Source: Mariniphaga sp.
GTDB lineage: Bacteria > Bacteroidota > Bacteroidia > Bacteroidales > Prolixibacteraceae
Direction of reading: 5' to 3'
DNA: 64,000 nucleotides
Assembly (NCBI GenBank): GCA_025355585.1
Contig: JANXZJ010000079.1
Span: 1 to 64,000, forward strand
Part shown: piece after piece, positions 1 through 64,000 of the stretch
Layout: every line of letters begins with the position of its first letter
Position numbering within the stretch: position 1 is the stretch's first letter
Notes under the pieces: model-generated
Told to the model about the DNA's origin: nothing
The model's input: only the letters and a program-made list of their open reading frames with translations
The model's database searches: none
Program-made: the position numbers and the translations under genes

Positions 1-14
1 GAAAGTCACCCCTA

Positions 15-1262
15 TTAAAAAGCAAAACTGGTTTGCTGATTTGATCCGGGAGATCCTCTTTGTTTCAAGTATTCTCGTTTTGTACTTCGAAGCAATTCAA
101 ATACATCAAGTAAACTGATCAGGTGTATTCGTACCAATGAAGCCACAACCGAAAAAGCCTTTTTTGTTTGTGCCATCTTTTGGATGACAGTCATTATCAG
201 TTGTGCAATCAAGGTACACCAAACCTGTGTGCGGATGGCATTTTCATTCTCCCCGTAAAAGTAATGGAGCTGAAAGTTCTGCTTCATTTTCTTGAACAGC
301 AGCTCGATGCCCCACCGCTTTTTGTATAAAAACGCTATTTCTTCGGCCGTACTATCCATGCTATTGGAGATAAACTCGTAATACCTGTCTTTTTCATCCT
401 GATAACATACTTTTTTCAGACGAAGGGTTTTCTTTTCTTTGGTTTGTTTCTTTCCATTTTCATCTTCAGGAGAATACTCAATTTCTATGATTTCTTCCCG
501 AAGCACCATTGCTTTCCCTTTCTGTTTTTGATGTTCCTGAAGCACTTCAACGATCGTATAAAGAGCATTTTTCTTGATACGGGTTACAAAAAAAACTGAT
601 TTGCTTGTCCACAAGGCAAACTGATGGTAATAGTTATAGGCCCGGTCGAAAACAACCATACTGTACGAGATCAACTCCAGTTCTTTCAAAAAGTTTTTGT
701 CGTGTACTTTGGCTTCCGTTATTTTAATAAACCGCCCAACCGACTGTACTGCATCAATGAGCATATGCACCTTTAGTCCGCCTTTCTTTTTGCCATCGTT
801 CTTGGGATTGCGTCCAACTCCTTTCAGAATATCACTGAACAAGCGGATTGTGGTAGAATCGATCAGTAAGACTTCTTTAAAGGTGAGCCCAAAGGTCCGG
901 CTGTCCGACAAAAAACTTTGATAGTGGTGTACCAATTTAAAATAAACATCTTCAAAGAACTTGTTGTCGCGATTGCGCATCCCATCGCTGGCAGTACTCT
1001 TGGCCGGAGCTTTTTCAAGTCCCAAATGGTTCAACTTTCCACCCATAGCCCGCAATCCTTCACAGATTTCGGTCATCGAATCGCATCGACTGAAGATGCC
1101 AAACAGAACCGTGATTAACTGCGTTTTTGCCTTAAAAGCTTTATAGTAATAATCCGCATTGTGCTTCTTTACTATACTGGTCAAACTGATGCCATCAATT
1201 AAACTTATCACTTGTTTAAAAATCGGCTGTCCGACAAAATTTATTTCTGTATTTTTACCCAT
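15..1262 (-). mobile_element. IS4-family transposase (DUF4372 N-terminus)
   Basis: This is a DDE transposase of the IS4 family, about 415 residues, which catalyses cut-and-paste movement of its insertion sequence. The N-terminal 70 or so residues resemble the DUF4372 domain common in Bacteroidota IS4 transposases. The catalytic aspartates are visible as LLIDSTTIR (D135) and VVFDRAYN (D206). The family signature Y-(2)-R-(3)-E-(6)-K is intact in YKKRWGIELLFKKMK near residue 330, so the enzyme looks complete. I start it at the ATG at 1262 (MGKNTE...); an upstream in-frame codon would add 14 residues with no family support. The stop codon lies 15 bases from the window edge, so the left end of the element is probably outside. 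Terminal inverted repeats and a target duplication could not be fixed. Confidence 0.9.
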
Positions 1263-1374
1263 GTTGTGATTGTTTAGCAAAACAAAATTACAACTTGGGG
1301 CCAAACCTTCGGGGAGTAACCCCTATCTTATTTCCTCGTTTAGTAGTGATTAAAATACTATAACTTCAAAACAA

Positions 1375-2826
1375 TTAATATTGAGCAATTACCTCTACCA
1401 GAAGTCTCCAAAACTTATCCACAGTTTGGATATTGATCTTTTCATCAGGTGAATGTACCCCCCTTAGGGTGGGTCCAAAAGAAATCATATCAAGACCGGG
1501 AAACTTTTCGAGAAATAGACCGCATTCAAGCCCAGCATGAATCGATCGGACAATTGGTTCAACCTCAAAAAGTTTGGTATACGATAACCGGGTGATATTT
1601 AACAACTCCGAAGAAGGATTAGGAACCCAGCCAGGATACCCTTCGCCATGACGTACATCTGCATCAACCATCTTAAATACGGATTCTACCATATAAGCAG
1701 CATCCTGTTTTCCGCTTTCAAGATCACTTCGCTGACTTGTTGTAATTTCGATTGTATTTTCCATCTTAAATTTCACCGATGCGAGGTTGGTGGATGTTTC
1801 TACCAATCCTGGCATTCGCGCACTCATTGCCAAAACCCCATGAGGACAAGCATATAATGCATTGAGCAATCGTAATTGGCTTGACTTGTCGATAACAAAT
1901 TTGGGTTGTTCAGTACTTTCCAGCAAAAGCATTATATTTGGCTCATTGAGTAAAATCTCTGCCTCAATAACAGATCTGAAAATATTAAAGTCAACTGTAA
2001 TCTGTTCTTTACTTGAGCCTGGAACTAAAACAGTAGCAAAGGCTTCCCTGGCAATTGCATTTCGAAGATTACCGCCAGTAAAATCAGCAATACAGATTTC
2101 ATATTTCTGTGTTAAATGCCACAAAAACCGGTTTAATACTTTAATCGCGTTTCCCCTGTTTTTATTGATATCATCGCCCGAATGCCCGCCCAAAAGACCG
2201 AGTATGCCAATCTTAATAGGAAACAAGCCATCTGGAGTAGTAACTTCCTCATAATGAATAGTCGCAACCGTATCCATTCCTCCGGCACAGCCAATAAATA
2301 GTTCTCCTTCATCCTCCGAATCGAGATTTATAAGTCCTCTACCGCTAAAAAAGCCCGGTTCAAGTGCATTTGCACCGGTAAGTCCAGTCTCTTCATCTAC
2401 AGTAAATAGACACTCAATTGGTCCGTGTTTCAGGGTGTCAGCAGACAAAATTGCAAGTTGAGCAGCTATTCCGATTCCACAATCAGCACCAAGTGTAGTA
2501 CCATCAGCAGTTACCCATTCTCCGTCGATATAAGGCTTAATTGGATCTGCATCAAAGTTATGAATGGTCCCAGCGTTTTTTTCACAAACCATATCAAGAT
2601 GCGATTGAAGAACTAAAGTCCGACGACCTTCCATTCCCTTCGAGGCTTGTTTGCTAATCAACACATTACCCGCGGAATCTTTTTTCACTGGTAAATCGTG
2701 TTGTTGCGCAAAATCCATTAAAAAGGAGATAATCTTCTCTTCATGTTTTGAAGGTCGTGGTATCTGACAAATAGTTTCGAAAAAACTCCAAACCGAAATG
2801 GGGGTTAATCCATTTAAAATATTCAT
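1375..2826 (-). CDS. pepD: Aminoacyl-histidine dipeptidase (PepD, M20C)
   Basis: This cytosolic metallopeptidase of family M20C hydrolyses Xaa-His dipeptides such as carnosine and other dipeptides. At 483 residues it matches the usual PepD length. The di-zinc site is recognisable: HLD (H76, D78), the bridging aspartate in GADCGIG (D115), and the catalytic/ligand glutamate pair in TVDEETG (E145, E146). A lid domain interrupts the catalytic domain in the middle, as in the family. It stands alone, divergent from the DUF2490 gene across a 200-bp gap and about 110 bp from the transposase end of the IS. Nothing suggests that the insertion damaged it. Confidence 0.95.
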   Translation of the reverse strand: MNILNGLTPISVWSFFETICQIPRPSKHEEKIISFLMDFAQQHDLPVKKDSAGNVLISKQASKGMEGRRTLVLQSHLDMVCEKNAGTIHNFDADPIKPYIDGEWVTADGTTLGADCGIGIAAQLAILSADTLKHGPIECLFTVDEETGLTGANALEPGFFSGRGLINLDSEDEGELFIGCAGGMDTVATIHYEEVTTPDGLFPIKIGILGLLGGHSGDDINKNRGNAIKVLNRFLWHLTQKYEICIADFTGGNLRNAIAREAFATVLVPGSSKEQITVDFNIFRSVIEAEILLNEPNIMLLLESTEQPKFVIDKSSQLRLLNALYACPHGVLAMSARMPGLVETSTNLASVKFKMENTIEITTSQRSDLESGKQDAAYMVESVFKMVDADVRHGEGYPGWVPNPSSELLNITRLSYTKLFEVEPIVRSIHAGLECGLFLEKFPGLDMISFGPTLRGVHSPDEKINIQTVDKFWRLLVEVIAQY

Positions 2827-3052
2827 ATTCTTAGTATTATTTAATTCAATTACAACACTTTAAAAACTAAAGACCCTTGACAGACCTTTCTACTAAAAGT
2901 ACGTTTTTTTTCAAAACCAAAGCGAGAATGAAAAATCATATTTTATTAAAGTTTCGTCTCGCTATGAATAATTAATTGGATAACGACAATTAGAAGAATC
3001 CGAATCACCTTAATAGGATTAAAATGCTATGTTTGCAAATTACTTAACTCAT

Positions 3053-3772
3053 ATGAATTTTACCAAACGACTATTTAGGGCGACTTTAATAACTACCATT
3101 CTTATAGGGATTTATGCTTCGACCCATGCGCAGGAAAGTCAAAGTTTAGGAAATTGGAATTCAATTCTTCTTAAAGGAAAAATTTCCCATAAATGGTTAC
3201 TTTTTGGTGAAGGCCACATCAGAAGCAGTAATTATGATTTAAAATACGATTATTTTGAAATTAAATCTGGCATCGGTTATGCTGTTACCAAAAATTTTAC
3301 CGTTTTAGTTAGTTCAGGATTTTTCAATACCGATGAGCCAGGAGGTTTCTTTCAGACACCCGCCCTGCAAAAGGAATTAAGAACATGGCTTGAACTAAAT
3401 CTAAAACAGACTTTCAGCCGGTTTAATTTTGAGCACAGGGCCAGACTTGAACAACGGTTTATTGGTGACAACTACAAAAACCGGATAAAATACCGTCTTG
3501 GTTTACTCCTGCCTTTGAATAAAAGTGAAATGGTACAGGGCAGTATCTATCTTGCTGTTACCGATGAATTATTCATTCCGCAATATGGTTCACATGTGAT
3601 TGAGAAGAACCGTTTATACTTTGGTACAGGTTATAAAATGAATAAAAATGCAGCATTACAGATTGGTTGGGTTAATGATACCGATTACAAATTAAACAGC
3701 CAATTCGTTAAAAACTATTTACAAATAATGCTGATTTATGACTTTACCAGCCTTATTAAAAAACACACCTGA
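3053..3772 (+). CDS. DUF2490 family envelope protein
   Basis: This protein of about 239 residues is probably an outer-membrane beta-barrel or periplasmic beta-rich protein of unknown function. It shows the DUF2490 pattern: after the signal peptide comes GNWNS, then K-WLLFGEGHIRS, alternating aromatic and polar strands, and the ending LQIMLIYDF, whose final aromatic suits a barrel strand. I prefer the ATG at 3053 because it gives a classical signal peptide (MNFTKRLFRA..., hydrophobic core, THAQ cleavage region). An ATG at 3029 adds eight residues. It is the gene just before the cobalamin riboswitch but lies outside its control. No specific substrate can be named. Confidence 0.75.
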   Translation: MNFTKRLFRATLITTILIGIYASTHAQESQSLGNWNSILLKGKISHKWLLFGEGHIRSSNYDLKYDYFEIKSGIGYAVTKNFTVLVSSGFFNTDEPGGFFQTPALQKELRTWLELNLKQTFSRFNFEHRARLEQRFIGDNYKNRIKYRLGLLLPLNKSEMVQGSIYLAVTDELFIPQYGSHVIEKNRLYFGTGYKMNKNAALQIGWVNDTDYKLNSQFVKNYLQIMLIYDFTSLIKKHT

Positions 3773-3799
3773 TTTTATTAAAGAGAGCAACTAATTTCT

Positions 3800-3807
3800 T
3801 ACTTTTG
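3800..3807 (+). promoter_or_regulatory. Bacteroidota -7 promoter element before the B12 riboswitch
   Basis: TACTTTTG matches the Bacteroidota housekeeping -7 consensus TAnnTTTG exactly. It lies a few bases before the first conserved part of the cobalamin riboswitch, so transcription would begin at about 3813. A clear -33 TTTG is not seen. Confidence 0.5.
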
Positions 3808-3814
3808 CACAGAA

Positions 3815-3995
3815 TTTGGTGCCCGCAAGGGCTTAATTTGGGAATCCGGTGAAAATCCGGGACAGTACCCGCTGCTGTAAAACCCGATTCCGCTGTTGCG
3901 GAATAGTATGTTTCTGGTTAATGACCACTATTCTTTCCAAAAAAGAACGGGAAGGTAACCAGGAATCGGGATAAGTCAGAAGACCAGCCATTCAC
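3815..3995 (+). promoter_or_regulatory. Cobalamin (adenosylcobalamin) riboswitch
   Basis: This 5' leader has the conserved pieces of a cobalamin riboswitch in order: TTGGTGCCCGCAAGGGC at the start, GGGAATCCGGTGAAAATCCGG followed by GACAGTACCCGCTGCTGTAA (core near 3840-3885), a variable arm near 3890-3955, and the B12-box region AGTCAGAAGACCAGCC (about 3974-3989). The first open frame begins about 110 bases later. The riboswitch should reduce expression of the downstream lipoprotein-btuB-btuG operon when cobalamin is plentiful, by sequestering either the start site or an early transcript signal. The sequence does not show which. Confidence 0.93.
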
Positions 3996-4102
3996 GGTTT
4001 AAGCTTTCGGGATAAAAGCGTACAGATGGCCGTTTTCCATTCTGCATTACTTCCGATGAGCTTAAAATCAATTAATGTTTGTTTATTAAATTGATTTTAA
4101 GT

Positions 4103-5254
4103 ATGTTAAAAATTAATTTTCGTATCATTTACCAGTTATTTCTGGGACTTGCAGTTGTGTTTACTTCTTGTAGCGAAGCCCAAAAGCTGTCTGGGCCTGT
4201 GATCACAATTGCGATTCCTGCTGAAGGCTTCAAAGTCGAAGTAGGAAAGTCGCTCTCGCTCAATCCTACAGTGGCAAACGGAGAAAAATCTTCTTATACA
4301 TGGGAAGTGAACGGAGCTGTTGTATCATCGGCAAAATTATACACGTTTATACCTTCAAAAATAGGTAATTACAATCTACAGCTTAAAGTATCGAATGAAA
4401 TCGGAAGTGACAATAAAACGTTTCAGATCTCCGTTTTTTCGAACCTTTCACCTTATATAACTAAGATTTATGACTATAAATATGCACCCGGACAACATGC
4501 CTCTCTGATTCCCGCATATTGGAAAGGAGAAGATTTTATCGGTCAGCCGTGGATTGGAACCAAGCGATACACTTCTTTGGGAGGTTGGGGAGGATATATT
4601 ATTGCAGGATTCGACCATGTTGTTAAAAATGTGGAAGGTGCTGATTTTGCCATTTTTACACAACCTGGCCCGTCGTCGGAACCCGCAGTTGTGTTTGTAA
4701 TGAGCGATGGTAATTCGGACGGAATTCCGAATGACGGTGAATGGGCAGAAATAAAAGGAAGTGAGTACAATCATCCTGAAACTATTCATGATTATCAGGT
4801 AACTTACTATAAACCTCTTGGTAACGGAAACATCACATGGAAAGACAATAAAGGGAACAGCGATGAACTTAAGCCTGTTTTCGAGTCTTCTTCATGGTGG
4901 TGGAGTGGATATGGAAACACTTCAGAAGTGGTATTCACAGGGGTAAAACTGCCCAATGCGTATAAAAATATTTCTACCCAGCCTGACATTGAAAACTGGA
5001 TTGTAAACCCGGGAATGTTTACCTATGGCTATGCCGAGTGCTATAACAACTTAGATTACAATATTTCACTTAAAGCTAATCTTTTTGATATTTCAAATGC
5101 CGTTGATAAAACTGGAAATAAGATCAATCTTACCGAAATCAGCTTTATTAAAATTCAGAGTGGCGTATTTCAGATTGCAGGGTGGCTGAATGAAATATCA
5201 ACAGAGGTCAGCGGTGCGGCAGATCTTTCATTAATTGAATATACACCTAACTGA
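4103..5254 (+). CDS. PKD-like surface lipoprotein of the B12 uptake operon
   Basis: This lipoprotein of about 383 residues is the first gene of the riboswitch-controlled operon. A hydrophobic signal sequence ends in the lipobox VFTSC. A PKD/Ig-like domain follows (about residues 20-105, with YTWEVNGAVV and NYNLQLKVSNEIG). A longer domain comes next with GGWGGYIIAGFDH, an aspartate/asparagine-rich SDGNSDGIPNDGEW loop that looks like a calcium site, and GSEYNHPETIHDYQVTYY. Proteins of this type accompany btuB in Bacteroidales, but I cannot give it a proven function. Binding or handing over corrinoids is an inference from the operon. I chose the ATG at 4103; the TTG at 4079 adds eight residues. 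Unlike BtuG it lacks an acidic export tag after the lipid cysteine. Confidence 0.8.
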   Translation: MLKINFRIIYQLFLGLAVVFTSCSEAQKLSGPVITIAIPAEGFKVEVGKSLSLNPTVANGEKSSYTWEVNGAVVSSAKLYTFIPSKIGNYNLQLKVSNEIGSDNKTFQISVFSNLSPYITKIYDYKYAPGQHASLIPAYWKGEDFIGQPWIGTKRYTSLGGWGGYIIAGFDHVVKNVEGADFAIFTQPGPSSEPAVVFVMSDGNSDGIPNDGEWAEIKGSEYNHPETIHDYQVTYYKPLGNGNITWKDNKGNSDELKPVFESSSWWWSGYGNTSEVVFTGVKLPNAYKNISTQPDIENWIVNPGMFTYGYAECYNNLDYNISLKANLFDISNAVDKTGNKINLTEISFIKIQSGVFQIAGWLNEISTEVSGAADLSLIEYTPN

Positions 5255-5271
5255 CTTATTGTAATTTATTA

Positions 5272-7317
5272 ATGATTAAAAGGTACCACAAAAATTCCAT
5301 CTTTCAATTCAGGTATCTAAGTCCCATTTATGCCTTAATATTTATCGTATTATCGGTTGATCTTGTATCGGCTCAACATATTTCCGACACTGTAAAGATA
5401 AAACCTATTGAAGTCTATGCAAATAAGGTAATTAAAGAACAAGCCGGAAAAACCACTACAGAAATCGATTCTATTTCAATGATTAAAGCATTGACATCCA
5501 ATCTGTCGGAGTTAATTATGCAAAACACGCCCATCTTTATCAAAGAGTATGGCCGTGGTGCGATGGCAACTGCATCATTTCGCGGAACGGCGCCTTCGCA
5601 CACACAGGTGTCATGGAATGGGATCAGCCTTAACTCGCCAATGCTCGGAATGGTCGATTTCTCTGCAATACCAGTTTACTTTACCGACAATATCAGTTTA
5701 TTGCATGGTTCTGGTTCATTGTCTGAAAAGAGTGGTGCTTTGGGCGGAGTCGTCAAACTTGAAAATTCGACCGACTGGCAAAATACATTTTCTGGGAGAT
5801 TACTTACAGGTATAGGAAGCTATGGAACAAAGGATGAATTTTTTCAGATTAACGGGGGAAATAGAAAAGTACAATCGCAGACTAGAGCTTTTTATAATTA
5901 CTCCAACAATGACTATCAATTTGTAAATAAGTTCATTGCAGATATTGATCCCAAAACAGGCAACTACCTCTACCCTACCCAGCGAAACGAAAATTCACAA
6001 TATGAGAATTACGGTCTTCTTCAGGAATTATATTTGCATCCTGCAGAAAAGAGCATCCTGATTATTCGATACTGGTATCAGCACAATGACCGCAGTCTTC
6101 CGAGGTTGCTCTCGAACGAAACAGGCAATGCTGCCAATATCAACCGGCAAACCGAAAACGCTCATCGCCCGGTGGCCGAATGGAAGTATTATGGCAAAAA
6201 AGGAACACTAAGTTTAACTACCGGGGCAAATATCCAACTATTAAACTATCAGTTGAAAACCAAAATTTCCGGGGCCGCAGATCAGCTCGTGATCAACTCT
6301 GATTCAAGGTCCGCATCTTATTTATTTAAAGCAATTTACAGTTATAAATTCTCCGGAGATTTTTCAATAGTTACAGGTGCGAATACTGAAATAAACAGTG
6401 TTTACTCAAAGAATTCTCCACTGAATGGTGAGCTGCAAGACTATGACAGGCAGCGACAGGATCATTCAGCATACGTTCAATTAAGTAAATCTTTCAACGA
6501 TAAGCTTTCAGCCAATCTGTTAGCCCGAGAAGACCATATCGGAGGTAAGTTCACGCCGTTTATTCCCTCCGCTGGAATCGAATACCACCCCTTTCGCGAT
6601 AAAGGATACTTTATAAAAGGTAATCTGGCCCGCAATTACCATCAACCTACACTTAATGATCTCTATTATATTCCTGGAGGAAACCCCCGTTTAAAGCCGG
6701 AAGAAGGAATAATGGCAGATATGGGAACAGGTTATTCAGGAGCAAACGGAAATATGACCTTCCATGCTGCATTAAACGGCTATTATTCTCGAATCAATAA
6801 CTGGATCATCTGGTTGCCTACACCCCAGGGTTATTGGGAGCCTTATAATATGAAAAGGGTAAATGCCAGCGGAATTGAACTAAACACCGGATTCAGTGGC
6901 AAAATATACACGATTGATTATCATATAAATGGAAATTATGCGTTTACCCAATCAATTAATCGGGACGATCCACGAAACTGGGCTGACGAATCAATTGGGA
7001 AACAACTGCCCTACATTCCAAAGCATTCATCAAATATTCTTATCAATCTCTCCCGTTCCGGATATCATGTTACATGGCTATGGACTTATTACAGTGAACG
7101 TTTCACAACTACAAGTAATGATAAAACCTCAAAATTGGATGTGCTGTACCCCTATTTTATGAATAATCTTTTTCTTGGTAAAGAGATCAAATTGAACAGA
7201 AAGAAATTAGACATTGAATTGAAAGTATTTAATCTTTTCAATGAAGAGTATCGTACTGTATTACAACATCCTATGCCTGGAAGAAATTATTCCTTACTAA
7301 TTCGTTACGATTTCTGA
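5272..7317 (+). CDS. btuB: TonB-dependent vitamin B12 receptor BtuB
   Basis: This 681-residue TonB-dependent outer-membrane receptor most likely imports cobalamin. A signal peptide ends near VSAQ. The plug domain follows (about 45-165) with the family pattern SELIMQNTPIFIKEYGRG, ASFRGTAPSHTQVSWNGI and GGVVKLEN. The rest is a 22-strand-type barrel that ends in aromatic FNLFNEEYRT...LLIRYDF. There is no N-terminal carboxypeptidase-like (SusC) extension, which fits BtuB rather than a glycan transporter. The B12 assignment rests on the riboswitch upstream and on btuG starting one base after its stop. It follows the PKD lipoprotein by 17 bases, so the three genes form one operon. Confidence 0.9.
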   Translation: MIKRYHKNSIFQFRYLSPIYALIFIVLSVDLVSAQHISDTVKIKPIEVYANKVIKEQAGKTTTEIDSISMIKALTSNLSELIMQNTPIFIKEYGRGAMATASFRGTAPSHTQVSWNGISLNSPMLGMVDFSAIPVYFTDNISLLHGSGSLSEKSGALGGVVKLENSTDWQNTFSGRLLTGIGSYGTKDEFFQINGGNRKVQSQTRAFYNYSNNDYQFVNKFIADIDPKTGNYLYPTQRNENSQYENYGLLQELYLHPAEKSILIIRYWYQHNDRSLPRLLSNETGNAANINRQTENAHRPVAEWKYYGKKGTLSLTTGANIQLLNYQLKTKISGAADQLVINSDSRSASYLFKAIYSYKFSGDFSIVTGANTEINSVYSKNSPLNGELQDYDRQRQDHSAYVQLSKSFNDKLSANLLAREDHIGGKFTPFIPSAGIEYHPFRDKGYFIKGNLARNYHQPTLNDLYYIPGGNPRLKPEEGIMADMGTGYSGANGNMTFHAALNGYYSRINNWIIWLPTPQGYWEPYNMKRVNASGIELNTGFSGKIYTIDYHINGNYAFTQSINRDDPRNWADESIGKQLPYIPKHSSNILINLSRSGYHVTWLWTYYSERFTTTSNDKTSKLDVLYPYFMNNLFLGKEIKLNRKKLDIELKVFNLFNEEYRTVLQHPMPGRNYSLLIRYDF

Positions 7318-7318
7318 A

Positions 7319-8383
7319 ATGACGATAAATTATTCAACCATTAGCCTGTTTCTGTTAACACTTTTTGTGTTTGCCGGTTGTATGAAAGATGACGAGTGGA
7401 TGGCCCGCCATCAGTCAGAAACTTTGCCCTCAGCAGGAGGTGTATTTATCGTTAATGAAGGAAATTTCATGTATGGAAATGCATCTCTTTCGTTTTACGA
7501 TCCGGTTAAACGAACAGTACAAAATGACTTTTTTTACAATGCCAATGGATTGCCGCTTGGTGATGTTGCACAATCGATGGTTATCCAAAATAAACTGGGC
7601 TATATCGTCATCAATAATTCGGGGAAAATTTATGTGATCAATACTTCAGATGGAAAATATATTGGAAAAATAACAGGATTGACTTCTCCAAGGTATATTC
7701 ATTTTGTAAATCCAGATAAAGCCTACATAACAGATCTTTATGCTGGACAAATTACAATTGTCAATCCCAAAAACTATCAAATAACGGGGACAATAATCAC
7801 CACAGGACATGCGTCCACGGAACAAATGGTTCAATGGAACGACTTTCTGTTTGTGAGTTGCTGGTCATTCGACAATACCATCTTGGTGATAGATACACGT
7901 ACCGATTCTATTGTAGATGAAATAAAAACCGGGAAACAACCTGGAGGATTGGTGCTTGATAAATACAATAAAATTTGGACGCTTTGCGATGGCGGATGGT
8001 CTAAAAACGGAACAACTTCAAGAATTCCAATGCTTCAGCGGATTGATCCTGCCACTCGTACCATTGAAAAGAGTTTCTCCCTTACAGCAGATGCTAAACC
8101 TTCACGTCTCACAATTAACGGCCAGATGGATACCCTGGTATTTCTAAATAACGGTATTTGGAAGCTTGGCGTAAATCAGTCCATATTGGACGATCACCCG
8201 TTTTTATCGACGCAAAACCACTTATACTACAGTCTTGCCATCGACCCCAATAGCTCGGAGCTATACCTTAGCGATGCGATTGATTATCTCCAACGGGGTC
8301 TGGTTTACCGATACTCGCCACTTGGTGCCAAAATTGACAGCTTCAAAACGGGTATAATTCCAGGCTCATTTTGCTTTAAATAA
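7319..8383 (+). CDS. btuG: BtuG-like surface cobalamin-binding lipoprotein
   Basis: This 354-residue lipoprotein is built of beta-propeller repeats. BtuG proteins capture B12 with very high affinity and sit as a lid on BtuB. The lipobox is FAGC, followed by MKDDE, which matches the C-X-K-(D/E)2 lipoprotein export signal described for surface lipoproteins of Bacteroidota; this predicts exposure on the outer face. YncE-like/DUF5074-type blades recur through the chain (GGVFIVNEGNF, GKIYVINTSDG, GQITIVNPKNY, NTILVIDTRTD, GLVLDKYNKIWTLCDGG). It starts one base after the btuB stop. It converges on the PAP2 gene with only 17 bases between them. Confidence 0.87.
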   Translation: MTINYSTISLFLLTLFVFAGCMKDDEWMARHQSETLPSAGGVFIVNEGNFMYGNASLSFYDPVKRTVQNDFFYNANGLPLGDVAQSMVIQNKLGYIVINNSGKIYVINTSDGKYIGKITGLTSPRYIHFVNPDKAYITDLYAGQITIVNPKNYQITGTIITTGHASTEQMVQWNDFLFVSCWSFDNTILVIDTRTDSIVDEIKTGKQPGGLVLDKYNKIWTLCDGGWSKNGTTSRIPMLQRIDPATRTIEKSFSLTADAKPSRLTINGQMDTLVFLNNGIWKLGVNQSILDDHPFLSTQNHLYYSLAIDPNSSELYLSDAIDYLQRGLVYRYSPLGAKIDSFKTGIIPGSFCFK

Positions 8384-8400
8384 GCAATTTACTTTATTCA

Positions 8401-9291
8401 CTACAATATCATAGCAAAGGAAACACCTCCGCCATTTTTATAGATTGTCGGAAGAATAACAATATTGCTCTTTTTTCCCCAGCGGTAACGGTGGGTATAA
8501 TAAACAATCTTTGTTGAGAAAATACCTATTCCAGCTCCAATCAGAACATCCGAAATCCAATGCTGATTATTGGCCATCCGATAGATTGCAGTTGTAGTTG
8601 CAACTGCATACCCACCAACACTAATCCATGGTGATGTATCACGATATTCCATGTCTAGAATAGTTGCTGAAAGAAATGCCTGCGCGGTATGTCCGGAAGG
8701 CATGGAGTTCATTCCCGATCCGAATGGTCTTTCACTTGGTATCCAATTCTTCATTCCCCGAACAATAACAGTCATTAGTAATTCAGCTTTGGCAGTGATA
8801 ATTACCTGGTTCAAAAAATCACTGTGGCTTTTCACCCCGGCAGCTTTTAATCCAAATGCAACACCAAGCGGAGCATATTGTAAATAATTATCCAACGAAG
8901 AGTGAAAGTCCGGAAATATCTCATTCACTTTATTCTGAATAGTATATTTACTTAAGAGACATTGCGGTTCTACCAAAATAGTAATTGTTCCTGTACTGAT
9001 AAGCGCTAAAGGAACAATCGCTGCTTTGATCCACTGAGGACGAACTAGATGATTCTGTATAACATTCATCTCAAATAATTTAACACTCGCTGAGTCTGTA
9101 ATTTGATCCGTAATCTGATCAACCTTAAAGTCAAAGACTGTTTTTAATGAAGCAGACGGCAGCTTAAATTCTGAATAGTGATTTGAGCTTGACGACATCG
9201 AATTATTGTGATATAAGCTTTGAGCGAAAATTGACGTTGGGATAATAAGAAGAACCAGAATAAAAAGTATACGTGATGAAACCATGACCAT
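8401..9291 (-). CDS. PAP2-family membrane phosphatase
   Basis: This membrane phosphatase of the PAP2/haloperoxidase superfamily has about 296 residues. All three active-site motifs are present: K-(6)-RP in KNWIPSERP, PSGH in NSMPSGHTA, and R-(5)-H-(3)-D in YRMANNQHWISD. There is an N-terminal signal or anchor, a long extracytoplasmic stretch, and several hydrophobic helices. Substrates could be phosphatidic acid, undecaprenyl diphosphate or lipid A phosphates; the sequence does not decide. I start it at the ATG at 9291, but the ATG at 9285 is equally good. The gene is monocistronic. Confidence 0.85.
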   Translation of the reverse strand: MVMVSSRILFILVLLIIPTSIFAQSLYHNNSMSSSSNHYSEFKLPSASLKTVFDFKVDQITDQITDSASVKLFEMNVIQNHLVRPQWIKAAIVPLALISTGTITILVEPQCLLSKYTIQNKVNEIFPDFHSSLDNYLQYAPLGVAFGLKAAGVKSHSDFLNQVIITAKAELLMTVIVRGMKNWIPSERPFGSGMNSMPSGHTAQAFLSATILDMEYRDTSPWISVGGYAVATTTAIYRMANNQHWISDVLIGAGIGIFSTKIVYYTHRYRWGKKSNIVILPTIYKNGGGVSFAMIL

Positions 9292-9421
9292 TAATTTTTT
9301 GTGCTGCAAAGTAATTGATTATTTTGGCAATGGGAACTCAAATCCATAGTACAAAAACATTCTGTCAAGCTTAAATAAAATAAAAAATGCCTGGATTCAT
9401 AAATCCTCCTTATATCCTCTC

Positions 9422-9429
9422 TATTTTTG
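9422..9429 (+). promoter_or_regulatory. Candidate -7 promoter element for ywbE
   Basis: TATTTTTG is an exact TAnnTTTG match 43 bases before the ywbE start. No good -33 element is visible at the expected distance. Confidence 0.4.
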
Positions 9430-9471
9430 TACGCTTTAGAAACAAGTATCAGTTAATCTGAATGCGTTAAA

Positions 9472-9672
9472 ATGGATTTTATGGACGGCAAAAACAGAAG
9501 TAATATCAAACCCGGAATTAGTGTAGCAATCGTATTGAAAGAAGATCAACGATCCGGAAAGCTAACGGAGGGAATTGTTCAAAACATTCTGACAAACAGC
9601 CAGTTTCACCCTCATGGAATCAAAGTAAGATTAACCAGCGGTGAGGTAGGCAGGGTTCAGGAAATTAAATAG
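9472..9672 (+). CDS. ywbE: YwbE family protein (DUF2196)
   Basis: This 66-residue soluble protein matches the small YwbE family (DUF2196). It has the pattern RSNIKPGISVAIVLKEDQRSG, then LTEGIVQNILTNS, then HPHGIKVRL-SGEVGRVQEI, which predicts a compact beta fold with KOW/SH3-like character. The function is unknown. The family is widespread and always short, so the gene is complete. An ATG three codons later (9481) is an alternative start. It has its own promoter candidate and no operon partner. Confidence 0.85.
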   Translation: MDFMDGKNRSNIKPGISVAIVLKEDQRSGKLTEGIVQNILTNSQFHPHGIKVRLTSGEVGRVQEIK

Positions 9673-9773
9673 GCATCTGGTTACTGGCTTTTTGTTAAAA
9701 TTACAGAAGCCAACCGCAAACAATTAAGGGTCCATTACACGGAAATTTTCATTTCAGTGATTCAATTTTTACG

Positions 9774-9781
9774 TAGGTTTG
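9774..9781 (+). promoter_or_regulatory. Candidate -7 promoter element for ribH
   Basis: TAGGTTTG is an exact match to TAnnTTTG, 16 bases before the ribH ATG. This would give a very short 5' leader of about ten bases. Confidence 0.45.
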
Positions 9782-9797
9782 TCAAAAATTTTAAAAT

Positions 9798-10301
9798 ATG
9801 GCTACAAAAAATCTTTCAGAATACGTCCTGAGTTCAGTCCCCGATGGAAATGAAATGAAATTCGGCATTGTTGTATCGGAATGGAATTATGACGTGACAG
9901 GTGCTTTAATGCGTGGTGCTGTCGATACGCTTAAAAAACATGGTGTACAGGATGAGGATATTCTTGTGAAACATGTTCCCGGAAGTTTTGAGTTAACCCT
10001 TGGTGGACAGTTCTTTGCCGAGTATACCGATGTTGATGCAATTATCCTGTTGGGATGCGTTATTCAGGGCGAAACGCGTCATTTCGATTTTATCTGTCAG
10101 GGCGTAACCAAGGGAGCCACAGACTTAAACATCAAATACAATCTACCGGTAATATTTGGTTTGTTAACGACTGAAAATCAGCAGCAGGCACTTGACCGCG
10201 CTGGTGGCAGACTTGGCAACAAAGGAGATGAAGCTGCTGTAACGGCACTTAAAATGGTCGCACTTCAAAACAATTTCGAAGACGAAATTAAGCAGGATTA
10301 A
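9798..10301 (+). CDS. ribH: 6,7-dimethyl-8-ribityllumazine synthase
   Basis: This 167-residue enzyme performs the penultimate step of riboflavin synthesis, joining 5-amino-6-ribitylaminouracil with 3,4-dihydroxy-2-butanone 4-phosphate. Family motifs are clear: [13 protein letters not shown] at the N-terminus, VPGSFELTL for substrate binding, [16 protein letters not shown] with the catalytic histidine in the ETRHFD segment, and [19 protein letters not shown] near the C-terminus. The length is normal. It is not linked to other rib genes here. A strong intrinsic terminator follows. Confidence 0.96.
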
Positions 10302-10623
10302 ATAATTTGTTAAATAGTTTTAAGGCGATTCTTTTGGAGTCGCCTTTTTTTGTGCCTTTCGGAATGAGTAAAAAAAATGTGGATGAGGATTAACAGACAA
10401 ACAGCAATAAATATATCGATAACTAATTAAATCACTGATTTTTGCGCCATTTTGATTGTGTACAATCCGGATCGTATCAATCAAATTATATTTAATCAGG
10501 AATTAAATCGCATGGTTCTCTAAAACTAAACGCTTAAATAATCGTTATTTAATCTAAATAAGAATGCATAGGTAATTTAATTGAACGGTTTAATACTTAA
10601 AATTTAATTCTCACAATTTGATA
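10302..10623. other. Intergenic leader of the leucine/mevalonate block
   Basis: This 322-base gap holds the ribH terminator and then the presumed promoter region of the following 15-kb block. I see no exact TAnnTTTG element. Two weak dyads might be operators: GATTG-N4-CAATC at 10454-10467, with another CAATC at 10478, and the AT-rich TTAAATAA-TCG-TTATTTAA at 10534-10552. Neither matches a regulator I can name, and AT-rich palindromes arise easily by chance here. Confidence 0.3.
10322..10351 (+). terminator. Intrinsic terminator after ribH
   Basis: A 10-bp stem AAGGCGATTC/GAGTCGCCTT (one G-U pair) closes a TTTTG loop and runs into a run of T residues, 20 bases after the ribH stop. Confidence 0.85.
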
Positions 10624-13044
10624 ATGCAACTGGAAAAAGTCGGACTACCAACATCGTTGAGTATTGATAAAGAGATCGTTATTAATGATTACTATACTGT
10701 TTTCTTAAGTCGGCAGTTAAGTATCCTGGGACGGAAAGAGGTACATGCAGGCCGTGCTCATTTCGGTATATTTGGTGATGGAAAAGAACTTGCTCAGGTT
10801 GCATATGCAAAAAATTTCACAAAAGGTGATTGGAGATCTGGTTATTACAGAGATCAGACTTTTATGCTGGCGGCAGGATTGCTCAATCCGGAAGAATTTT
10901 TCTCCCAGATTTATGGTGACACTGATATAGAGAACAATCCTTCAACAGGTGGGCGCAATTTTAATAATCATCACGCTACCCGAAATTATGGCATTGAGAA
11001 TGGACTCGACAATTTATTGGAACAAAAAAACTCTTCTTCCGATGTCTCATCAACTGCCGGGCAAATGCCTCGCCTTTTAGGTTTGGCTCATGCATCTAAA
11101 CTTGTAAAAGAGAATCCTGAATTACAACAATATACCAAAAATACAATTACTGGGAATGAAGTGGCTTTTGGAACCATTGGTGAATCGAGTACTTCTGAAG
11201 GTATGTTTTTCGAGACTATTAACGCAGCTTGTGTGCTTCAGGTTCCTCTTGCAATTGCCATTTGGGACGATGGATACGGAATCAGCGTTCCTGTTGAACT
11301 TCAGACTGCAAAGGGAAGTATATCTAAAGCACTCAAAGGATTCGAAGCCAACGAAAAAGATGCAGGATGCAAAATCTTCGTTTGTCCGGGATACGATTAT
11401 CAGGCTTTGGTACAGACTTTTGAAAAGGGGATAAAGATTTGCAGAGAGAATCAGACACCTGTAATATTTCATATTAACGAATTGACTCAGCCATTGGGGC
11501 ATTCAACTTCAGGTTCTCATGAAAGATACAAAAGCGACGATCGATTAGATTGGGAAAAGGAACATGATCCGATTTTGAAATTCAGGGAATGGATACTCAA
11601 TGAAAATCTGGCAGACAAAAAAACTATTAAAACGATTGAAAATAAAGCCATTGAACGTGCCAGGCTTGCCAAAGAACTTGCATGGCAATCATTTATTCAA
11701 AGTTTTAACACGGAAAAAAATGAGCTCAGGAATTTAATTGACTCAATAAGATCTGAAAACTCGTCAGGTTCTGAAATAATAGTTGATGGTCTGGATGAAG
11801 TCCTTAATGCTCCTTTCCCAACCAGAAAAAAATTGCTGGCATTTGCTAAAAAACAGCTTAGGTCACTCCATGGGAATAAAGCTTTTCAAAAGAGCAGACA
11901 TAACCTGCTGGAGTGGATTTCAAAAATCGAGAATAAGGGAAAGAATCAGTATAACACCCACATATTTAGTGATATAAACAATTTTGATTCAAGTTATAAT
12001 ATAAGACCAGTTTATGCTGCTGAATCCCAAACTGTTCCTGCGCACGAAATTCTTAATCTCAATTTCGATCTGCTTTTTGAAAAATATCCGCTCCTGTTAA
12101 CTTTCGGCGAAGATACAGGGCGACTTGGTGATGTCAACCAGGGAATGAAAGGAATGCAGGAAAAATATGGTGTCCACCGGGTTTTTGATACGGGAATAAG
12201 GGAAACAACCATTATTGGCCAGGGGATCGGATTGGCGCTTCGGGGATTTAGACCGATAGCAGAAATTCAGTACCTCGATTATCTGATCTATGCCTTGCCA
12301 ACCATTTCGGATGATCTTGCCACACTCTATTATCGCACAAGGGGTCAGCAGATTGCCCCGCTAATCATACGAACCAGAGGTCATCAATTACAGGGAATGT
12401 GGCATTCAGGGTCACCAATGAGCATGTTGCTGGGCTCGCTTGGCGGAATCAACATTTGTGTACCACGAAACATGACTCAAGCTGCAGGATTTTATAATAC
12501 TCTTCTGAAAGGGCACAATCCAGCTTTGGTAATAGAGCCATTGAAAGGTTATTATATCCGTGAAATGCTACCCGAAAATCTTGGAGAATTCACCGTTCCT
12601 TTGGGTATTCCCGAAGTGTTGGAAGAAGGGACAGACATTACGATTGTCACCTACGGCTGGAATGTTACAATAGCTCACAGTGCTGTTAATAAATTAAAGG
12701 CGCTCAATATTTCAGCTGAATTAATTGATGTACAAACACTTGTACCTTTTGATACACAACATATTATACGAAGATCTATCCAAAAAACCAATAAAATCCT
12801 CTTTGTCGACGAGGATGTTCCTGGCGGAGGTACTGCCTATATGATGCAAAAAGTTTTGGTTGAACAAAATGCGTTTAATTACCTCGATACTCCTCCTAAA
12901 ACATTGTCTGCCAAAGAACATAGGGGAGCATATGGCACTGATGGTGAGTATTTTTCGAAACCAAATACAGAAACGATTATCGAAGCAGTATATGAAATAA
13001 TGCACATTGTTAACCCAGCAAAATTCCCTGGACTGTACGAATAA
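10624..13044 (+). CDS. Fused alpha/beta E1 of a branched-chain-type 2-oxoacid dehydrogenase
   Basis: This is a thiamine-diphosphate dehydrogenase of about 806 residues in which the E1 alpha domain (about 1-330) and E1 beta domain (about 460-806) lie in one chain, as in many Bacteroidota. It decarboxylates 2-oxo acids and passes the acyl group to a lipoyl E2. Its position ahead of leucine genes suggests 2-oxoisocaproate and related acids. The cofactor region (about 180-225) reads GESSTSEG ... WDDGYGISVP, so the usual GDG and ENN are changed to GES and DD. The beta half carries FGEDTGRLGDVNQGM and EIQYLDYLIYA. No E2 or E3 is adjacent. The ATG at 10624 is preferred over the TTG at 10618. The next gene starts three bases after the stop. 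Confidence 0.85.
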   Translation: MQLEKVGLPTSLSIDKEIVINDYYTVFLSRQLSILGRKEVHAGRAHFGIFGDGKELAQVAYAKNFTKGDWRSGYYRDQTFMLAAGLLNPEEFFSQIYGDTDIENNPSTGGRNFNNHHATRNYGIENGLDNLLEQKNSSSDVSSTAGQMPRLLGLAHASKLVKENPELQQYTKNTITGNEVAFGTIGESSTSEGMFFETINAACVLQVPLAIAIWDDGYGISVPVELQTAKGSISKALKGFEANEKDAGCKIFVCPGYDYQALVQTFEKGIKICRENQTPVIFHINELTQPLGHSTSGSHERYKSDDRLDWEKEHDPILKFREWILNENLADKKTIKTIENKAIERARLAKELAWQSFIQSFNTEKNELRNLIDSIRSENSSGSEIIVDGLDEVLNAPFPTRKKLLAFAKKQLRSLHGNKAFQKSRHNLLEWISKIENKGKNQYNTHIFSDINNFDSSYNIRPVYAAESQTVPAHEILNLNFDLLFEKYPLLLTFGEDTGRLGDVNQGMKGMQEKYGVHRVFDTGIRETTIIGQGIGLALRGFRPIAEIQYLDYLIYALPTISDDLATLYYRTRGQQIAPLIIRTRGHQLQGMWHSGSPMSMLLGSLGGINICVPRNMTQAAGFYNTLLKGHNPALVIEPLKGYYIREMLPENLGEFTVPLGIPEVLEEGTDITIVTYGWNVTIAHSAVNKLKALNISAELIDVQTLVPFDTQHIIRRSIQKTNKILFVDEDVPGGGTAYMMQKVLVEQNAFNYLDTPPKTLSAKEHRGAYGTDGEYFSKPNTETIIEAVYEIMHIVNPAKFPGLYE

Positions 13045-13047
13045 GAT

Positions 13048-14619
13048 ATGAACCAAATCAAATCGAAAATAGATGCCTCCGATACTCAGTTTAAAGATAG
13101 CGTTGAGTCTTATTCGCAGGTGATAAGTACTTATCGTTCAAGGATGAAAAGTATTATCAATCGTGATGAGGATTCTGCCGTTGTCAGACATCGCTTACGC
13201 GGCAAACTGGATGCCAGAAGCAGAATTGAGTTGCTGATCGACGAGAAAACGCCATTTCTTGAACTTTCTACCCTTGCAGCATATGGACAATATGAGAATC
13301 AGTTTCCATCAGCTGGAATAATAACAGGGATTGGAAAGATTCACGGTAAATCATGCATGATTATTGCCAATGATGCGACCGTCAAAGGGGGAACCTACGT
13401 AAAAGAAACAGTAAAAAAACATTTAAGAGGCCAGGAGATTGCACTGAAAAATCACCTGCCTTGCGTTTATTTAGTCGATTCAGGCGGAATCTTTTTACCC
13501 GAACAATCACAGATATTTCCTGATCGCGACGGTTTCGGACGTATTTTTTACAATCAGGCCCAAATGTCAGCAGAAGGTATTCCCCAGGTGTCAATCGTTA
13601 TGGGATCTTGCACTGCCGGTGGAGCCTATGTTCCTGCAATGAGTGATGAAACTATTATTGTTAAAAATCAGGGGACGATTTTCATTGGCGGACCACCATT
13701 GGTAAAGGCAGCAACTGGCGAAGAGGTTACAGCCGAAGAATTGGGTGGTGCCTTCGTTCATGCAGGAATCTCCGGGGTTGCAGACCATCTTGCAGAAAAT
13801 GAAATAGATGCAATAAGAATATGCCGAAACATTTTTGAATTGATACCCCAAAATGAATTGCAGCATTTTGAAATGGTTTCGGTTGAAGAGCCGGCTTACG
13901 ATCCCATCGAATTGTATGGCCTCGCTCCCGCCGATCTCCGGAAACCCGTTGATATTTATGAGATTATTGCCAGAATAGTGGATGGAAGCAAGTTTGAACC
14001 GTTTAAGCGGAATTATGGTGCAACAATCGTAACTGGATATTCAAGAGTATTAGGATTTCCAGTTGGGATAATCGCAAACAACGGATTTCTTACCTCGGAG
14101 GCTTCATTGAAAGGTGCTCATTTTATCGAAATATGTAATTTCAGGAAAATACCCATCCTCTTTTTGCAAAATATTTCGGGTTTTATTGTAGGTAAAAAAT
14201 ATGAACACGAAGGGATTGCCAGAAATGGAGCTAAACTTATTCATGCAGTTGCAACTGCAGTCGTTCCTAAAATAACTGTCATTTTCGGTGGATCGTTTGG
14301 AGCTGGAAATTATGCGATGGCAGGAAGAGCTTATAATCCCGATTTCCTGTTTGTGTGGCCAAGTTCAAAGATTGGTGTGATGGGTGGACAACAAGCACTG
14401 CACGTTTTGAATTCGATCAAAGGGAATGAGCTTGAAGACAGTGACTCCAATCTTATCAATCAATTTGAAGAAGAGAGTACGGCCTATTACAGTACATCAA
14501 GGCTTTGGGATGATGGAATTATTAATCCTGCCGATACAAGAAATATTGTCGGCTTAGCCATTTCAATTACTTCGAACAGAAAATTCGCGGAACCAAAAAA
14601 TGGGATAATCAGAATGTAA
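13048..14619 (+). CDS. Acyl-CoA carboxylase carboxyltransferase subunit (methylcrotonyl-CoA type, beta)
   Basis: This 523-residue carboxyltransferase of the crotonase fold transfers CO2 from biotin to an acyl-CoA. It has the two-lobed arrangement with oxyanion-forming segments MGSCTAGGAYVPAMSDE in the N-lobe and FGGSFGAGNYAMAGRAY in the C-lobe, plus the acyl-CoA carboxylase signature VYLVDSGGIFLPEQ. The family also includes propionyl- and geranyl-CoA carboxylases. Methylcrotonyl-CoA is chosen because the cluster also encodes a methylglutaconyl-CoA-type hydratase and a biotin carboxylase subunit of MCC length. It begins three bases after the E1 gene and is clearly in its operon. Confidence 0.88.
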   Translation: MNQIKSKIDASDTQFKDSVESYSQVISTYRSRMKSIINRDEDSAVVRHRLRGKLDARSRIELLIDEKTPFLELSTLAAYGQYENQFPSAGIITGIGKIHGKSCMIIANDATVKGGTYVKETVKKHLRGQEIALKNHLPCVYLVDSGGIFLPEQSQIFPDRDGFGRIFYNQAQMSAEGIPQVSIVMGSCTAGGAYVPAMSDETIIVKNQGTIFIGGPPLVKAATGEEVTAEELGGAFVHAGISGVADHLAENEIDAIRICRNIFELIPQNELQHFEMVSVEEPAYDPIELYGLAPADLRKPVDIYEIIARIVDGSKFEPFKRNYGATIVTGYSRVLGFPVGIIANNGFLTSEASLKGAHFIEICNFRKIPILFLQNISGFIVGKKYEHEGIARNGAKLIHAVATAVVPKITVIFGGSFGAGNYAMAGRAYNPDFLFVWPSSKIGVMGGQQALHVLNSIKGNELEDSDSNLINQFEEESTAYYSTSRLWDDGIINPADTRNIVGLAISITSNRKFAEPKNGIIRM

Positions 14620-14640
14620 ATCATTAATAATTAAATTAAT

Positions 14641-15000
14641 ATGAAATATAAAGAATTAGTATCTGCAGCTTATCAATCAATTGACAGTGCAGATTCTGCA
14701 AAATTTGCCTCATTTATCACACCAGATGGGATTTTCAGGTTCGCAAATAATCCTGCAGTAAAAGGCAACAAAGCAATTGCAGATTTTGTGGAAAATTTCT
14801 TCAAAAGTCTGAATGGGATCAGCCACTCAAATCTTGAGTCCTGGAGTGTGGATAATGTCATTTTCGTTAATGGAAATGTAAAATACGTTCGCCACAACAA
14901 TACATCACTCGAAGTGCCCTTTTCATGTACCTGGAAAATGAAAGATGGCCTAATTGATGAATACCTGATTTTTACAGATAATTCCGAATTGTATAAGTAG
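14641..15000 (+). CDS. SnoaL/NTF2-like small protein
   Basis: This 119-residue protein has the look of the NTF2-like/SnoaL fold: an N-terminal helix (YKELVSAAYQSIDSADSAKFASFI), then TPDGIFRFANNPAVKGNKAIADFVENFF, and a sheet of alternating residues ending in CTWKMKDGLIDEYLIFTDNSELY. The fold is used by isomerases, hydratases and non-catalytic binding proteins, so no reaction can be named. It sits between the carboxyltransferase and hydratase genes with short gaps on both sides, so a role in acyl-CoA handling is possible. That is only inference. Confidence 0.7.
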   Translation: MKYKELVSAAYQSIDSADSAKFASFITPDGIFRFANNPAVKGNKAIADFVENFFKSLNGISHSNLESWSVDNVIFVNGNVKYVRHNNTSLEVPFSCTWKMKDGLIDEYLIFTDNSELYK

Positions 15001-15045
15001 CATATTTCAGAAATCAATTACAAGTTATCCAAATACTAATTTATT

Positions 15046-15828
15046 GTGAAAGAGTTCAGTACAATAGTAACAGAATTTAATGGGCAGGTCGCAACCCTTT
15101 GGCTTGCACGGCCAGATGTCCATAATGCCTTGGATGACATTATGATTCGGGAATTATGTGCTTTTTTCAAAAAAATTGAGGAAGATAGCCAAATCAGACT
15201 TGTGGTAATTCGGGGACAAGGGAAATCGTTTTGTTCAGGAGCGGATCTAAACTGGATGAAAAGGGCCTTTGGCCTTATCGCGGAAGATAATTTAAGGGAG
15301 TGCAAAGAGCTGTCTGAACTGTTTAAAGTGATTTACAACAGCAGTAAAGTCGTTATTTCTGTTGTTCATGGAAACGTTTTTGGTGGTGGAAACGGTATCG
15401 TCGCGGTCAGCGATCTAGCGTACTGTATTGACAGCGCAAAGTTTTCGTTAAGCGAAGCACGAATTGGGATGGCCGCTGCTTCTATCGCCCCTTATATGCT
15501 CAAAAAAGTACATGCTGCCGATCTGAAAGCGCTAATCTTTTCTGCAATGAATTTTAATGGCAAGGATGCAGTAAAATATGGTTTGCTCAATAAATCTTTC
15601 CCATCACAGGAGTTCATGGAATTGTATGTGAATTCACATATTTCAGAGATACTTGCGAATGGCAAATTTGCATTGATCGAATCGAAAAGGTTAATTAACG
15701 GATTGACTGATCAATCAATGACAGAAGAAATGCTGCAAATTCCCGAATTATTGGCCCGGATCAGGGTATCGCCTGAGGCGCAGGAAGGATTTTCCGCCTT
15801 TCTTGAAAAAAGAAAGCCAAGATGGTAG
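15046..15828 (+). CDS. Enoyl-CoA hydratase, methylglutaconyl-CoA hydratase type
   Basis: This crotonase-family enzyme of 260 residues probably hydrates 3-methylglutaconyl-CoA to HMG-CoA, the last step before the mevalonate half of the cluster. Visible features are VVIRGQGKSFCSGADLNWMKR, where GADLNWMK is typical of LiuC/AUH proteins, the oxyanion-hole segment GNVFGGGNGIVAVSDLAY, and the catalytic-loop region FSLSEARIGMAAASIAPYML. The start is a GTG. The position between the two carboxylase subunit genes strengthens the assignment. A general short-chain enoyl-CoA hydratase is the main alternative. Confidence 0.83.
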   Translation: MKEFSTIVTEFNGQVATLWLARPDVHNALDDIMIRELCAFFKKIEEDSQIRLVVIRGQGKSFCSGADLNWMKRAFGLIAEDNLRECKELSELFKVIYNSSKVVISVVHGNVFGGGNGIVAVSDLAYCIDSAKFSLSEARIGMAAASIAPYMLKKVHAADLKALIFSAMNFNGKDAVKYGLLNKSFPSQEFMELYVNSHISEILANGKFALIESKRLINGLTDQSMTEEMLQIPELLARIRVSPEAQEGFSAFLEKRKPRW

Positions 15829-15883
15829 TTACAGACCCGAGATTCAACAATAGAATCACATAACTTTATTAATCAATAATTTA

Positions 15884-17887
15884 ATGGCATTTTTGGATAA
15901 AATACTAATAGCGAACAGAGGTGAAATTGCCTTAAGAATAATCCGTTCGGCAAAGAAATTGTCGATCGGGACAGTCGTTATTTACACCGAGTCCGAAAAA
16001 GAAGCTGATTACGTCAGACTTGCCGACGAGGCCGTGAATCTTGGAAACGGTGATCTGAATTCAACCTTTTTGAACATAGATAAAATCATTCAAATTGCCA
16101 TTTCAACGGGTTCTAAAGCCATCCATCCTGGATATGGATTTCTCTCGGAGAATCCAATGTTTGCAAAAGCATGCGAAGACCAACAAATTATTTTTATTGG
16201 ACCCAATTCCGAAGTGTTAAGGATAATGGGTAACAAACAAACGGCTAAGTCATTGGCAACCAGACTTGGAATTCCTGTCATTTTTAGCCGGGAAATTGAT
16301 CTCAAATCACCTGATCCTGACGAAGATCAATTGCACTTCCCCGCAATGATTAAGGCTTCATATGGTGGTGGTGGAAAAGGAATTGAAATAGTTCATAATC
16401 GGGATGATCTCAAAAGACAGGTTGAAAAATCAGCACGTACGGCTTTGAATTATTTTGGAAACGGCGAGCTGTTTATCGAACAATACATACAAAATGCACG
16501 TCATGTTGAAGTTCAGCTAATCGGTGATAATTACAATAATATCATACATTTATACGAACGGGAGTGCTCCATTCAGCGAAATCATCAAAAGATCATAGAA
16601 GAGGCTCCGGCCATTTTTTTATCGCTGGAATTGCGTTCTAAAATTCTGGATTCGGCCATAAAAATCGGGAAAGCCGTTAATTACTCAGGAGCAGGAACCG
16701 TTGAATTCCTGATTGATGAAGCAGAAAACTATTACTTTTTGGAAATGAATCCAAGGATTCAGGTTGAACATGTTGTAACAGAAGAAGTCACAGGCATTGA
16801 TATTGTCAGTGAGCAAATACGAATCGCTTCAGGACTTTCACTCTCAATTTCTCAGGACGAGGTGATTATAAAAGGACACGCCATCGAATTAAGAATTTAT
16901 GCAGAAGATCCTTCGCAAAATTTCACTCCCTCTTCTTTTCCAGTAATTTCTGTCAATTTCCCAAAGCAATCAAATCTGCGAATTGAGACCGATATTACCT
17001 GCAATCAACAAATAATGACCCAATTCGATCCTTTGTTATTAAAGGTGATCGCTGCAGGAAAGGATCGTGAAAGTGCCATAAAGCTGCTACGGACCGAAAT
17101 CAAAAATCTGAATATCATTGGTCCTGAAACAAATACCAGGTACCTTGAAGCAATTCTGTCTCATCCTGAATACAAGCAAAATAATATTACAGTTGAATTT
17201 TGTAAAGACAACCACAAATTACTAATTGACAATTATATAAAACAACTAAATCCGGATCATCTGCATTTTTTGATTGCGCTTTCCATCGAAAAATTTTACT
17301 TCACTCATGTTCGTCCTGAAACTTCTGATCCATGGAAATACCTGGGATATTGGCGGGTAACAGATCAAATAATCAGGCTAGGCATAAATGGGAAATTGGT
17401 TAGTGTAGAGATCTGTTTAAGAGACACAGCTAAGGCTGCATACATACTGAATGGAACAAAGCACTGGTTCAAGATAGTTAATGAGTCAAAAAGCCAAATA
17501 GGAATAATGATCGGTGCAAATACAAAGCAATTATCATTTTCAATTGAAAATCAAAATAGTATGTTGATTAGTTGTGAAAATCAACAGCACAAAATATCAT
17601 TTCCGGGACTATTGAGAAGTTATCCTGAAACCATTGCCAGTTCGGATAATACATCGGATATTGAAACAGGGGAGATCAAATCCCCGTTGCATGGCAGAAT
17701 ATTGGAAATAAACGTCAAAAAAAATCAATTTATAAAAAAAGGTGACCTCATGATGATAATTGAAGCGATGAAGTCTGAAAACCGAATTCTTTCGCCTAAA
17801 GATGCCAAAGTGAAAAAAATTGCTGTTAATGTGGGCGCTCAGGTTACTGACCAGATGCCCCTCATCTATCTGGAGGATAAACTATGA
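15884..17887 (+). CDS. Acyl-CoA carboxylase biotin carboxylase/BCCP subunit (methylcrotonyl-CoA type, alpha)
   Basis: This 667-residue subunit carries biotin and carboxylates it with ATP and bicarbonate. The biotin carboxylase domain fills residues 1-450, with ILIANRGEIALRIIRSAK at the start, the ATP-grasp glycine loop ASYGGGGKGI, and EMNPRIQVEHVVTEEVTGID. A linker domain follows. The biotinyl domain ends the chain with IIEAMKSENR, in which K630 should be biotinylated 37 residues from the C-terminus. It pairs with the carboxyltransferase encoded two genes upstream. Its stop overlaps the start of the acyl-CoA dehydrogenase gene (ATGA), so the two are translationally coupled. Confidence 0.9.
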   Translation: MAFLDKILIANRGEIALRIIRSAKKLSIGTVVIYTESEKEADYVRLADEAVNLGNGDLNSTFLNIDKIIQIAISTGSKAIHPGYGFLSENPMFAKACEDQQIIFIGPNSEVLRIMGNKQTAKSLATRLGIPVIFSREIDLKSPDPDEDQLHFPAMIKASYGGGGKGIEIVHNRDDLKRQVEKSARTALNYFGNGELFIEQYIQNARHVEVQLIGDNYNNIIHLYERECSIQRNHQKIIEEAPAIFLSLELRSKILDSAIKIGKAVNYSGAGTVEFLIDEAENYYFLEMNPRIQVEHVVTEEVTGIDIVSEQIRIASGLSLSISQDEVIIKGHAIELRIYAEDPSQNFTPSSFPVISVNFPKQSNLRIETDITCNQQIMTQFDPLLLKVIAAGKDRESAIKLLRTEIKNLNIIGPETNTRYLEAILSHPEYKQNNITVEFCKDNHKLLIDNYIKQLNPDHLHFLIALSIEKFYFTHVRPETSDPWKYLGYWRVTDQIIRLGINGKLVSVEICLRDTAKAAYILNGTKHWFKIVNESKSQIGIMIGANTKQLSFSIENQNSMLISCENQQHKISFPGLLRSYPETIASSDNTSDIETGEIKSPLHGRILEINVKKNQFIKKGDLMMIIEAMKSENRILSPKDAKVKKIAVNVGAQVTDQMPLIYLEDKL

Positions 17888-19026
17888 ATGAACTATTGGA
17901 AGACCGATATATTGAATATAGAAGAAAAATACGGGCATTTTCTGAAACTGTAATCAAACCTTTGGCAATTGCTCAGGATGAAAAGGAGGAATTTCCGCTT
18001 GAATTGGCTCAAAAAATGGGAAAGGCGGGATTGTTTGGAATCACGCTTTCTGAAAAATATGGTGGGCAGGGTTTGGACTACCTCTCATATATTATTGCCG
18101 TTGAAGAGATTGCACGCATCGACAGCTCTCCTGCAGCGACTGTTTCCGCTCACAATTCATTAGGAATTTTCCCAATTTACACCTACGGAACCGAAGAGCA
18201 ACGCATTAATTACCTTCCGGGACTTTGCACGGGTGAGAACCTTTGGGCTTTCGGTCTTACTGAAAAAAATGCCGGTTCGGATGCTAAAGGAGTCGAAACA
18301 GAAGCAAAACTGACAGAAGGTCAATGGTTGATCAATGGATCTAAGATGTTCATAACCAACAGTTCTTCTTCTATTGCTTCGGGAATTACACTTCAGGCAA
18401 TTACAGGTGGGACAAATGGTAAAAAGGAGTTATCGGCCATTCTGGTCGATCGTAGCACACCTGGCTACTACGCAACACCCATCAAAGGAAAACTGATGTG
18501 GCGCGCTGTCGACAATGGCGAGCTCCGGTTCGAAAACTGTGTTGTTCCCAAAGAAAATCTGTTGGGCAATCGTGGTGACGGCATGAAAATCATGCTTTCA
18601 ACCCTTGACGGGGGAAGACTCTCAATTGCGGCTATTGGGCTTGGACTTGCACAGGGTGCTTTTGAAATGGCCGTTGAATACTCGAAAAAGCGGAAACAAT
18701 TTGGAAAAACATTATCAGAATTTCAGGCAATATCGTTTAAATTAGCCGAGATGTCGGTCAAAATTGAGCTTGCACGCAATACACTATACCACGCCTGCAG
18801 ATTAAAAGATGCCGGTTTGCCCTTTGCCAAACAAGCAGCCATCTCAAAACTTTATTGCTCCGAAATTGCACGTGAAGTGGCCGATGAGTCCCTTCAGGTT
18901 CATGGAGCATATGGATTGCTCCGGGAAAATCATATCGAACGGTTTTATCGCGATCAGCGATTGCTACAGATCGGCGAAGGGACTTCCGAGATACTTAAAA
19001 TGGTCATTTCGCGCCATATTTTATAG
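17884..19026 (+). CDS. Acyl-CoA dehydrogenase (isovaleryl-CoA role suggested by context)
   Basis: This 380-residue FAD enzyme forms the alpha,beta double bond of an acyl-CoA. The usual blocks are present: FGLTEKNAGSDAKG, MFITNSSSS, RKQFGKTLSEFQAISFKLAEM, VHGAYGLLRENHIERFYRDQRLLQIGEGTSEI. By position it should act on isovaleryl-CoA. However, the catalytic glutamate is in the short/medium-chain position (E365 in IGEGTSE). The site used by true isovaleryl-CoA dehydrogenases holds glycine (G244 in DGGRL, where they have DLERL). A butyryl-, isobutyryl- or 2-methylbutyryl-CoA enzyme is therefore equally possible from sequence. It overlaps the carboxylase gene by four bases. Confidence 0.87.
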   Translation: MNELLEDRYIEYRRKIRAFSETVIKPLAIAQDEKEEFPLELAQKMGKAGLFGITLSEKYGGQGLDYLSYIIAVEEIARIDSSPAATVSAHNSLGIFPIYTYGTEEQRINYLPGLCTGENLWAFGLTEKNAGSDAKGVETEAKLTEGQWLINGSKMFITNSSSSIASGITLQAITGGTNGKKELSAILVDRSTPGYYATPIKGKLMWRAVDNGELRFENCVVPKENLLGNRGDGMKIMLSTLDGGRLSIAAIGLGLAQGAFEMAVEYSKKRKQFGKTLSEFQAISFKLAEMSVKIELARNTLYHACRLKDAGLPFAKQAAISKLYCSEIAREVADESLQVHGAYGLLRENHIERFYRDQRLLQIGEGTSEILKMVISRHIL

Positions 19027-19044
19027 CATAATTTCTTAATTACC

Positions 19045-20100
19045 ATGGAAATATCTTATCAATCAGAAAAAAAGGATGATCAAGCGATTCCCGATATTTC
19101 AGAGCGAAAATCTGAACATATCAATCTTGCTCTTCAATCGCAAACTGTGATAAATGAATCGGATAACCGGTTTTATTATGAACCTATGATTTCAGGGTTT
19201 CCGGTAAATAAAACTATCCAAATCCCATTTGCCGGCAAAAAATTAAACGTTCCGATGTGGGTTTCAAGCATGACAGGTGGTCATCAGCTATCAGGCACCA
19301 TCAACCGCAATCTCGCGATGGCATGCAAAGAATTTGGAATGGGTATGGGATTAGGGTCGTGCAGAATGTTGCTTGACGAGGATACGTATTTCAGCGATTT
19401 CGATGTCCGTTCGATTATAGGTGACGATTTTCCACTATTTGCAAATCTGGGAATTGCCCAAATTGAGGAAATGGTCGAGAAAAATGAAACGGATAAAATC
19501 AGGCGTTTGATCGACCGTCTTAAAGCTGACGGACTGATTATCCATGTAAATCCTCTCCAGGAATGGGTTCAACCAGAGGGAAATACTATTCACAATCCTC
19601 CGGTTGATACCATCGAAAAGCTTTTAGAAAAAATTGATTTTCATTTAATTGTGAAGGAAGTCGGCCAGGGATTTGGTCCTCAGAGCCTCCGGCGATTGCT
19701 CCAGTTACCGCTTGCGGCAATTGAATTTGGTGCTTTTGGTGGGACCAATTTTTCGAAAGTTGAAATACAACGCAGTTCAATTCTCAGAAAAGAGTTGTAT
19801 CAGCCTTTTGTAAATATTGGTGTTACGGCCGAAGAGATGGTCGATTTGACAAATGAAATGATCCTTGACGGCGAAAAATTTGCCTGCAATCAACTTATTA
19901 TCTCAGGAGGAATCAAAAACTATCTGGATGGTTTTTACCTCACTGAAAAGTCAATTCTTCCCGCAATTTATGCGCAAGCATCAGTCTTTCTGAAATATAG
20001 CCAGGGTGATTATTCAGATTTACAACAATTTGTTACTTCCCAGATCGAGGGTTACCAGATGGCAAAAAGCTACTTGACTTTGAAAGAATCACGGCGTTAA
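19045..20100 (+). CDS. fni: Type 2 isopentenyl-diphosphate delta-isomerase
   Basis: This FMN- and NADPH-dependent TIM-barrel isomerase of 351 residues interconverts IPP and DMAPP. The start of the family core reads PMWVSSMTGGHQLSGTINRNLA, followed by GMGMGLGSCRMLL, LFANLGIAQ, HVNPLQEWVQPEGN (substrate loop) and IVKEVGQGFGPQSLR. The C-terminal phosphate-binding part IISGGIKNYLDG closes the FMN site. It begins 18 bases after the acyl-CoA dehydrogenase stop, which places the join between leucine breakdown and isoprenoid synthesis inside a single transcription direction with almost no gap. Confidence 0.92.
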   Translation: MEISYQSEKKDDQAIPDISERKSEHINLALQSQTVINESDNRFYYEPMISGFPVNKTIQIPFAGKKLNVPMWVSSMTGGHQLSGTINRNLAMACKEFGMGMGLGSCRMLLDEDTYFSDFDVRSIIGDDFPLFANLGIAQIEEMVEKNETDKIRRLIDRLKADGLIIHVNPLQEWVQPEGNTIHNPPVDTIEKLLEKIDFHLIVKEVGQGFGPQSLRRLLQLPLAAIEFGAFGGTNFSKVEIQRSSILRKELYQPFVNIGVTAEEMVDLTNEMILDGEKFACNQLIISGGIKNYLDGFYLTEKSILPAIYAQASVFLKYSQGDYSDLQQFVTSQIEGYQMAKSYLTLKESRR

Positions 20101-20201
20101 GGCATTTGCTGGAATAGTCATCAGTTAAGCTGGAATAAATGTAATCGCATGATTTTCTGTCGGCAAATAGTTTTAATCCTAAAATATTAAATATCATACA
20201 A

Positions 20202-21518
20202 ATGGGATTCATTTCCGGGTTTTCTAAATTTAACCGATCTCAAAGGATTGACTTTATCGTTCAAAATACCGCTCTGAATGGCTCAGAGGCTCATGATTTT
20301 GATGATTACGATTCACCGGACGGAAATCAACAACGGATATACAGCGAAATGATTGAGAATTACGTTGGAAATTTTCCGGTTCCTATGGGTGTAGTCACGA
20401 ATATGCTTATCAATGGTGAAACATATATTGTACCGTTTGTGACTGAAGAGAGTTCCGTAATAGCTGCGGCATCGAAAGCAGCCAAATTCTGGGCCAAACG
20501 AGGCGGATTTAAGGCAACTGTACTTGGAGTGATCAAAAAGGGGCAGGTTCATTTTACATGGAATGGCAAACAGCAATTAATTAAGGAGTTATTCCCGGTA
20601 ATCCGAGAAAAATTATTCGAAGCAACACAGGCACTTACCGAAAAAATGAGACAAAGAGGCGGTGGTATTACCGCTATTCATCTCATCGATAAAACGCAAG
20701 AACTACCTGATTATTACCAGGTAGATGTTTCGTTCGAAACGGCCGATGCAATGGGGGCCAATTTCATTAACTCTTGTCTTGAAAAAATATCCTTTGCATT
20801 GCAGGATATCAGTGAATTAAATTCTGATGAATGCCGCGTTGAAATAATTATGGCAATCCTCTCCAATTATACGCCGGAGTGCTTTGTCCGATGTTGGGTG
20901 GAATGTCCTGTCGAAAAGCTTGAAGGGTGGAACAAAGCGTTATCATACAAATCTTTCGCAACGAAGTTTAAACAATCAGTTGATATTGCCAACATCGATG
21001 TTTCGAGGGCTGCGACGCATAATAAAGGGATTTTCAATGGAATAGATGCAGTGCTTTTAGCCACGGGCAACGACTGGAGGGCGACTTCAGCATCCGCCCA
21101 TGCATATGCCTCAAGAAACGGAAAATACACCGGGCTAACGACCCTTACGCTGACTGAAAAATCATTTATATATGAGTTGGAACTTCCAATGGCACTTGGA
21201 ACCGTTGGTGGTATCACCGGAATTCATCCCACTGTGAAAAATTCGCTTGCCATTCTGAAATATCCCGATGCAAGAAAACTGATGATGATTGCAGCTGCTT
21301 CGGGGCTCGCAAGCAATTTTGGGGCAATCGCATCGCTGATAACAACCGGAATTCAGGCAGGACACATGAAGATGCACCTGTCAAATATTCTTAACCAATT
21401 AAATATTAATTTTTTGGAATCTGATATTGTCCGAAATTATTTTTCAGATAAGGCAATTTCATACAATGCAGTGGAAGAATTTATTCAGAAAATGAGGAAG
21501 AAAAATGAATTTACCTGA
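20202..21518 (+). CDS. mvaA: Hydroxymethylglutaryl-CoA reductase, class II
   Basis: This 438-residue class II (Pseudomonas mevalonii/Staphylococcus type) HMG-CoA reductase reduces HMG-CoA to mevalonate. It begins with ENYVGNFPVPMGVVTN and carries the expected catalytic residues: the glutamate in VTEESSVIAAASKAAKFW (about E82), K275 in HNKGIFNGIDA, D291 in GNDWRA (16 residues later, as in P. mevalonii), and a histidine in AGHMKMHLSNI (about H388). Class II enzymes serve both synthesis and breakdown of mevalonate. The downstream kinases and decarboxylase argue for synthesis. The gene overlaps the following kinase gene by 14 bases. Confidence 0.94.
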   Translation: MGFISGFSKFNRSQRIDFIVQNTALNGSEAHDFDDYDSPDGNQQRIYSEMIENYVGNFPVPMGVVTNMLINGETYIVPFVTEESSVIAAASKAAKFWAKRGGFKATVLGVIKKGQVHFTWNGKQQLIKELFPVIREKLFEATQALTEKMRQRGGGITAIHLIDKTQELPDYYQVDVSFETADAMGANFINSCLEKISFALQDISELNSDECRVEIIMAILSNYTPECFVRCWVECPVEKLEGWNKALSYKSFATKFKQSVDIANIDVSRAATHNKGIFNGIDAVLLATGNDWRATSASAHAYASRNGKYTGLTTLTLTEKSFIYELELPMALGTVGGITGIHPTVKNSLAILKYPDARKLMMIAAASGLASNFGAIASLITTGIQAGHMKMHLSNILNQLNINFLESDIVRNYFSDKAISYNAVEEFIQKMRKKNEFT

Positions 21519-22449
21519 GATCAAATCATTTGAATCGCGCGCAAAATTAATGATATCGGGCGAGTACCTGGTTCTTAAAGGTGCGCTCTCGCTCTCAGTA
21601 CCTCTGCGATTTGGACAGAAAATGACAGTTAAAGAAAATGATGGAACTCATTCAGTAAAATGGAAATCAATGATTAACAATGATTTTTGGTTTAACACGA
21701 CGCTACTCCTCCCCGACTTTCGGATTTCGGAAACAAATCATCCGGAACTGTCAGAAACGATCCTGAGAATATTGGTTGCTGCAAAGTCTTTGAATTCCAA
21801 GTTTTTGGAATCGAAATATGAATACAAGGTGGATTCGGTAATAGATTTCAATCCTCTTTGGGGACTCGGTTCGAGCAGTTCTTTGATTTCAAATATCGCC
21901 TATTGGGCTGAATGTGACCCATTCAAACTTAATTATCAGATATTTAATGGATCAGGTTATGATATTGCCTGTGCAAGATCATCCACTCCTGTTATTTATG
22001 AACTTAAAGCTGGTCAACCCTTTTACCGCAAAGCTCATTTTTATCCTTTGTTTCATAAACAGCTCTATTTCGTTTACCAGAATCATAAGCAAAACACGAA
22101 AGCGAGTATCCAAAAATTGGACATGTCCAATATTCATTCAAAGGATATTAGTAACATTTCCAATCTGACAATTGAGATGGAAAACACAACCGATCTTAAA
22201 GCTTTTCAGTTCCAAATTGATCAACATGAAGAATTAATCGGCCATTTGATTCAGCAAAAACCAATCAAAGCCCATCTTTTCAATGATTTCACCGGATCGG
22301 TGAAGTCGCTTGGAGCCTGGGGCGGCGATTTTATTCTGGCAGCCTCATCAGAACCTGAGGATTATATATTTAAGTATTTCAAGGATAAGAATTTAAATAC
22401 GATATTTCGTTACGATGAAATCGTATTTTCAGAAAAAATAAAAAGATAA
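21505..22449 (+). CDS. GYDIA-family GHMP kinase (candidate phosphomevalonate kinase)
   Basis: This 314-residue kinase belongs to the GHMP superfamily, in the subgroup named after its GYDIA motif (residues 151-155). The first family motif is AKLMISGEYLVLKGALSLSVP and the phosphate loop is PLWGLGSSSSL (117 on). The C-terminal GAWGGDFILA fits the third GHMP motif. No bench function is known to me for this subgroup. It sits between HMG-CoA reductase and diphosphomevalonate decarboxylase, and a separate mevalonate kinase follows, so phosphomevalonate kinase is the missing step it could fill. The overlap with mvaA and the four-base gap to mvaD imply tight co-expression. Confidence 0.82.
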   Translation: MNLPEIKSFESRAKLMISGEYLVLKGALSLSVPLRFGQKMTVKENDGTHSVKWKSMINNDFWFNTTLLLPDFRISETNHPELSETILRILVAAKSLNSKFLESKYEYKVDSVIDFNPLWGLGSSSSLISNIAYWAECDPFKLNYQIFNGSGYDIACARSSTPVIYELKAGQPFYRKAHFYPLFHKQLYFVYQNHKQNTKASIQKLDMSNIHSKDISNISNLTIEMENTTDLKAFQFQIDQHEELIGHLIQQKPIKAHLFNDFTGSVKSLGAWGGDFILAASSEPEDYIFKYFKDKNLNTIFRYDEIVFSEKIKR

Positions 22450-22453
22450 ACCA

Positions 22454-23521
22454 ATGAGCGAAGACGTTATAAATATCAGATGGAGAGCCCCTTCGAATAT
22501 CGCACTTATTAAATACTGGGGTAAAAGGGCGCATCAGCTTCCGGATAATGGTTCACTAAGCATTACGCTGGATAAGACATCATCAACCACCTCCCTGTCA
22601 TTCAAAAAGAAACAAAGAGCCGAGAAAAATATCAGTTTTGAATACTATTTTCATGGGAATCGTCATCTTCAATTCGAAAAAAAAACGGAGACGGTACTTA
22701 ATTATTTGATCCCTAAAATGCCATTTCTAACTGATTATGAACTTGTTTTTCAAAGTGAGAATAACTTTCCCCATTCTGTTGGCATCGCCTCGTCAGCCTC
22801 ATCGATGAGTGCATTGGCGCTTTGCCTGGTAAGCATGGAGGAAATTGTCAAACGGAAGAAGCTTAGTAAAGACAATTTTTTTCAAAGAGCTTCCTTTATT
22901 GCCAGAATGGGCTCAGGTAGCGCTTCCCGGTCGGTTTTCGGAGGTATTGTGACCTGGGGTAATATTCCATTCATTGACCCTTCATCAGATGAGTATGCCA
23001 CCCCATTACCTTTACCAAACGAAAGCAGGCTTCATCTGCTGATGGATATTATTCTGATTGTTAGTTCCAAAGAAAAAGCCGTGTCGAGTACAACTGGTCA
23101 TGCACTCATGAATGATCATCCCTTCCGGCAAGGGAGAATATCGCAGGCGAACAGCAACATACGCAACCTGATTGATGCAATTCGCAAAGATAATTATAAA
23201 CTTATAGGCACAATTGCTGAAAATGAAGCTCTTTCGCTCCACGCTTTGTTGATGACCTCCGCACCCGACGGATTATTACTAAAGCCCAATACATTGAATA
23301 TTATTGACGCGGTGAAACAATTCAGAAAGAAAACCGGGCTTGATTTATTCTTTACGATAGATGCAGGACCAAACGTTCACCTGATCTATTTTGAAGATCA
23401 GCGGGAACTTGTGCTTCCTTTTGTTCAGAATACGCTCGCTCAATTTTGCGAAGATGGCCGATGGATCGATGACAGGATAGGAAGCGGACCACAGCTCCTT
23501 ACCTCTGAAACTAAATTTTAG
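22454..23521 (+). CDS. mvaD: Diphosphomevalonate decarboxylase
   Basis: This 355-residue GHMP-fold enzyme makes IPP from diphosphomevalonate with ATP. Recognisable pieces are RAPSNIALIKYWGKR (active-site lysine/tyrosine segment), LPDNGSLSITLD, the nucleotide loop SVGIASSASSMSALAL, ARMGSGSASRSVFGGIVTWG, and the catalytic-aspartate segment FTIDAGPNVHL. The length is slightly above the bacterial norm and the protein looks complete. It lies between two other GHMP kinase genes, one base before mevalonate kinase. Confidence 0.94.
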   Translation: MSEDVINIRWRAPSNIALIKYWGKRAHQLPDNGSLSITLDKTSSTTSLSFKKKQRAEKNISFEYYFHGNRHLQFEKKTETVLNYLIPKMPFLTDYELVFQSENNFPHSVGIASSASSMSALALCLVSMEEIVKRKKLSKDNFFQRASFIARMGSGSASRSVFGGIVTWGNIPFIDPSSDEYATPLPLPNESRLHLLMDIILIVSSKEKAVSSTTGHALMNDHPFRQGRISQANSNIRNLIDAIRKDNYKLIGTIAENEALSLHALLMTSAPDGLLLKPNTLNIIDAVKQFRKKTGLDLFFTIDAGPNVHLIYFEDQRELVLPFVQNTLAQFCEDGRWIDDRIGSGPQLLTSETKF

Positions 23522-23522
23522 T

Positions 23523-24443
23523 ATGAGCTATCCTGCCAAAATACTTTTGTTCGGAGAATATGGCATTATACTGAATTCAATGGCATTAGCAATTCCTCAC
23601 CCACGATTTTCGGGGCAATTCCGATGGTCAGACTCATCAGCTGAAAACCCTTTGCTTACAGCAATTGAATCAAACAAGGAGTTAAAAAACCTGTTTGCCT
23701 TTTTGAAAAACAAAGCGGAAAAATTCCAGTCGCTTAATCTTAATCTATTTGAAGATGAAGTAAATAAAGGATTGTACTTCGATTCTTCGGTACCCATCGG
23801 TTCCGGTCTGGGAAGTTCCGGAGCTCTTACAGCAGCAACTTATGAACGCTACGTAAAACAAGTCTCACAAAATGATTATCAATTCCTTAAAGCAGAACTT
23901 GGAGCAATCGAGTCCTTTTTTCACGGTAAAAGTTCGGGTTTCGATCCGCTGATATCCTACCTGAAAAGACCAGTATTGATTGATAACCATTCATCTGTTA
24001 TTACCGGTTTCGACCTGACCCATTTTTTTAATAACTACACACTTTTTCTGGTCAATACAAATTCGAATGGGGATACTGGGGCGTTGGTCAGTTATTTTTT
24101 GGAAAATTACAAAAACCATGATTTTAAAGATAGTATTGATAATGAATATATTCCGCTTGTCAATGAGGTTATCGGATCCGTTATTAATAATGACTTTGAC
24201 TCTTTAGACGAATTAATTGCGCGTTATTCTGAATTTCAACTGGCACACTTCGGGGCAATGGTACCAATTAAGATGAGAAAATATTTTGAACATGGAATCG
24301 AAAGTGGTGACTTTTATCTAAAACTTTGTGGGTCAGGAGGTGGAGGATATATGCTAGGTCTGGCAACCAACCGTTTAAGAGCAGAGTTTTATTTTAATTT
24401 AAACCATCTTGAATACATGGTTGTTAATCATTCAGAACTGTAA
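23523..24443 (+). CDS. mvk: Mevalonate kinase
   Basis: This 306-residue GHMP kinase phosphorylates mevalonate. The N-terminal motif is PAKILLFGEYGIILNSMALAIP, the phosphate loop is SSVPIGSGLGSSGALTAATY, the catalytic-aspartate region is FHGKSSGFDPLISYL, and motif 3 is LKLCGSGGGGYMLGLA. Together these fit mevalonate kinase better than galactokinase or homoserine kinase. It is the third consecutive GHMP-fold gene and starts one base after mvaD. The order reductase, GYDIA kinase, decarboxylase, mevalonate kinase is compact and complete apart from HMG-CoA synthase. Confidence 0.87.
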   Translation: MSYPAKILLFGEYGIILNSMALAIPHPRFSGQFRWSDSSAENPLLTAIESNKELKNLFAFLKNKAEKFQSLNLNLFEDEVNKGLYFDSSVPIGSGLGSSGALTAATYERYVKQVSQNDYQFLKAELGAIESFFHGKSSGFDPLISYLKRPVLIDNHSSVITGFDLTHFFNNYTLFLVNTNSNGDTGALVSYFLENYKNHDFKDSIDNEYIPLVNEVIGSVINNDFDSLDELIARYSEFQLAHFGAMVPIKMRKYFEHGIESGDFYLKLCGSGGGGYMLGLATNRLRAEFYFNLNHLEYMVVNHSEL

Positions 24444-24489
24444 AATATCATTTTCAGGTTCTTCATTTAACTTTAATAAATTAACTTTC

Positions 24490-25425
24490 ATGCAAAATCC
24501 CAATAAAATAGTAATCTGGCTCAATCAAATAAGAGCCAACTTCCTGGTCCTTGCGGCACTTTTAGTAGCAATCGGCATTGCATTAGCCTTTAAATATTTA
24601 CCTGATGGCAGCACCATCAGCTGGTTAAATATCTCACTGGTTTTGATTGGTTCAGTACTTGCCCATACCTCGGTGAACCTTTTCAACGAATACTCTGACC
24701 ATTTGACAGGGATTGATAAAAACACGCAGCGAACTCCTTTCAGTGGCGGTAGCGGAATGATCAAATCAGGGTTCACGAAACCGTCATCGGTACTTGCTGC
24801 TGCCATTACGACACTGCTGATTTCCGGTGCGATCGGAATCTACTTCGGCATTACTGCGCACTGGACTGTGTTTCTCATTATGATGGTCGGCGCATTTTCA
24901 ATAGTGGCTTATACACCATTGCTGACGAAATTTATGCTTGGTGAGCTTTTTTCAGGATTAACACTTGGTACGCTTGTCGTTTTAGGGACGTTTATCGCGC
25001 TAACTGCCAGACCGGGACAGTCTTTCGTATCGTTGCTACCATTTGAGGTGATCATGATCTCCATTCCGCCCGGCATATTAACTTCACTGCTTCTGTTGCT
25101 AAATCAATTTCCCGATGCAGAAGCCGATAAAAAAGGAGGGCGAAAACACCTGGTTATCAAGCTAGGAGCCCAAAAGGCAGCTTATGTATATACGGCTGGT
25201 GTCGTCGCAACTTTTGTAATCATCCTATTGCTTCCGCTGACGGGGGTTTCTTCCTTCTGGCTTTATTTGGGTCTGCTTCCTTTGCCTTTTGTGATCAAAG
25301 CAACTGCGACGGCACTTCAGTTTAATAACAATATGGAGAAGCTCGTTCCTGCACTTGGAGCGAATATTGTAACAGTTTTACTAACAGATGCCTTGCTTGC
25401 AGTTTCAATATTTCTGACTTTATAA
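24490..25425 (+). CDS. UbiA-family prenyltransferase (MenA-like)
   Basis: This integral membrane prenyltransferase of 312 residues has about eight or nine hydrophobic helices. The two Mg2+/diphosphate-binding motifs are NLFNEYSDHLTGID (first Asp-rich motif) and LLNQFPDAEADKKGGRKHL (second). It resembles 1,4-dihydroxy-2-naphthoate prenyltransferase, the menaquinone enzyme, but other aromatic acceptors are possible and no other men gene is near. It would consume the polyprenyl diphosphate derived from the upstream mevalonate genes. The ATG at 24490 opens with MQNPNKIVIWLNQIRANFL. A start 27 codons earlier would overlap mvk and adds a sequence without family character. Confidence 0.82.
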   Translation: MQNPNKIVIWLNQIRANFLVLAALLVAIGIALAFKYLPDGSTISWLNISLVLIGSVLAHTSVNLFNEYSDHLTGIDKNTQRTPFSGGSGMIKSGFTKPSSVLAAAITTLLISGAIGIYFGITAHWTVFLIMMVGAFSIVAYTPLLTKFMLGELFSGLTLGTLVVLGTFIALTARPGQSFVSLLPFEVIMISIPPGILTSLLLLLNQFPDAEADKKGGRKHLVIKLGAQKAAYVYTAGVVATFVIILLLPLTGVSSFWLYLGLLPLPFVIKATATALQFNNNMEKLVPALGANIVTVLLTDALLAVSIFLTL

Positions 25426-25502
25426 AATCTCTGATCCATTTTAGAAGTTTAAAATCAGTTGGAACCGGTAAACAAACGTTAAGCATCTTCTTCAGATATT
25501 TT

Positions 25503-26357
25503 ATGACTACACATACGCGAAGATTACCTGATTGGATGAAGACTCCTCTCCCGTCAGGAAATGATTATATTACAGTTAAGAACCTGGCAGCCAAACAGCA
25601 ACTTAATACAATCTGTGTAAGCGGTAATTGCCCGAATAAAGCCGAATGTTGGGGAGCCTCCACAGCCAGTTTTATGATTCTGGGTGAAAAATGTACCCGA
25701 AACTGCCGTTTTTGCGATGTAAAGAATATGATCCCCGATCAGGTTGATATGGAGGAGCCATATCGATTGGCTGAGACAATTCAGGCGCTTAAGATTAAAC
25801 ACTGTGTGATCACATCAGTTACGCGCGACGATCTCGAAGATGGCGGATCGGCGTTCTGGGCATTTACAATTAAGACACTGAAAGAGGTAAATCCTGGTAT
25901 TACAATCGAGACATTAATTCCCGATTTCTATGCAAGGCCAGAACTAATTCAAAAAGTGATTGATGCCAAACCTGAGGTTATCTCGCATAACATGGAAACT
26001 GTCCGCAGACTCACCCCAAAAGTGAGGGATGTGGCGCGTTACGACCGGAGTTTAAAAGTGATTCAGATCATCGCCAATTCCGGAATTGTGGCAAAATCGG
26101 GAATTATGGTGGGTTTGGGTGAAACTGAAAGCGAAGTTTTCGAAACGATGGACGATCTGCTTCAAGCAGGTTGTAAAGTGTTGACAATTGGACAATATCT
26201 TCAGCCATCGCCCCATCATCTTAAAATTGAAGAATTTGTGAAACCGGCAGTCTTTATTAAATACCGTGAAGCTGCACTCGAAAAAGGGTTTAGTATGGTC
26301 GAAAGCAGTCCGTTGGTACGTTCTTCTTATCGTGCAGAAAGACATATCCACGCTTAA
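25503..26357 (+). CDS. lipA: Lipoyl synthase
   Basis: This radical SAM enzyme of 284 residues inserts two sulfurs into octanoyl groups on lipoyl domains. Both iron-sulfur clusters are visible: the auxiliary cluster cysteines C38, C43 and C49 in CVSGNCPNKAEC and the radical SAM cysteines C64, C68 and C71 in CTRNCRFC. The C-terminal RSSY serine ligand segment is present as VRSSYRAE. It would serve the 2-oxoacid dehydrogenase E2 proteins, including SucB encoded at 45.4 kb and the unseen partner of the fused E1. It is followed after ten bases by the flavin reductase gene. Confidence 0.97.
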   Translation: MTTHTRRLPDWMKTPLPSGNDYITVKNLAAKQQLNTICVSGNCPNKAECWGASTASFMILGEKCTRNCRFCDVKNMIPDQVDMEEPYRLAETIQALKIKHCVITSVTRDDLEDGGSAFWAFTIKTLKEVNPGITIETLIPDFYARPELIQKVIDAKPEVISHNMETVRRLTPKVRDVARYDRSLKVIQIIANSGIVAKSGIMVGLGETESEVFETMDDLLQAGCKVLTIGQYLQPSPHHLKIEEFVKPAVFIKYREAALEKGFSMVESSPLVRSSYRAERHIHA

Positions 26358-26367
26358 TTAATTGAAA

Positions 26368-27030
26368 ATGAAGACGAAGAAAATAACATACAGCAAAATA
26401 CTGGAAGTCAGAAATCTGACAGAATCAACTTACGTACTACGACTTGAAAAAAGCGATTTCGAATTTAAAGCAGGACAATACCTTGTATTAAATGTTCCCG
26501 GCGAGAATAAAGCCCGCGAATATTCGATTTACAGTCCTGAAAATGCACCATATATTGATCTGTTAATCAAAGAGGTCGATTCAGGCGAAATATCAAAGGA
26601 ATTGAAATACCTGAAAATAGGAACAAAAGTGGAAATTACCGGTCCGTTTGGGTATTTCCTTTTAAGAGATAATGAGCAGATTAAACAAAGTCACTTTACA
26701 TTCGTAGCTACCGGAACCGGAATAGCTCCTTTCCACAGTATTATCTTATCGAATCCGGACCTTAATTACGAAGTGATTCATGGCGTAAGGCATGGTTATG
26801 AGGCCTACGATTCCTCCGATTACCCCGAGGACCGTTATATACTTTGCACTTCGCGCGAACATGGGGTGTATCATTTCGGACGAGTTACCCATTATTTGAA
26901 GGAAAAAGGGATCAATAAGGATTCAATCTACTATATCTGCGGCAATTCGGGAATGGTGAACGATGTGACCGAAATCCTCGAAAAGAATGGCATTATCCCT
27001 GAAAATATTCGCACGGAGGTGTTCTTTTAA
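26368..27030 (+). CDS. Ferredoxin-NADP reductase-like FAD oxidoreductase
   Basis: This 221-residue flavoprotein of the ferredoxin-NADP reductase superfamily has an FAD-binding barrel with the R-x-Y-S motif (AREYSIYSP), LIKEVDSGEIS, and the NAD(P)-binding half with FVATGTGIAPFHSII and YYICGNSGMVNDV. It ends in TEVFF, as reductases of this type do. Nothing for an iron-sulfur domain is fused, so it must hand electrons to a separate partner. The TTG at 26362 is in frame, but I prefer the ATG at 26368. The Cys-rich gene follows immediately, with zero bases between stop and start. Confidence 0.82.
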   Translation: MKTKKITYSKILEVRNLTESTYVLRLEKSDFEFKAGQYLVLNVPGENKAREYSIYSPENAPYIDLLIKEVDSGEISKELKYLKIGTKVEITGPFGYFLLRDNEQIKQSHFTFVATGTGIAPFHSIILSNPDLNYEVIHGVRHGYEAYDSSDYPEDRYILCTSREHGVYHFGRVTHYLKEKGINKDSIYYICGNSGMVNDVTEILEKNGIIPENIRTEVFF

Positions 27031-27231
27031 ATGACAATGCTTTCAAAATACGCCCCCAAAGGATGTGCGAAATGCGGGAAGTTACATACCTGTACCGGAA
27101 CTGTCAGATGCCCATGTTTTGAGGTAGAACTGCCGGAAGATGTGTTGGATTATATTGCCACCCATTTTGATGAGTGCCTTTGCAATGATTGTATGGATGA
27201 GTTGAAAATTGAAAAACTATTTCTCAAATAA
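27031..27231 (+). CDS. Cysteine-rich CWC family protein
   Basis: This 66-residue protein has ten cysteines, in the patterns CAKCGKLHTC, CPC and CLCNDC, typical of the CWC family, which probably binds zinc or an iron-sulfur cluster. The function is unknown. It starts directly after the flavoprotein reductase gene, so the two products are likely co-made. A redox pairing is plausible but not shown. A second in-frame ATG lies two codons downstream. Confidence 0.8.
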   Translation: MTMLSKYAPKGCAKCGKLHTCTGTVRCPCFEVELPEDVLDYIATHFDECLCNDCMDELKIEKLFLK

Positions 27232-27359
27232 TCAATTTATTATCAGGAATTTGTCATTGGCCAATTTGTATAGTTTTCTCTATTTCAACTGCTGAATTCA
27301 GAGTGGCAATTCATCTATAATCTAAGGTTTTAATAGCTTGGATTCGTAAAAACACATAA

Positions 27360-28415
27360 ATGAAAATCTGGAAGAAAGTTCAGCTTATGACCGACAGTGG
27401 CGACATAAAACCGGCCATTGCACCCCTGATTATTTCAGCCAGCCGTTCAACCGATATTCCGGCATTTCATTCGGAGTGGCTGATCAACCGGTTAAAGAGA
27501 GGTTATGCCTGCTGGAACAATCCTTTTCACCCTACAATTCCGCAATATATCTCCTTCCATGAAGCGCGTTTGATAGTCTTCTGGACCAAAAATCCAGAAC
27601 CATTGATACGGCACCTCCCCTTTCTCGATCAGCTCGGGTTAAACTACTATTTCCAGTTTACACTGAACAACTACGAAAAAGAGGGATTTGAGCCAAATGT
27701 ACCCGCACTTGAAAGCCGGATTGAAACTTTTATCAGCCTCTCAGAATTAATCGGAAAAGAAAAGGTAATCTGGCGCTTCGACCCTTTGCTGCTGACTTGT
27801 CAATTGACCGTGAGCGAATTATTGACAAGAATCCGGGAACTTGGAAATCAGTTAATCCGCTATACTGATCAACTTGTTTTTAGCTTTGCCGATATCCTTT
27901 CATATCAGAAGGTGAAGAATAACCTTATCCATGAAACTGAGATATTCAATCAGTCTAACATTCATTGTGCAGAATTTTCCATTCCACAGAAGATAGAGTT
28001 TGCTGAAAAAATTCACCAACTCCTGCCGGAATGGCGGAAAATCAATCCTGATTTCCGAATCGCCACCTGTGCCGAAGATATTGACTTAGAGAAATACCAG
28101 ATTTTGCACAATAAATGTATTGATGATGAGTTAATTGAAAAACTTTTTCCAAATGATTTGAAACTATTGGACTTACTTGGAGTAAAGCCCCAAGAGCAAT
28201 TGTTGTTTGGTGAAGATGTGCAGGTTAAGAAGAAGAATCTTAAAGACAAAGGCCAGCGTAAAACTTGTGGTTGCATCATCAGTAAGGATATCGGCTCGTA
28301 CAATACCTGCAACCATCTGTGCGCCTATTGTTATGCAAACACTTCGCCGACTGTTGTGAAGAAGAATTTGAAGGGATTAAAACCCGGTTCGGAGAGTATA
28401 TTGCCCAATCGTTAG
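27360..28415 (+). CDS. DUF1848 protein with C-terminal cysteine cluster
   Basis: This 351-residue protein belongs to DUF1848, a family of unknown function. The N-terminal part shows LIISASRSTDIPAFHSEW, GYACWNNPF and VFWTKNPEP, then VIWRFDPLLL, which suggests a TIM-barrel-like fold. The C-terminus carries CGCIISKDIGSYNTCNHLCAYCYAN, in which the C-(3)-C-(2)-C spacing resembles a radical SAM cluster placed at the wrong end of the protein. It stands alone, 128 bases after the CWC gene. No substrate can be proposed. Confidence 0.85.
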   Translation: MKIWKKVQLMTDSGDIKPAIAPLIISASRSTDIPAFHSEWLINRLKRGYACWNNPFHPTIPQYISFHEARLIVFWTKNPEPLIRHLPFLDQLGLNYYFQFTLNNYEKEGFEPNVPALESRIETFISLSELIGKEKVIWRFDPLLLTCQLTVSELLTRIRELGNQLIRYTDQLVFSFADILSYQKVKNNLIHETEIFNQSNIHCAEFSIPQKIEFAEKIHQLLPEWRKINPDFRIATCAEDIDLEKYQILHNKCIDDELIEKLFPNDLKLLDLLGVKPQEQLLFGEDVQVKKKNLKDKGQRKTCGCIISKDIGSYNTCNHLCAYCYANTSPTVVKKNLKGLKPGSESILPNR

Positions 28416-28501
28416 CAAAATTACAGGTTGAAATTTGCTTCTTGCGGCAGGCAAATGGCTGCCAACTGCAATTACGATACGCGAACCTTACTTTATGAGA
28501 C

Positions 28502-28532
28502 AAAAAAAGCTGTCCCGAAATCCGGAACAGCT
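28502..28532 (-). terminator. Intrinsic terminator after pyrG-yidC
   Basis: Read on the minus strand, a 10-bp stem AGCTGTTCCG/CGGGACAGCT (one G-U pair) with a short loop is followed by seven T residues, 24 bases past the yidC stop. Confidence 0.88.
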
Positions 28533-28555
28533 CTTTAATATCAAAAATCAATTGA

Positions 28556-30502
28556 TTATTTTTTCTTTTGCGGTGTATTACGTTGTTTGGCCATCTCTTC
28601 GAGCCTTGCAGTAAATTTCGATTTTACAACCGGCATCTTTTGTTTGGCTTTCAACTGTGCATGGATTGCGTCTTCATTAATCAACCTTTTGAAGATCCAC
28701 ATCTGAACGAAAGTAAATACCAAAGACAAGAAATAGTACAAGCTTAATCCAGAAGCATAGCTGTTAAAGATGAACAGGAACATTACAGGCATAAGGTACA
28801 TCATTGTTTTCATACCTGGCATTTGCTGGGTTCCGGCGGCGCTCATTTCGTTGTTGTACTTCACATACAGAATGTTGGTAACTGTCATCAGCAAGCAGAA
28901 AAGGCTTACGTGACTACCAAACCCAAACGGAACTACAAAAGGAAGAGTCAGAATCGAGTCGTACGTTGAAAGGTCGTGCGCCCAAAGAAAACTTTGTTGC
29001 CTCAATTCGATGGAGATTGGGAAAAAGTAGAACATCGAGACGAGGATTGGCATCTGAAAGAGCATTGGCAAACAACCACCCATCGGATTTACACCCGCCT
29101 TTTTATACAGCGCCATCGTTGCCTGTTGTGATTCCATTTTTTTGTCTTCCCCAAATTTTTTCTGAATCTCCTCAATTTCTGGTTTTAACAACCTCATTTT
29201 TGCCTGAGAGATGTAAGACTTGTAGGTAAAAGGTGCTATGATCAGCTTGACGTAAATGGTCAGCAACAAGATAATTACACCAAAGTTTCCGATGTATCGG
29301 CGCAAAAAGTCGAAAGCAGGAATGATAATATATTTATTGACCCATCCGATAATGGTCCAGCCAAGTGCTAACTCGTCATCAAGCTTTATATCGTACTGTT
29401 TGAGCGTGTTGTATTGATTAGGACCAAAATAAAACCGGGCAGGAAATGATTCGCTTCCCGAATTATCGAGCGGAATCGTCAAATCAGCTGTCATATCTGA
29501 TACATGTGTAGAATCGGCGCTTCCTCTTACTTTGGTGCTTACCTGGCCATTAAGAAACGCTTTATCCGCAATCAGTACAGACGAGAAGAACAACGTTTTA
29601 AAACTTACCCATTCGACTTTCGTTGTCAAGGCCTTTGTTTCTGATTTGGTGGTGGCTATTTTATCAACATTATCCTTATAATATTTGTAGTAAGTAGTTG
29701 CATAGTTATCCTCACCGAATTTCGATACTTTCTCCTGACGAGGCATTTCCTGGGTCCACGCAAAGTTGATATAGTCTGAATTTGCACCCATCACTTTTTT
29801 AAGACCAGCCGTCTTGATATCGAACCCAACCATAAAGGAGTTATGACTGAGTGTGTAGACATAAGCGACAGAAACACCATTTCCTGCATCGAGAAGCATG
29901 GTCAGCGATTTCGAATCCTGTTTGCCTTCCTTATTGAATTTTTCGCGGCCTTCTTTCCCTTTCGATACTTCAGCTCCCGAAACCGTCAATATGGTATCGG
30001 TAACGGAAGGGGCAAAATAGAACAGGTCGGTTTGAATGCTCTTGTTCTGCGAAAAGAAGTTCAATCCAAAGCGATTTTTGTCTCCTTCGAAAAGAATAAG
30101 GGGTTTGCCATTGTATCTTTTATACCCTTTTAACTCAACCGAATAAATCTTTCCTCCTTTTGTTGAAACCCTGACTTTCATCAGGTTATTCTCCAGTGTG
30201 ATGAATTTTTCGGTGCCTTTAACCGACTCGGAAAAAACCCCGTAAAGATTTTTTAAATCATTTTCGACACCTGCTATGCCTGCGCTATCGGAAGGTGGGT
30301 TAGTTACTTTTGCCTGAAGGGTTGCTGATGCCGCTTTTGCTTCTACTTCAGCCTGCTGTACTTTTGCGGCTTCGACCTGAACAATTGAATCGCGTTGTCG
30401 TTTAGCCGCTTCAATATCGCTTTCCGATGGTTTATTGAAGTAGCTAAATGTCACCAGAATCACAAAAATCAGGGCCAGGCCTGTGATCGTATTTTTATCC
30501 AT
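28556..30502 (-). CDS. yidC: Membrane protein insertase YidC
   Basis: This 648-residue inner-membrane insertase works with or without SecYEG. The first 25 residues are a membrane anchor. A large periplasmic beta-domain occupies about 60-360, preceded by an alanine/glutamate-rich linker. The conserved insertase core follows from about 380 (RYIGNFGVIILLLTIYVKLII, AKMRLLKPEIEEIQKKFGEDK, GCLPMLFQMPILVSMFYFF) with five helices, and a basic tail KQRNTPQKKK. The length suits Gram-negative YidC. It is 22 bases downstream of pyrG and shares its transcript. Confidence 0.96.
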   Translation of the reverse strand: MDKNTITGLALIFVILVTFSYFNKPSESDIEAAKRQRDSIVQVEAAKVQQAEVEAKAASATLQAKVTNPPSDSAGIAGVENDLKNLYGVFSESVKGTEKFITLENNLMKVRVSTKGGKIYSVELKGYKRYNGKPLILFEGDKNRFGLNFFSQNKSIQTDLFYFAPSVTDTILTVSGAEVSKGKEGREKFNKEGKQDSKSLTMLLDAGNGVSVAYVYTLSHNSFMVGFDIKTAGLKKVMGANSDYINFAWTQEMPRQEKVSKFGEDNYATTYYKYYKDNVDKIATTKSETKALTTKVEWVSFKTLFFSSVLIADKAFLNGQVSTKVRGSADSTHVSDMTADLTIPLDNSGSESFPARFYFGPNQYNTLKQYDIKLDDELALGWTIIGWVNKYIIIPAFDFLRRYIGNFGVIILLLTIYVKLIIAPFTYKSYISQAKMRLLKPEIEEIQKKFGEDKKMESQQATMALYKKAGVNPMGGCLPMLFQMPILVSMFYFFPISIELRQQSFLWAHDLSTYDSILTLPFVVPFGFGSHVSLFCLLMTVTNILYVKYNNEMSAAGTQQMPGMKTMMYLMPVMFLFIFNSYASGLSLYYFLSLVFTFVQMWIFKRLINEDAIHAQLKAKQKMPVVKSKFTARLEEMAKQRNTPQKKK

Positions 30503-30524
30503 AAGTAATTATAATCGTATTTTT

Positions 30525-32132
30525 TTATTTAGAGTTATCAAGAACAGACTTTACAAATGCTACAAATAAAGGATGCGGCTGCATCACAGAACTGCTGTAT
30601 TCAGGATGGAATTGTACGCCCACAAACCATGGATGATTAGGAATTTCAATCACTTCAACCAATGTAGTGTCAGGATTCACCCCGACTGCTTTCATTCCTG
30701 CATCTTCAAATTTTTTCAGATAGGCATCATTAAATTCGTAACGATGTCTGTGTCTTTCAGATATTTTCGATTTTCCGTAAGCAGCAAAAGCCTTTGAATC
30801 CTTCTTAAGGTTACAGGCATAAGCTCCTAAACGCATTGTTCCACCTTTATCGGTAATCTCCTTCTGTTCTTCCATCAGGTCGATAACCGGAAATTTGGTT
30901 TCCGAATTCATCTCTGTGGAGTCGGCATCACACAATTTCAATACATTACGCGCAAATTCAATCACAGCTATCTGCATTCCGAGGCAAATTCCGAAGAATG
31001 GAACTTTATGGATGCGCGCATATTGCGCGGCAACAATTTTGCCTTCGATACCTCGATGTCCGAAGCCGGGAGCAATGATGATACCGTTACACCCCTTCAA
31101 TTTTCGCTCTATATTCTCTTCGTTTATCTTTTCAGAATGTATCCACTCGACGTTAACCCGGCATTCGTTGGCAGCACCTGCATGAATCAGTGCTTCAGAA
31201 ATTGACTTGTAGGCGTCGTGAAGTTCAACATATTTGCCGATCAGAGCTACTTTTATTTCTCTTTTTGGATTCTTATACCTGTACAAAAATTCGTTCCATT
31301 CTTTAAGTGCGGGTGGATCTCCCAATGGAAGGCCTAATTTTTTAAGGACAATTTCATCCAGTTTTTCCTCCTGCATTTTAATCGGAACTTCATAGATCGT
31401 AGGCACATCTATTGACTCGATAACTGACTCTTTGTTCACGTTACAGAATAGGGCAACTTTCTCTTTCAAACCCGGCGAAAGAGGATGTTCCGTCCTGAGT
31501 ACGAGAACGTCAGGCTGAACTCCGTTTTCGAGCATCGTTTTAACCGAATGCTGGGTAGGTTTTGTTTTCAGTTCACCCGATGCCTGTAAGTAAGGAACCA
31601 GCGTGAGATGGATAAAAAGTGCATCACTTCCCATCTCCCACTTTAGCTGCCGAACCGCTTCTATGTACGGTAAAGATTCGATATCACCAACCACACCACC
31701 GATCTCAGAGATCACAACATCGAATTTTTTCTTCGATCCCAGAAATTTGATATATCTTTTAATTTCGTCAGTAATATGAGGGATGATCTGAACCGTCTTT
31801 CCCAGGTAATCACCACGACGTTCCTTGTTAATTACAGACTGGTAAATTCTGCCCGTTGTAACGTTATTCGCTTGTGTTGTAGGAGAATTAAGAAATCGCT
31901 CGTAGTGTCCAAGATCGAGATCAGTTTCGGCCCCATCCTCGGTTACGTAACATTCGCCATGTTCGTAGGGATTTAAAGTTCCCGGATCAACGTTGATGTA
32001 GGGATCTAATTTCTGAATAGTTACCTTGTATCCTCTTGCCTGAAGAAGTTTCGCAAGGGATGAAGCAATTATCCCTTTTCCGAGAGAAGAGGTCACACCG
32101 CCTGTCACAAATATATACTTCGTTGTGGCCAC
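30525..32132 (-). CDS. pyrG: CTP synthase
   Basis: This 535-residue enzyme converts UTP to CTP using glutamine and ATP. The N-terminal synthetase domain opens with KYIFVTGGVTSSLGKG and holds the nucleotide loop and YINVDPGTLNPYEHGE. The C-terminal class I glutamine amidotransferase has the nucleophile in FFGICLGMQ and the His/Glu pair in VQFHPEYSS. It is full length. It leads a two-gene unit with yidC, an order common in Bacteroidota. The DUF349 gene upstream is separated by its own terminator. Confidence 0.97.
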   Translation of the reverse strand: MATTKYIFVTGGVTSSLGKGIIASSLAKLLQARGYKVTIQKLDPYINVDPGTLNPYEHGECYVTEDGAETDLDLGHYERFLNSPTTQANNVTTGRIYQSVINKERRGDYLGKTVQIIPHITDEIKRYIKFLGSKKKFDVVISEIGGVVGDIESLPYIEAVRQLKWEMGSDALFIHLTLVPYLQASGELKTKPTQHSVKTMLENGVQPDVLVLRTEHPLSPGLKEKVALFCNVNKESVIESIDVPTIYEVPIKMQEEKLDEIVLKKLGLPLGDPPALKEWNEFLYRYKNPKREIKVALIGKYVELHDAYKSISEALIHAGAANECRVNVEWIHSEKINEENIERKLKGCNGIIIAPGFGHRGIEGKIVAAQYARIHKVPFFGICLGMQIAVIEFARNVLKLCDADSTEMNSETKFPVIDLMEEQKEITDKGGTMRLGAYACNLKKDSKAFAAYGKSKISERHRHRYEFNDAYLKKFEDAGMKAVGVNPDTTLVEVIEIPNHPWFVGVQFHPEYSSSVMQPHPLFVAFVKSVLDNSK

Positions 32133-32233
32133 AATAATAAGATTTGTTGTACGTTCTAAAAGTTTGCAAAGTAACTAATAATAATCGGAACCCTTACAGC
32201 TTTCGGTTAAATTTCAGTTACTTTATTACAATG

Positions 32234-32267
32234 AAAAACCCGTTCCGGTTAACCGTAACGGGTTTTT
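32234..32267 (-). terminator. Intrinsic terminator after the DUF349 gene
   Basis: A perfect 11-bp stem AAAAACCCGTT/AACGGGTTTTT with a 12-base loop sits between the DUF349 stop and the pyrG start. In minus-strand orientation it ends in a T run. Confidence 0.85.
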
Positions 32268-32283
32268 AAATATCAATAAAACA

Positions 32284-34614
32284 TTAGTTTACTTCTTCCT
32301 GCGAATCGATGATCTTAAGTTTTGCCTTCAGAAAATCAATTTGAACTTTAATCTTTTCAATTTGAGCGTTTACCCCTTGTATTAACGACTGGGCACCTTT
32401 GCTTGATCCAAAGAACCCGACATTGTTACCAAGGGTATTTATGTCGCTTTCAAGCTGTTTTAAATGTTGTGACAACCGATCGCGTTCCATGTTAATTTTT
32501 GACCAACCACGCTGTTGTGAAGCTAAATTTTCGATTTTGCTCTGGAATTTAAACAGTCCCATATCCTGGTCGTCCAATTTCAGCTGATCAAAATAAGCAT
32601 CTATTAAGCTATGATAACGTGCTTGTAATTCTTCTTTTTTGCGGAACGGAACGAAACCTATTGCAGACCACCGATCCTGAAATTTCTTTAGAATGTCAAT
32701 ATCCACCTTCGCATCGCCAGTCGGTTTAAATGCTTCAATTTCTGCAATCAATGCTTTTTTGGCTTTATAATTCTCATCCTGATCGCCAGTTACGCCCGAA
32801 AAATGGGTTGTCTTACGATTAAAGAATTCATCGCAGGCAGTACGGAATCGTTTCCATATCAGCTCCGATTGTTTGCGTGGCACAGGTCCAACTTCTTTCC
32901 ATTTTTTCTGAAGTGCAATCAGCTTATCAGTTGTGGCTTTCCAGTCTTCAGCATCTTTCAGCTTTTCAGCCTGTTCGCATATTTCCAATTTAAGTGAGAG
33001 GTTCTTATTAAGCTGATCTTTACTCTTATTCCAGAAATTACGTTTGTTTTGGAAGAATGCATCATTAGCGGCTCTGAAACGCTCCCATACTTTCGCATTC
33101 TCTTTACGCGGACCAAATCCGGAAACTTTCCATGCTTCCTGTAAAGCGATCACCTTTTCAGTTACATCATTCCATTCGCGGGGATTATCGGAGGTAAAGG
33201 TGCAATGTTGTTCAGCCAATTCACAAAGCTCAATTTTCTTTTGTAATTGTTCTTTCTGAGTAGATCGCTCCTGTTCAAAGAATTGCTGATAGCGCTTGTT
33301 TATTACAGTCGTAGCTACCTTGAAACGCTCCCACAAATCTTGTTTGGTATCGCGGGGCACAGGACCAATCTCCCGCCATGCCTCATGGAGTTTCTGAAGA
33401 TCCCTGAAAGTCGACAGTGCATCGGCATCAGCAACAGCAAGTTCTTCGGCTTTCAAACATAACTTGGCTTTCTCGTCCATGTTCCGGCGAAGATCAAGAT
33501 CACGCAGCTCGCGGTTGATCTTCACAAAATCATAAAACAGCTCAACATTATAGTGGTAATTCTCCCATAAATCCTTGACACGGGTTTGAGGAACCTGTCC
33601 TGTTGCCCTCCATTTGTCCTGAAGATTGTTGAACTCCTGAAAGGTCATATTAATCGACTCTTCACTGTTTATTAAGGACTTGATTTCCTCAATAATCGCA
33701 AGTTTCTTATAATAATTTTCTTCTTTTACTGCTTCTTGTTTTTTATTTAATTCAGACCGAAGATTTTTGTATTCACGAAGAAGATCTTTTAGATCCGCTT
33801 CAAACGAATCGGCCTGAGGCTCAAATAAAACTTCATCGTTTCCTTCGGCTGTAAAGGCAAGTTTCTGTTCCTGAATCTCACTATTCCGGATCTTATAAAA
33901 ACACCCCTTAATTGCTTCGGCATGAGGTCTGATTTCGTCTATCGTCCCTTCAGCTAATATTTTCCGTAACGTATTTATTAATTGTATTTTGCTGTATGAT
34001 GAATAATCATGGATTGGAATTGCATTGGCGTCAGGTTCCCGGTCGCTGAAAAGATCATCATCATCATCATCATCAGATTCAACCTCAACCTGCACTATTT
34101 GGTCAATTAATGCAGTTTCAGCAGTTCCCGAAACCTCTTTTAGTGGAAGTGGAATAGCTTCGGTAGCTACAGACGTTTCAGGTTCCTGAACATCTTTCAC
34201 ATCTACATCATTTTTCGTATTAATTTCAGAAACAACATCTTGCATTTTTTCTTCAGGCGCTTCTACCTCATATGAAGTCAAGGTCGCAAGCAGATTGGGT
34301 TCCGGTACAATTTCCGGAGCAGATTCAAGTGCTAGTTCCGGAGTAATCTCAGGTACTAATTCAGGAACAGATTCGGGTAATAATTCAGGAGTGATTTCGG
34401 GTAATAATTCTGGAATAGATTCTGGAACAAGTTCAGGTTCAGGTTCATATAAAACAACAGGTGAAGATTCAACCTCTTCTACCAATGTTTCATTGTCAGC
34501 GCTTTCAAGAGTAGCAACTGATGTAGTAGCTTCATCATTTTCAATTTCCTCAACATTTTTGAGAACTTCTATTTCTTCTGATGCTGCTTTTTTTGTCAAT
34601 TCGTTAGATTCCAT
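32284..34614 (-). CDS. DUF349 repeat protein with xPE-repeat N-terminus
   Basis: This acidic, largely helical protein of about 776 residues has five DUF349 repeats in its C-terminal two thirds. Each has the pattern W-(3)-G-x-(V/G)-P followed by W-(E/K)-R-F-like helices: WRATGQVPQT, WREIGPVPRD, WKVSGFGPRK, WKEVGPVPRK, WSAIGFVPFR. Coiled-coil-like stretches flank them. The N-terminal region is low-complexity, with the tetrapeptide xPE(S/L/I) repeated eleven times, then a run of aspartates. DUF349 proteins lack a settled role. I start at the ATG at 34614 (MESNELTKK); a codon 14 residues upstream is less convincing. It has its own terminator. Confidence 0.88.
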   Translation of the reverse strand: MESNELTKKAASEEIEVLKNVEEIENDEATTSVATLESADNETLVEEVESSPVVLYEPEPELVPESIPELLPEITPELLPESVPELVPEITPELALESAPEIVPEPNLLATLTSYEVEAPEEKMQDVVSEINTKNDVDVKDVQEPETSVATEAIPLPLKEVSGTAETALIDQIVQVEVESDDDDDDDLFSDREPDANAIPIHDYSSYSKIQLINTLRKILAEGTIDEIRPHAEAIKGCFYKIRNSEIQEQKLAFTAEGNDEVLFEPQADSFEADLKDLLREYKNLRSELNKKQEAVKEENYYKKLAIIEEIKSLINSEESINMTFQEFNNLQDKWRATGQVPQTRVKDLWENYHYNVELFYDFVKINRELRDLDLRRNMDEKAKLCLKAEELAVADADALSTFRDLQKLHEAWREIGPVPRDTKQDLWERFKVATTVINKRYQQFFEQERSTQKEQLQKKIELCELAEQHCTFTSDNPREWNDVTEKVIALQEAWKVSGFGPRKENAKVWERFRAANDAFFQNKRNFWNKSKDQLNKNLSLKLEICEQAEKLKDAEDWKATTDKLIALQKKWKEVGPVPRKQSELIWKRFRTACDEFFNRKTTHFSGVTGDQDENYKAKKALIAEIEAFKPTGDAKVDIDILKKFQDRWSAIGFVPFRKKEELQARYHSLIDAYFDQLKLDDQDMGLFKFQSKIENLASQQRGWSKINMERDRLSQHLKQLESDINTLGNNVGFFGSSKGAQSLIQGVNAQIEKIKVQIDFLKAKLKIIDSQEEVN
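34297..34428 (-). repeat. 12-bp/48-bp tandem repeat coding xPE tetrapeptides
   Basis: Inside the DUF349 gene this stretch encodes eleven tetrapeptides of the form xPE(S/L/I/P), with one slip to ALES. The fourth residue follows the order S-L-I-L, so four tetrapeptides form a 16-residue, 48-base higher-order unit that is repeated twice and then partly a third time. The DNA repeat can expand or shrink in frame. Confidence 0.8.
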
Positions 34615-34734
34615 CTGCAATTTCGTTACGGCGATTAAGCCAGGATGTAAGTACAATATTATTTTTCACGAAAATAGATATTTACAAGCTAATACTCAAC
34701 TAATTCGAAAACATATTTTTGATCCTAATAAAAC

Positions 34735-34766
34735 AAGGGGCTGCAGTAGTTTACTACAAGCCCCTT
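34735..34766 (-). terminator. Intrinsic terminator after hsp20
   Basis: The outer stem AAGGGGCT/AGCCCCTT and inner stem GTAG/CTAC make a long hairpin 29 bases past the hsp20 stop. The minus-strand exit reads TTGTTTTATT, a moderate T tract. Confidence 0.8.
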
Positions 34767-34795
34767 AATGTATTGTTTTTTAGAAACATAGAAAC

Positions 34796-35254
34796 TTAAT
34801 CGATCGAAATATCTTTTGGCTCCTTTTCTTTGACTTCTTCCATTTTGGGTACGACTATTGACAATATTCCGTTCGAAAAGGTTGCACTGATCTTGTCGGT
34901 CTCTACACTTTTTGGAATCGAAAAGCGTCTGATAAAACTTTTTAAACCAAATTCTCTTGACAGGTATTTTTCTTCATCATTTGGCTTTTCATTAACACTT
35001 CCTTTTACGATCAGAAGATGATCCTGAAATTGGATTCCTATTTGCTCCTTCATAAATCCCGGGACCGAAAGTTCAAGTCGAAAGTTATCCTTACCTTCAA
35101 CCACATTGGCTTGCGGAATATCATAACAAGTTTCATCTTTCAGATCACTCAATAAACTATTTAATGAGCTATCTAATAATGCATGGTAACGCAATGGGTT
35201 TGTAAATCTTAAAACATTCATAGCTTTATTTTTTAAATTGTTTAAAAATTTCAT
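34796..35254 (-). CDS. Small heat shock protein, Hsp20 family
   Basis: This 152-residue ATP-independent holdase chaperone has its alpha-crystallin domain at about residues 45-140, with FRLELSVPGFMKEQIGIQFQDHLLIVKGSV, the REF-like segment (LSREFGLKSFIRRFSIP) and SATFSNGILSIVVPK. The C-terminal tail ends DISID, which contains an I-x-I-type oligomerisation motif. A second ATG 11 codons downstream (35221) could be the true start. Upstream, between this gene and trmD, lie two copies of an 11-bp palindrome that may control it. It is transcribed alone and ends in a good hairpin. Confidence 0.93.
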   Translation of the reverse strand: MKFLNNLKNKAMNVLRFTNPLRYHALLDSSLNSLLSDLKDETCYDIPQANVVEGKDNFRLELSVPGFMKEQIGIQFQDHLLIVKGSVNEKPNDEEKYLSREFGLKSFIRRFSIPKSVETDKISATFSNGILSIVVPKMEEVKEKEPKDISID

Positions 35255-35319
35255 TTCAGCAACTTTGCATTCAATTGATGTACCATTTCAACAATTCTTG
35301 ACTTTTCATTCACAAAACA

Positions 35320-35360
35320 GCCATTATGGCACTTTAAATTAATTATCATGCCATAATGGC
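35320..35360. promoter_or_regulatory. Twin GCCATWATGGC palindromes between hsp20 and trmD
   Basis: GCCATTATGGC at 35320-35330 and GCCATAATGGC at 35350-35360 are near-identical 11-bp palindromes whose centres are 30 bp apart, about three helical turns. They lie 66-106 bp upstream of hsp20 and about 95 bp upstream of trmD. This looks like a paired operator for a dimeric regulator. It is not a CIRCE element. Confidence 0.6.
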
Positions 35361-35411
35361 ACCGTATGAATATTTTGAACAAGTTTGATCCGGTATAATA
35401 CCTTCAGCGAA

Positions 35412-35442
35412 TTGCGAAGATTGATCTGGAATACTACTTTTA
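35412..35442 (+). promoter_or_regulatory. Candidate trmD promoter
   Basis: TTG at 35412-35414 is followed after 20 bases by TACTTTTA (35435-35442), one base from the TAnnTTTG consensus. This is the spacing expected of Bacteroidota -33/-7 elements. The trmD ATG comes 14 bases later. Confidence 0.5.
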
Positions 35443-35455
35443 CAAAAAAATAGTC

Positions 35456-36142
35456 ATGCGTATCGATATTCTTACCGTTGTTCCTGAATTATTGGAGAGT
35501 CCATTTAATCACTCTATATTGAAAAGAGCCAAAGACAAAGGACTTGCCGAAATCTATATTCACAATATCAGGGATTGGTCTGCAAATAAACATAAACAGG
35601 TCGATGATTACGCGTTTAGTAAAGGTGCAGGGATGGTTATGTCTATCGAACCTATAGATCGTGCAATCAGCGAATTAAAAAGTCAACGCGATTATGATGA
35701 AGTCATCTTTCTAACCCCCGATGCGCGCCAGTTTGTGCAGCGCGACGCCAATCAATTGTCGCTTAAGACAAATCTGATTATTCTTTGCGGACACTATAAA
35801 GGTGTCGATCAACGGGTTCGCGATCACCTGGTTACACTGGAGTTATCAATTGGAGATTACGTGCTGACCGGTGGAGAATTAGCTGCTGCTATCGTTGCAG
35901 ACGCTATTGTCAGATTGATTCCGGGGGTTTTATCAGATGAGACGTCTGCCCTTACCGATTCTTTTCAGGATGGATTACTTACTCCTCCGGTATACACAAG
36001 ACCGGCAGAATATAAAGGATGGCGCGTTCCTGAAATCCTCCTTTCGGGTAACGATCGACTAGTCGACGACTGGAAGCAGGAACAAGCTTATGAAAGAACA
36101 AAAAGAATCAGACCGGATATGCTGAAGGACAATGAAGTCTGA
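35456..36142 (+). CDS. trmD: tRNA (guanine(37)-N1)-methyltransferase
   Basis: This 228-residue SPOUT methyltransferase makes m1G37 in tRNAs that read codons starting with C or some G, preventing frameshifts. It starts [11 protein letters not shown] and contains [11 protein letters not shown], the trefoil-knot SAM site [13 protein letters not shown] and [15 protein letters not shown], and the C-terminal [25 protein letters not shown]. The length is normal. It is not in the usual rpsP-rimM-rplS neighbourhood and has its own promoter candidate. Its stop codon lies within the left arm of the 17-bp inverted repeat. Confidence 0.97.
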
Positions 36143-36244
36143 ATTAGGATTTGAGGATTTTTGTGGAAGCAGCTTATTACCATAATGCCTAATCACTGTC
36201 CCATAATCCTAAAATCTTTTATTCCTGCAAATCCTAATTCAGAC
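36137..36244. repeat. 17-bp perfect inverted repeat in the trmD/nuclease junction
   Basis: GTCTGAATTAGGATTTG (36137-36153) is the exact reverse complement of the sequence at 36228-36244, with 74 bases between. The loop also carries related pieces (GAGGATTT, ATAATCCTAAAATC). The left arm includes the trmD stop codon, and the right arm ends two bases before the nuclease stop. No T run follows, so it is not a typical terminator. It may be a small palindromic mobile-type repeat (MITE/REP-like) or an mRNA-protecting fold. Confidence 0.75.
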
Positions 36245-36246
36245 AG

Positions 36247-39162
36247 TTACCTCCTGCAAATCTGCCGATAAGAACAGTATTTACAATGCTCCTCGTTTGC
36301 TGTCTGATTAAATGGAATGGTCAGGTCAAAAATTTCCTCAAGAAGCAATCTGAAATGAGCCTCAAACTGATCTGAAAGCAAAACAAATTCCACAGGCTGA
36401 TTTCCAATTTCTTTCGATCGAAGTGATGGATCGAAATCCTCTTCAAAGATTCCGCGCAAAGAGTAAATCCCTGGATATATATCAGTTAACTCAGGTTGAT
36501 TTTTGTGAAGAATATAGGAATAAACAAGTGTCTGAAAGGCAGCTTTATTCCGTGTTTTATTCTCTTTGTCGAACAGTGAAATTAACATCGGAAAACTTAA
36601 TTCTACACTACCAGTCTTATAATCAAAGATACATACCCGATTATCTTTTAGGTCAATGCGATCGATCGTTCCGCCAATTAAAACATTTCGCTTCATCCCG
36701 TTAATCGAAATCGTAGTTTCAACCTTTTTTTCGAGTCCTACTATTTCAAACGGCGTGCGATTCCGGTCAACCTCAAGCAATTTATTCACATATTTCTTCA
36801 CAACCTCATAAATCAACCAGTTTCGACCAGTTAACGATACCTTTTCCTCTGCTTTCATTCCTTTAAAGTATACAGTTCTGAATGAAGTTAGAATTGCATC
36901 ACTTATAAGTTCCTGATTATTAGTTATTGTGTCAATCATTTCAGAATCAATGATCTTATCAATATATGGTGTATAAATATGCTCCATCGCATCGTGAAAA
37001 AGAGTTCCGAATATCATAGCGTCAATTTCTTCAGAAATCTCGTCAGGTTCGTCTAATCCCGCCGAATACCTGAAATAGAATTGTAAGGGACATGTAAGGT
37101 ATTTGTCGATCGCACTCGGAGATAGTCGTCTTCGCCCGTTCAGATAATCATTTAACCGGATCATCACCTTTTCATCTTTAACAATACTTATCGGCTGAAC
37201 AGCAATATTTTCCACACTAAACACCATATTAGTTTCCGATATCTGAAAGGGTGATTCGAGCTGTAACTGATACAGATAGCGACTTTTTTCACCAGTGAAC
37301 AAGCCACCCGCGCCTGAATCATAAACAAATGTCACATTTTCAGCACGTTGCAATAATCGATAGAAATAGTAAGCGTACATTGCATTCTGCTCCTCAATAG
37401 TAGGCAATCCAAATACACGTCTTAAATTGTAAGGTATAAACGATCCGGAAGAGGAAATTTTAGGCATTATTCCGTCATTCATCGAAAGAAGAATGATGTT
37501 TTTAAAATCAAGTGTACGTGTCTCTAGGATTCCCATAACCTGCAAACCTTCAAGTTGTTCACCATCAAACGGAATGGAAAGACCACTCAGGTACTGCAAC
37601 AAAAAACGGAAAAATGCTTCCTTAGAGACAAAATTTTCTGATTCAAAGACTTTTATTCCATCGTTAATCAGAATGTCTCTGAGCCTGTTGACAGCAAGCC
37701 AGGACTGGTAAATGCATTCACGATAAATACCCGAGTTTTCATCAGCTTTCTCTTTGGAAACAAATAAATCATTGGTTTTTTCGTCTTCGCTTTTCCTTTC
37801 CCATTGAAGAAATAATGCCTTTAAAATTTCAAGAAAGTAATCCGAAAACTCAATAATATTTTGAGGAACAATAAATAGCTTTCGGAACAGAACATTTCCA
37901 CTTAACTCATTATTTGTTAAATATATAGAATTATTTTTCAGAATCAGGTCAGTAAGTTCTTTACTCTTCAATGGTTCAAAATCGATCACAAGTTGATGAC
38001 TTAGAACCCTCAGTACATCCTTATTATAAAAAGATACCTCACCCGCTGAATTTCGGGCATTTTTCTGCAAATCTATCAATTGGGAAACAAGACTAAAAAC
38101 AGGTGTCATTTTAAGCGGATAGCCCATTGTAACGTTCACTTTTTCAATATTTTCAGGTAATGCATTGATGACAGGTAAAAGCAACTCTTCGTCACAAAGT
38201 ACAACTGCTGTTTCATCAAAATTCAGTTCCCCACTATATCGCAATAAGAGTTCTGCTCCAGCCACCTGGGCCTGCCCTACCTGCGATGCGATATTTACAA
38301 TTTTCATGGTCTTTGGAACCGATGTAAGCGACCCGCATTCTGGAATATACCCGGAATGTGGAAACCGGATAAGGTTTTTCCTTAGAAAATAGCCTGCTTC
38401 TTGCGTTATATCTTCTAAATAATAATTATCGAAATCCCAATAAAAAGAGGCTTTTCCACTGGTCCTGAGATAATCGAAAAGCTCCTCTTCACACTTGTTC
38501 AATGCATTAAATCCAATAAATACGAAGTGTTTACCTTCAAGAGATGCCCCCTGATTTTTGATCATCTGTTCGACAACCTCACGGTACAACATTCCCTCGT
38601 ATGCAAGTCCTTCGCTTAACAGCGAAGTTCTTAGTTTTTCATATACACCATTCAAATCTTCCCAAAGCCTTATAAACTCTTGTTGATTAGGAGTCTTCTC
38701 TTTTTCTGAAAGTGTTTTCCAAAAATTTCCAAGTAGCTCCCTTTCATCTTCATGTAAAGAACCAAACCGGGCATCAATCTCTTTTAGTTCGGTAACATTT
38801 GTAAACAAGTCATGTGCATTTACGAGATATTTGTCAACCTGGTCAAAATCGCCAATCAACATCTCTCCCCAAAAATAAAAATCATCAAAAAGTTCATCAG
38901 ACTTAGTTAATTCCCTGTAAACCTTGTAAAGTCTAAATGTTAAGCTTAAACGATCAGGGACATATAACGGCGACAGTGCTGAAAACAATTCATTAATCGT
39001 AATGATTTCGGGCGAAATCAACGGTAAAGCTATCAGACTATTCAGGTAATTTGTAAAAAAAACGCCTCCTCGTCTGTTCGGAAAAACCAAAGTTAATTGA
39101 CTTATGTTATCACGATATTTATCAAACAAATGAGTTGCAACTTGCTTCAAAAATCCTTTCAT
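36247..39162 (-). CDS. PD-(D/E)XK nuclease, AddB/RecB-like
   Basis: This protein of about 971 residues has an inactive-helicase-like N-terminal half and a C-terminal RecB-family nuclease. The nuclease motif is IDRIDLKDNRVCIFDYKTGS (D...D-Y-K). A cysteine in TCPLQFYFRYSAG and the closing cluster CKYCSYRQIC give four cysteines, the pattern of the iron-sulfur cluster in AddB nucleases. No Walker A loop is visible at the N-terminus (LVFPNRRGGVFF), unlike B. subtilis AddB. It is probably one half of an AddAB-type double-strand break resection enzyme whose helicase partner lies elsewhere. I use the ATG at 39162; an in-frame ATG at 39195 adds 11 residues. Confidence 0.82.
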   Translation of the reverse strand: MKGFLKQVATHLFDKYRDNISQLTLVFPNRRGGVFFTNYLNSLIALPLISPEIITINELFSALSPLYVPDRLSLTFRLYKVYRELTKSDELFDDFYFWGEMLIGDFDQVDKYLVNAHDLFTNVTELKEIDARFGSLHEDERELLGNFWKTLSEKEKTPNQQEFIRLWEDLNGVYEKLRTSLLSEGLAYEGMLYREVVEQMIKNQGASLEGKHFVFIGFNALNKCEEELFDYLRTSGKASFYWDFDNYYLEDITQEAGYFLRKNLIRFPHSGYIPECGSLTSVPKTMKIVNIASQVGQAQVAGAELLLRYSGELNFDETAVVLCDEELLLPVINALPENIEKVNVTMGYPLKMTPVFSLVSQLIDLQKNARNSAGEVSFYNKDVLRVLSHQLVIDFEPLKSKELTDLILKNNSIYLTNNELSGNVLFRKLFIVPQNIIEFSDYFLEILKALFLQWERKSEDEKTNDLFVSKEKADENSGIYRECIYQSWLAVNRLRDILINDGIKVFESENFVSKEAFFRFLLQYLSGLSIPFDGEQLEGLQVMGILETRTLDFKNIILLSMNDGIMPKISSSGSFIPYNLRRVFGLPTIEEQNAMYAYYFYRLLQRAENVTFVYDSGAGGLFTGEKSRYLYQLQLESPFQISETNMVFSVENIAVQPISIVKDEKVMIRLNDYLNGRRRLSPSAIDKYLTCPLQFYFRYSAGLDEPDEISEEIDAMIFGTLFHDAMEHIYTPYIDKIIDSEMIDTITNNQELISDAILTSFRTVYFKGMKAEEKVSLTGRNWLIYEVVKKYVNKLLEVDRNRTPFEIVGLEKKVETTISINGMKRNVLIGGTIDRIDLKDNRVCIFDYKTGSVELSFPMLISLFDKENKTRNKAAFQTLVYSYILHKNQPELTDIYPGIYSLRGIFEEDFDPSLRSKEIGNQPVEFVLLSDQFEAHFRLLLEEIFDLTIPFNQTANEEHCKYCSYRQICRR

Positions 39163-39433
39163 AAACGCTTTATAACTAACAAATATAAAGAACAAAAATA
39201 ACCGAATAATTTATTTACTCATGAAGATTATTAAGAATGATTGAATTTAACAGATAGACAAACCAACTAAATAGAAATTAAATTTTTAAAAATAGATATG
39301 AAATGACCCTCTCTCTGAGTTATTAATCAACATACATAAAGTTCAATATAAAGTTGTTGCTTTTGGGAAAAGCCGATAATGATGCATTATTCTATAATTT
39401 ACTAGTTAATATCAATGGTTAGGAGGGGGGAGT

Positions 39434-41965
39434 CTAATAGGAGATAAGAACAAACCCTTTGATTATCCGATCGGCACCACCCAATTTAAGTAAATAATAA
39501 TAAATCCCGCTCTGTATCATACTCTGATTCTGCAGTTTTTGGCTAAGAATTCTTCCATCCCAATCATTCTGATAATCATTGCTTTGATAGACAATATTTC
39601 CAACTTTTGAATACACAAACAGTTTTGAACCAGGGTAATAATTCAAATGTTTGAATTGCATAAAATCGTTTATACCATCTCCATTGGGAGAAAATGCCTC
39701 AATAATCTTTACTGTAGGCCGATCTACCATTACATTCTTCTCAGTCGCGACTTCAGCCGAACAACCATTAGAATTGAAATAATTGACTGATACCGTTTGA
39801 GAACCTGCAGTATTCCACTTCACTGTAATAGTTTCTGTTCCATCTCCTGCTATAATGGTTCCCCCAGGAGAAACGATCCATTTATAGTTGGTCATAGACG
39901 ATTCTGAATAATAATTAGCAATATTAGTTTCCGGCGAAAAAAGGGTCGAATTGATTGTCGGAATTGGAAGAGGGTTAAAAACAACATTTATTGTATCGCT
40001 GTTTGTACAGTTGGTCCTATCGGAGACTGTAATTATATAACGCCCCGTTTGTGTCGGTAATATCGTTTGGGTACTTGCCCCATTCGACCATAAATAATGC
40101 TCCTGACCGTTACCAGCATTTAAGACAATATCTTGATTAGAGCAAGCCGAAAGATCGCTACCCAAATTAACTGATGGTAAAGGTTTAACCTGAACATTAA
40201 TTGAGTCGCTTGCAGAACAACCAAAATTATTAGTGACAATCACGGAGTATAATCCAGACGAATTTGCAGTAATTGAAGAGGATGTTTGTCCGTTTGACCA
40301 AATATAAGCGTTGTTTTCACTACCTGCATTTAAATTAACAGGTTCAAAGCAAGTTGCAGTATCAGCACCTAAATAAACTGTGGGTAATGGATTAATTTTA
40401 ATCTGTTGAAACACCGTATCAGTACCACATTCATAGAAATAAATTGCACTCACATTATAGGTGCCCAACCGGCTAAAAACGTGTTTTGGATGGTGTGAGA
40501 TGGAGGTATTTTGATTGCTTGCAGGATCGTTAAAATTCCAACGAACTGAATCAATGACAGATGCATCGGATAATTGAAAATCCGTCGTGTCATTTACACA
40601 TAAGTATTGACTCTGTATTTTGGGGGAATATTTGTTAAATGCAGAAAAAAAAGCATATCTACAACCTGACGTTGAGCCACCATTAATCATACCTAAATGA
40701 AACACACCACTTGTATTTCGAATTACATTTGCTGTACCTGATTTAATTTGAGAGGTACTAAAAGTTAATTGTGCGGCAACCCATTCATTATTTGTCCCTG
40801 GTACAGGTTGAAAAGAATTAGCATTAATAATAGTCTGATTATCATTTAATTTAAAATTCCCTTGGTTTCCATTTTTAGTCATAATATTTAAGCCCAAAAA
40901 CTCATCTGTTGATCGGACAAAACTGATCTGACCGGAACCGCTGCATTTAATAGAAGGCAAAAGAGTAACACCTAATTCGCAACCAAATCCTGACATGTGT
41001 AAAAAATAAACGGGCTTTGATGTCCTAAAGTAGGTAACATTCTGAGTGATATCGCATGAGTAGGTTTCTTTCAGATTGATTGTAGTGTTTGGAGTTAAGC
41101 TTCCATCAATAAAAAGCTGTGTATCGTCATTCACTGCCAGGATAAATATTTTCTCAATATTGTAATTCAAAAAGCCTCTCATCACAATATATTCTGTTCC
41201 GATTCTATTTACGGGAACAATCTGGTCTCCAACTAAGTCCAGGCATCCACCCCACCTTGCACCAGAAAGACTATCATCCTTTATTGTAACAGCTATTGGC
41301 TTGTTCGAAATTATATGCGAACCGCCTAAATGCAAACCAGCCAGTTGACTCCTTGCTGTTACGGAATAGGTCTGCCCTTTATTCAGATTTACAGTAAATG
41401 TTGTATTTGCGGAATATCCAACAATATTGTTTGTCGGTGTTATTGTTAAAATTGTATTGTCGTCTGTCGCTACTATATCAAAAGAGGAAAAACCAACCCC
41501 ATTGTTTGCAAAATTTTGAAATGGGGTATAAAACTCGGTTCCAAGCGCATTTTGTCCTTTTAAGGAGAAAATTTCAGGATTATATAAAATTCCAACTTCG
41601 TAATATGCAGTTATTTCAGTTGTTGCCTTAATCAATAGACCGTAATTTAATATCGTATTTGCGGGTTTATTTTCAATCATTTCAATATAAGGAGTCAAAT
41701 TAACAGATTGAGTGCTAAACGGTTGTATTCGTACGGATATAGCAATAAAATTCGGATTAGCTGGCTGGGAAATAGTAACATTGCTTAGTTGATCTGCAGA
41801 GGATAACCGTAAAATGATAGGTCTGTCTTCGTGAGAAGCAGAAACTTCTGGTGCCGCAAACCAAAAAACAGTATCCGTTTGGGCAAAAATCGAATTTGTA
41901 AACATCATCAAAAATATAAGGCTGAAGATCAGAATTACATTTCTGTTTCGAAATTTGATTAACAT
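39434..41965 (-). CDS. Type IX-secreted IgGFc-binding/PKD protein with CHU_C sorting domain
   Basis: This is a secreted or surface protein of 843 residues. A signal peptide ends near SIFAQ. The N-terminal half resembles the IgGFc-binding domain (FWFAAPEVSASHEDRPIILRLSS, GQTYSVTARSQLAG, GCELGVTLLPSIKCSGSGQISF). A PKD domain follows (WNFNDPASNQ, HVFSRLGTYNVS), then two SprB-like modules each starting LGAD/LGSD and containing Y-LWSNG or YIWSNG. The C-terminus carries the type B sorting signal (EAFSPNGDGINDFMQF ... VYSKVGNIVYQSNDYQNDWDGR), which sends proteins through the type IX secretion system. A role in adhesion or matrix is likely but not specific. Confidence 0.87.
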   Translation of the reverse strand: MLIKFRNRNVILIFSLIFLMMFTNSIFAQTDTVFWFAAPEVSASHEDRPIILRLSSADQLSNVTISQPANPNFIAISVRIQPFSTQSVNLTPYIEMIENKPANTILNYGLLIKATTEITAYYEVGILYNPEIFSLKGQNALGTEFYTPFQNFANNGVGFSSFDIVATDDNTILTITPTNNIVGYSANTTFTVNLNKGQTYSVTARSQLAGLHLGGSHIISNKPIAVTIKDDSLSGARWGGCLDLVGDQIVPVNRIGTEYIVMRGFLNYNIEKIFILAVNDDTQLFIDGSLTPNTTINLKETYSCDITQNVTYFRTSKPVYFLHMSGFGCELGVTLLPSIKCSGSGQISFVRSTDEFLGLNIMTKNGNQGNFKLNDNQTIINANSFQPVPGTNNEWVAAQLTFSTSQIKSGTANVIRNTSGVFHLGMINGGSTSGCRYAFFSAFNKYSPKIQSQYLCVNDTTDFQLSDASVIDSVRWNFNDPASNQNTSISHHPKHVFSRLGTYNVSAIYFYECGTDTVFQQIKINPLPTVYLGADTATCFEPVNLNAGSENNAYIWSNGQTSSSITANSSGLYSVIVTNNFGCSASDSINVQVKPLPSVNLGSDLSACSNQDIVLNAGNGQEHYLWSNGASTQTILPTQTGRYIITVSDRTNCTNSDTINVVFNPLPIPTINSTLFSPETNIANYYSESSMTNYKWIVSPGGTIIAGDGTETITVKWNTAGSQTVSVNYFNSNGCSAEVATEKNVMVDRPTVKIIEAFSPNGDGINDFMQFKHLNYYPGSKLFVYSKVGNIVYQSNDYQNDWDGRILSQKLQNQSMIQSGIYYYLLKLGGADRIIKGFVLISY

Positions 41966-42645
41966 AGATTAGTCCGCTCTTAACAGTGGCATTTTAAAAT
42001 GTTATAAACTGAAAACAAATGAATTATAGGACAATTTTACTAAGTCATAAATTCTTTAAAACATTCGCAATTCAAAGAATATGACTTTTATACGTATTTT
42101 AAAGCCGAAAGTTTATTCTGCATTTAAGAAAACTCCTTTGTAAAATTAATTACTGAATTACTTATAGTTACACATTTTCAATCCCACTAGAAGACAAACA
42201 TTATTAAATACGTTGCCTATATCTTGCGATGTAATGACAATATAACTTACGGTGAAAATATTAATGTATTGAGGACTTCTTTGTAGTATATATGCTAAAT
42301 TTTTGTAGGGTAAATGCTGAATCTTTTGTAGGATTATTCTTACATCGTGTAGGATAAATACTACACAAGAATGTGACTGAAAAGTGCAAAATGAGGAACA
42401 TTTTAAATAATAATTTAAATTTGCTCTTCGTTAATCATAAACTTTTCGAAAAATACTTTTTTTGTTAAACCATTAAAAATTCAATATTTTCAGAAAATTA
42501 TCTGAAAGAAACAACGTTGGTTTATGAAAAACCAATCAAGTTACCTAACGAAGCTCTATTTAAATAGCGAAAAAGGCAATTCATTAACGGTTTTATTGAA
42601 CTTATTCTATTGCTTATTTGTAATATTTGAAACTAAATTTTAAAC
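41966..42645. other. Long divergent intergenic region with phased GTAG repeats
   Basis: This 680-base AT-rich gap separates the type IX-secreted protein gene (leftward) from sucA (rightward). No gene is evident. The one clear structure is a set of four GTAG-centred direct repeats at 42283-42366. The last 150 bases before sucA contain several TTTG pieces and a near-consensus -7 (AATATTTG), but no firm promoter can be assigned. Confidence 0.5.
42283..42366. repeat. Four GTAG-type direct repeats, about 22 bp apart
   Basis: GTAG begins at 42283, 42305, 42328 and 42349. The first three are preceded by TTT and the downstream flank resembles (G/T)ATAAATGCTGAAT in part. Spacing of 22, 23 and 21 bp places the repeats on one face of the helix. 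The fourth is also half of the dyad GTGTAG-N8-CTACAC (42347-42366). Confidence 0.6.
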
Positions 42646-45360
42646 ATGGACAGGTTCTCTCTTGTTGGAAATCATGAAATCGGCGCGATAGAAGACTTAT
42701 ACAAAAGTTATCTTCAAAACCCTCAGGAGATTGATGAGAGTTGGCGTAATTTTTTCGAAGGATTTGAGTTGGCACGCAAAGCTTACGATTCCAAATCAAT
42801 GCAATTGGTCAATAAAAGTCATTTGCAAAAAGAGTTTAACATCCTTAATCTGATCAATGGATACCGTCAACGAGGGCATCTTTTTACACGTACCAATCCT
42901 GTAAGGCGTCGTAGGCAGTACTCCCCAACCCTTGAATACCGTAACTTTGGTCTCGAGGAAGGTGACTTGAATATCATATTTGAAGCAGGAAAAGAGATTG
43001 GAATCGGACCTGCCACATTAAGCACAATTATTACGCATCTTGAACAAACTTATTGCGAATCAGTCGGTGTCGAGTATCTCTATATGCGAAATCCTGAGCT
43101 TATTGACTGGCTTAAGATCCGAATGGAGCGTTCACAAAACACCGAAGAGCTTCCAGGTGAATCCCAAAAAGAAATTTTCAAGCACCTAAAAGAAGCTGCT
43201 GGTTTCGAGAGCTTTATACATAAAAAATTTGTTGGCGCAAAAAGGTTTTCGCTTGAAGGAACAGAAGGGCTTATTCCTGCTTTAAACGCAATTATTGATC
43301 ATGGTGTTGAATTGGGAATCGAAGAGTACGTAATCGGCATATCGCACCGTGGAAGACTAAATGTGCTGGCAAATATCTTAAAAAAACCATACGAGAATAT
43401 TTTCAAAGAGTTTTATGCAACTGAATATGAAGAAGGTATTGTTTTAGGAGATGTAAAGTATCATTTAGGATTCGATCAGGAGGTCATAGCAAAAAACGGT
43501 ACCAAAATTAAATTGAGTCTTCTTCCGAATCCATCGCACCTCGAAACAGTTGCGCCACTTGTCGAAGGGATGGTACGTGCAAAAATCGATTTTTCCCACA
43601 ATGGAGATTTTAATAAAATAGCTCCGATTGTGATTCATGGTGATGCGGCTATTGCAGGTCAGGGTGTTGTTTATGAAGTTGTTCAAATGTCACTGCTCCC
43701 CGGATATAAAACTGGCGGTACAATTCATATCGTCGTTAATAATCAAATAGGATTCACTACCGATTATCTGGAAGCACGATCGAGCACTTACTGTACAGAT
43801 GTCGCGAAAATTACACGTTCACCAGTTTTCCATGTTAATGGCGATGACGCAGAGGCCATTATTTTTACAGTTAAGTTGGCGCTTGAGTTCAGACAGCATT
43901 TCCATGCCGATATTTTTATTGATATCTTATCGTACCGTAAATATGGACATAACGAAGGAGATGAGCCGCGATTCACTCAACCAATTCTCTATAAAGCAAT
44001 TGCTGCACATCCAAATCCACGCGATGTTTATGCAACAAAGTTGATTGAAGCTGGAGTGATGACAACCGAAGAGGTTCAGCTCGAAATCGCAGCTTTTGAC
44101 CAGCATCTTGAAGAGAAATACGAAATCAGCAAAAGCATCCAAAAAGTAAAGATCAAAAATTTTCTGGTCGAAGAATATAAACCGTATCGCTTCCCTGAAC
44201 CGACAGAGATAAATACAACACCAACAGCCGTTTCCGAAACAAAAATAAAGGAGCTGGCAGAAAAAATAAATACATTACCGGCCGATAAAAAATTCTTTGG
44301 TAAGATTGTTAAAGTATTGGATGAGCGCCGGCAACTAATTGCTGACGACAAAGTCGATTGGGCAATGGCCGAACAACTTGCATATGGAACACTACTTTCG
44401 GAAGGTATTCCCGTTCGGTTAAGCGGACAAGATAGTCAACGCGGGACATTTTCGCACCGACATGCTGCTATTATCCTGGAAGAGGGTGATGAGAAGTACT
44501 TTCCCCTGAAAAATATTACTGAAGACCAGGCGACATTCACGGTGTTAAATTCACCGCTGAACGAATATGGCGTAATGGGATTCGAATATGGTTACTCACT
44601 TTCTTACCCTAAAGGATTAACTATTTGGGAAGCTCAATTCGGAGACTTCAGTAATGTAGCACAAGTAATTATAGATCAATACATAAGTTCAGCTGGCGAA
44701 AAATGGGGCCTAATGAACGGTCTCGTTTTGTTACTGCCTCATGGTTACGAAGGGCAAGGTCCCGAACACTCCAGCGGACGCGTTGAACGAATGTTATCGT
44801 TGTGCGCAAATTATAACATGCAAGTGATGATGCCTACCACTCCCGCAAATCTTTTTCACTTGTTGCGACGACAGGTTTTGTGGGACATCAGGATTCCAAT
44901 GATAGTTTTCACGCCTAAAAGTCTTTTAAGGCATCCAATGGTAATTTCACCCGTTAAACATCTTACTTCACATCGGTTTATGGAAGTAATTGGTGATGAT
45001 AAGGTTCTGGCGGGAAAAGCAGAGGTCATCATTTTTACTTCGGGCAAAATCTACTACGAGCTTTTTGAGCGACGGGAAAAATTAGAACGATCAAACTTTG
45101 CGATTATCCGGATTGAACAATTATTTCCTTTCCCGTCTGAAGAGGTTCGCATGATTAAATATGAGAATCCCCATGCAAAGCGGATACTCTGGGTCCAGGA
45201 TGAACCTGCTAATATGGGAGCATGGCCTTACATTTCCAGAAAATATCCCGAACTTCAATTGGAGTTAGTTAGCAGAGCAGAAAGTGCCAGTCCTGCAACC
45301 GGGCTCTTAGAGAAGCACAAAAAAAGTCTTGAGCGAATTCTAAATGCTGTTTTTAACTAA
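42646..45360 (+). CDS. sucA: 2-oxoglutarate dehydrogenase E1
   Basis: This 904-residue thiamine-diphosphate E1 of the TCA cycle oxidatively decarboxylates 2-oxoglutarate. It begins with the E2-binding segment IEDLYKSYLQNPQEIDESWRNFF. It continues with IGISHRGRLNVLANILKKP, the cofactor region (VIHGDAAIAGQGVVYE ... IVVNNQIGFTT), YRKYGHNEGDEPRFTQP, and the transketolase-like SGQDSQRGTFSHRHA and LPHGYEGQGPEHSS. It is full length. The ATG at 42646 (MDRFSLVGNHEIG) is supported by the family N-terminus. The E2 gene follows 24 bases later. Confidence 0.96.
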   Translation: MDRFSLVGNHEIGAIEDLYKSYLQNPQEIDESWRNFFEGFELARKAYDSKSMQLVNKSHLQKEFNILNLINGYRQRGHLFTRTNPVRRRRQYSPTLEYRNFGLEEGDLNIIFEAGKEIGIGPATLSTIITHLEQTYCESVGVEYLYMRNPELIDWLKIRMERSQNTEELPGESQKEIFKHLKEAAGFESFIHKKFVGAKRFSLEGTEGLIPALNAIIDHGVELGIEEYVIGISHRGRLNVLANILKKPYENIFKEFYATEYEEGIVLGDVKYHLGFDQEVIAKNGTKIKLSLLPNPSHLETVAPLVEGMVRAKIDFSHNGDFNKIAPIVIHGDAAIAGQGVVYEVVQMSLLPGYKTGGTIHIVVNNQIGFTTDYLEARSSTYCTDVAKITRSPVFHVNGDDAEAIIFTVKLALEFRQHFHADIFIDILSYRKYGHNEGDEPRFTQPILYKAIAAHPNPRDVYATKLIEAGVMTTEEVQLEIAAFDQHLEEKYEISKSIQKVKIKNFLVEEYKPYRFPEPTEINTTPTAVSETKIKELAEKINTLPADKKFFGKIVKVLDERRQLIADDKVDWAMAEQLAYGTLLSEGIPVRLSGQDSQRGTFSHRHAAIILEEGDEKYFPLKNITEDQATFTVLNSPLNEYGVMGFEYGYSLSYPKGLTIWEAQFGDFSNVAQVIIDQYISSAGEKWGLMNGLVLLLPHGYEGQGPEHSSGRVERMLSLCANYNMQVMMPTTPANLFHLLRRQVLWDIRIPMIVFTPKSLLRHPMVISPVKHLTSHRFMEVIGDDKVLAGKAEVIIFTSGKIYYELFERREKLERSNFAIIRIEQLFPFPSEEVRMIKYENPHAKRILWVQDEPANMGAWPYISRKYPELQLELVSRAESASPATGLLEKHKKSLERILNAVFN

Positions 45361-45384
45361 TTTTATGCAATTAAATTATCTGAC

Positions 45385-46653
45385 ATGATTTTTGAAATCA
45401 AAATACCATCTCCAGGAGAGTCGATTACTGAAGTTGAAATTGGGAAATGGCTTGTTGAAAATGGCTCAATTGTAAAAAAAGATCAGGAAATTGCTGAAAT
45501 TGAATCTGATAAAGCAACCTTGTCCCTGACTGCTCCTGCAAACGGAAAACTAAAAATCTCGATAAAGGAGGGAGAACGGGTTGCTGTTGGTACAGTAGTA
45601 TGTACACTTGATTCTGATGAGGCTTTTAATCCCAAAGAGAGAGACTCCATACTGTTAAACAAAGAATCAATTCAAAAACCTGAAGTTGAAAAAATAATCA
45701 TGTTACCGGTTTCCGATTCCAAATCACCTGAAATCAAATTAGGTTTACCAGATGAAGAAAATCACCAGATTAAATTGACGCCGGCAGCAAAAGCGGTTAT
45801 GGAGGAAGAAGGTTTAAGCATTGACGATCTGCTGAACGGACTTCGAAGAATCAGTCGCAAGGATGTCGAACTTGTGTTGACATTGCAAAAAAATGAACCA
45901 TCAAAACCTGCAGTGGAAAAATCCCGTGAGGAAGATAGGGTGGCAATGTCGCCTCTGAGACGAAAACTTAGTCAGCGGCTTGTCGCAGTCAAAAATGAGA
46001 CAGCTATGCTTACTACCTTCAATGAGATCGACATGAGTCAGGTCATGGAACTAAGAAAAAATTATCAACAGCCTTTTGTCGATAAGTATAAAATTAAGCT
46101 CGGGTTCATGTCGCTTTTCACAAAGGCCGTTAGTGTTGCACTGTCTAAACATCCCACTATCAATTCGATGATTGACGGAGACAATATTATCACACCACGT
46201 TACCACGACATAGGAATTGCGGTTCAGACTCCCAAAGGGTTAATGGTTCCTATTATTCGTAATGCTGAGACCAAGAACATTGAGGGCATTGAACGCGAGA
46301 TTAAAGAACTCGCGGAGAAGGCAAGAGATAAAAAACTCACCATTCAGGAGATGACCGGTGGCACATTTACCATTACCAATGGGGGCGTTTTTGGCTCACT
46401 GATGTCTACACCTATTCTTAATCCGCCCCAAAGTGCAATCCTTGGAATGCATTCTATTAAGGATCGTCCAATAGCTGTAAATGGAAAAGTTAAGATCCGG
46501 CCGATGATGTATGTGGCACTCTCGTATGATCACCGTATCATCGATGGTAAAGCTTCGGTTGGATTCTTGGTAAATCTAAAGGAGTTAATCGAAAATCCGG
46601 CTAAGCTTCTTTTCGATGGCAAAAGTCCTGAAGAACAGTTGCTTGGCTTATAA
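45385..46653 (+). CDS. sucB: Dihydrolipoyllysine-residue succinyltransferase (2-oxoglutarate dehydrogenase E2)
   Basis: This 422-residue E2 of the 2-oxoglutarate dehydrogenase complex has a lipoyl domain at residues 1-80 with the lipoylated lysine in [12 protein letters not shown] peripheral subunit-binding domain lies near residues 130-170 ([19 protein letters not shown]), and the catalytic acyltransferase domain ends with [27 protein letters not shown]-type and [10 protein letters not shown] motifs. It depends on lipoyl synthase, encoded about 20 kb to the left. E3 is not adjacent. A weak hairpin follows the stop. Confidence 0.95.
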
Positions 46654-46675
46654 ACACTATCAATCTAACAACAAA

Positions 46676-46697
46676 AGGCATCCAATGAAGGATGCCT
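46676..46697 (+). terminator. Possible terminator after sucAB
   Basis: The 8-bp stem AGGCATCC/GGATGCCT closes an AATGAA loop 23 bases past the sucB stop. The exit (ATGTTAACC) lacks a T run, so termination is uncertain. Confidence 0.5.
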
Positions 46698-46822
46698 ATG
46701 TTAACCTAACCAAAATCTATGAAAAAAAGTGCTTTACTCTTACATCACAAATATGCATAAGAATTTAGTTAAGCCGATAAAACAGACCTTAAATTTTGTT
46801 AAAAATATCTAATATTTATAAT

Positions 46823-46850
46823 AGAAAACCCCCAATTTACAGGGTTTTCT
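46823..46850 (-). terminator. Hairpin after the V-ATPase operon
   Basis: A 9-bp stem AGAAAACCC/GGGTTTTCT with a 10-base loop lies 18 bases past the last V-ATPase gene. The minus-strand exit is AT-rich (ATTATAAATATT) rather than pure T. Confidence 0.6.
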
Positions 46851-46868
46851 ATTATTGGTAATTCTAAT

Positions 46869-47336
<468 letters not shown>

Positions 47337-47358
47337 TTACAAGTTTATAATCTGATTT

Positions 47359-49188
47359 TTATTCAATTCTGCGTTTAAACGGAGCATACTTCTTACCCCC
47401 GCCGGAAAATCCGGAATTTTTATAAAATTCGACAAAAGTGAGGCGCATAGGATGTACAAACGACCCAAGAATTCCCATTGAAAAATTAATGGTATGACCT
47501 GCGATTAAGATAAGAACGATCACGATATACTTCATAACCGGAATATCAGGCGCCATCGCAATGGCAAGACTATTAAAAACATATCCTAAAATTCCACTTG
47601 AAATGGCCAACGCAAAAAGACGAATATACGAAAGCAAATCACCCATTAAGCCGGTTGCCATATTATAGGTATCCCAAAGTCCGAAGGCCATATTGGAGAA
47701 GATATTCCGGTCAGGATTATTGAAAATAAAAGCTCCGAGAAAACCGATCAGCAAGATTGAGGAAAAAACAATGCTAATGATTAAAGGATCAACAGCCGAC
47801 TTTTTCATCAAATAGTTAATTCCAAATCCAAATATGATTACAATCCAACCAATTGTGCTTAAGGCACTTCTCCATCCATTCTGATAGATTTCATTGGCAG
47901 CTTTCACGAACATGCCATAAAATATCTGAATAGCTCCAAGCATCAGCGACAGATCAAAAAGTAACTTATTTACGGAAGTATCCTTCGACTTCAATAAATC
48001 GTCCAAATTGGCATAAAAGCCCAGACGCATCTCATAAAGGTTCATTCCAAAACAAGTACCCGACAAAACCCCAAACAGAATTGTTGACAACCCCAAAAAA
48101 CTGATCAATTTCGTCACTCCTTTTATCGAGGGTTTAACCCTTCCTGACATTATGAATCCACCTATAGAAAGGATTAATCCATATCCCAAATCGCCTAAAC
48201 AAAACCCAAAAAATAGCCAATAAAATGGTGCATATAAAGCGGTTAGATCTAATTCGTGATAATTTGGCAAGGTGTATAAAGCACCGATGGGCTCGAAAAG
48301 TTTGGCAAACCAGTTATTTTTCAATAAAACAGGTACTTTGTCTGTCATTTCTGGTTTGCTTGCCTCGTAAAAGACGCCTTCATTATTCAGAAATTCCTGG
48401 AATGCAACCTCTTTATCAACAGGTAAGAACCCTTCCAAAAGCGAAATCTTTCCTTCGGCTGCTCTATCCGAGTTTAAGACAACTTTATCGAAATCAAATT
48501 CTTGTTGTACTTGATTTTTATAAAAAATTAAGGATAAAAGATTTGATGATGCAAAACTGCTCAATTCATTATCAATTTTAATCTTCTCCTTTTGTAAACC
48601 TTCAATTTCTTCGCGAACTTCTTTAAATACTTTTCGTGGCAACTTAACTTTGTCAGCTTCAACTTCTAAATCGACACCTTCTTTCATTAAAGTCACAAAC
48701 AATAAATTAGTACCATTTTGTGAAATTTGAAAAGCATTGTATTTTGTCTCCCATTCTGAATTCCAATTTCTGACTGATGTTGAATAGAAAGAGGTAATCC
48801 AACCATTTTTGCTCAACTTATCGATTTCATTCCAGTCAATACTGCCCCAAGGTTCTAAAATAGAAGCTTCTTTTTCCGCGATTGAAATCGCCTGTCTCAG
48901 CAATTCATCATCATGTCTATAATTATCGTATTCTTTCAAAAGCTCAGATCCTTTCGCGATTGGAACCAAATCAGAAATCTTCTTCTTGTCAATTTTCTTT
49001 TCAAAAAATTTGATTGCTTCCTGAATATGATTCATCAACAATAGTTTATCGCGTTGGGGACCACCTTCAACATCTACAGCGCCTCTGTCTTTCACATGCA
49101 ATACACCTTTTTCCTGCAACGATTCAAGAAAATACTGGTAATCTTTGTGATAAACGAGGAAGGTGTATTTCTTCATCTTTACGATCAT
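47359..49188 (-). CDS. ntpI: V-type ATP synthase subunit I (a subunit)
   Basis: This 609-residue membrane stator subunit forms the ion half-channels against the K ring. The N-terminal half (about 1-310) is cytoplasmic and largely helical. The C-terminal half has about seven or eight hydrophobic segments (FYWLFFGFCLGDLGYGLIL, LIGFLGAFIF, MGDLLSYIRLFALAISSGILGYVFN, TINFSMGILGSFVHPMRLTFVEFYKNSGF). The arginine in SYIRLFAL is the conserved residue that faces the rotor carboxylate. It overlaps the D gene by four bases (ATGA), which indicates coupled translation. Confidence 0.93.
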   Translation of the reverse strand: MIVKMKKYTFLVYHKDYQYFLESLQEKGVLHVKDRGAVDVEGGPQRDKLLLMNHIQEAIKFFEKKIDKKKISDLVPIAKGSELLKEYDNYRHDDELLRQAISIAEKEASILEPWGSIDWNEIDKLSKNGWITSFYSTSVRNWNSEWETKYNAFQISQNGTNLLFVTLMKEGVDLEVEADKVKLPRKVFKEVREEIEGLQKEKIKIDNELSSFASSNLLSLIFYKNQVQQEFDFDKVVLNSDRAAEGKISLLEGFLPVDKEVAFQEFLNNEGVFYEASKPEMTDKVPVLLKNNWFAKLFEPIGALYTLPNYHELDLTALYAPFYWLFFGFCLGDLGYGLILSIGGFIMSGRVKPSIKGVTKLISFLGLSTILFGVLSGTCFGMNLYEMRLGFYANLDDLLKSKDTSVNKLLFDLSLMLGAIQIFYGMFVKAANEIYQNGWRSALSTIGWIVIIFGFGINYLMKKSAVDPLIISIVFSSILLIGFLGAFIFNNPDRNIFSNMAFGLWDTYNMATGLMGDLLSYIRLFALAISSGILGYVFNSLAIAMAPDIPVMKYIVIVLILIAGHTINFSMGILGSFVHPMRLTFVEFYKNSGFSGGGKKYAPFKRRIE

Positions 49189-49790
49189 TCTTCAGCCTCC
49201 TTCCCCATTTGCTGACGTGATTTTACAATTTTCTGAGCTGATTTAGAAAGGTTTTCCTCATCTTCCAAAAACCGTTTTATCTTACGAATGGCATCATCAT
49301 ATCCTGGAATCTGCACCTTTTCGAAAAGGTTGACCTTTTGTGTCGTCTTTTTGCGGGCATAATCGAGCAAAATGATCTTTTGGTTAAAAAATTCACGTTC
49401 AATACCAACTGAAGCCAATTCCTTCACCAGCGTCATTCCATCGAGGAACCATTTTGGCTTACTAAAGATGCTGAAATTGACAATTTCAAATTCAACGCCT
49501 TCAAATACAGGCGTTTTAACTCCTGCAATTTTCTTCATTACCAACTTTACATCTTTCACTTTAATCAGCGAAGTATCGAATTCTCCCCATAAAGATGCCA
49601 TTGAATTATAATCTTCCATTTTTTTCTGAAGAATTAAATCCAATCTGGCGACCTCGTCCTTGGCCTTTTTTACTTCAATACGAAGGGCAGATTCCTTGTT
49701 TTTGATGGTCGGTAAAGCCCTGACCCTCATTTTAAACTGCTTTTCGAGGCCCTGAAGTGAGGTTTTATTATATTGAAATTTTATCGTCAT
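49185..49790 (-). CDS. ntpD: V-type ATP synthase subunit D (central shaft)
   Basis: This 201-residue, mostly coiled-coil subunit forms the rotating central stalk inside the A3B3 head. The N-terminal helix (FQYNKTSLQGLEKQFKMRVRALPTIKNKESALR) and the C-terminal helix (VNLFEKVQIPGYDDAIRKIKRFLEDEENL) flank a less conserved middle, as in the family. It lies 43 bases after the B gene and overlaps the I gene. Confidence 0.92.
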   Translation of the reverse strand: MTIKFQYNKTSLQGLEKQFKMRVRALPTIKNKESALRIEVKKAKDEVARLDLILQKKMEDYNSMASLWGEFDTSLIKVKDVKLVMKKIAGVKTPVFEGVEFEIVNFSIFSKPKWFLDGMTLVKELASVGIEREFFNQKIILLDYARKKTTQKVNLFEKVQIPGYDDAIRKIKRFLEDEENLSKSAQKIVKSRQQMGKEAEE

Positions 49791-49833
49791 AATGCATTGA
49801 TATAATCAGTTTACTAATTATCAAGCCATTAAA

Positions 49834-51159
49834 TTAATTTGAAATTGGCCAGTATTTATCAACCAATACCTGCCGAATGCCTACTTCTTCCTTTTTGAAG
49901 TTCTTAGCTAGCAGACTCCAACCCAGATCAAGCATTTCATCAATACTGATATTCACATCGATAGCCAAAAGATTTCGGGAATATTCTTTCGCAAAGGTCA
50001 ATGTTCGCTGATCGTATTCCGAAAGATCGAAACCATTTTCCATCTTCGTTTTGGCATTGGCTGCATCGGCAAACAGCCGGATAAGCGCATTCATAACTTG
50101 CGGATGATCTTCGCGTGTCTTGATACCGATTACAAGCTGTTTTAGACGTGACAAGGACCGGAACGGATCGACTATCACTTTACTAATATCGGTATCGCGA
50201 CGCAAAAATAATTGTCCTTCAGTAATATACCCCGTATTATCAGGAATTGAATGAGTAATATCGCCACCAGAAAGTGTGGTTACCGCAATAATCGTAATTG
50301 ATCCTCCTGACGGAAATTGAACTGCCTTTTCATAGATTTTCGCCAAATCGGAATAAAGCGATCCGGGCATCGAATCTTTTGATGGTATCTGGTCCATTCG
50401 GTTTGAAACAATTGACAATGCATCGGCAAAAAGGGTCATATCTGTTAGCAGCACCAACACACTTTGATTTTTATCAACAGCAAAATATTCTGCGGCAGTA
50501 AGTGCCATATCAGGTACCAGAAGTCTTTCAACGGGAGGATCTTCAGTTGTGTTGACGAATGAAACAATGCGGTCTAACGCCCCTGCGTTATCGAAAACAT
50601 TACGGTAGAAAAGGTAATCATCATTGGTAAGGCCCATACCGCCAAGAATAATCTTATCTGCTTTTGCCCGAAGCGCCACCATGGCCATTACCTGATTGAA
50701 CGGCTGATCGGGATCGGCGAAGAAGGGAATTTTTTGTCCGGAGACAAGCGTATTATTCAGGTCGATTCCTGCAATACCTGTGGCAATCAGCTCCGATGGT
50801 TGCTTCCGGCGAACCGGATTCACCGAAGGTCCACCAATTTCGCGTTCTTCGCCTTCAATTGGCGGGCCGCCATCAATCGGATCGCCATATGCATTAAAAA
50901 AGCGGCCGGCCAATTGCTCACTTACTTTCAATGTTGGTGATTTTCCAAGAAATGTCACTTCGGCATTGGTTGGGATTCCTTCAGTTCCCCCAAAGATCTG
51001 AAGCGTTACTTCATCGCCAATAATTTTTACAACCTGCGCTAACCGACCATTTACCTCGGCAAGTTCCTCGTTACCAATTCCTGTTGCTTTTAGTGAACAA
51101 GTGGCCTTTGTGATCTGTGTAATTTGGGTGTATATCTTCTGAAAAGCTTTTGTTGCCAT
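49834..51159 (-). CDS. ntpB: V-type ATP synthase subunit B
   Basis: This 441-residue, non-catalytic nucleotide-binding-fold subunit of the V1 head lacks a Walker A lysine, as expected. Typical stretches are PVRRKQPSELIATGIAGIDLNNTLVSGQKIPFF, VERLLVPDMALTAAEYFA and VVLPLTDMTLFADALS-type (here LVLLTDMTLFADALSIVSNRMDQIPSK), followed by MPGSLYSDLAKIYEKA and DITHSIPDNTGYITEGQLFL. Its start overlaps the end of the A gene (TAATG), so equal amounts of A and B can be produced. Confidence 0.95.
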   Translation of the reverse strand: MATKAFQKIYTQITQITKATCSLKATGIGNEELAEVNGRLAQVVKIIGDEVTLQIFGGTEGIPTNAEVTFLGKSPTLKVSEQLAGRFFNAYGDPIDGGPPIEGEEREIGGPSVNPVRRKQPSELIATGIAGIDLNNTLVSGQKIPFFADPDQPFNQVMAMVALRAKADKIILGGMGLTNDDYLFYRNVFDNAGALDRIVSFVNTTEDPPVERLLVPDMALTAAEYFAVDKNQSVLVLLTDMTLFADALSIVSNRMDQIPSKDSMPGSLYSDLAKIYEKAVQFPSGGSITIIAVTTLSGGDITHSIPDNTGYITEGQLFLRRDTDISKVIVDPFRSLSRLKQLVIGIKTREDHPQVMNALIRLFADAANAKTKMENGFDLSEYDQRTLTFAKEYSRNLLAIDVNISIDEMLDLGWSLLAKNFKKEEVGIRQVLVDKYWPISN

Positions 51160-52916
51160 TATGCCACTTCCCTCTCTTTTAGAATATCCTTCAACTCATT
51201 TTCATAGCCAATAAATTTCTCTGATTCGTAATCAGAATAATTCATTTGTCGTAAAGTATTGATAATCCGTTTAAAATAACCAGATACCTCTGTAAAGTTA
51301 TCAAATATAAAATCACGATTACAAATCTCCATCACTTTCCCAAGCATGTATTGCTGTCTTTCGAGCGGTGTTAGCATATCAATCTTATCGAAAGCATCCT
51401 GCTGAAGGATTACAAAATCAATAATCTCCGATTTCCATAATTTTAGATGATAATCGATTGGAACACCGTCATCTCCAAGAATATCAATTTGTTCACTTAC
51501 CTCCATACCTCGTTGAAGAATTGTTTTGGCTTCGTTGACCATGGGAATCCATCTGGCACCAATGCGTTTTTCGATATATCCTTCAAATTCAGGATATTCA
51601 AGGTATTTGGAATAGGAATCAATAGGGTTTATAGCCGGATAACGCTTGCTATCGGCCCGACTTTGCTGAAGCGCATAGAAACAACGGGCTGCCTTCTTAG
51701 TCGATTCAGTTACAGGTTCTTTCAGGTTACCACCTGCCGGTGAAACAGTTCCGATAAAAGTTACAGAACCGGTTTTGCCATTGTTCAGAAAAACGAAACC
51801 TGCCCTTGAATAGAAGTTCGCAATAATTGCGGAAAGGTCCATCGGAAATGCATCCTGGCCTGGAAGTTCTTCAAGACGATTCGACATTTCGCGCAGGGCC
51901 TGTGCCCAACGCGATGTAGAATCGGCCATCATCAGAACCTTCAATCCCATAGAACGATAGTATTCAGAAATTGTCATTGCAGTATAAACCGAAGCCTCCC
52001 GCGATGCAACAGGCATATTGGAGGTATTAGCTATTATCACAGTACGTTCCATCAGTTTACGACCTGTATGCGGATCTTCCAGTTCCGGAAACTCGGTAAA
52101 TATCTCCACAACCTCGTTGGCACGTTCGCCGCAGGCCGCAATTACCACAATATCGGCTTCGGCTTGCTTTGAGATCGCATGTTGTAAAACAGTCTTCCCC
52201 GTACCAAAGGGTCCCGGAATAAAGCCAGTGCCACCTTCAACGATCGGATTGATGGTGTCGATCGTACGAACACCTGTTTCAAGCAATTTAAATGGACGCG
52301 GCTTTTCGCGATATGCCTTAATAGCCTTTTTTACAGGCCATTTTTGAATCATTGTTAACGGATATTCATTTCCTTCCTGATCTATCATTATGGCAACCTG
52401 TTCATTAATACTGTATTGACCAGCGACTATTATTGATTTGACCGTATACTTTCCTTCAAAAACAAAGGGAACCATAATTTTATGAGGCTGACCATTTTCA
52501 GGGACTTCGGCAAGCCATGAACCTGCGATAACTTCATCTCCGGCAACCGCTAACGGGGTAAAATCCCAGAGCCGATCTACATCGAGGGGATACGTATAAT
52601 CACCTCGCTTCAGGAAAACGCCCTCCATTTTATCCAAATCGTTCTGTAACCCATCGTAGTTTCGTGACAAAATGCCGGGACCTAAAACGACCTCCAGCAT
52701 ATGCCCGGAAAACCCGACATCATCACCGATTTTAAGTCCTCTTGTACTTTCAAAAACCTGAACGTAGGCATTCGCACCAATCACCTTTATAATTTCGGCC
52801 ATTAATTTAGTACCCTTTGTCTCCAGATAACAGATCTCATTCTGGGAAACCGGGCCATCAGCTTCGACAATTACAAGGTTGGCTATTATACCCTTAACTT
52901 TTCCTTTGGTTGACAT
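51159..52916 (-). CDS. ntpA: V-type ATP synthase subunit A (catalytic)
   Basis: This 585-residue catalytic ATPase subunit carries the P-loop GPFGTGKT near residue 240, with threonine in the position usually held by serine. Other family parts are IVVIAACGERANEVVEIFTEFPEL, SNMPVASREASVYTAMTISEYYRSMG and MMADSTSRWAQALREMSNRLEELPGQDAFPMDL. The non-homologous insert typical of A subunits is present near residues 110-190. With the other six genes it would form a rotary pump or synthase at the inner membrane. Confidence 0.96.
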   Translation of the reverse strand: MSTKGKVKGIIANLVIVEADGPVSQNEICYLETKGTKLMAEIIKVIGANAYVQVFESTRGLKIGDDVGFSGHMLEVVLGPGILSRNYDGLQNDLDKMEGVFLKRGDYTYPLDVDRLWDFTPLAVAGDEVIAGSWLAEVPENGQPHKIMVPFVFEGKYTVKSIIVAGQYSINEQVAIMIDQEGNEYPLTMIQKWPVKKAIKAYREKPRPFKLLETGVRTIDTINPIVEGGTGFIPGPFGTGKTVLQHAISKQAEADIVVIAACGERANEVVEIFTEFPELEDPHTGRKLMERTVIIANTSNMPVASREASVYTAMTISEYYRSMGLKVLMMADSTSRWAQALREMSNRLEELPGQDAFPMDLSAIIANFYSRAGFVFLNNGKTGSVTFIGTVSPAGGNLKEPVTESTKKAARCFYALQQSRADSKRYPAINPIDSYSKYLEYPEFEGYIEKRIGARWIPMVNEAKTILQRGMEVSEQIDILGDDGVPIDYHLKLWKSEIIDFVILQQDAFDKIDMLTPLERQQYMLGKVMEICNRDFIFDNFTEVSGYFKRIINTLRQMNYSDYESEKFIGYENELKDILKEREVA

Positions 52917-52925
52917 AAGCGTAGA

Positions 52926-53777
52926 TTACTTATTTAGTTTATACTCTTCAGGGAATTGAAAAGATCCCCGTAACTGATCGATAAAATCTTTAAACACCTT
53001 ATTTCCAGTTTCGTGATTGAGGTTGATCCAACGCTCAAGAATCTCCGTTTGCAGCAAATAGGCAAATACATTTTCGATACTAAAATTGTGATGAAAAGAC
53101 TTTTCCTCAATCCACGACCATTTCAGGAGATCGGTTTTTTTCTCGCGTTCCAAAAGATTTGTCTCATCGGCAATTCGCATTACTTCGTCGAGGTAGGAAA
53201 ATATAGGAGCAATTCCAAAATCTTTTGCATTACTGTTGCGGATCGTCTCGGCCAATTCACTTGTACCCACAATGGCACCAGATAAATCAATGGAGAAATT
53301 TCGGCAATTGATTGCTGTGAAAATATTGGTAATATCAAGGTTAAACTCAAACCATTCGGTTATAAACCGATTCCCGCATTTAATGGAAGCATTGAAATAG
53401 AGCATTGTCAGTTGGTCCTCCCAACTAAGACCGGGGAAAATGGGTTTATCGTTCAGAAAAGCTGGGATAAATTCCCCGAAATAATCGGGAAATCGTTCAT
53501 CTTTAAAAATTTCCTGCTCCTTCAACCTTTTTGCAAGTTCCGCAAACATGTCTGGGGTTATACTTCCCCTTGGATCAAGATGTAAATCTGAATTTGTAAG
53601 AAATTTAAGCAGGTTAATATTGTCGAACTTTCTGTAGAACAGCATAACAAGGTCCAAATCTTTCCGGTCCAGGTTGTCCTTCAGAATTTCTTTAAACTCC
53701 TCAAGCTTATAAAGAAGCTTATATTCTTCAGCCCGAATTTCAGGAAGGCCTGCGATAAGACAATAGTACTTACTCAC
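52926..53777 (-). CDS. DUF2764 protein, presumed V-ATPase subunit C-like
   Basis: This 283-residue protein of family DUF2764 is confined to bacterial V-type ATPase operons, where it takes the place usually occupied by subunit C (d). It starts SKYYCLIAGLPEI. It is mainly helical, with LVMLFYRKFDNINLLKF and a repeated alpha-helical layout like that of the C/d subunits that cap the rotor. The role is inferred from position between the E and A genes. It lies ten bases before A and 15 after E. Confidence 0.85.
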   Translation of the reverse strand: MSKYYCLIAGLPEIRAEEYKLLYKLEEFKEILKDNLDRKDLDLVMLFYRKFDNINLLKFLTNSDLHLDPRGSITPDMFAELAKRLKEQEIFKDERFPDYFGEFIPAFLNDKPIFPGLSWEDQLTMLYFNASIKCGNRFITEWFEFNLDITNIFTAINCRNFSIDLSGAIVGTSELAETIRNSNAKDFGIAPIFSYLDEVMRIADETNLLEREKKTDLLKWSWIEEKSFHHNFSIENVFAYLLQTEILERWINLNHETGNKVFKDFIDQLRGSFQFPEEYKLNK

Positions 53778-53792
53778 GTGAATAGGTTTTAA

Positions 53793-54410
53793 TTATTTCT
53801 TATCGAACAGGAGTTCAACAACATTCGGACGAAGATATTCCTGAAAAAAAGCAATGAAATCCTGATCTGTAAAGCTTATTTTATAACTTCCATTATTAGG
53901 CATTACCTGAAAGCCTGTCTTAATTCTATTAACCGATTCAATCAAAAAACCTTTGTCTAAAAGCCCTTTAGCAACGGAATTAAAGTAATCATTAAGAACT
54001 TTTTCATCTCTTTCAGGCACGAGGATTTTCATATCAAATTCAGCCGCGGAATTGGCAGCCCAGTTTTTAACCATCATTTCGATGGCTTTTTGAATAAATT
54101 TAATGTCACTTATTCCAGCCTTAATATCTTCTGAAGTAATGGACCCGTTAATCAAATTAACAACCTCCAGTTTTAAAGCTTCAATAGCTTGCCGGGCAGC
54201 AAGTTTAATCTCTGAACTTGTATTCTCTTTAATATCAGCTGCTTTCTTGTTTGCGACAATCAAAATATGATCGGCATCGAGTTTAGCGTCAGCTAATATT
54301 TTTGCAGCTTCAGAATTTGCTTTGGTTATTATCAAATCAGCCTCCTCCTGCCCTTTTGTTATGCCTTCTTTATATATTTTATCGGTGAGTTCCTGAAGCC
54401 TGTTATTCAT
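53793..54410 (-). CDS. ntpE: V-type ATP synthase subunit E (peripheral stalk)
   Basis: This 205-residue subunit heads the operon. Its first 100 residues form a long charged alanine-rich helix (LTDKIYKEGITKGQEEADLIITKA, AKLDADHILIVANKKAADIKENT), which becomes the peripheral stalk. The rest is a globular head with WAANSAAEFDMKILVPERDEKVL and YKISFTDQDFIAFFQEYLRP, which binds the A3B3 crown. No separate G/H partner gene is visible. A 670-base gap lies upstream and should hold the operon promoter. Confidence 0.88.
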   Translation of the reverse strand: MNNRLQELTDKIYKEGITKGQEEADLIITKANSEAAKILADAKLDADHILIVANKKAADIKENTSSEIKLAARQAIEALKLEVVNLINGSITSEDIKAGISDIKFIQKAIEMMVKNWAANSAAEFDMKILVPERDEKVLNDYFNSVAKGLLDKGFLIESVNRIKTGFQVMPNNGSYKISFTDQDFIAFFQEYLRPNVVELLFDKK

Positions 54411-55081
54411 AATAGTTTAGTATAAAATAAGTTTGTATTTCTGAATACTTAGTTGGTAAGCGGAGAATCACTGTAAACAAATGATCACTCAAGAGAAATT
54501 TCACCGGGCTAATTTATAAAACTTTTTTTTACAAAAAAACAATGATGAAAGATTTGGCAATATTATATCCAGATATGAAAAATTCTCCTTTCTCTCCATT
54601 AATACCAATCAAAATAAGAATATTAAATAACTTAATATCCAGTATCTATGCACCTTAAATTTGTAAAATCATTGCCCTGAAACATTAATTTGTTGATCAA
54701 ATACATCAGGAAATAAAGTGATATACAATCATTCGCAAATTGAAGTAGTGATAACATCGCAGATATTTACGTCCGGATCCTCTGCAAGAATCATTGATTG
54801 AGAATTGATCTGATGAGCCACCTTTGCCGGGATAGAAACATTACTTCTGAGTAAAATAAAAATCTTCAGATTGAAGTTCACTTTTTTGAAAAAACACAAC
54901 ATAACTATCCGTTGTTCGTCCATTTTAAAATTTACAGATAATTTATACGCAAAATAATTCTCATAGCTTATTACGCAACAACCAATACAAAGCGCTATTT
55001 TAGTATTTTTCAAATTAAGAACTAATTCACATTTTTCAGCAACATAGATTGCGCGATTAAAGTGATATAAATCAATGATTT
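54411..55081. other. Divergent intergenic region before the V-ATPase operon and HAD gene
   Basis: This 671-base AT-rich stretch has no gene I trust. A small dyad ATATTAA-N5-TTAATAT sits at 54620-54638. A minus-strand open frame of 94 codons at 54729-55013 and a plus-strand frame of 38 codons beginning at 54545 have no recognisable family and could be chance. The V-ATPase promoter must lie near the left end, but no good TAnnTTTG element is seen. Confidence 0.4.
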
Positions 55082-55909
55082 ATGCCAGAAGTAAAAATGG
55101 TGGTCACCGATCTCGACGGTACTCTTTTGCAATCAGATCAGTCGATCAGCCCAACTGATAACGATACGCTTGAAAGATTAGGCAATTTAGGCGTTTGCAG
55201 GGTCGCAGCGACAGGACGAAATCTATATAAAGTCCGTCAGGTTTTAAAAGAAAATTCCCCCTTTGATTTTGTGATCGTTTCGTCCGGAGCTGGAATAATA
55301 GATTGGAAATCTCAACAGTTGATCCGCGCGATATCAATTCCTGCCTTGACTACCGGAGAGATCATTCATTATTTGATTAGCGAAAACCAAAATTTTAAAG
55401 TTTCCCGGGAGTTGCCCGACAACCATAATTTCGCATGGTGGGCAAGTTACGATTGCCCGGAGCTCACCAGGTATGTCGAGCATCACAAAAAATTTGGTGA
55501 CGCAGTTAAGATAGACCCGGATAAACCTTTTGTATCTTCCCAACTCCTGATGTTCTTTCCACGCGAAAGCAATCAATTTGAACTCTTTAAAGAGAAGATA
55601 CTGCTAACTTTCTCCGAGTTAAGTGTTATCCGGACCACCTCTCCTCTTAATCCGGATTACACCTGGATGGAGATTTTCCCGAATGGCGTTTCAAAAGCGC
55701 ATGGTATCGAGGAGATTTGCCGGATAACTGGCATTGACCAGAAAAGTACTTTGGGCATCGGCAACGATTTTAATGATCTTGAAATGCTGGACTTTACACA
55801 TCATTCGTATGTTGTTGGTAATGCTCCGGAAGAACTCAAAATTAAATACCTGATTAGCCTTGCTCATGACGAAGATGGATTCAGTCATGCCGTGAACAAA
55901 CATTTATAA
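55082..55909 (+). CDS. Cof-type HAD-IIB phosphatase
   Basis: This 275-residue hydrolase of the haloacid dehalogenase superfamily, Cof/IIB branch, usually acts on sugar or nucleotide phosphates. The nucleophile motif is VVTDLDGTLLQSD, motif II serine/threonine sits in AATGR, the cap domain is the long middle section (about 85-190), and motif IV is IGNDFNDLEML. The lysine of motif III is probably in the SKAHGI segment. The substrate cannot be told from sequence. It is transcribed away from the V-ATPase operon. Confidence 0.88.
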   Translation: MPEVKMVVTDLDGTLLQSDQSISPTDNDTLERLGNLGVCRVAATGRNLYKVRQVLKENSPFDFVIVSSGAGIIDWKSQQLIRAISIPALTTGEIIHYLISENQNFKVSRELPDNHNFAWWASYDCPELTRYVEHHKKFGDAVKIDPDKPFVSSQLLMFFPRESNQFELFKEKILLTFSELSVIRTTSPLNPDYTWMEIFPNGVSKAHGIEEICRITGIDQKSTLGIGNDFNDLEMLDFTHHSYVVGNAPEELKIKYLISLAHDEDGFSHAVNKHL

Positions 55910-55980
55910 TGAAAGGACTAAAACCATTCAAGTATTTAATTGTTTACCAATGAATTCTATCAAATAAATTGTTTAAAATT

Positions 55981-58797
55981 ATGAGAAAGATAACCCTGAC
56001 CGCACTTCTAATTGTGTCGGTCATTCATCTTTTTGCGCAACCCTTCCGACTGTCAGATCAGATTCCATTTAATCCGGCAACAGCTAAGGGTGTTCTCAAA
56101 AACGGGTTGACTTACTACGTTAAGTCGAATTCAACGCCTAAAAACAGGGCAGAAATGATGCTCATTGTATCAGCAGGTTCGGTTCTGGAAGATGCAGATC
56201 AGCTTGGAATTGCCCATTTTTGTGAGCATATGAGTTTTAAAGGAACCAGGAATTTTCCTAAAAATGAACTGATAAAATATTTTGAGTCCATCGGAATGGA
56301 ATTTGGTCCCGAGATAAATGCCTACACAAGTTTCGATGAAACTGTTTACATGCTGAAAGTTCCACTCGACAAAGAAGAATATATCCAAAAAGGGCTTCAG
56401 GTACTATACGACTGGGCTTCTCAGGTAACTGATTCTGATGAAGATATAAACAAAGAACGTGGAGTTATTCATGAAGAATGGCGCGGAGGTCAGGGTGCGC
56501 AGCAACGAATGATGAATCAATGGCTGCCGGTGTTCCTTAAAAACTCGAAATATGCCGGGAGATTACCAATAGGTAAAATGGAGATCGTTGATAAATGCAA
56601 TCCTGAAGTATTAAGACGATTCAGAAATGATTGGTATCGTCCTGATTTACAAGCCATCATTGTCGTTGGGGATTTTGATCAACCCAAAATGGTAAAAATG
56701 ATCGAAGAGAAGTTCTCTGATATTCCTTCAAAATTAAACGCAAGGAAAAAAGATGATTTCCCTGTACCAGGTCATGGTGAAACACTTGTAAAAATCGTCA
56801 CCGATAAAGAAGCAACTTATTCAGCAGCATCGCTATATATCAAGCATCCGATGGATATCGACCTTACAGTGAAGGGATATAGAACATCAATTCTTTACAA
56901 CCTTTACAATCAAATGATTAATCTTCGGCTTTCGGAATTGACTCAAAAAGAAAACCCACCGTTTGTGATGGGACAATCCGGCTATGGCGGTTTAATTGGT
57001 CCTGCAGATGTTTATACTTCCACTGCCATTACGCATCCCGGAAAAATTCCGGCTGGACTTAAAGCTGTATTACTTGAAAATGAGCGCATCCGGAAGTTTG
57101 GTTTCACGCAAACGGAACTTGACAGGAACAAAGAGGCCATGCTGAAATCCATGGAATCATCTTATAATGAGCGCGGTAAAAGAGAATCAATGAGTATAGC
57201 AGAGGAGTATAGCCGCAATTTTTTGATGCGTAAAGAACCAGTTCCAGGAATTGAACTGGAATTTGCCTATTACAAAGCTTTTATGCCTGCCATTTCATTG
57301 GAAGAAGTCAATGCGCTTGCGCGGAAATGGATAACTGATGAGAATCGTGTCGTAGTAATTACAGCTCCCGAAGTAAATGGCGTACCTGCTCCTATCGATT
57401 CCGAAATTAGAAATGTTCTTTCCGAAGTACAAAAGCAAAGCATTGAGGCCTATACTGATGAAACGACAAATAAACCCTTGATGAAAACGAAGCCGGTTGC
57501 CGGTAAGGTGATCAATGAAAAGAAAATAACTGAGGTTGACGCCGTAGAATGGATACTCTCCAACGGATCGAAAGTTGTTCTTAAGCAAACCGATTTTAAG
57601 GATGATGAGATACTTTTCAATGGTTTTTCGTGGGGCGGATCATCACTTTATCCTCAATCTGACAATATTTCAGCCTCCTTTGCAGCAACAATTATGGATA
57701 TGAGCGGGATCGCTGATTTTAAGCTGACAACGCTCCAAAAAATGCTTTCAGGAAAGGAAATCTCAGTCACACCTGTTATTAAAATGCTGACCCAGGGTTT
57801 AGAAGGCTCTTCAAATGTATCGGATGTGGAGACACTTTTTCAATTGATCCATCTCTATTTTACCCATCCACGTTTCGACGAAACGGCATTTTCTTCGTAC
57901 ATCACACGAATGAGAAGCGAGCTGGATAATAAAGATGTCTCACCTGAAAGTGCCTTTGCCGATACTTTCAGGTTCGTAACTTCAAATAATAACCCGCGAA
58001 TGAAACCCTTATCAAAGGAGATGCTGAATGAAGCAAAATTCACAAGAATAGAACAAATTGGTAAAGAAAGATTTGCAAATCCTGGGGCCTTTACGTATTT
58101 CTTTGTTGGGAAAATAGATACTGTTACAATCAAACCTCTTATCGAAAAATACCTGGCTTCGCTACCTGTAGCCAAAAATACGGAGCATTGGGTCGATCTT
58201 GGTATTCGTAAACCAACTGGAGTAATTGAGAAGGTTGTGCATAAAGGAAAAGAATCTAAATCCATCCAATATATACTATTCCATGGAAAACTTAATTATA
58301 CAACCAAAGAAATTATTGAGCTTGATGCGCTGAGTAAAATACTAACTACAAGGCTATTAGAAAGCATTCGTGAAGATAAATCAAGTGTATATTATATTGG
58401 AGCCCAGCCAGGATACAATAAATGGCCTGTTACGGATTACGAAATGACCATTTATTACGGAACCTCTCCCGAAAAGCTCAAAGAACTGAAAGAATCAGTT
58501 TTTACCACGATCCGCGATCTGATTGAGAATGGTCCTAAACAAGAGGAAGTTGATAAAGCCCGTGAAAAGATTAAACGTGAACGTGAAACCAATTTGCGTG
58601 AAAATGACTACTGGGAAGGTGTACTTAAAACCTATTATCTAAATAGGGAGGGTAATTTCAAAACCTTTGGTGAATTTGATAGAGTTGTGGAAGAATTGAG
58701 CTCAAAATCTTTAAAATATGCGGCTTTACGAACATTTGACTTTAAAAATTATATCAGTGTTGCACTCATGCCAGAGGAGACTCCTAAAGATCAGTAA
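55981..58797 (+). CDS. M16 family zinc metallopeptidase (two-domain)
   Basis: This protein of about 938 residues is of the pitrilysin/insulinase family, exported by a signal peptide (MRKITLTALLIVSVIHLFAQ). The inverted zinc motif HFCEH is at residues 79-83, and the third ligand E159 lies 76 residues further on in NKERGVIHEEW, as in the family. The C-terminal half is an inactive M16 domain without zinc ligands, so the whole chain folds into a clam-shaped pair. Periplasmic peptide degradation is the likely role. The ATG at 55981 is preferred to a TTG four codons upstream. Confidence 0.92.
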   Translation: MRKITLTALLIVSVIHLFAQPFRLSDQIPFNPATAKGVLKNGLTYYVKSNSTPKNRAEMMLIVSAGSVLEDADQLGIAHFCEHMSFKGTRNFPKNELIKYFESIGMEFGPEINAYTSFDETVYMLKVPLDKEEYIQKGLQVLYDWASQVTDSDEDINKERGVIHEEWRGGQGAQQRMMNQWLPVFLKNSKYAGRLPIGKMEIVDKCNPEVLRRFRNDWYRPDLQAIIVVGDFDQPKMVKMIEEKFSDIPSKLNARKKDDFPVPGHGETLVKIVTDKEATYSAASLYIKHPMDIDLTVKGYRTSILYNLYNQMINLRLSELTQKENPPFVMGQSGYGGLIGPADVYTSTAITHPGKIPAGLKAVLLENERIRKFGFTQTELDRNKEAMLKSMESSYNERGKRESMSIAEEYSRNFLMRKEPVPGIELEFAYYKAFMPAISLEEVNALARKWITDENRVVVITAPEVNGVPAPIDSEIRNVLSEVQKQSIEAYTDETTNKPLMKTKPVAGKVINEKKITEVDAVEWILSNGSKVVLKQTDFKDDEILFNGFSWGGSSLYPQSDNISASFAATIMDMSGIADFKLTTLQKMLSGKEISVTPVIKMLTQGLEGSSNVSDVETLFQLIHLYFTHPRFDETAFSSYITRMRSELDNKDVSPESAFADTFRFVTSNNNPRMKPLSKEMLNEAKFTRIEQIGKERFANPGAFTYFFVGKIDTVTIKPLIEKYLASLPVAKNTEHWVDLGIRKPTGVIEKVVHKGKESKSIQYILFHGKLNYTTKEIIELDALSKILTTRLLESIREDKSSVYYIGAQPGYNKWPVTDYEMTIYYGTSPEKLKELKESVFTTIRDLIENGPKQEEVDKAREKIKRERETNLRENDYWEGVLKTYYLNREGNFKTFGEFDRVVEELSSKSLKYAALRTFDFKNYISVALMPEETPKDQ

Positions 58798-58936
58798 TTT
58801 TTTCTTCGTTTATTCAAAAGACCAAAGGCTGGAAAAGCGTAAAGACAAATCTCTTTGCCTGTTCCTGTCTTTCTCATTTTGATTATCCTTAAAATCGTTT
58901 ACTTTTAACTCGTGATTAACTAAAGACCTTAATACC

Positions 58937-59653
58937 ATGATAACACGAACCTCCCGGATTCTAATAATTGCCTTATTATTAATAAGTTTCAACTTATCAG
59001 CGAGTAAGCTGAAAATTCTGATTGTTACAGGAGGTCATGATTTCGACAGGGAATCTTTTTTTCAAATGTTCGATTCATTTAGTAATCTGACCTATACTGA
59101 ACTTATACATCCGGAAGCCAGGGTTCAGCTTGGAACCGTTGATTTAAATTCATTCGACGCTGTCGTGTTTTATGATATGCCAAAGACAATTACCGACGAA
59201 GAGAAAAAATCATATTACAGACTGTTAAATGCGGGTAAAGGTCTTTTATTCCTGCATCATTCAATATGTGCTTATCAGGATTGGCCTGAATATGAAAGTA
59301 TTGTTGGAGGGAAATATTACGAAACGAAAAAGGATGATAAATTTGGAACTTCATCTTATCAGCACGATGTCGATTTCAATGTACATATAATGCAATCATC
59401 ACATCCCCTTACCAAAGGGTTGATCGATTTTGCAATACACGACGAAATATATGGGAATCTCGAGGTTCTTCCCGAAAGCTATCCACTTCTTTCAACAGAT
59501 CATCCAAAAAGCAATATACTGATTGGATGGACATTAAAAAAGTCAAACTCAAAAATTGTGTTTATTCAGCCCGGACATGACAAAAACAGTTTCAATAACC
59601 TCAATTATCGGAAATTAATAAAACAAGCGATAATCTATATCACAACAAAATAA
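58937..59653 (+). CDS. ThuA-like (glutamine amidotransferase-fold) exported protein
   Basis: This 238-residue protein resembles the ThuA family, which has a class I glutamine-amidotransferase-like fold and is tied to trehalose or other sugar use in some bacteria. A signal peptide precedes the domain (LIIALLLISFNLSASK). Family pieces are ILIVTGGHDFDRESFF, VVFYDMPKTITDEEK, GKGLLFLHHSICAYQDWPEY and VGGKYYE, then HPLTKGLIDFAIHDEIYG. No sugar genes are adjacent, so a trehalose link is unproven. It converges with the histidine kinase gene, three bases apart. Confidence 0.84.
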   Translation: MITRTSRILIIALLLISFNLSASKLKILIVTGGHDFDRESFFQMFDSFSNLTYTELIHPEARVQLGTVDLNSFDAVVFYDMPKTITDEEKKSYYRLLNAGKGLLFLHHSICAYQDWPEYESIVGGKYYETKKDDKFGTSSYQHDVDFNVHIMQSSHPLTKGLIDFAIHDEIYGNLEVLPESYPLLSTDHPKSNILIGWTLKKSNSKIVFIQPGHDKNSFNNLNYRKLIKQAIIYITTK

Positions 59654-59656
59654 CGA

Positions 59657-60829
59657 TCAATGTTTTATTGGAAGAACAATCTGGATAAGTGCACCTTTCG
59701 GTTCACGGTTACCGGCTGAGATAAATCCCGAGTGTGCATCAACAACCAATTTTGCAAGATGGAGTCCCATTCCTGTATTTTGATCAAAATGAGCTTCAAG
59801 ATTACTGAGCGGTTTATAGATATTATCCATTGCTATTTTTGAGAAACCTTTTCCATTATCTGCGATGGTTACTTTTAAAAATCCATCTGCTTCATTGCTA
59901 ATTTTGATCTCTACTTTACCCTCTTTCGGAGAAAATTTTAAGGAATTGTCAAGAACCGCAGAGAAACTTTTTAAAAGAAATTTATGATCTCCTTTGAGGG
60001 AGGAATTGACAGCATCGTTTTGTAAAACAATATCAATTCCTTTCTCTGAAAATTTTTTGGCACACTCATCAATGGCCTGCTGAATTACACTAACTATATC
60101 AATTTCAATCTTTCTCAATGCCTTTTCACCTTTTAACCGAAGTGTTGAAGCTTCAAGAATTGTATTCGAGAATTTTTCAAGACGTTTAACCGATGTATCC
60201 AGAAGAGAAAAGTAGCGATTCACCTCCTCAGTGTACTGGTACCGGCCTATTAATGCCAAACTTCCCATGATACCATTAAGCGGCGTTCTGATTTCGTGAC
60301 TAATAAGATTCAGAAATTCAGATTTGGCAATCGAAAGTAATTCCAACTCCTTTTTTGCCTCACCAAGTTTTTTCAATGATTCCTCAAGTTCATACGTTCG
60401 TTGAGCAACTTTTGCCTCAAGTATTTGATTCATATTCCTCGACATCTCCCGGCTGTATTTCAGTTCAAGATGAATTCTGGCTTTCATCAACAATTCGCCC
60501 CAAACAAATGGCTTTGTAATATAATCATCACCACCCGATTCATAGATCTCTTTGACAAAGATTAACTCATCATTGCTAATCATAAATATTACAGGGGTTC
60601 CCCTCATACCCGGGTTTGATTTTATTGCCTTACAAGTGTGATAACCAGACTTTCCAGCCATCTCTGCTCCAATAAAAACAAGATCAATTGATTCTACCGT
60701 CAATATCTTCAATCCTTCCTTTCCATTTGGAGTAGTTTTTACAACAAAATCGTTTGCCACAAGCACCTCCTGAAGAGATACCATATTCCGGACATTATCA
60801 TCAATAACTAAAATGTTGAACTTCTTCAT
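59657..60829 (-). CDS. Receiver-histidine kinase with degenerate receiver domain
   Basis: This soluble 390-residue signal protein has a receiver domain at residues 1-120, a coiled coil, then HisKA and HATPase domains. The kinase half is intact, with H178 in ISHEIRTPLNG, the N box in VLDNSLKFSPKEG, and G boxes DNGKGFS and GMGLHLAKL. In the receiver the acidic pair D10/D11, S85 and K106 are kept, but the phospho-accepting aspartate is replaced by G54 (VFIGAEM). Without membrane segments it is presumably cytoplasmic. No partner response regulator is next to it. It is divergent from mnmH. Confidence 0.88.
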   Translation of the reverse strand: MKKFNILVIDDNVRNMVSLQEVLVANDFVVKTTPNGKEGLKILTVESIDLVFIGAEMAGKSGYHTCKAIKSNPGMRGTPVIFMISNDELIFVKEIYESGGDDYITKPFVWGELLMKARIHLELKYSREMSRNMNQILEAKVAQRTYELEESLKKLGEAKKELELLSIAKSEFLNLISHEIRTPLNGIMGSLALIGRYQYTEEVNRYFSLLDTSVKRLEKFSNTILEASTLRLKGEKALRKIEIDIVSVIQQAIDECAKKFSEKGIDIVLQNDAVNSSLKGDHKFLLKSFSAVLDNSLKFSPKEGKVEIKISNEADGFLKVTIADNGKGFSKIAMDNIYKPLSNLEAHFDQNTGMGLHLAKLVVDAHSGFISAGNREPKGALIQIVLPIKH

Positions 60830-60968
60830 GTTGGGCGAAACAATGGTGGTATAAAGGTTTGATTCTCAAATATACAAAAATATTCAGTACGATTGAATCC
60901 TATGATAAATTTATGTGCAATCAAAGGTATTGTTATCTTGTTAATAAAAAGGTCAACGCTTTTGAATT

Positions 60969-61003
60969 CGTTGTATATCTTTGGACGGACAAAATATACA
61001 ACG
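60969..61003 (+). promoter_or_regulatory. 9-bp dyad over the mnmH promoter
   Basis: CGTTGTATA (60969-60977) and TATACAACG (60995-61003) are perfect inverted repeats around a 17-base spacer that also holds the smaller dyad TTTG-N6-CAAA. An exact TAnnTTTG element, TATCTTTG (60976-60983), starts within the left arm. This suggests an operator that covers the promoter of mnmH. Confidence 0.55.
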
Positions 61004-61023
61004 CACTTTACATCAGACTGCAT

Positions 61024-62046
61024 ATGCAAATTCTTATTGCTGAAGAATTTATGACCTTGAAAAAATCGCTTCCTGTGGTGGATGTGAGGTCGCCCGGAGA
61101 ATTTGCTGAAGGTCATATTTCGGGTGCAATCAATATCCCGATTTTTGAAGATGATGAAAGGGCAATCGTCGGTACAATTTATAAAAAAAGAGGGCGACTG
61201 CCTGCAATTGAAAAAGGGCTCGGGATTGTTGGACCCAAAATGGCACAATTTGCTCGAAAGGCTGTTGAAATTGCTTCATCAGGTCAACTTCTTGTACATT
61301 GCTGGCGGGGTGGTATGCGCTCTGAGAGCATGGCCTGGCTATTTGAACGCGTTGGAATTGAATGCTTTATTTTACAAGGTGGATATAAATCGTACCGGAA
61401 TTATATGCTTGAAAGAATAGGAGATATTCCATATTTAGTTGTAATAGAGGGGCATACAGGAAGCGGTAAAACGGAAATACTTCATAAACTTAAAGCCTTT
61501 GGAGAACAGATAATTGATCTTGAAGGACTTGCTAGCCATAAAGGTTCCGCATTTGGTGGAATTGGGCAATCGCCACAACCCACTACCCAACAATTTCAAA
61601 ATGATTTGTTTGACGGATTCTTTGATTTTGATTTGGCAAAAAAGGTTTGGATTGAAGGTGAAAGCCAGACAGTTGGACGCGTTTTTCTTCCTGATCCACT
61701 TTGGAATAGAATGAATGAATCAAAATGCATTGAGATTCAGGTGCCGCGTATCGAACGAATCAACCGGCTCGTTAATGAATATGGTACACTGCCTGAAGAA
61801 TTAATGCAAAATGCAATTCTCAATCTTGTTAAACGCCTGGGAAGTCAGCTTATGAATGACATTCTTCAGAGTTATCGTGAGAAAGATCTTGTTTGTGTTG
61901 CCGAAAAATTACTCGAATACTACGATCAGTCTTACCAGTACAGTCGCGATAAATTTAAAAGGAAGCTTACTGAAATTGTATTACCTAATGGCAATGCCTC
62001 CACTAATGCTGCAATAATTCTTGACAAAACGAAGCAACTTTTTTAA
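61024..62046 (+). CDS. mnmH: tRNA 2-selenouridine synthase
   Basis: This 340-residue enzyme (SelU/YbbB) replaces sulfur by selenium at U34 of certain tRNAs. The rhodanese domain (1-125) carries the catalytic C93 in VHCWRGGMRSESMAW. A P-loop domain follows with IEGHTGSGKTEIL (143-150). Selenophosphate comes from SelD, encoded next. I start at the ATG at 61024 (MQILIAEEF). A frame open 55 codons further upstream lies over the promoter and dyad and has no family resemblance. Confidence 0.93.
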   Translation: MQILIAEEFMTLKKSLPVVDVRSPGEFAEGHISGAINIPIFEDDERAIVGTIYKKRGRLPAIEKGLGIVGPKMAQFARKAVEIASSGQLLVHCWRGGMRSESMAWLFERVGIECFILQGGYKSYRNYMLERIGDIPYLVVIEGHTGSGKTEILHKLKAFGEQIIDLEGLASHKGSAFGGIGQSPQPTTQQFQNDLFDGFFDFDLAKKVWIEGESQTVGRVFLPDPLWNRMNESKCIEIQVPRIERINRLVNEYGTLPEELMQNAILNLVKRLGSQLMNDILQSYREKDLVCVAEKLLEYYDQSYQYSRDKFKRKLTEIVLPNGNASTNAAIILDKTKQLF

Positions 62047-62097
62047 GCATGAACCGTCATCATACAATTTATCACAAAAATATTATTTAAACATAAC

Positions 62098-63159
62098 ATG
62101 AAAGACATCAATAATTTGCCAGACAATTCTCCTGTAAAACTCACACAATACTCTCATGGAGCCGGATGCGGATGTAAAATATCACCCAAAGTTTTAAACG
62201 CTATTTTAGCACAATGCAAAACTGAATTCCCCGATCCATCATTGTTGGTAGGTAACAGTACGCTTGATGATGCAGCCGTTTACGATATTGGCAATAATCA
62301 GGTAATCATCTCAACTACCGACTTTTTCATGCCAATTGTGGATGATCCTTACGATTTCGGTGGCATCGCATCGGTCAATGCCATCAGCGACATTTTCGCA
62401 ATGGGTGGAACCCCTTTGATGGCGGTAGCAATCCTATGCTGGCCGGTCAACAAACTCCCGGCAGAAATTGCAGGCCAGGTAATTGAAGGGGCAAAGCAAG
62501 CTTGCGCACGGGCCGGAATTGCAATTGCCGGAGGCCATAGTATTGATGGTCCGGAACCTATTTTTGGGTTGGCGGTTACAGGAATTGCACAAAAAGATCA
62601 AATCAGGTTGAATTGCACTGCAACTGAAGGATGCAAACTCTACCTAACAAAGCCTTTGGGAATCGGAATTTTATCGACAGCCCAAAAGCAAGGTATTCTG
62701 AAAGAGGAAGACCGACAAACCGCACGAAATTTAATGCTAACCATCAATACAATAGGCAAAGAACTTGGAACGCTGGACGGAGTAAAGGCGATGACCGATG
62801 TTACGGGATTCGGATTACTGGGTCACCTGGTCGAAATGTGCGAAGGAAGTGGTCTGAGTGCTGAAATCTTTGCAAATAAAGTCCCCAGGATCGAAAACAT
62901 TGATTTTTATATGGAGCACAAAACCTTTCCGGGTGGTACATTCCGGAATTTCGACAGTTACGGACACAAAGTATCCCCTATGAACGATGAGCAAAAGCAT
63001 CTCTTATGTGATCCTCAGACCAGCGGCGGTCTATTGGTAGCTGTTACACCCGAAGGAAAGGACTCCTTTTTGGAAATCGCTTCTAAATATGGGCTGAAAC
63101 CCGAATCATTTGGCGTGATAAAGAATAAAGGGGAATTTGTAGTGGAGATAAAAGGCTAA
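62098..63159 (+). CDS. selD: Selenide, water dikinase (selenophosphate synthetase)
   Basis: This 353-residue ATP-dependent enzyme makes selenophosphate. The N-terminal [10 protein letters not shown] is almost that of E. coli, with the catalytic C24 and K27. It is a cysteine version, not selenocysteine. Metal-binding aspartates lie in DDAAVYDIG and [17 protein letters not shown]. The later [18 protein letters not shown] and [12 protein letters not shown] complete the AIR synthase-like fold. It lies 51 bases after mnmH, so both are in one unit. No selA, selB or selC is visible here. Confidence 0.96.
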
Positions 63160-63224
63160 TATATCAATCCGTAGTGAGAATAAAAAACTGGTCAGGAGCA
63201 ATTGAAAGATTATTTTGGTAACGG

Positions 63225-64000
63225 CTATTCGTTTACCTGATTTAAAAATCCGATAAGTTTGTCAACATCAGGGCTTATTCCGGTTCTTACGTAATAGCCG
63301 GAAACTGCATTTGCGACAATTAACGATTGAAAAAGATCAAAATCGCAAAATCTGGCGAAACAGAAACCGGCATTGAAATTGTCACCTCCACCGGTTAGAA
63401 TTGTTGGTTCTTTACAGAAAAAGGTTTCACATTTTTCAACAATAGACCCATCGCTGGCAAGGGCATCTTTTGTGCGGTGAATGATTAAAATATCTGTCAT
63501 ACAGGCATTAAACATCATTTTTACAAAACCTTCATCAACTTTATTATCAGGCAGATCAAGTGCATTGGCAATTAGTTCAGCTTCATTCTGGTTCAGACTG
63601 ACTATCACTTTGAAATATTTTTTAAATCGTGCCAATAGCGCGATTACCGATTGAATTTCTTCCTTTGATCTTCGCGAACAATCAGAAAAATCGGTAAAGA
63701 AACAAGGTTTTACAGCAGGAAGCGACGCTAAAGGCAATATTTCCTCTAGAATACCTTCCCAGATATCTGTTGAATTGATGATCTCGCTCCAGTTTAGAAA
63801 TGAAACCAGTTGTTTATTCGAAATTAGCAGTTTAATCCTTTCGATTCCAAGCAATTTTAATATCCCGCTCCAATTGAGTTTATCATAGGGCCCCGGATCA
63901 AACATCATTACTTTCGCATCACTAAACTCGAGTGCAGATGTTGAAATCGTTTCTTCAACTGTATAAAGTGTGCAGTTAGTTGACATTGAACGGAATATTG
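63225..64000 (-). CDS. PfkB-family carbohydrate kinase, partial
   Basis: This is a ribokinase/PfkB-type sugar or nucleoside kinase cut by the window edge. The C-terminal catalytic motif is present as ILTGGGDNFNAGFCFA, where the aspartate of GGGD is the catalytic base. SLNQNEAELIA is the usual N-E motif. An in-frame ATG exists at 63986, but the frame stays open to the window end, and the usual N-terminal substrate domain (a G-G-x-x-x-N motif) is missing. The gene therefore probably continues into the next segment. The substrate is unknown. Confidence 0.75.
   Translation of the reverse strand, partial: IFRSMSTNCTLYTVEETISTSALEFSDAKVMMFDPGPYDKLNWSGILKLLGIERIKLLISNKQLVSFLNWSEIINSTDIWEGILEEILPLASLPAVKPCFFTDFSDCSRRSKEEIQSVIALLARFKKYFKVIVSLNQNEAELIANALDLPDNKVDEGFVKMMFNACMTDILIIHRTKDALASDGSIVEKCETFFCKEPTILTGGGDNFNAGFCFARFCDFDLFQSLIVANAVSGYYVRTGISPDVDKLIGFLNQVNE

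Follow-up and report, generated by a model that had tools for sequence, protein, structure and literature searches.

A conserved Bacteroidota gene block that suggests isoprenoid synthesis from leucine or isovalerate without HMG-CoA synthase

Textbook mevalonate synthesis begins with acetoacetyl-CoA and HMG-CoA synthase, and the classical liu cluster ends in HMG-CoA lyase. In trypanosomatids a leucine-to-sterol route passes through the same steps as proposed here (leucine, HMG-CoA, mevalonate); deletion of isovaleryl-CoA dehydrogenase in T. brucei ended leucine incorporation into sterols, and this eukaryotic, mitochondrial system differs from the present block in that HMG-CoA synthase is also encoded and an acetyl-CoA bridge exists (PMC5993337, cited from part of its text). 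In halophilic archaea leucine is incorporated into isoprenoid lipid with involvement of isovaleryl-CoA dehydrogenase (Yamauchi 2010, as cited in passages of PMC6155224 and PMC6832408); that route likewise leads from leucine to mevalonate, the host being archaeal there and bacterial here. Haloferax volcanii, taken as control, differs further in matching the HMG-CoA synthase family PF01154. We know of no such gene cluster in haloarchaea. Myxococcus xanthus, likewise a bacterium, resembles the block in that leucine breakdown and the mevalonate pathway share HMG-CoA as their junction; it differs in possessing HMG-CoA synthase and in running the junction the other way (PMC9548883, in the part cited).

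Of described gene clusters, the Bacteroidota mevalonate cluster has the order HMG-CoA reductase (HMGR)-GYDIA kinase-diphosphomevalonate decarboxylase (MDD)-mevalonate kinase (MVK); among the best 80 of 588 HMGR loci from a genome collection, HMGR was accompanied by GYDIA in 75/80 and all four genes were present in 38/80; a block-type acyl-CoA dehydrogenase (ACAD) was found in 14/80 and methylcrotonyl-CoA carboxylase (MCC) beta in 7/80, many of these loci being cut by contig ends. The classical liu/MCC cluster shares both MCC subunits, an acyl-CoA dehydrogenase and, probably, the methylglutaconyl-CoA hydratase with the block; in the block the place of its lyase is taken by the reductase. Neither a bacterial cluster of this type nor synthase-free mevalonate synthesis in Bacteroidota was found in the titles and abstract openings of the open-access papers listed by literature searches; being confined to open access, this negative is weak evidence of novelty.

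The window (64,000 nucleotides, positions 1 to 64,000 of Mariniphaga sp. contig JANXZJ010000079.1) contains, according to its ORF list, 12 co-directional genes at 10,618-25,425, all on the + strand, with intergenic gaps, in gene order, of 3, 21, 45, 55, -4, 18, 101, -14, 4, 1 and 46 bases. A sequence-only reading had described such a closely spaced or overlapping block without HMG-CoA synthase and without HMG-CoA lyase; both observations held, and family searches backed the gene names, several of them at scores below curated cut-offs. A terminator-like hairpin after ribH (10322..10346, + strand; 11-pair stem, then a T run) forms the upstream border and sets the block apart from ribH. The remaining + strand terminator-like matches (20703, 22305, 22343, 25230, 25241, 25242) all lie inside genes; 11 were found on both strands vs 14.9 expected in shuffles. 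The promoter scan was uninformative (46 found vs 47.3 expected).

The block opens with a fused 2-oxoacid dehydrogenase E1, alpha + beta (10618..13044; TTG start, in-frame ATG at 10624), with PRK09212 at 158 bits (cut-off 321) and the domains E1_dh, Transket_pyr and Transketolase_C; its substrate class is probably that of the branched-chain 2-oxoacids, and in 13 further loci, each of the window's genus, it neighbours MCC beta. MCC beta (13048..14619) was assigned by comparison with structure chains: named MCC beta chains gave 557-601 bits, geranyl-CoA carboxylase 433, and most propionyl-CoA carboxylase chains 274 or less; the three top chains are otherwise named, namely 9yx0 (carboxyl transferase domain protein, 649 bits), 4q0g (AccD1, 640 bits) and 9tps (propionyl-CoA carboxylase beta, 632 bits). 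The following SnoaL/NTF2-like gene (14641..15000; SnoaL_2, 42 bits) adjoins MCC beta in G006, G056 and G089 too. A crotonase of 3-methylglutaconyl-CoA hydratase type (15046..15828) was named from family search plus context; its top NCBIfam match, gamma-carboxygeranoyl-CoA hydratase (217 bits, cut-off 426), is of the right superfamily and below the equivalog cut-off. MCC alpha (biotin carboxylase + biotin carrier, 15884..17887; family searches) contains EAMKSE, the lysine of which we take to be that of the biotin-carrier motif; both MCC subunits expected of a liu cluster are present in the block. The ACAD (17884..19026; family searches) gave about 265-296 bits with butyryl/short-chain structure chains vs 203-237 bits with isovaleryl-CoA dehydrogenases; since its best matches are not isovaleryl-CoA dehydrogenases, the isovaleryl-CoA step rests on gene context, by which the protein is proposed to be an isovaleryl-CoA dehydrogenase. 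In other families the ACAD adjoins MCC alpha or HMGR.

The mevalonate half begins with a divergent type-2 isopentenyl-diphosphate isomerase (IDI2, 19045..20100), named from family and structure-chain searches (TIGR02151, 192 bits, cut-off 281; 1vcf, 115 bits). Class II HMGR follows (20202..21518; PF00368, 294 bits; 7n7s, 433 bits); its E83, K275, D291 and H388 are invariant in 14 homologues and are presumably the catalytic Glu, Lys, Asp and His. The GYDIA GHMP kinase (21505..22449; NF040656, 332 bits, cut-off 225) gave a model of pLDDT 91 with mevalonate and phosphomevalonate kinases as nearest folds (TM 0.63-0.69), and is proposed as candidate phosphomevalonate kinase. MDD (22454..23521; TIGR01240, 180 bits, cut-off 171) is followed by a probable MVK (23523..24443), named from its top family TIGR00549 (86 bits, cut-off 163) and its place in the block, and by a MenA-like UbiA prenyltransferase (24490..25425; PRK06080, 120 bits, cut-off 277; UbiA, 84 bits), whose ORF opens at 24409 and for which the likely ATG start at 24490 was chosen by inspection.

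In the proposed route leucine (as 2-ketoisocaproate) or isovalerate (as CoA ester) would be oxidised to 3-methylcrotonyl-CoA, which would be carboxylated by the biotin-dependent MCC and then hydrated to HMG-CoA; HMG-CoA would be reduced to mevalonate in place of cleavage by HMG-CoA lyase; and mevalonate would be phosphorylated twice and decarboxylated to IPP, which would be isomerised to DMAPP. HMG-CoA synthase would be bypassed, and the genes would presumably be co-transcribed, with carbon flux in the direction written. The window genome would use this route alongside the MEP pathway; some relatives, in which no MEP marker was detected, would depend on it for all their isoprenoids. That the block is a single metabolic unit, a leucine/isovalerate-fed, synthase-free mevalonate route, is given a probability of roughly 0.8 on sequence grounds, and the gene content suggests that bacteria with the block make isoprenoids from leucine or isovalerate. 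Entry of leucine carbon into mevalonate at HMG-CoA is argued from the lack of a recognisable synthase or lyase, the strict co-occurrence of MCC beta with HMGR, and the conserved gene order. The sequence-only reading had leucine carbon flowing straight into isoprenoids; its entry point at HMG-CoA is backed by these three lines of evidence, and two qualifications apply, namely that the route is not the only one to isoprenoids here (dxr is present) and that the ACAD is not nearest to isovaleryl-CoA dehydrogenases.

Conservation was examined in 61 genomes (the window's own + 60 relatives; 28 with HMGR, 33 without); 19/28 HMGR-positive genomes are at least 95% complete, and the window assembly is 84.3% complete. 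MCC beta was present in 28/28 HMGR-positive vs 2/33 HMGR-negative genomes (G017, G048; Fisher 2e-15) and, counted by genus, in 15/15 vs 1/29 (p 7e-11); its calls in HMGR-positive genomes scored at least 678 bits, and no paralogue exceeded 283. The conserved order is MCC beta-(SnoaL)-hydratase-MCC alpha-ACAD-IDI2-HMGR-GYDIA-MDD-MVK. The ACAD lies directly upstream of HMGR or IDI2-HMGR in 23/28 HMGR-positive genomes, 14 of the window's genus, seven of other genera (G019, G023, G024, G026, G029, G031, G034) and two of other families (G050, G056); since this arrangement is found again across other genera and families, it is not due to chance. Compared with the window's, block proteins of linked genomes outside the genus show about 29-73% identity (48-81% in G024); as exceptions among the 23, G029 lacks IDI2 at that place and G012 has no detected hydratase. 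The halves were not seen linked in five genomes: in G041 the ORF upstream of HMGR is not a block gene, and a lyase lies in the leucine cluster; in G032 a T9SS-sorted secreted protein is upstream of HMGR; in G049 the contig begins 98 bases before the HMGR frame. The HMGRs of the other two (G046, G052), like an additional HMGR in each of G002 and G014, are unrelated to the block's and were set apart; G046 and G052 are counted among the 28, and with them dropped MCC beta is present in 26/26 HMGR-positive genomes.

Two ordinary modules might stand side by side, mevalonate being fed by an unrecognised, non-homologous or very distant synthase and the leucine half serving catabolism. No HMG-CoA synthase was found in the window's assembly, a search that the earlier reading had proposed; at 84.3% completeness its absences are weak on their own. 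Neither PF01154 nor an alignment built from three Bacteroidota-type synthases recognised one in the 28 HMGR-positive genomes. PF01154 matched so few of the genomes searched further (3/49 HMGR-positive genomes drawn from the best 80 of 588 loci, and 1/4 Flavobacteriaceae) that it was discarded as lone proof of absence, and the search was repeated with the alignment. Of the 49, the alignment returned the same three strong matches and two weak ones, G078 (29 bits) and G095 (19 bits), both KAS III/FabH. In the 61 genomes it matched 13: at 61 bits the archaeal-type synthase of G048 (HMGR-negative, MCC beta-positive) and, at 18-24 bits, 12 others, of which nine were scanned and are KAS III-like (G004, G007 and G010 lay outside the scan); 10/28 HMGR-positive genomes are among these weak matches, and the eight examined, the window's included, are KAS III-like. 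E. anophelis and F. branchiophilum are credited with all mevalonate enzymes except phosphomevalonate kinase (PMC4026382, in the part cited), yet the synthase was unmatched in 3/4 Flavobacteriaceae; a distant synthase could thus escape the searches, which limits the negative claim and speaks for two modules. One candidate would be a 316-residue, KAS III-like but divergent protein encoded in the window genome and in five or more congeners (KAS III 220 bits, cut-off 249; top synthase model 77, cut-off 244), but it also occurs in G001, which is 96% complete and without HMGR, and on this pattern is not taken for a synthase; nor is there a synthase-like gene among the eight proteins around HMGR in one MEP-less Bacteroidales locus, L096. 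The window genome also gave no HMG-CoA lyase, likewise searched for as that reading had proposed (best match 51 bits, in a 519-residue frame), and in the 23 linked genomes lyase-like matches stayed at or below 62 bits, as they did in all of the 28 save G041. The curated lyase cut-off of 246 bits was reached by 0/61 genomes; by reading, two lyases were recognised in G041 and one in G053 (174-194 bits, 293-345-residue frames). In favour of two modules, a lyase lies near the leucine cluster in HMGR-positive G041, G082, G085, G086, G089 and G091, and a more distant one (118-151 bits at best) in Bdellovibrionota G079, G088, G096 and G101, the 49-genome set being viewed in 40 loci over at most 20 kb around MCC beta; HMG-CoA is therefore not everywhere reserved for the reductase. 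Against this, MCC beta accompanies HMGR without exception in the 61 genomes and the ACAD adjoins IDI2/HMGR in distant relatives; two separate modules are considered unlikely.

Two further readings are judged equally and highly improbable. The top of the block might run in reverse, from HMG-CoA to isovaleryl-CoA priming iso-branched fatty acids, as in the aib route of M. xanthus, in which HMG-CoA synthase takes part (PMC9548883, the latter from a reference title therein). No such synthase was found in the 28 HMGR-positive genomes, and the block encodes a biotin carboxylase together with a set of lower mevalonate enzymes that appears complete. The ATP use of biotin carboxylase favours carboxylation, which counts against the reversed direction. 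AibA/AibB is the decarboxylase of the Myxococcus alternative isovaleryl-CoA route, and family searches of the block genes named none so. Mevalonate-growing pseudomonads run class II HMGR in reverse, and the block might likewise dispose of mevalonate: among NCBIfam models its HMGR scores best with that of the degradative NAD reductase (249 bits, cut-off 260). Degradation, however, requires a lyase for HMG-CoA, and none was detected in the linked genomes; MVK, MDD and IPP isomerase would be needless.

For the preferred leucine-fed route, MEP genes, which the earlier reading had wished to see searched, gave a divided result: dxr was found in the window genome, so that the block would be a second isoprenoid route here, and ispG was not found in this 84.3% complete assembly; ispG is present in 26/28 HMGR-positive genomes of the 61, the set which the completeness figures cover. 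The 49 wider genomes (50 loci chosen from the 80, L094 absent; 30 left out, L089-L092 lying on contigs of genomes already searched; G080, locus L115, repeats G026) lean towards HMGRs resembling the window's, the 80 being the best of 588. MCC beta scored at least 619 bits in 34 of the 49 and 424-464 bits in 12, with fragments in 2 and none in 1. In 28/49 both ispG and synthase were absent, MEP being judged on ispG alone; MCC beta was found in 25 of these (9 of the more distant type), fragments in 2 and none in 1, and the leucine route would be the only source of HMG-CoA found in these 28 genomes. G095 (1.9 Mb) has HMGR without ispG, synthase and clear MCC beta. In 6/12 MEP-less gut-type Bacteroidales (G063, G064, G065, G067, G068, G069) MCC beta alone was seen in the fetched stretch of up to 20 kb. 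The wider claim, that part of Bacteroidota and some Bdellovibrionota feed synthase-free mevalonate with leucine/isovalerate, as sole isoprenoid source in MEP-less gut Bacteroidales, is tentative, at slightly less than even odds.

If the leucine-fed route is correct, gene order itself records a synthase-free mevalonate synthesis, on which some gut bacteria may rely for all their isoprenoids; annotation rules would change, a missing mvaS no longer having to mean a broken pathway; menaquinone and the carrier lipids of the cell wall would be tied to amino-acid/isovalerate supply; and engineering would gain an additional way of feeding mevalonate. Dependence on branched-chain volatile fatty acids occurs in the rumen, and the route, if true for MEP-less gut Bacteroidales, would offer a reason for it.

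Downstream of the block, after a 77-base gap, lies lipoyl synthase LipA (25503..26357, + strand) and, 4 bases further, an FNR-like flavin reductase (26362..27030, + strand), both named by family search; the pair adjoins the block in most loci of the window's genus, and also in G024 and G029. The block is present in the named strain Tangfeifania diversioriginum DSM 27063.

The block comprised 12 genes on the + strand (10,618–25,425, gene calls on the window), which were named by family searches: fused 2-oxoacid dehydrogenase E1, methylcrotonyl-CoA carboxylase (MCC) beta, a SnoaL-like protein, a crotonase of methylglutaconyl-CoA hydratase type, MCC alpha and acyl-CoA dehydrogenase, followed by type-2 IPP isomerase (IDI2), HMG-CoA reductase (HMGR), a GHMP kinase of the GYDIA family, diphosphomevalonate decarboxylase, mevalonate kinase and a MenA-like prenyltransferase. 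The sequence-only reading, 12 co-directional genes with a leucine half and a mevalonate half, was borne out by gene calls and family searches. Intergenic gaps were −14 to 55 bases, with the sole exception of 101 bases upstream of the reductase; a hairpin followed by a T run (10,322–10,346) formed the upstream border, and the remaining + strand terminator-like matches all lay inside genes. Lipoyl synthase and flavin reductase followed closely 3'; they also adjoined most of the loci from the genus, as well as those of genomes G024 and G029. The SnoaL/NTF2-like protein (14641–15000), which is not known to act in leucine breakdown, adjoined MCC beta, likewise in three other genomes (G006, G056, G089).

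The block is a real, conserved unit and, judged from its genes, would most likely be a mevalonate pathway fed by leucine or isovalerate and omitting HMG-CoA synthase. Leucine was shown to reach sterols via HMG-CoA in trypanosomatids (PMC5993337); for the block the route from leucine through HMG-CoA to isoprenoids is predicted from genes. In Halobacterium, too, leucine is reported to be converted into mevalonate (work cited in PMC6155224 and PMC6832408), and Myxococcus, unlike the direction proposed here, can use the HMG-CoA junction in reverse (PMC9548883). The open-access literature searched yielded no description of a comparable gene block in bacteria.

Window MCC beta scored 557–601 bits against chains named MCC beta and at most 274 against most propionyl-CoA carboxylases; the three best chains (632–649 bits) were named otherwise (carboxyl transferase domain protein, AccD1, "propionyl-CoA carboxylase beta"), and the name therefore combines family and context. 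Outside the window, the same contig also encodes a beta subunit of propionyl-CoA carboxylase type that shares 36% identity with MCC beta (G000:C192:71927–73366). HMGR scored 433 bits against 7n7s, and its expected Glu, Lys, Asp and His were kept in 14/14 aligned homologues. The GYDIA kinase (21505–22449; 332 bits, cut-off 225) gave a confident predicted structure (pLDDT 91) with mevalonate and phosphomevalonate kinases as nearest structures. Of 80 Bacteroidota and Bdellovibrionota loci (best 80 of 588), 75 had it together with HMGR; family score and fold neighbours make it a candidate for the phosphomevalonate kinase that flavobacteria are reported to lack (PMC4026382). The acyl-CoA dehydrogenase is the weak assignment among the key enzymes: best chains (358 bits) were named merely acyl-CoA dehydrogenase, and butyryl or short-chain chains scored about 265–296 bits versus 203–237 for isovaleryl-CoA dehydrogenases. 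Its E365 (IGEGTSE stretch), invariant in 14 homologues, lies at the position canonical for the base, which differs from the one used in isovaleryl-CoA dehydrogenase.

Among 61 genomes (44 genera, 25 families), HMGR was present in 28 and MCC beta (at least 678 bits) in 30, no MCC beta paralogue scoring above 283 bits. Both, HMGR only, MCC beta only and neither were found in 28/0/2/31 genomes (Fisher 2e-15), in 15/0/1/28 genera (p 7e-11), and in 13/0/1/24 genomes outside the window genus at completeness of at least 90% (p 3e-9). Genomes rather than independent gains are counted in these tests, the table by genus being the fairer. MCC beta without HMGR occurred in G017 (78% complete) and G048; in the latter no HMGR was found, and MCC beta was on a separate contig from a cluster (L051:50–4483, L084) of hydratase, a 735-residue protein resembling by inspection a carboxyltransferase–biotin carrier fusion, and an archaeal-type HMG-CoA synthase (511 bits), which may stand in for lyase.

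The dehydrogenase lay directly 5' of HMGR or IDI2–HMGR in 23/28 HMGR genomes, preceded, where the contig allowed, by MCC alpha, hydratase and MCC beta (G012 had no detected hydratase, G029 no IDI2 at that site). Of the 23, nine came from outside the window genus: seven from different genera within its family and two from different families. HMGR in eight of these was 43–56% identical to the window's and hydratase 29–49%, G024 being closer. Named carriers in the genome collection included one MAG each of Mariniphaga and Sunxiuqinia, and Tangfeifania diversioriginum DSM 27063 of the Prolixibacteraceae; in two Ancylomarina strains dehydrogenase–IDI2–HMGR was kept, with MCC not inside the locus. 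The remaining five of the 28 were G041 (unlinked, with lyase), G032 (unlinked), G049 (locus cut by the contig), and G046 and G052 (HMGRs unrelated to the block's); in G046 (L062:9884–12220) a single 778-residue frame joined HMGR to an APH-type phosphotransferase domain. Two block-carrying genomes had an additional HMGR that shared about 24% identity with the one in the block (G014, L060:11833–13104, adjoining an alpha/beta hydrolase; G002, L061:8583–9875).

Genome-wide checks of the window assembly (4.09 Mb, 84.3% complete) agreed with the proposed lack of synthase and lyase: HMG-CoA synthase was not found by the PF01154 profile or by an alignment of Bacteroidota-type synthases, and the best lyase match was 51 bits, in a 519-residue frame (apparent lyases of G041 and G053, 174–194 bits in the same search; cut-off 246, reached by no genome searched). 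Neither synthase search recognised one in any of the 28 HMGR genomes, 19 of them at least 95% complete; matches of 18–24 bits appeared in 10, and the eight examined were all KAS III-like, so the search reaches far homologues. A divergent 316-residue KAS III-like protein, below the KAS III cut-off, was noted at L179:1501–2451 (G000, contig C144) and in G001, G002, G003, G008 and G012. The MEP check went against the sequence-only picture: dxr was found (454 bits) and ispG was not, hence the window genome probably has MEP, with a gap in its assembly.

Of the wider collection's HMGR loci (best 80 of 588), 49 genomes were tested, G080 repeating G026. A strong synthase occurred in three (Saprospiraceae MAG, Flavobacterium hydrophilum, Bacteroidetes MAG) and ispG in 18 (17 over cut-off); MCC beta scored at least 619 bits in 34 and 424–464 in 12 (four Flavobacteriaceae, four Saprospiraceae, four others), with two fragments and one none. 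Neither ispG nor synthase was found in 28/49, whose MCC beta was block-type in 16, more distant in nine, fragmentary in two and absent in one. Twelve of the 28 were gut-type Bacteroidales or Bacteroidia MAGs, read from labels (RUG, taken as rumen; deer; horse; L096 without host): eleven had block-type MCC beta and one a fragment. Within the fetched stretch MCC beta was the only gene of the set seen in six; MCC alpha and dehydrogenase were also seen in G061 and G062, the full set in G072 and G093, and hydratase in G075. According to PMC4026382, E. anophelis and F. branchiophilum have all known mevalonate enzymes except one, a pattern the paper describes as general in Flavobacteriaceae, yet three of the four Flavobacteriaceae here gave no synthase in either search; either their synthase is too distant for both or they too have none, and synthase absence is therefore claimed with this caveat. 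Synthase-free mevalonate synthesis in MEP-less genomes stands at about even odds.

A lyase lay near the MCC cluster in six Bacteroidota genomes, including G041; linkage and lyase loss are therefore features of the lineage of the window and of some others, and HMGR/MCC co-occurrence is wider. Four Bdellovibrionota, in which neither ispG nor synthase was found, carried MCC genes (one beta a fragment) with a distant lyase nearby. Bacteroidota-type HMGR cluster and MCC genes in Bdellovibrionota (L227, L228, L229, L252 and L114, L128, L141, L156) possibly reflect joint horizontal transfer.
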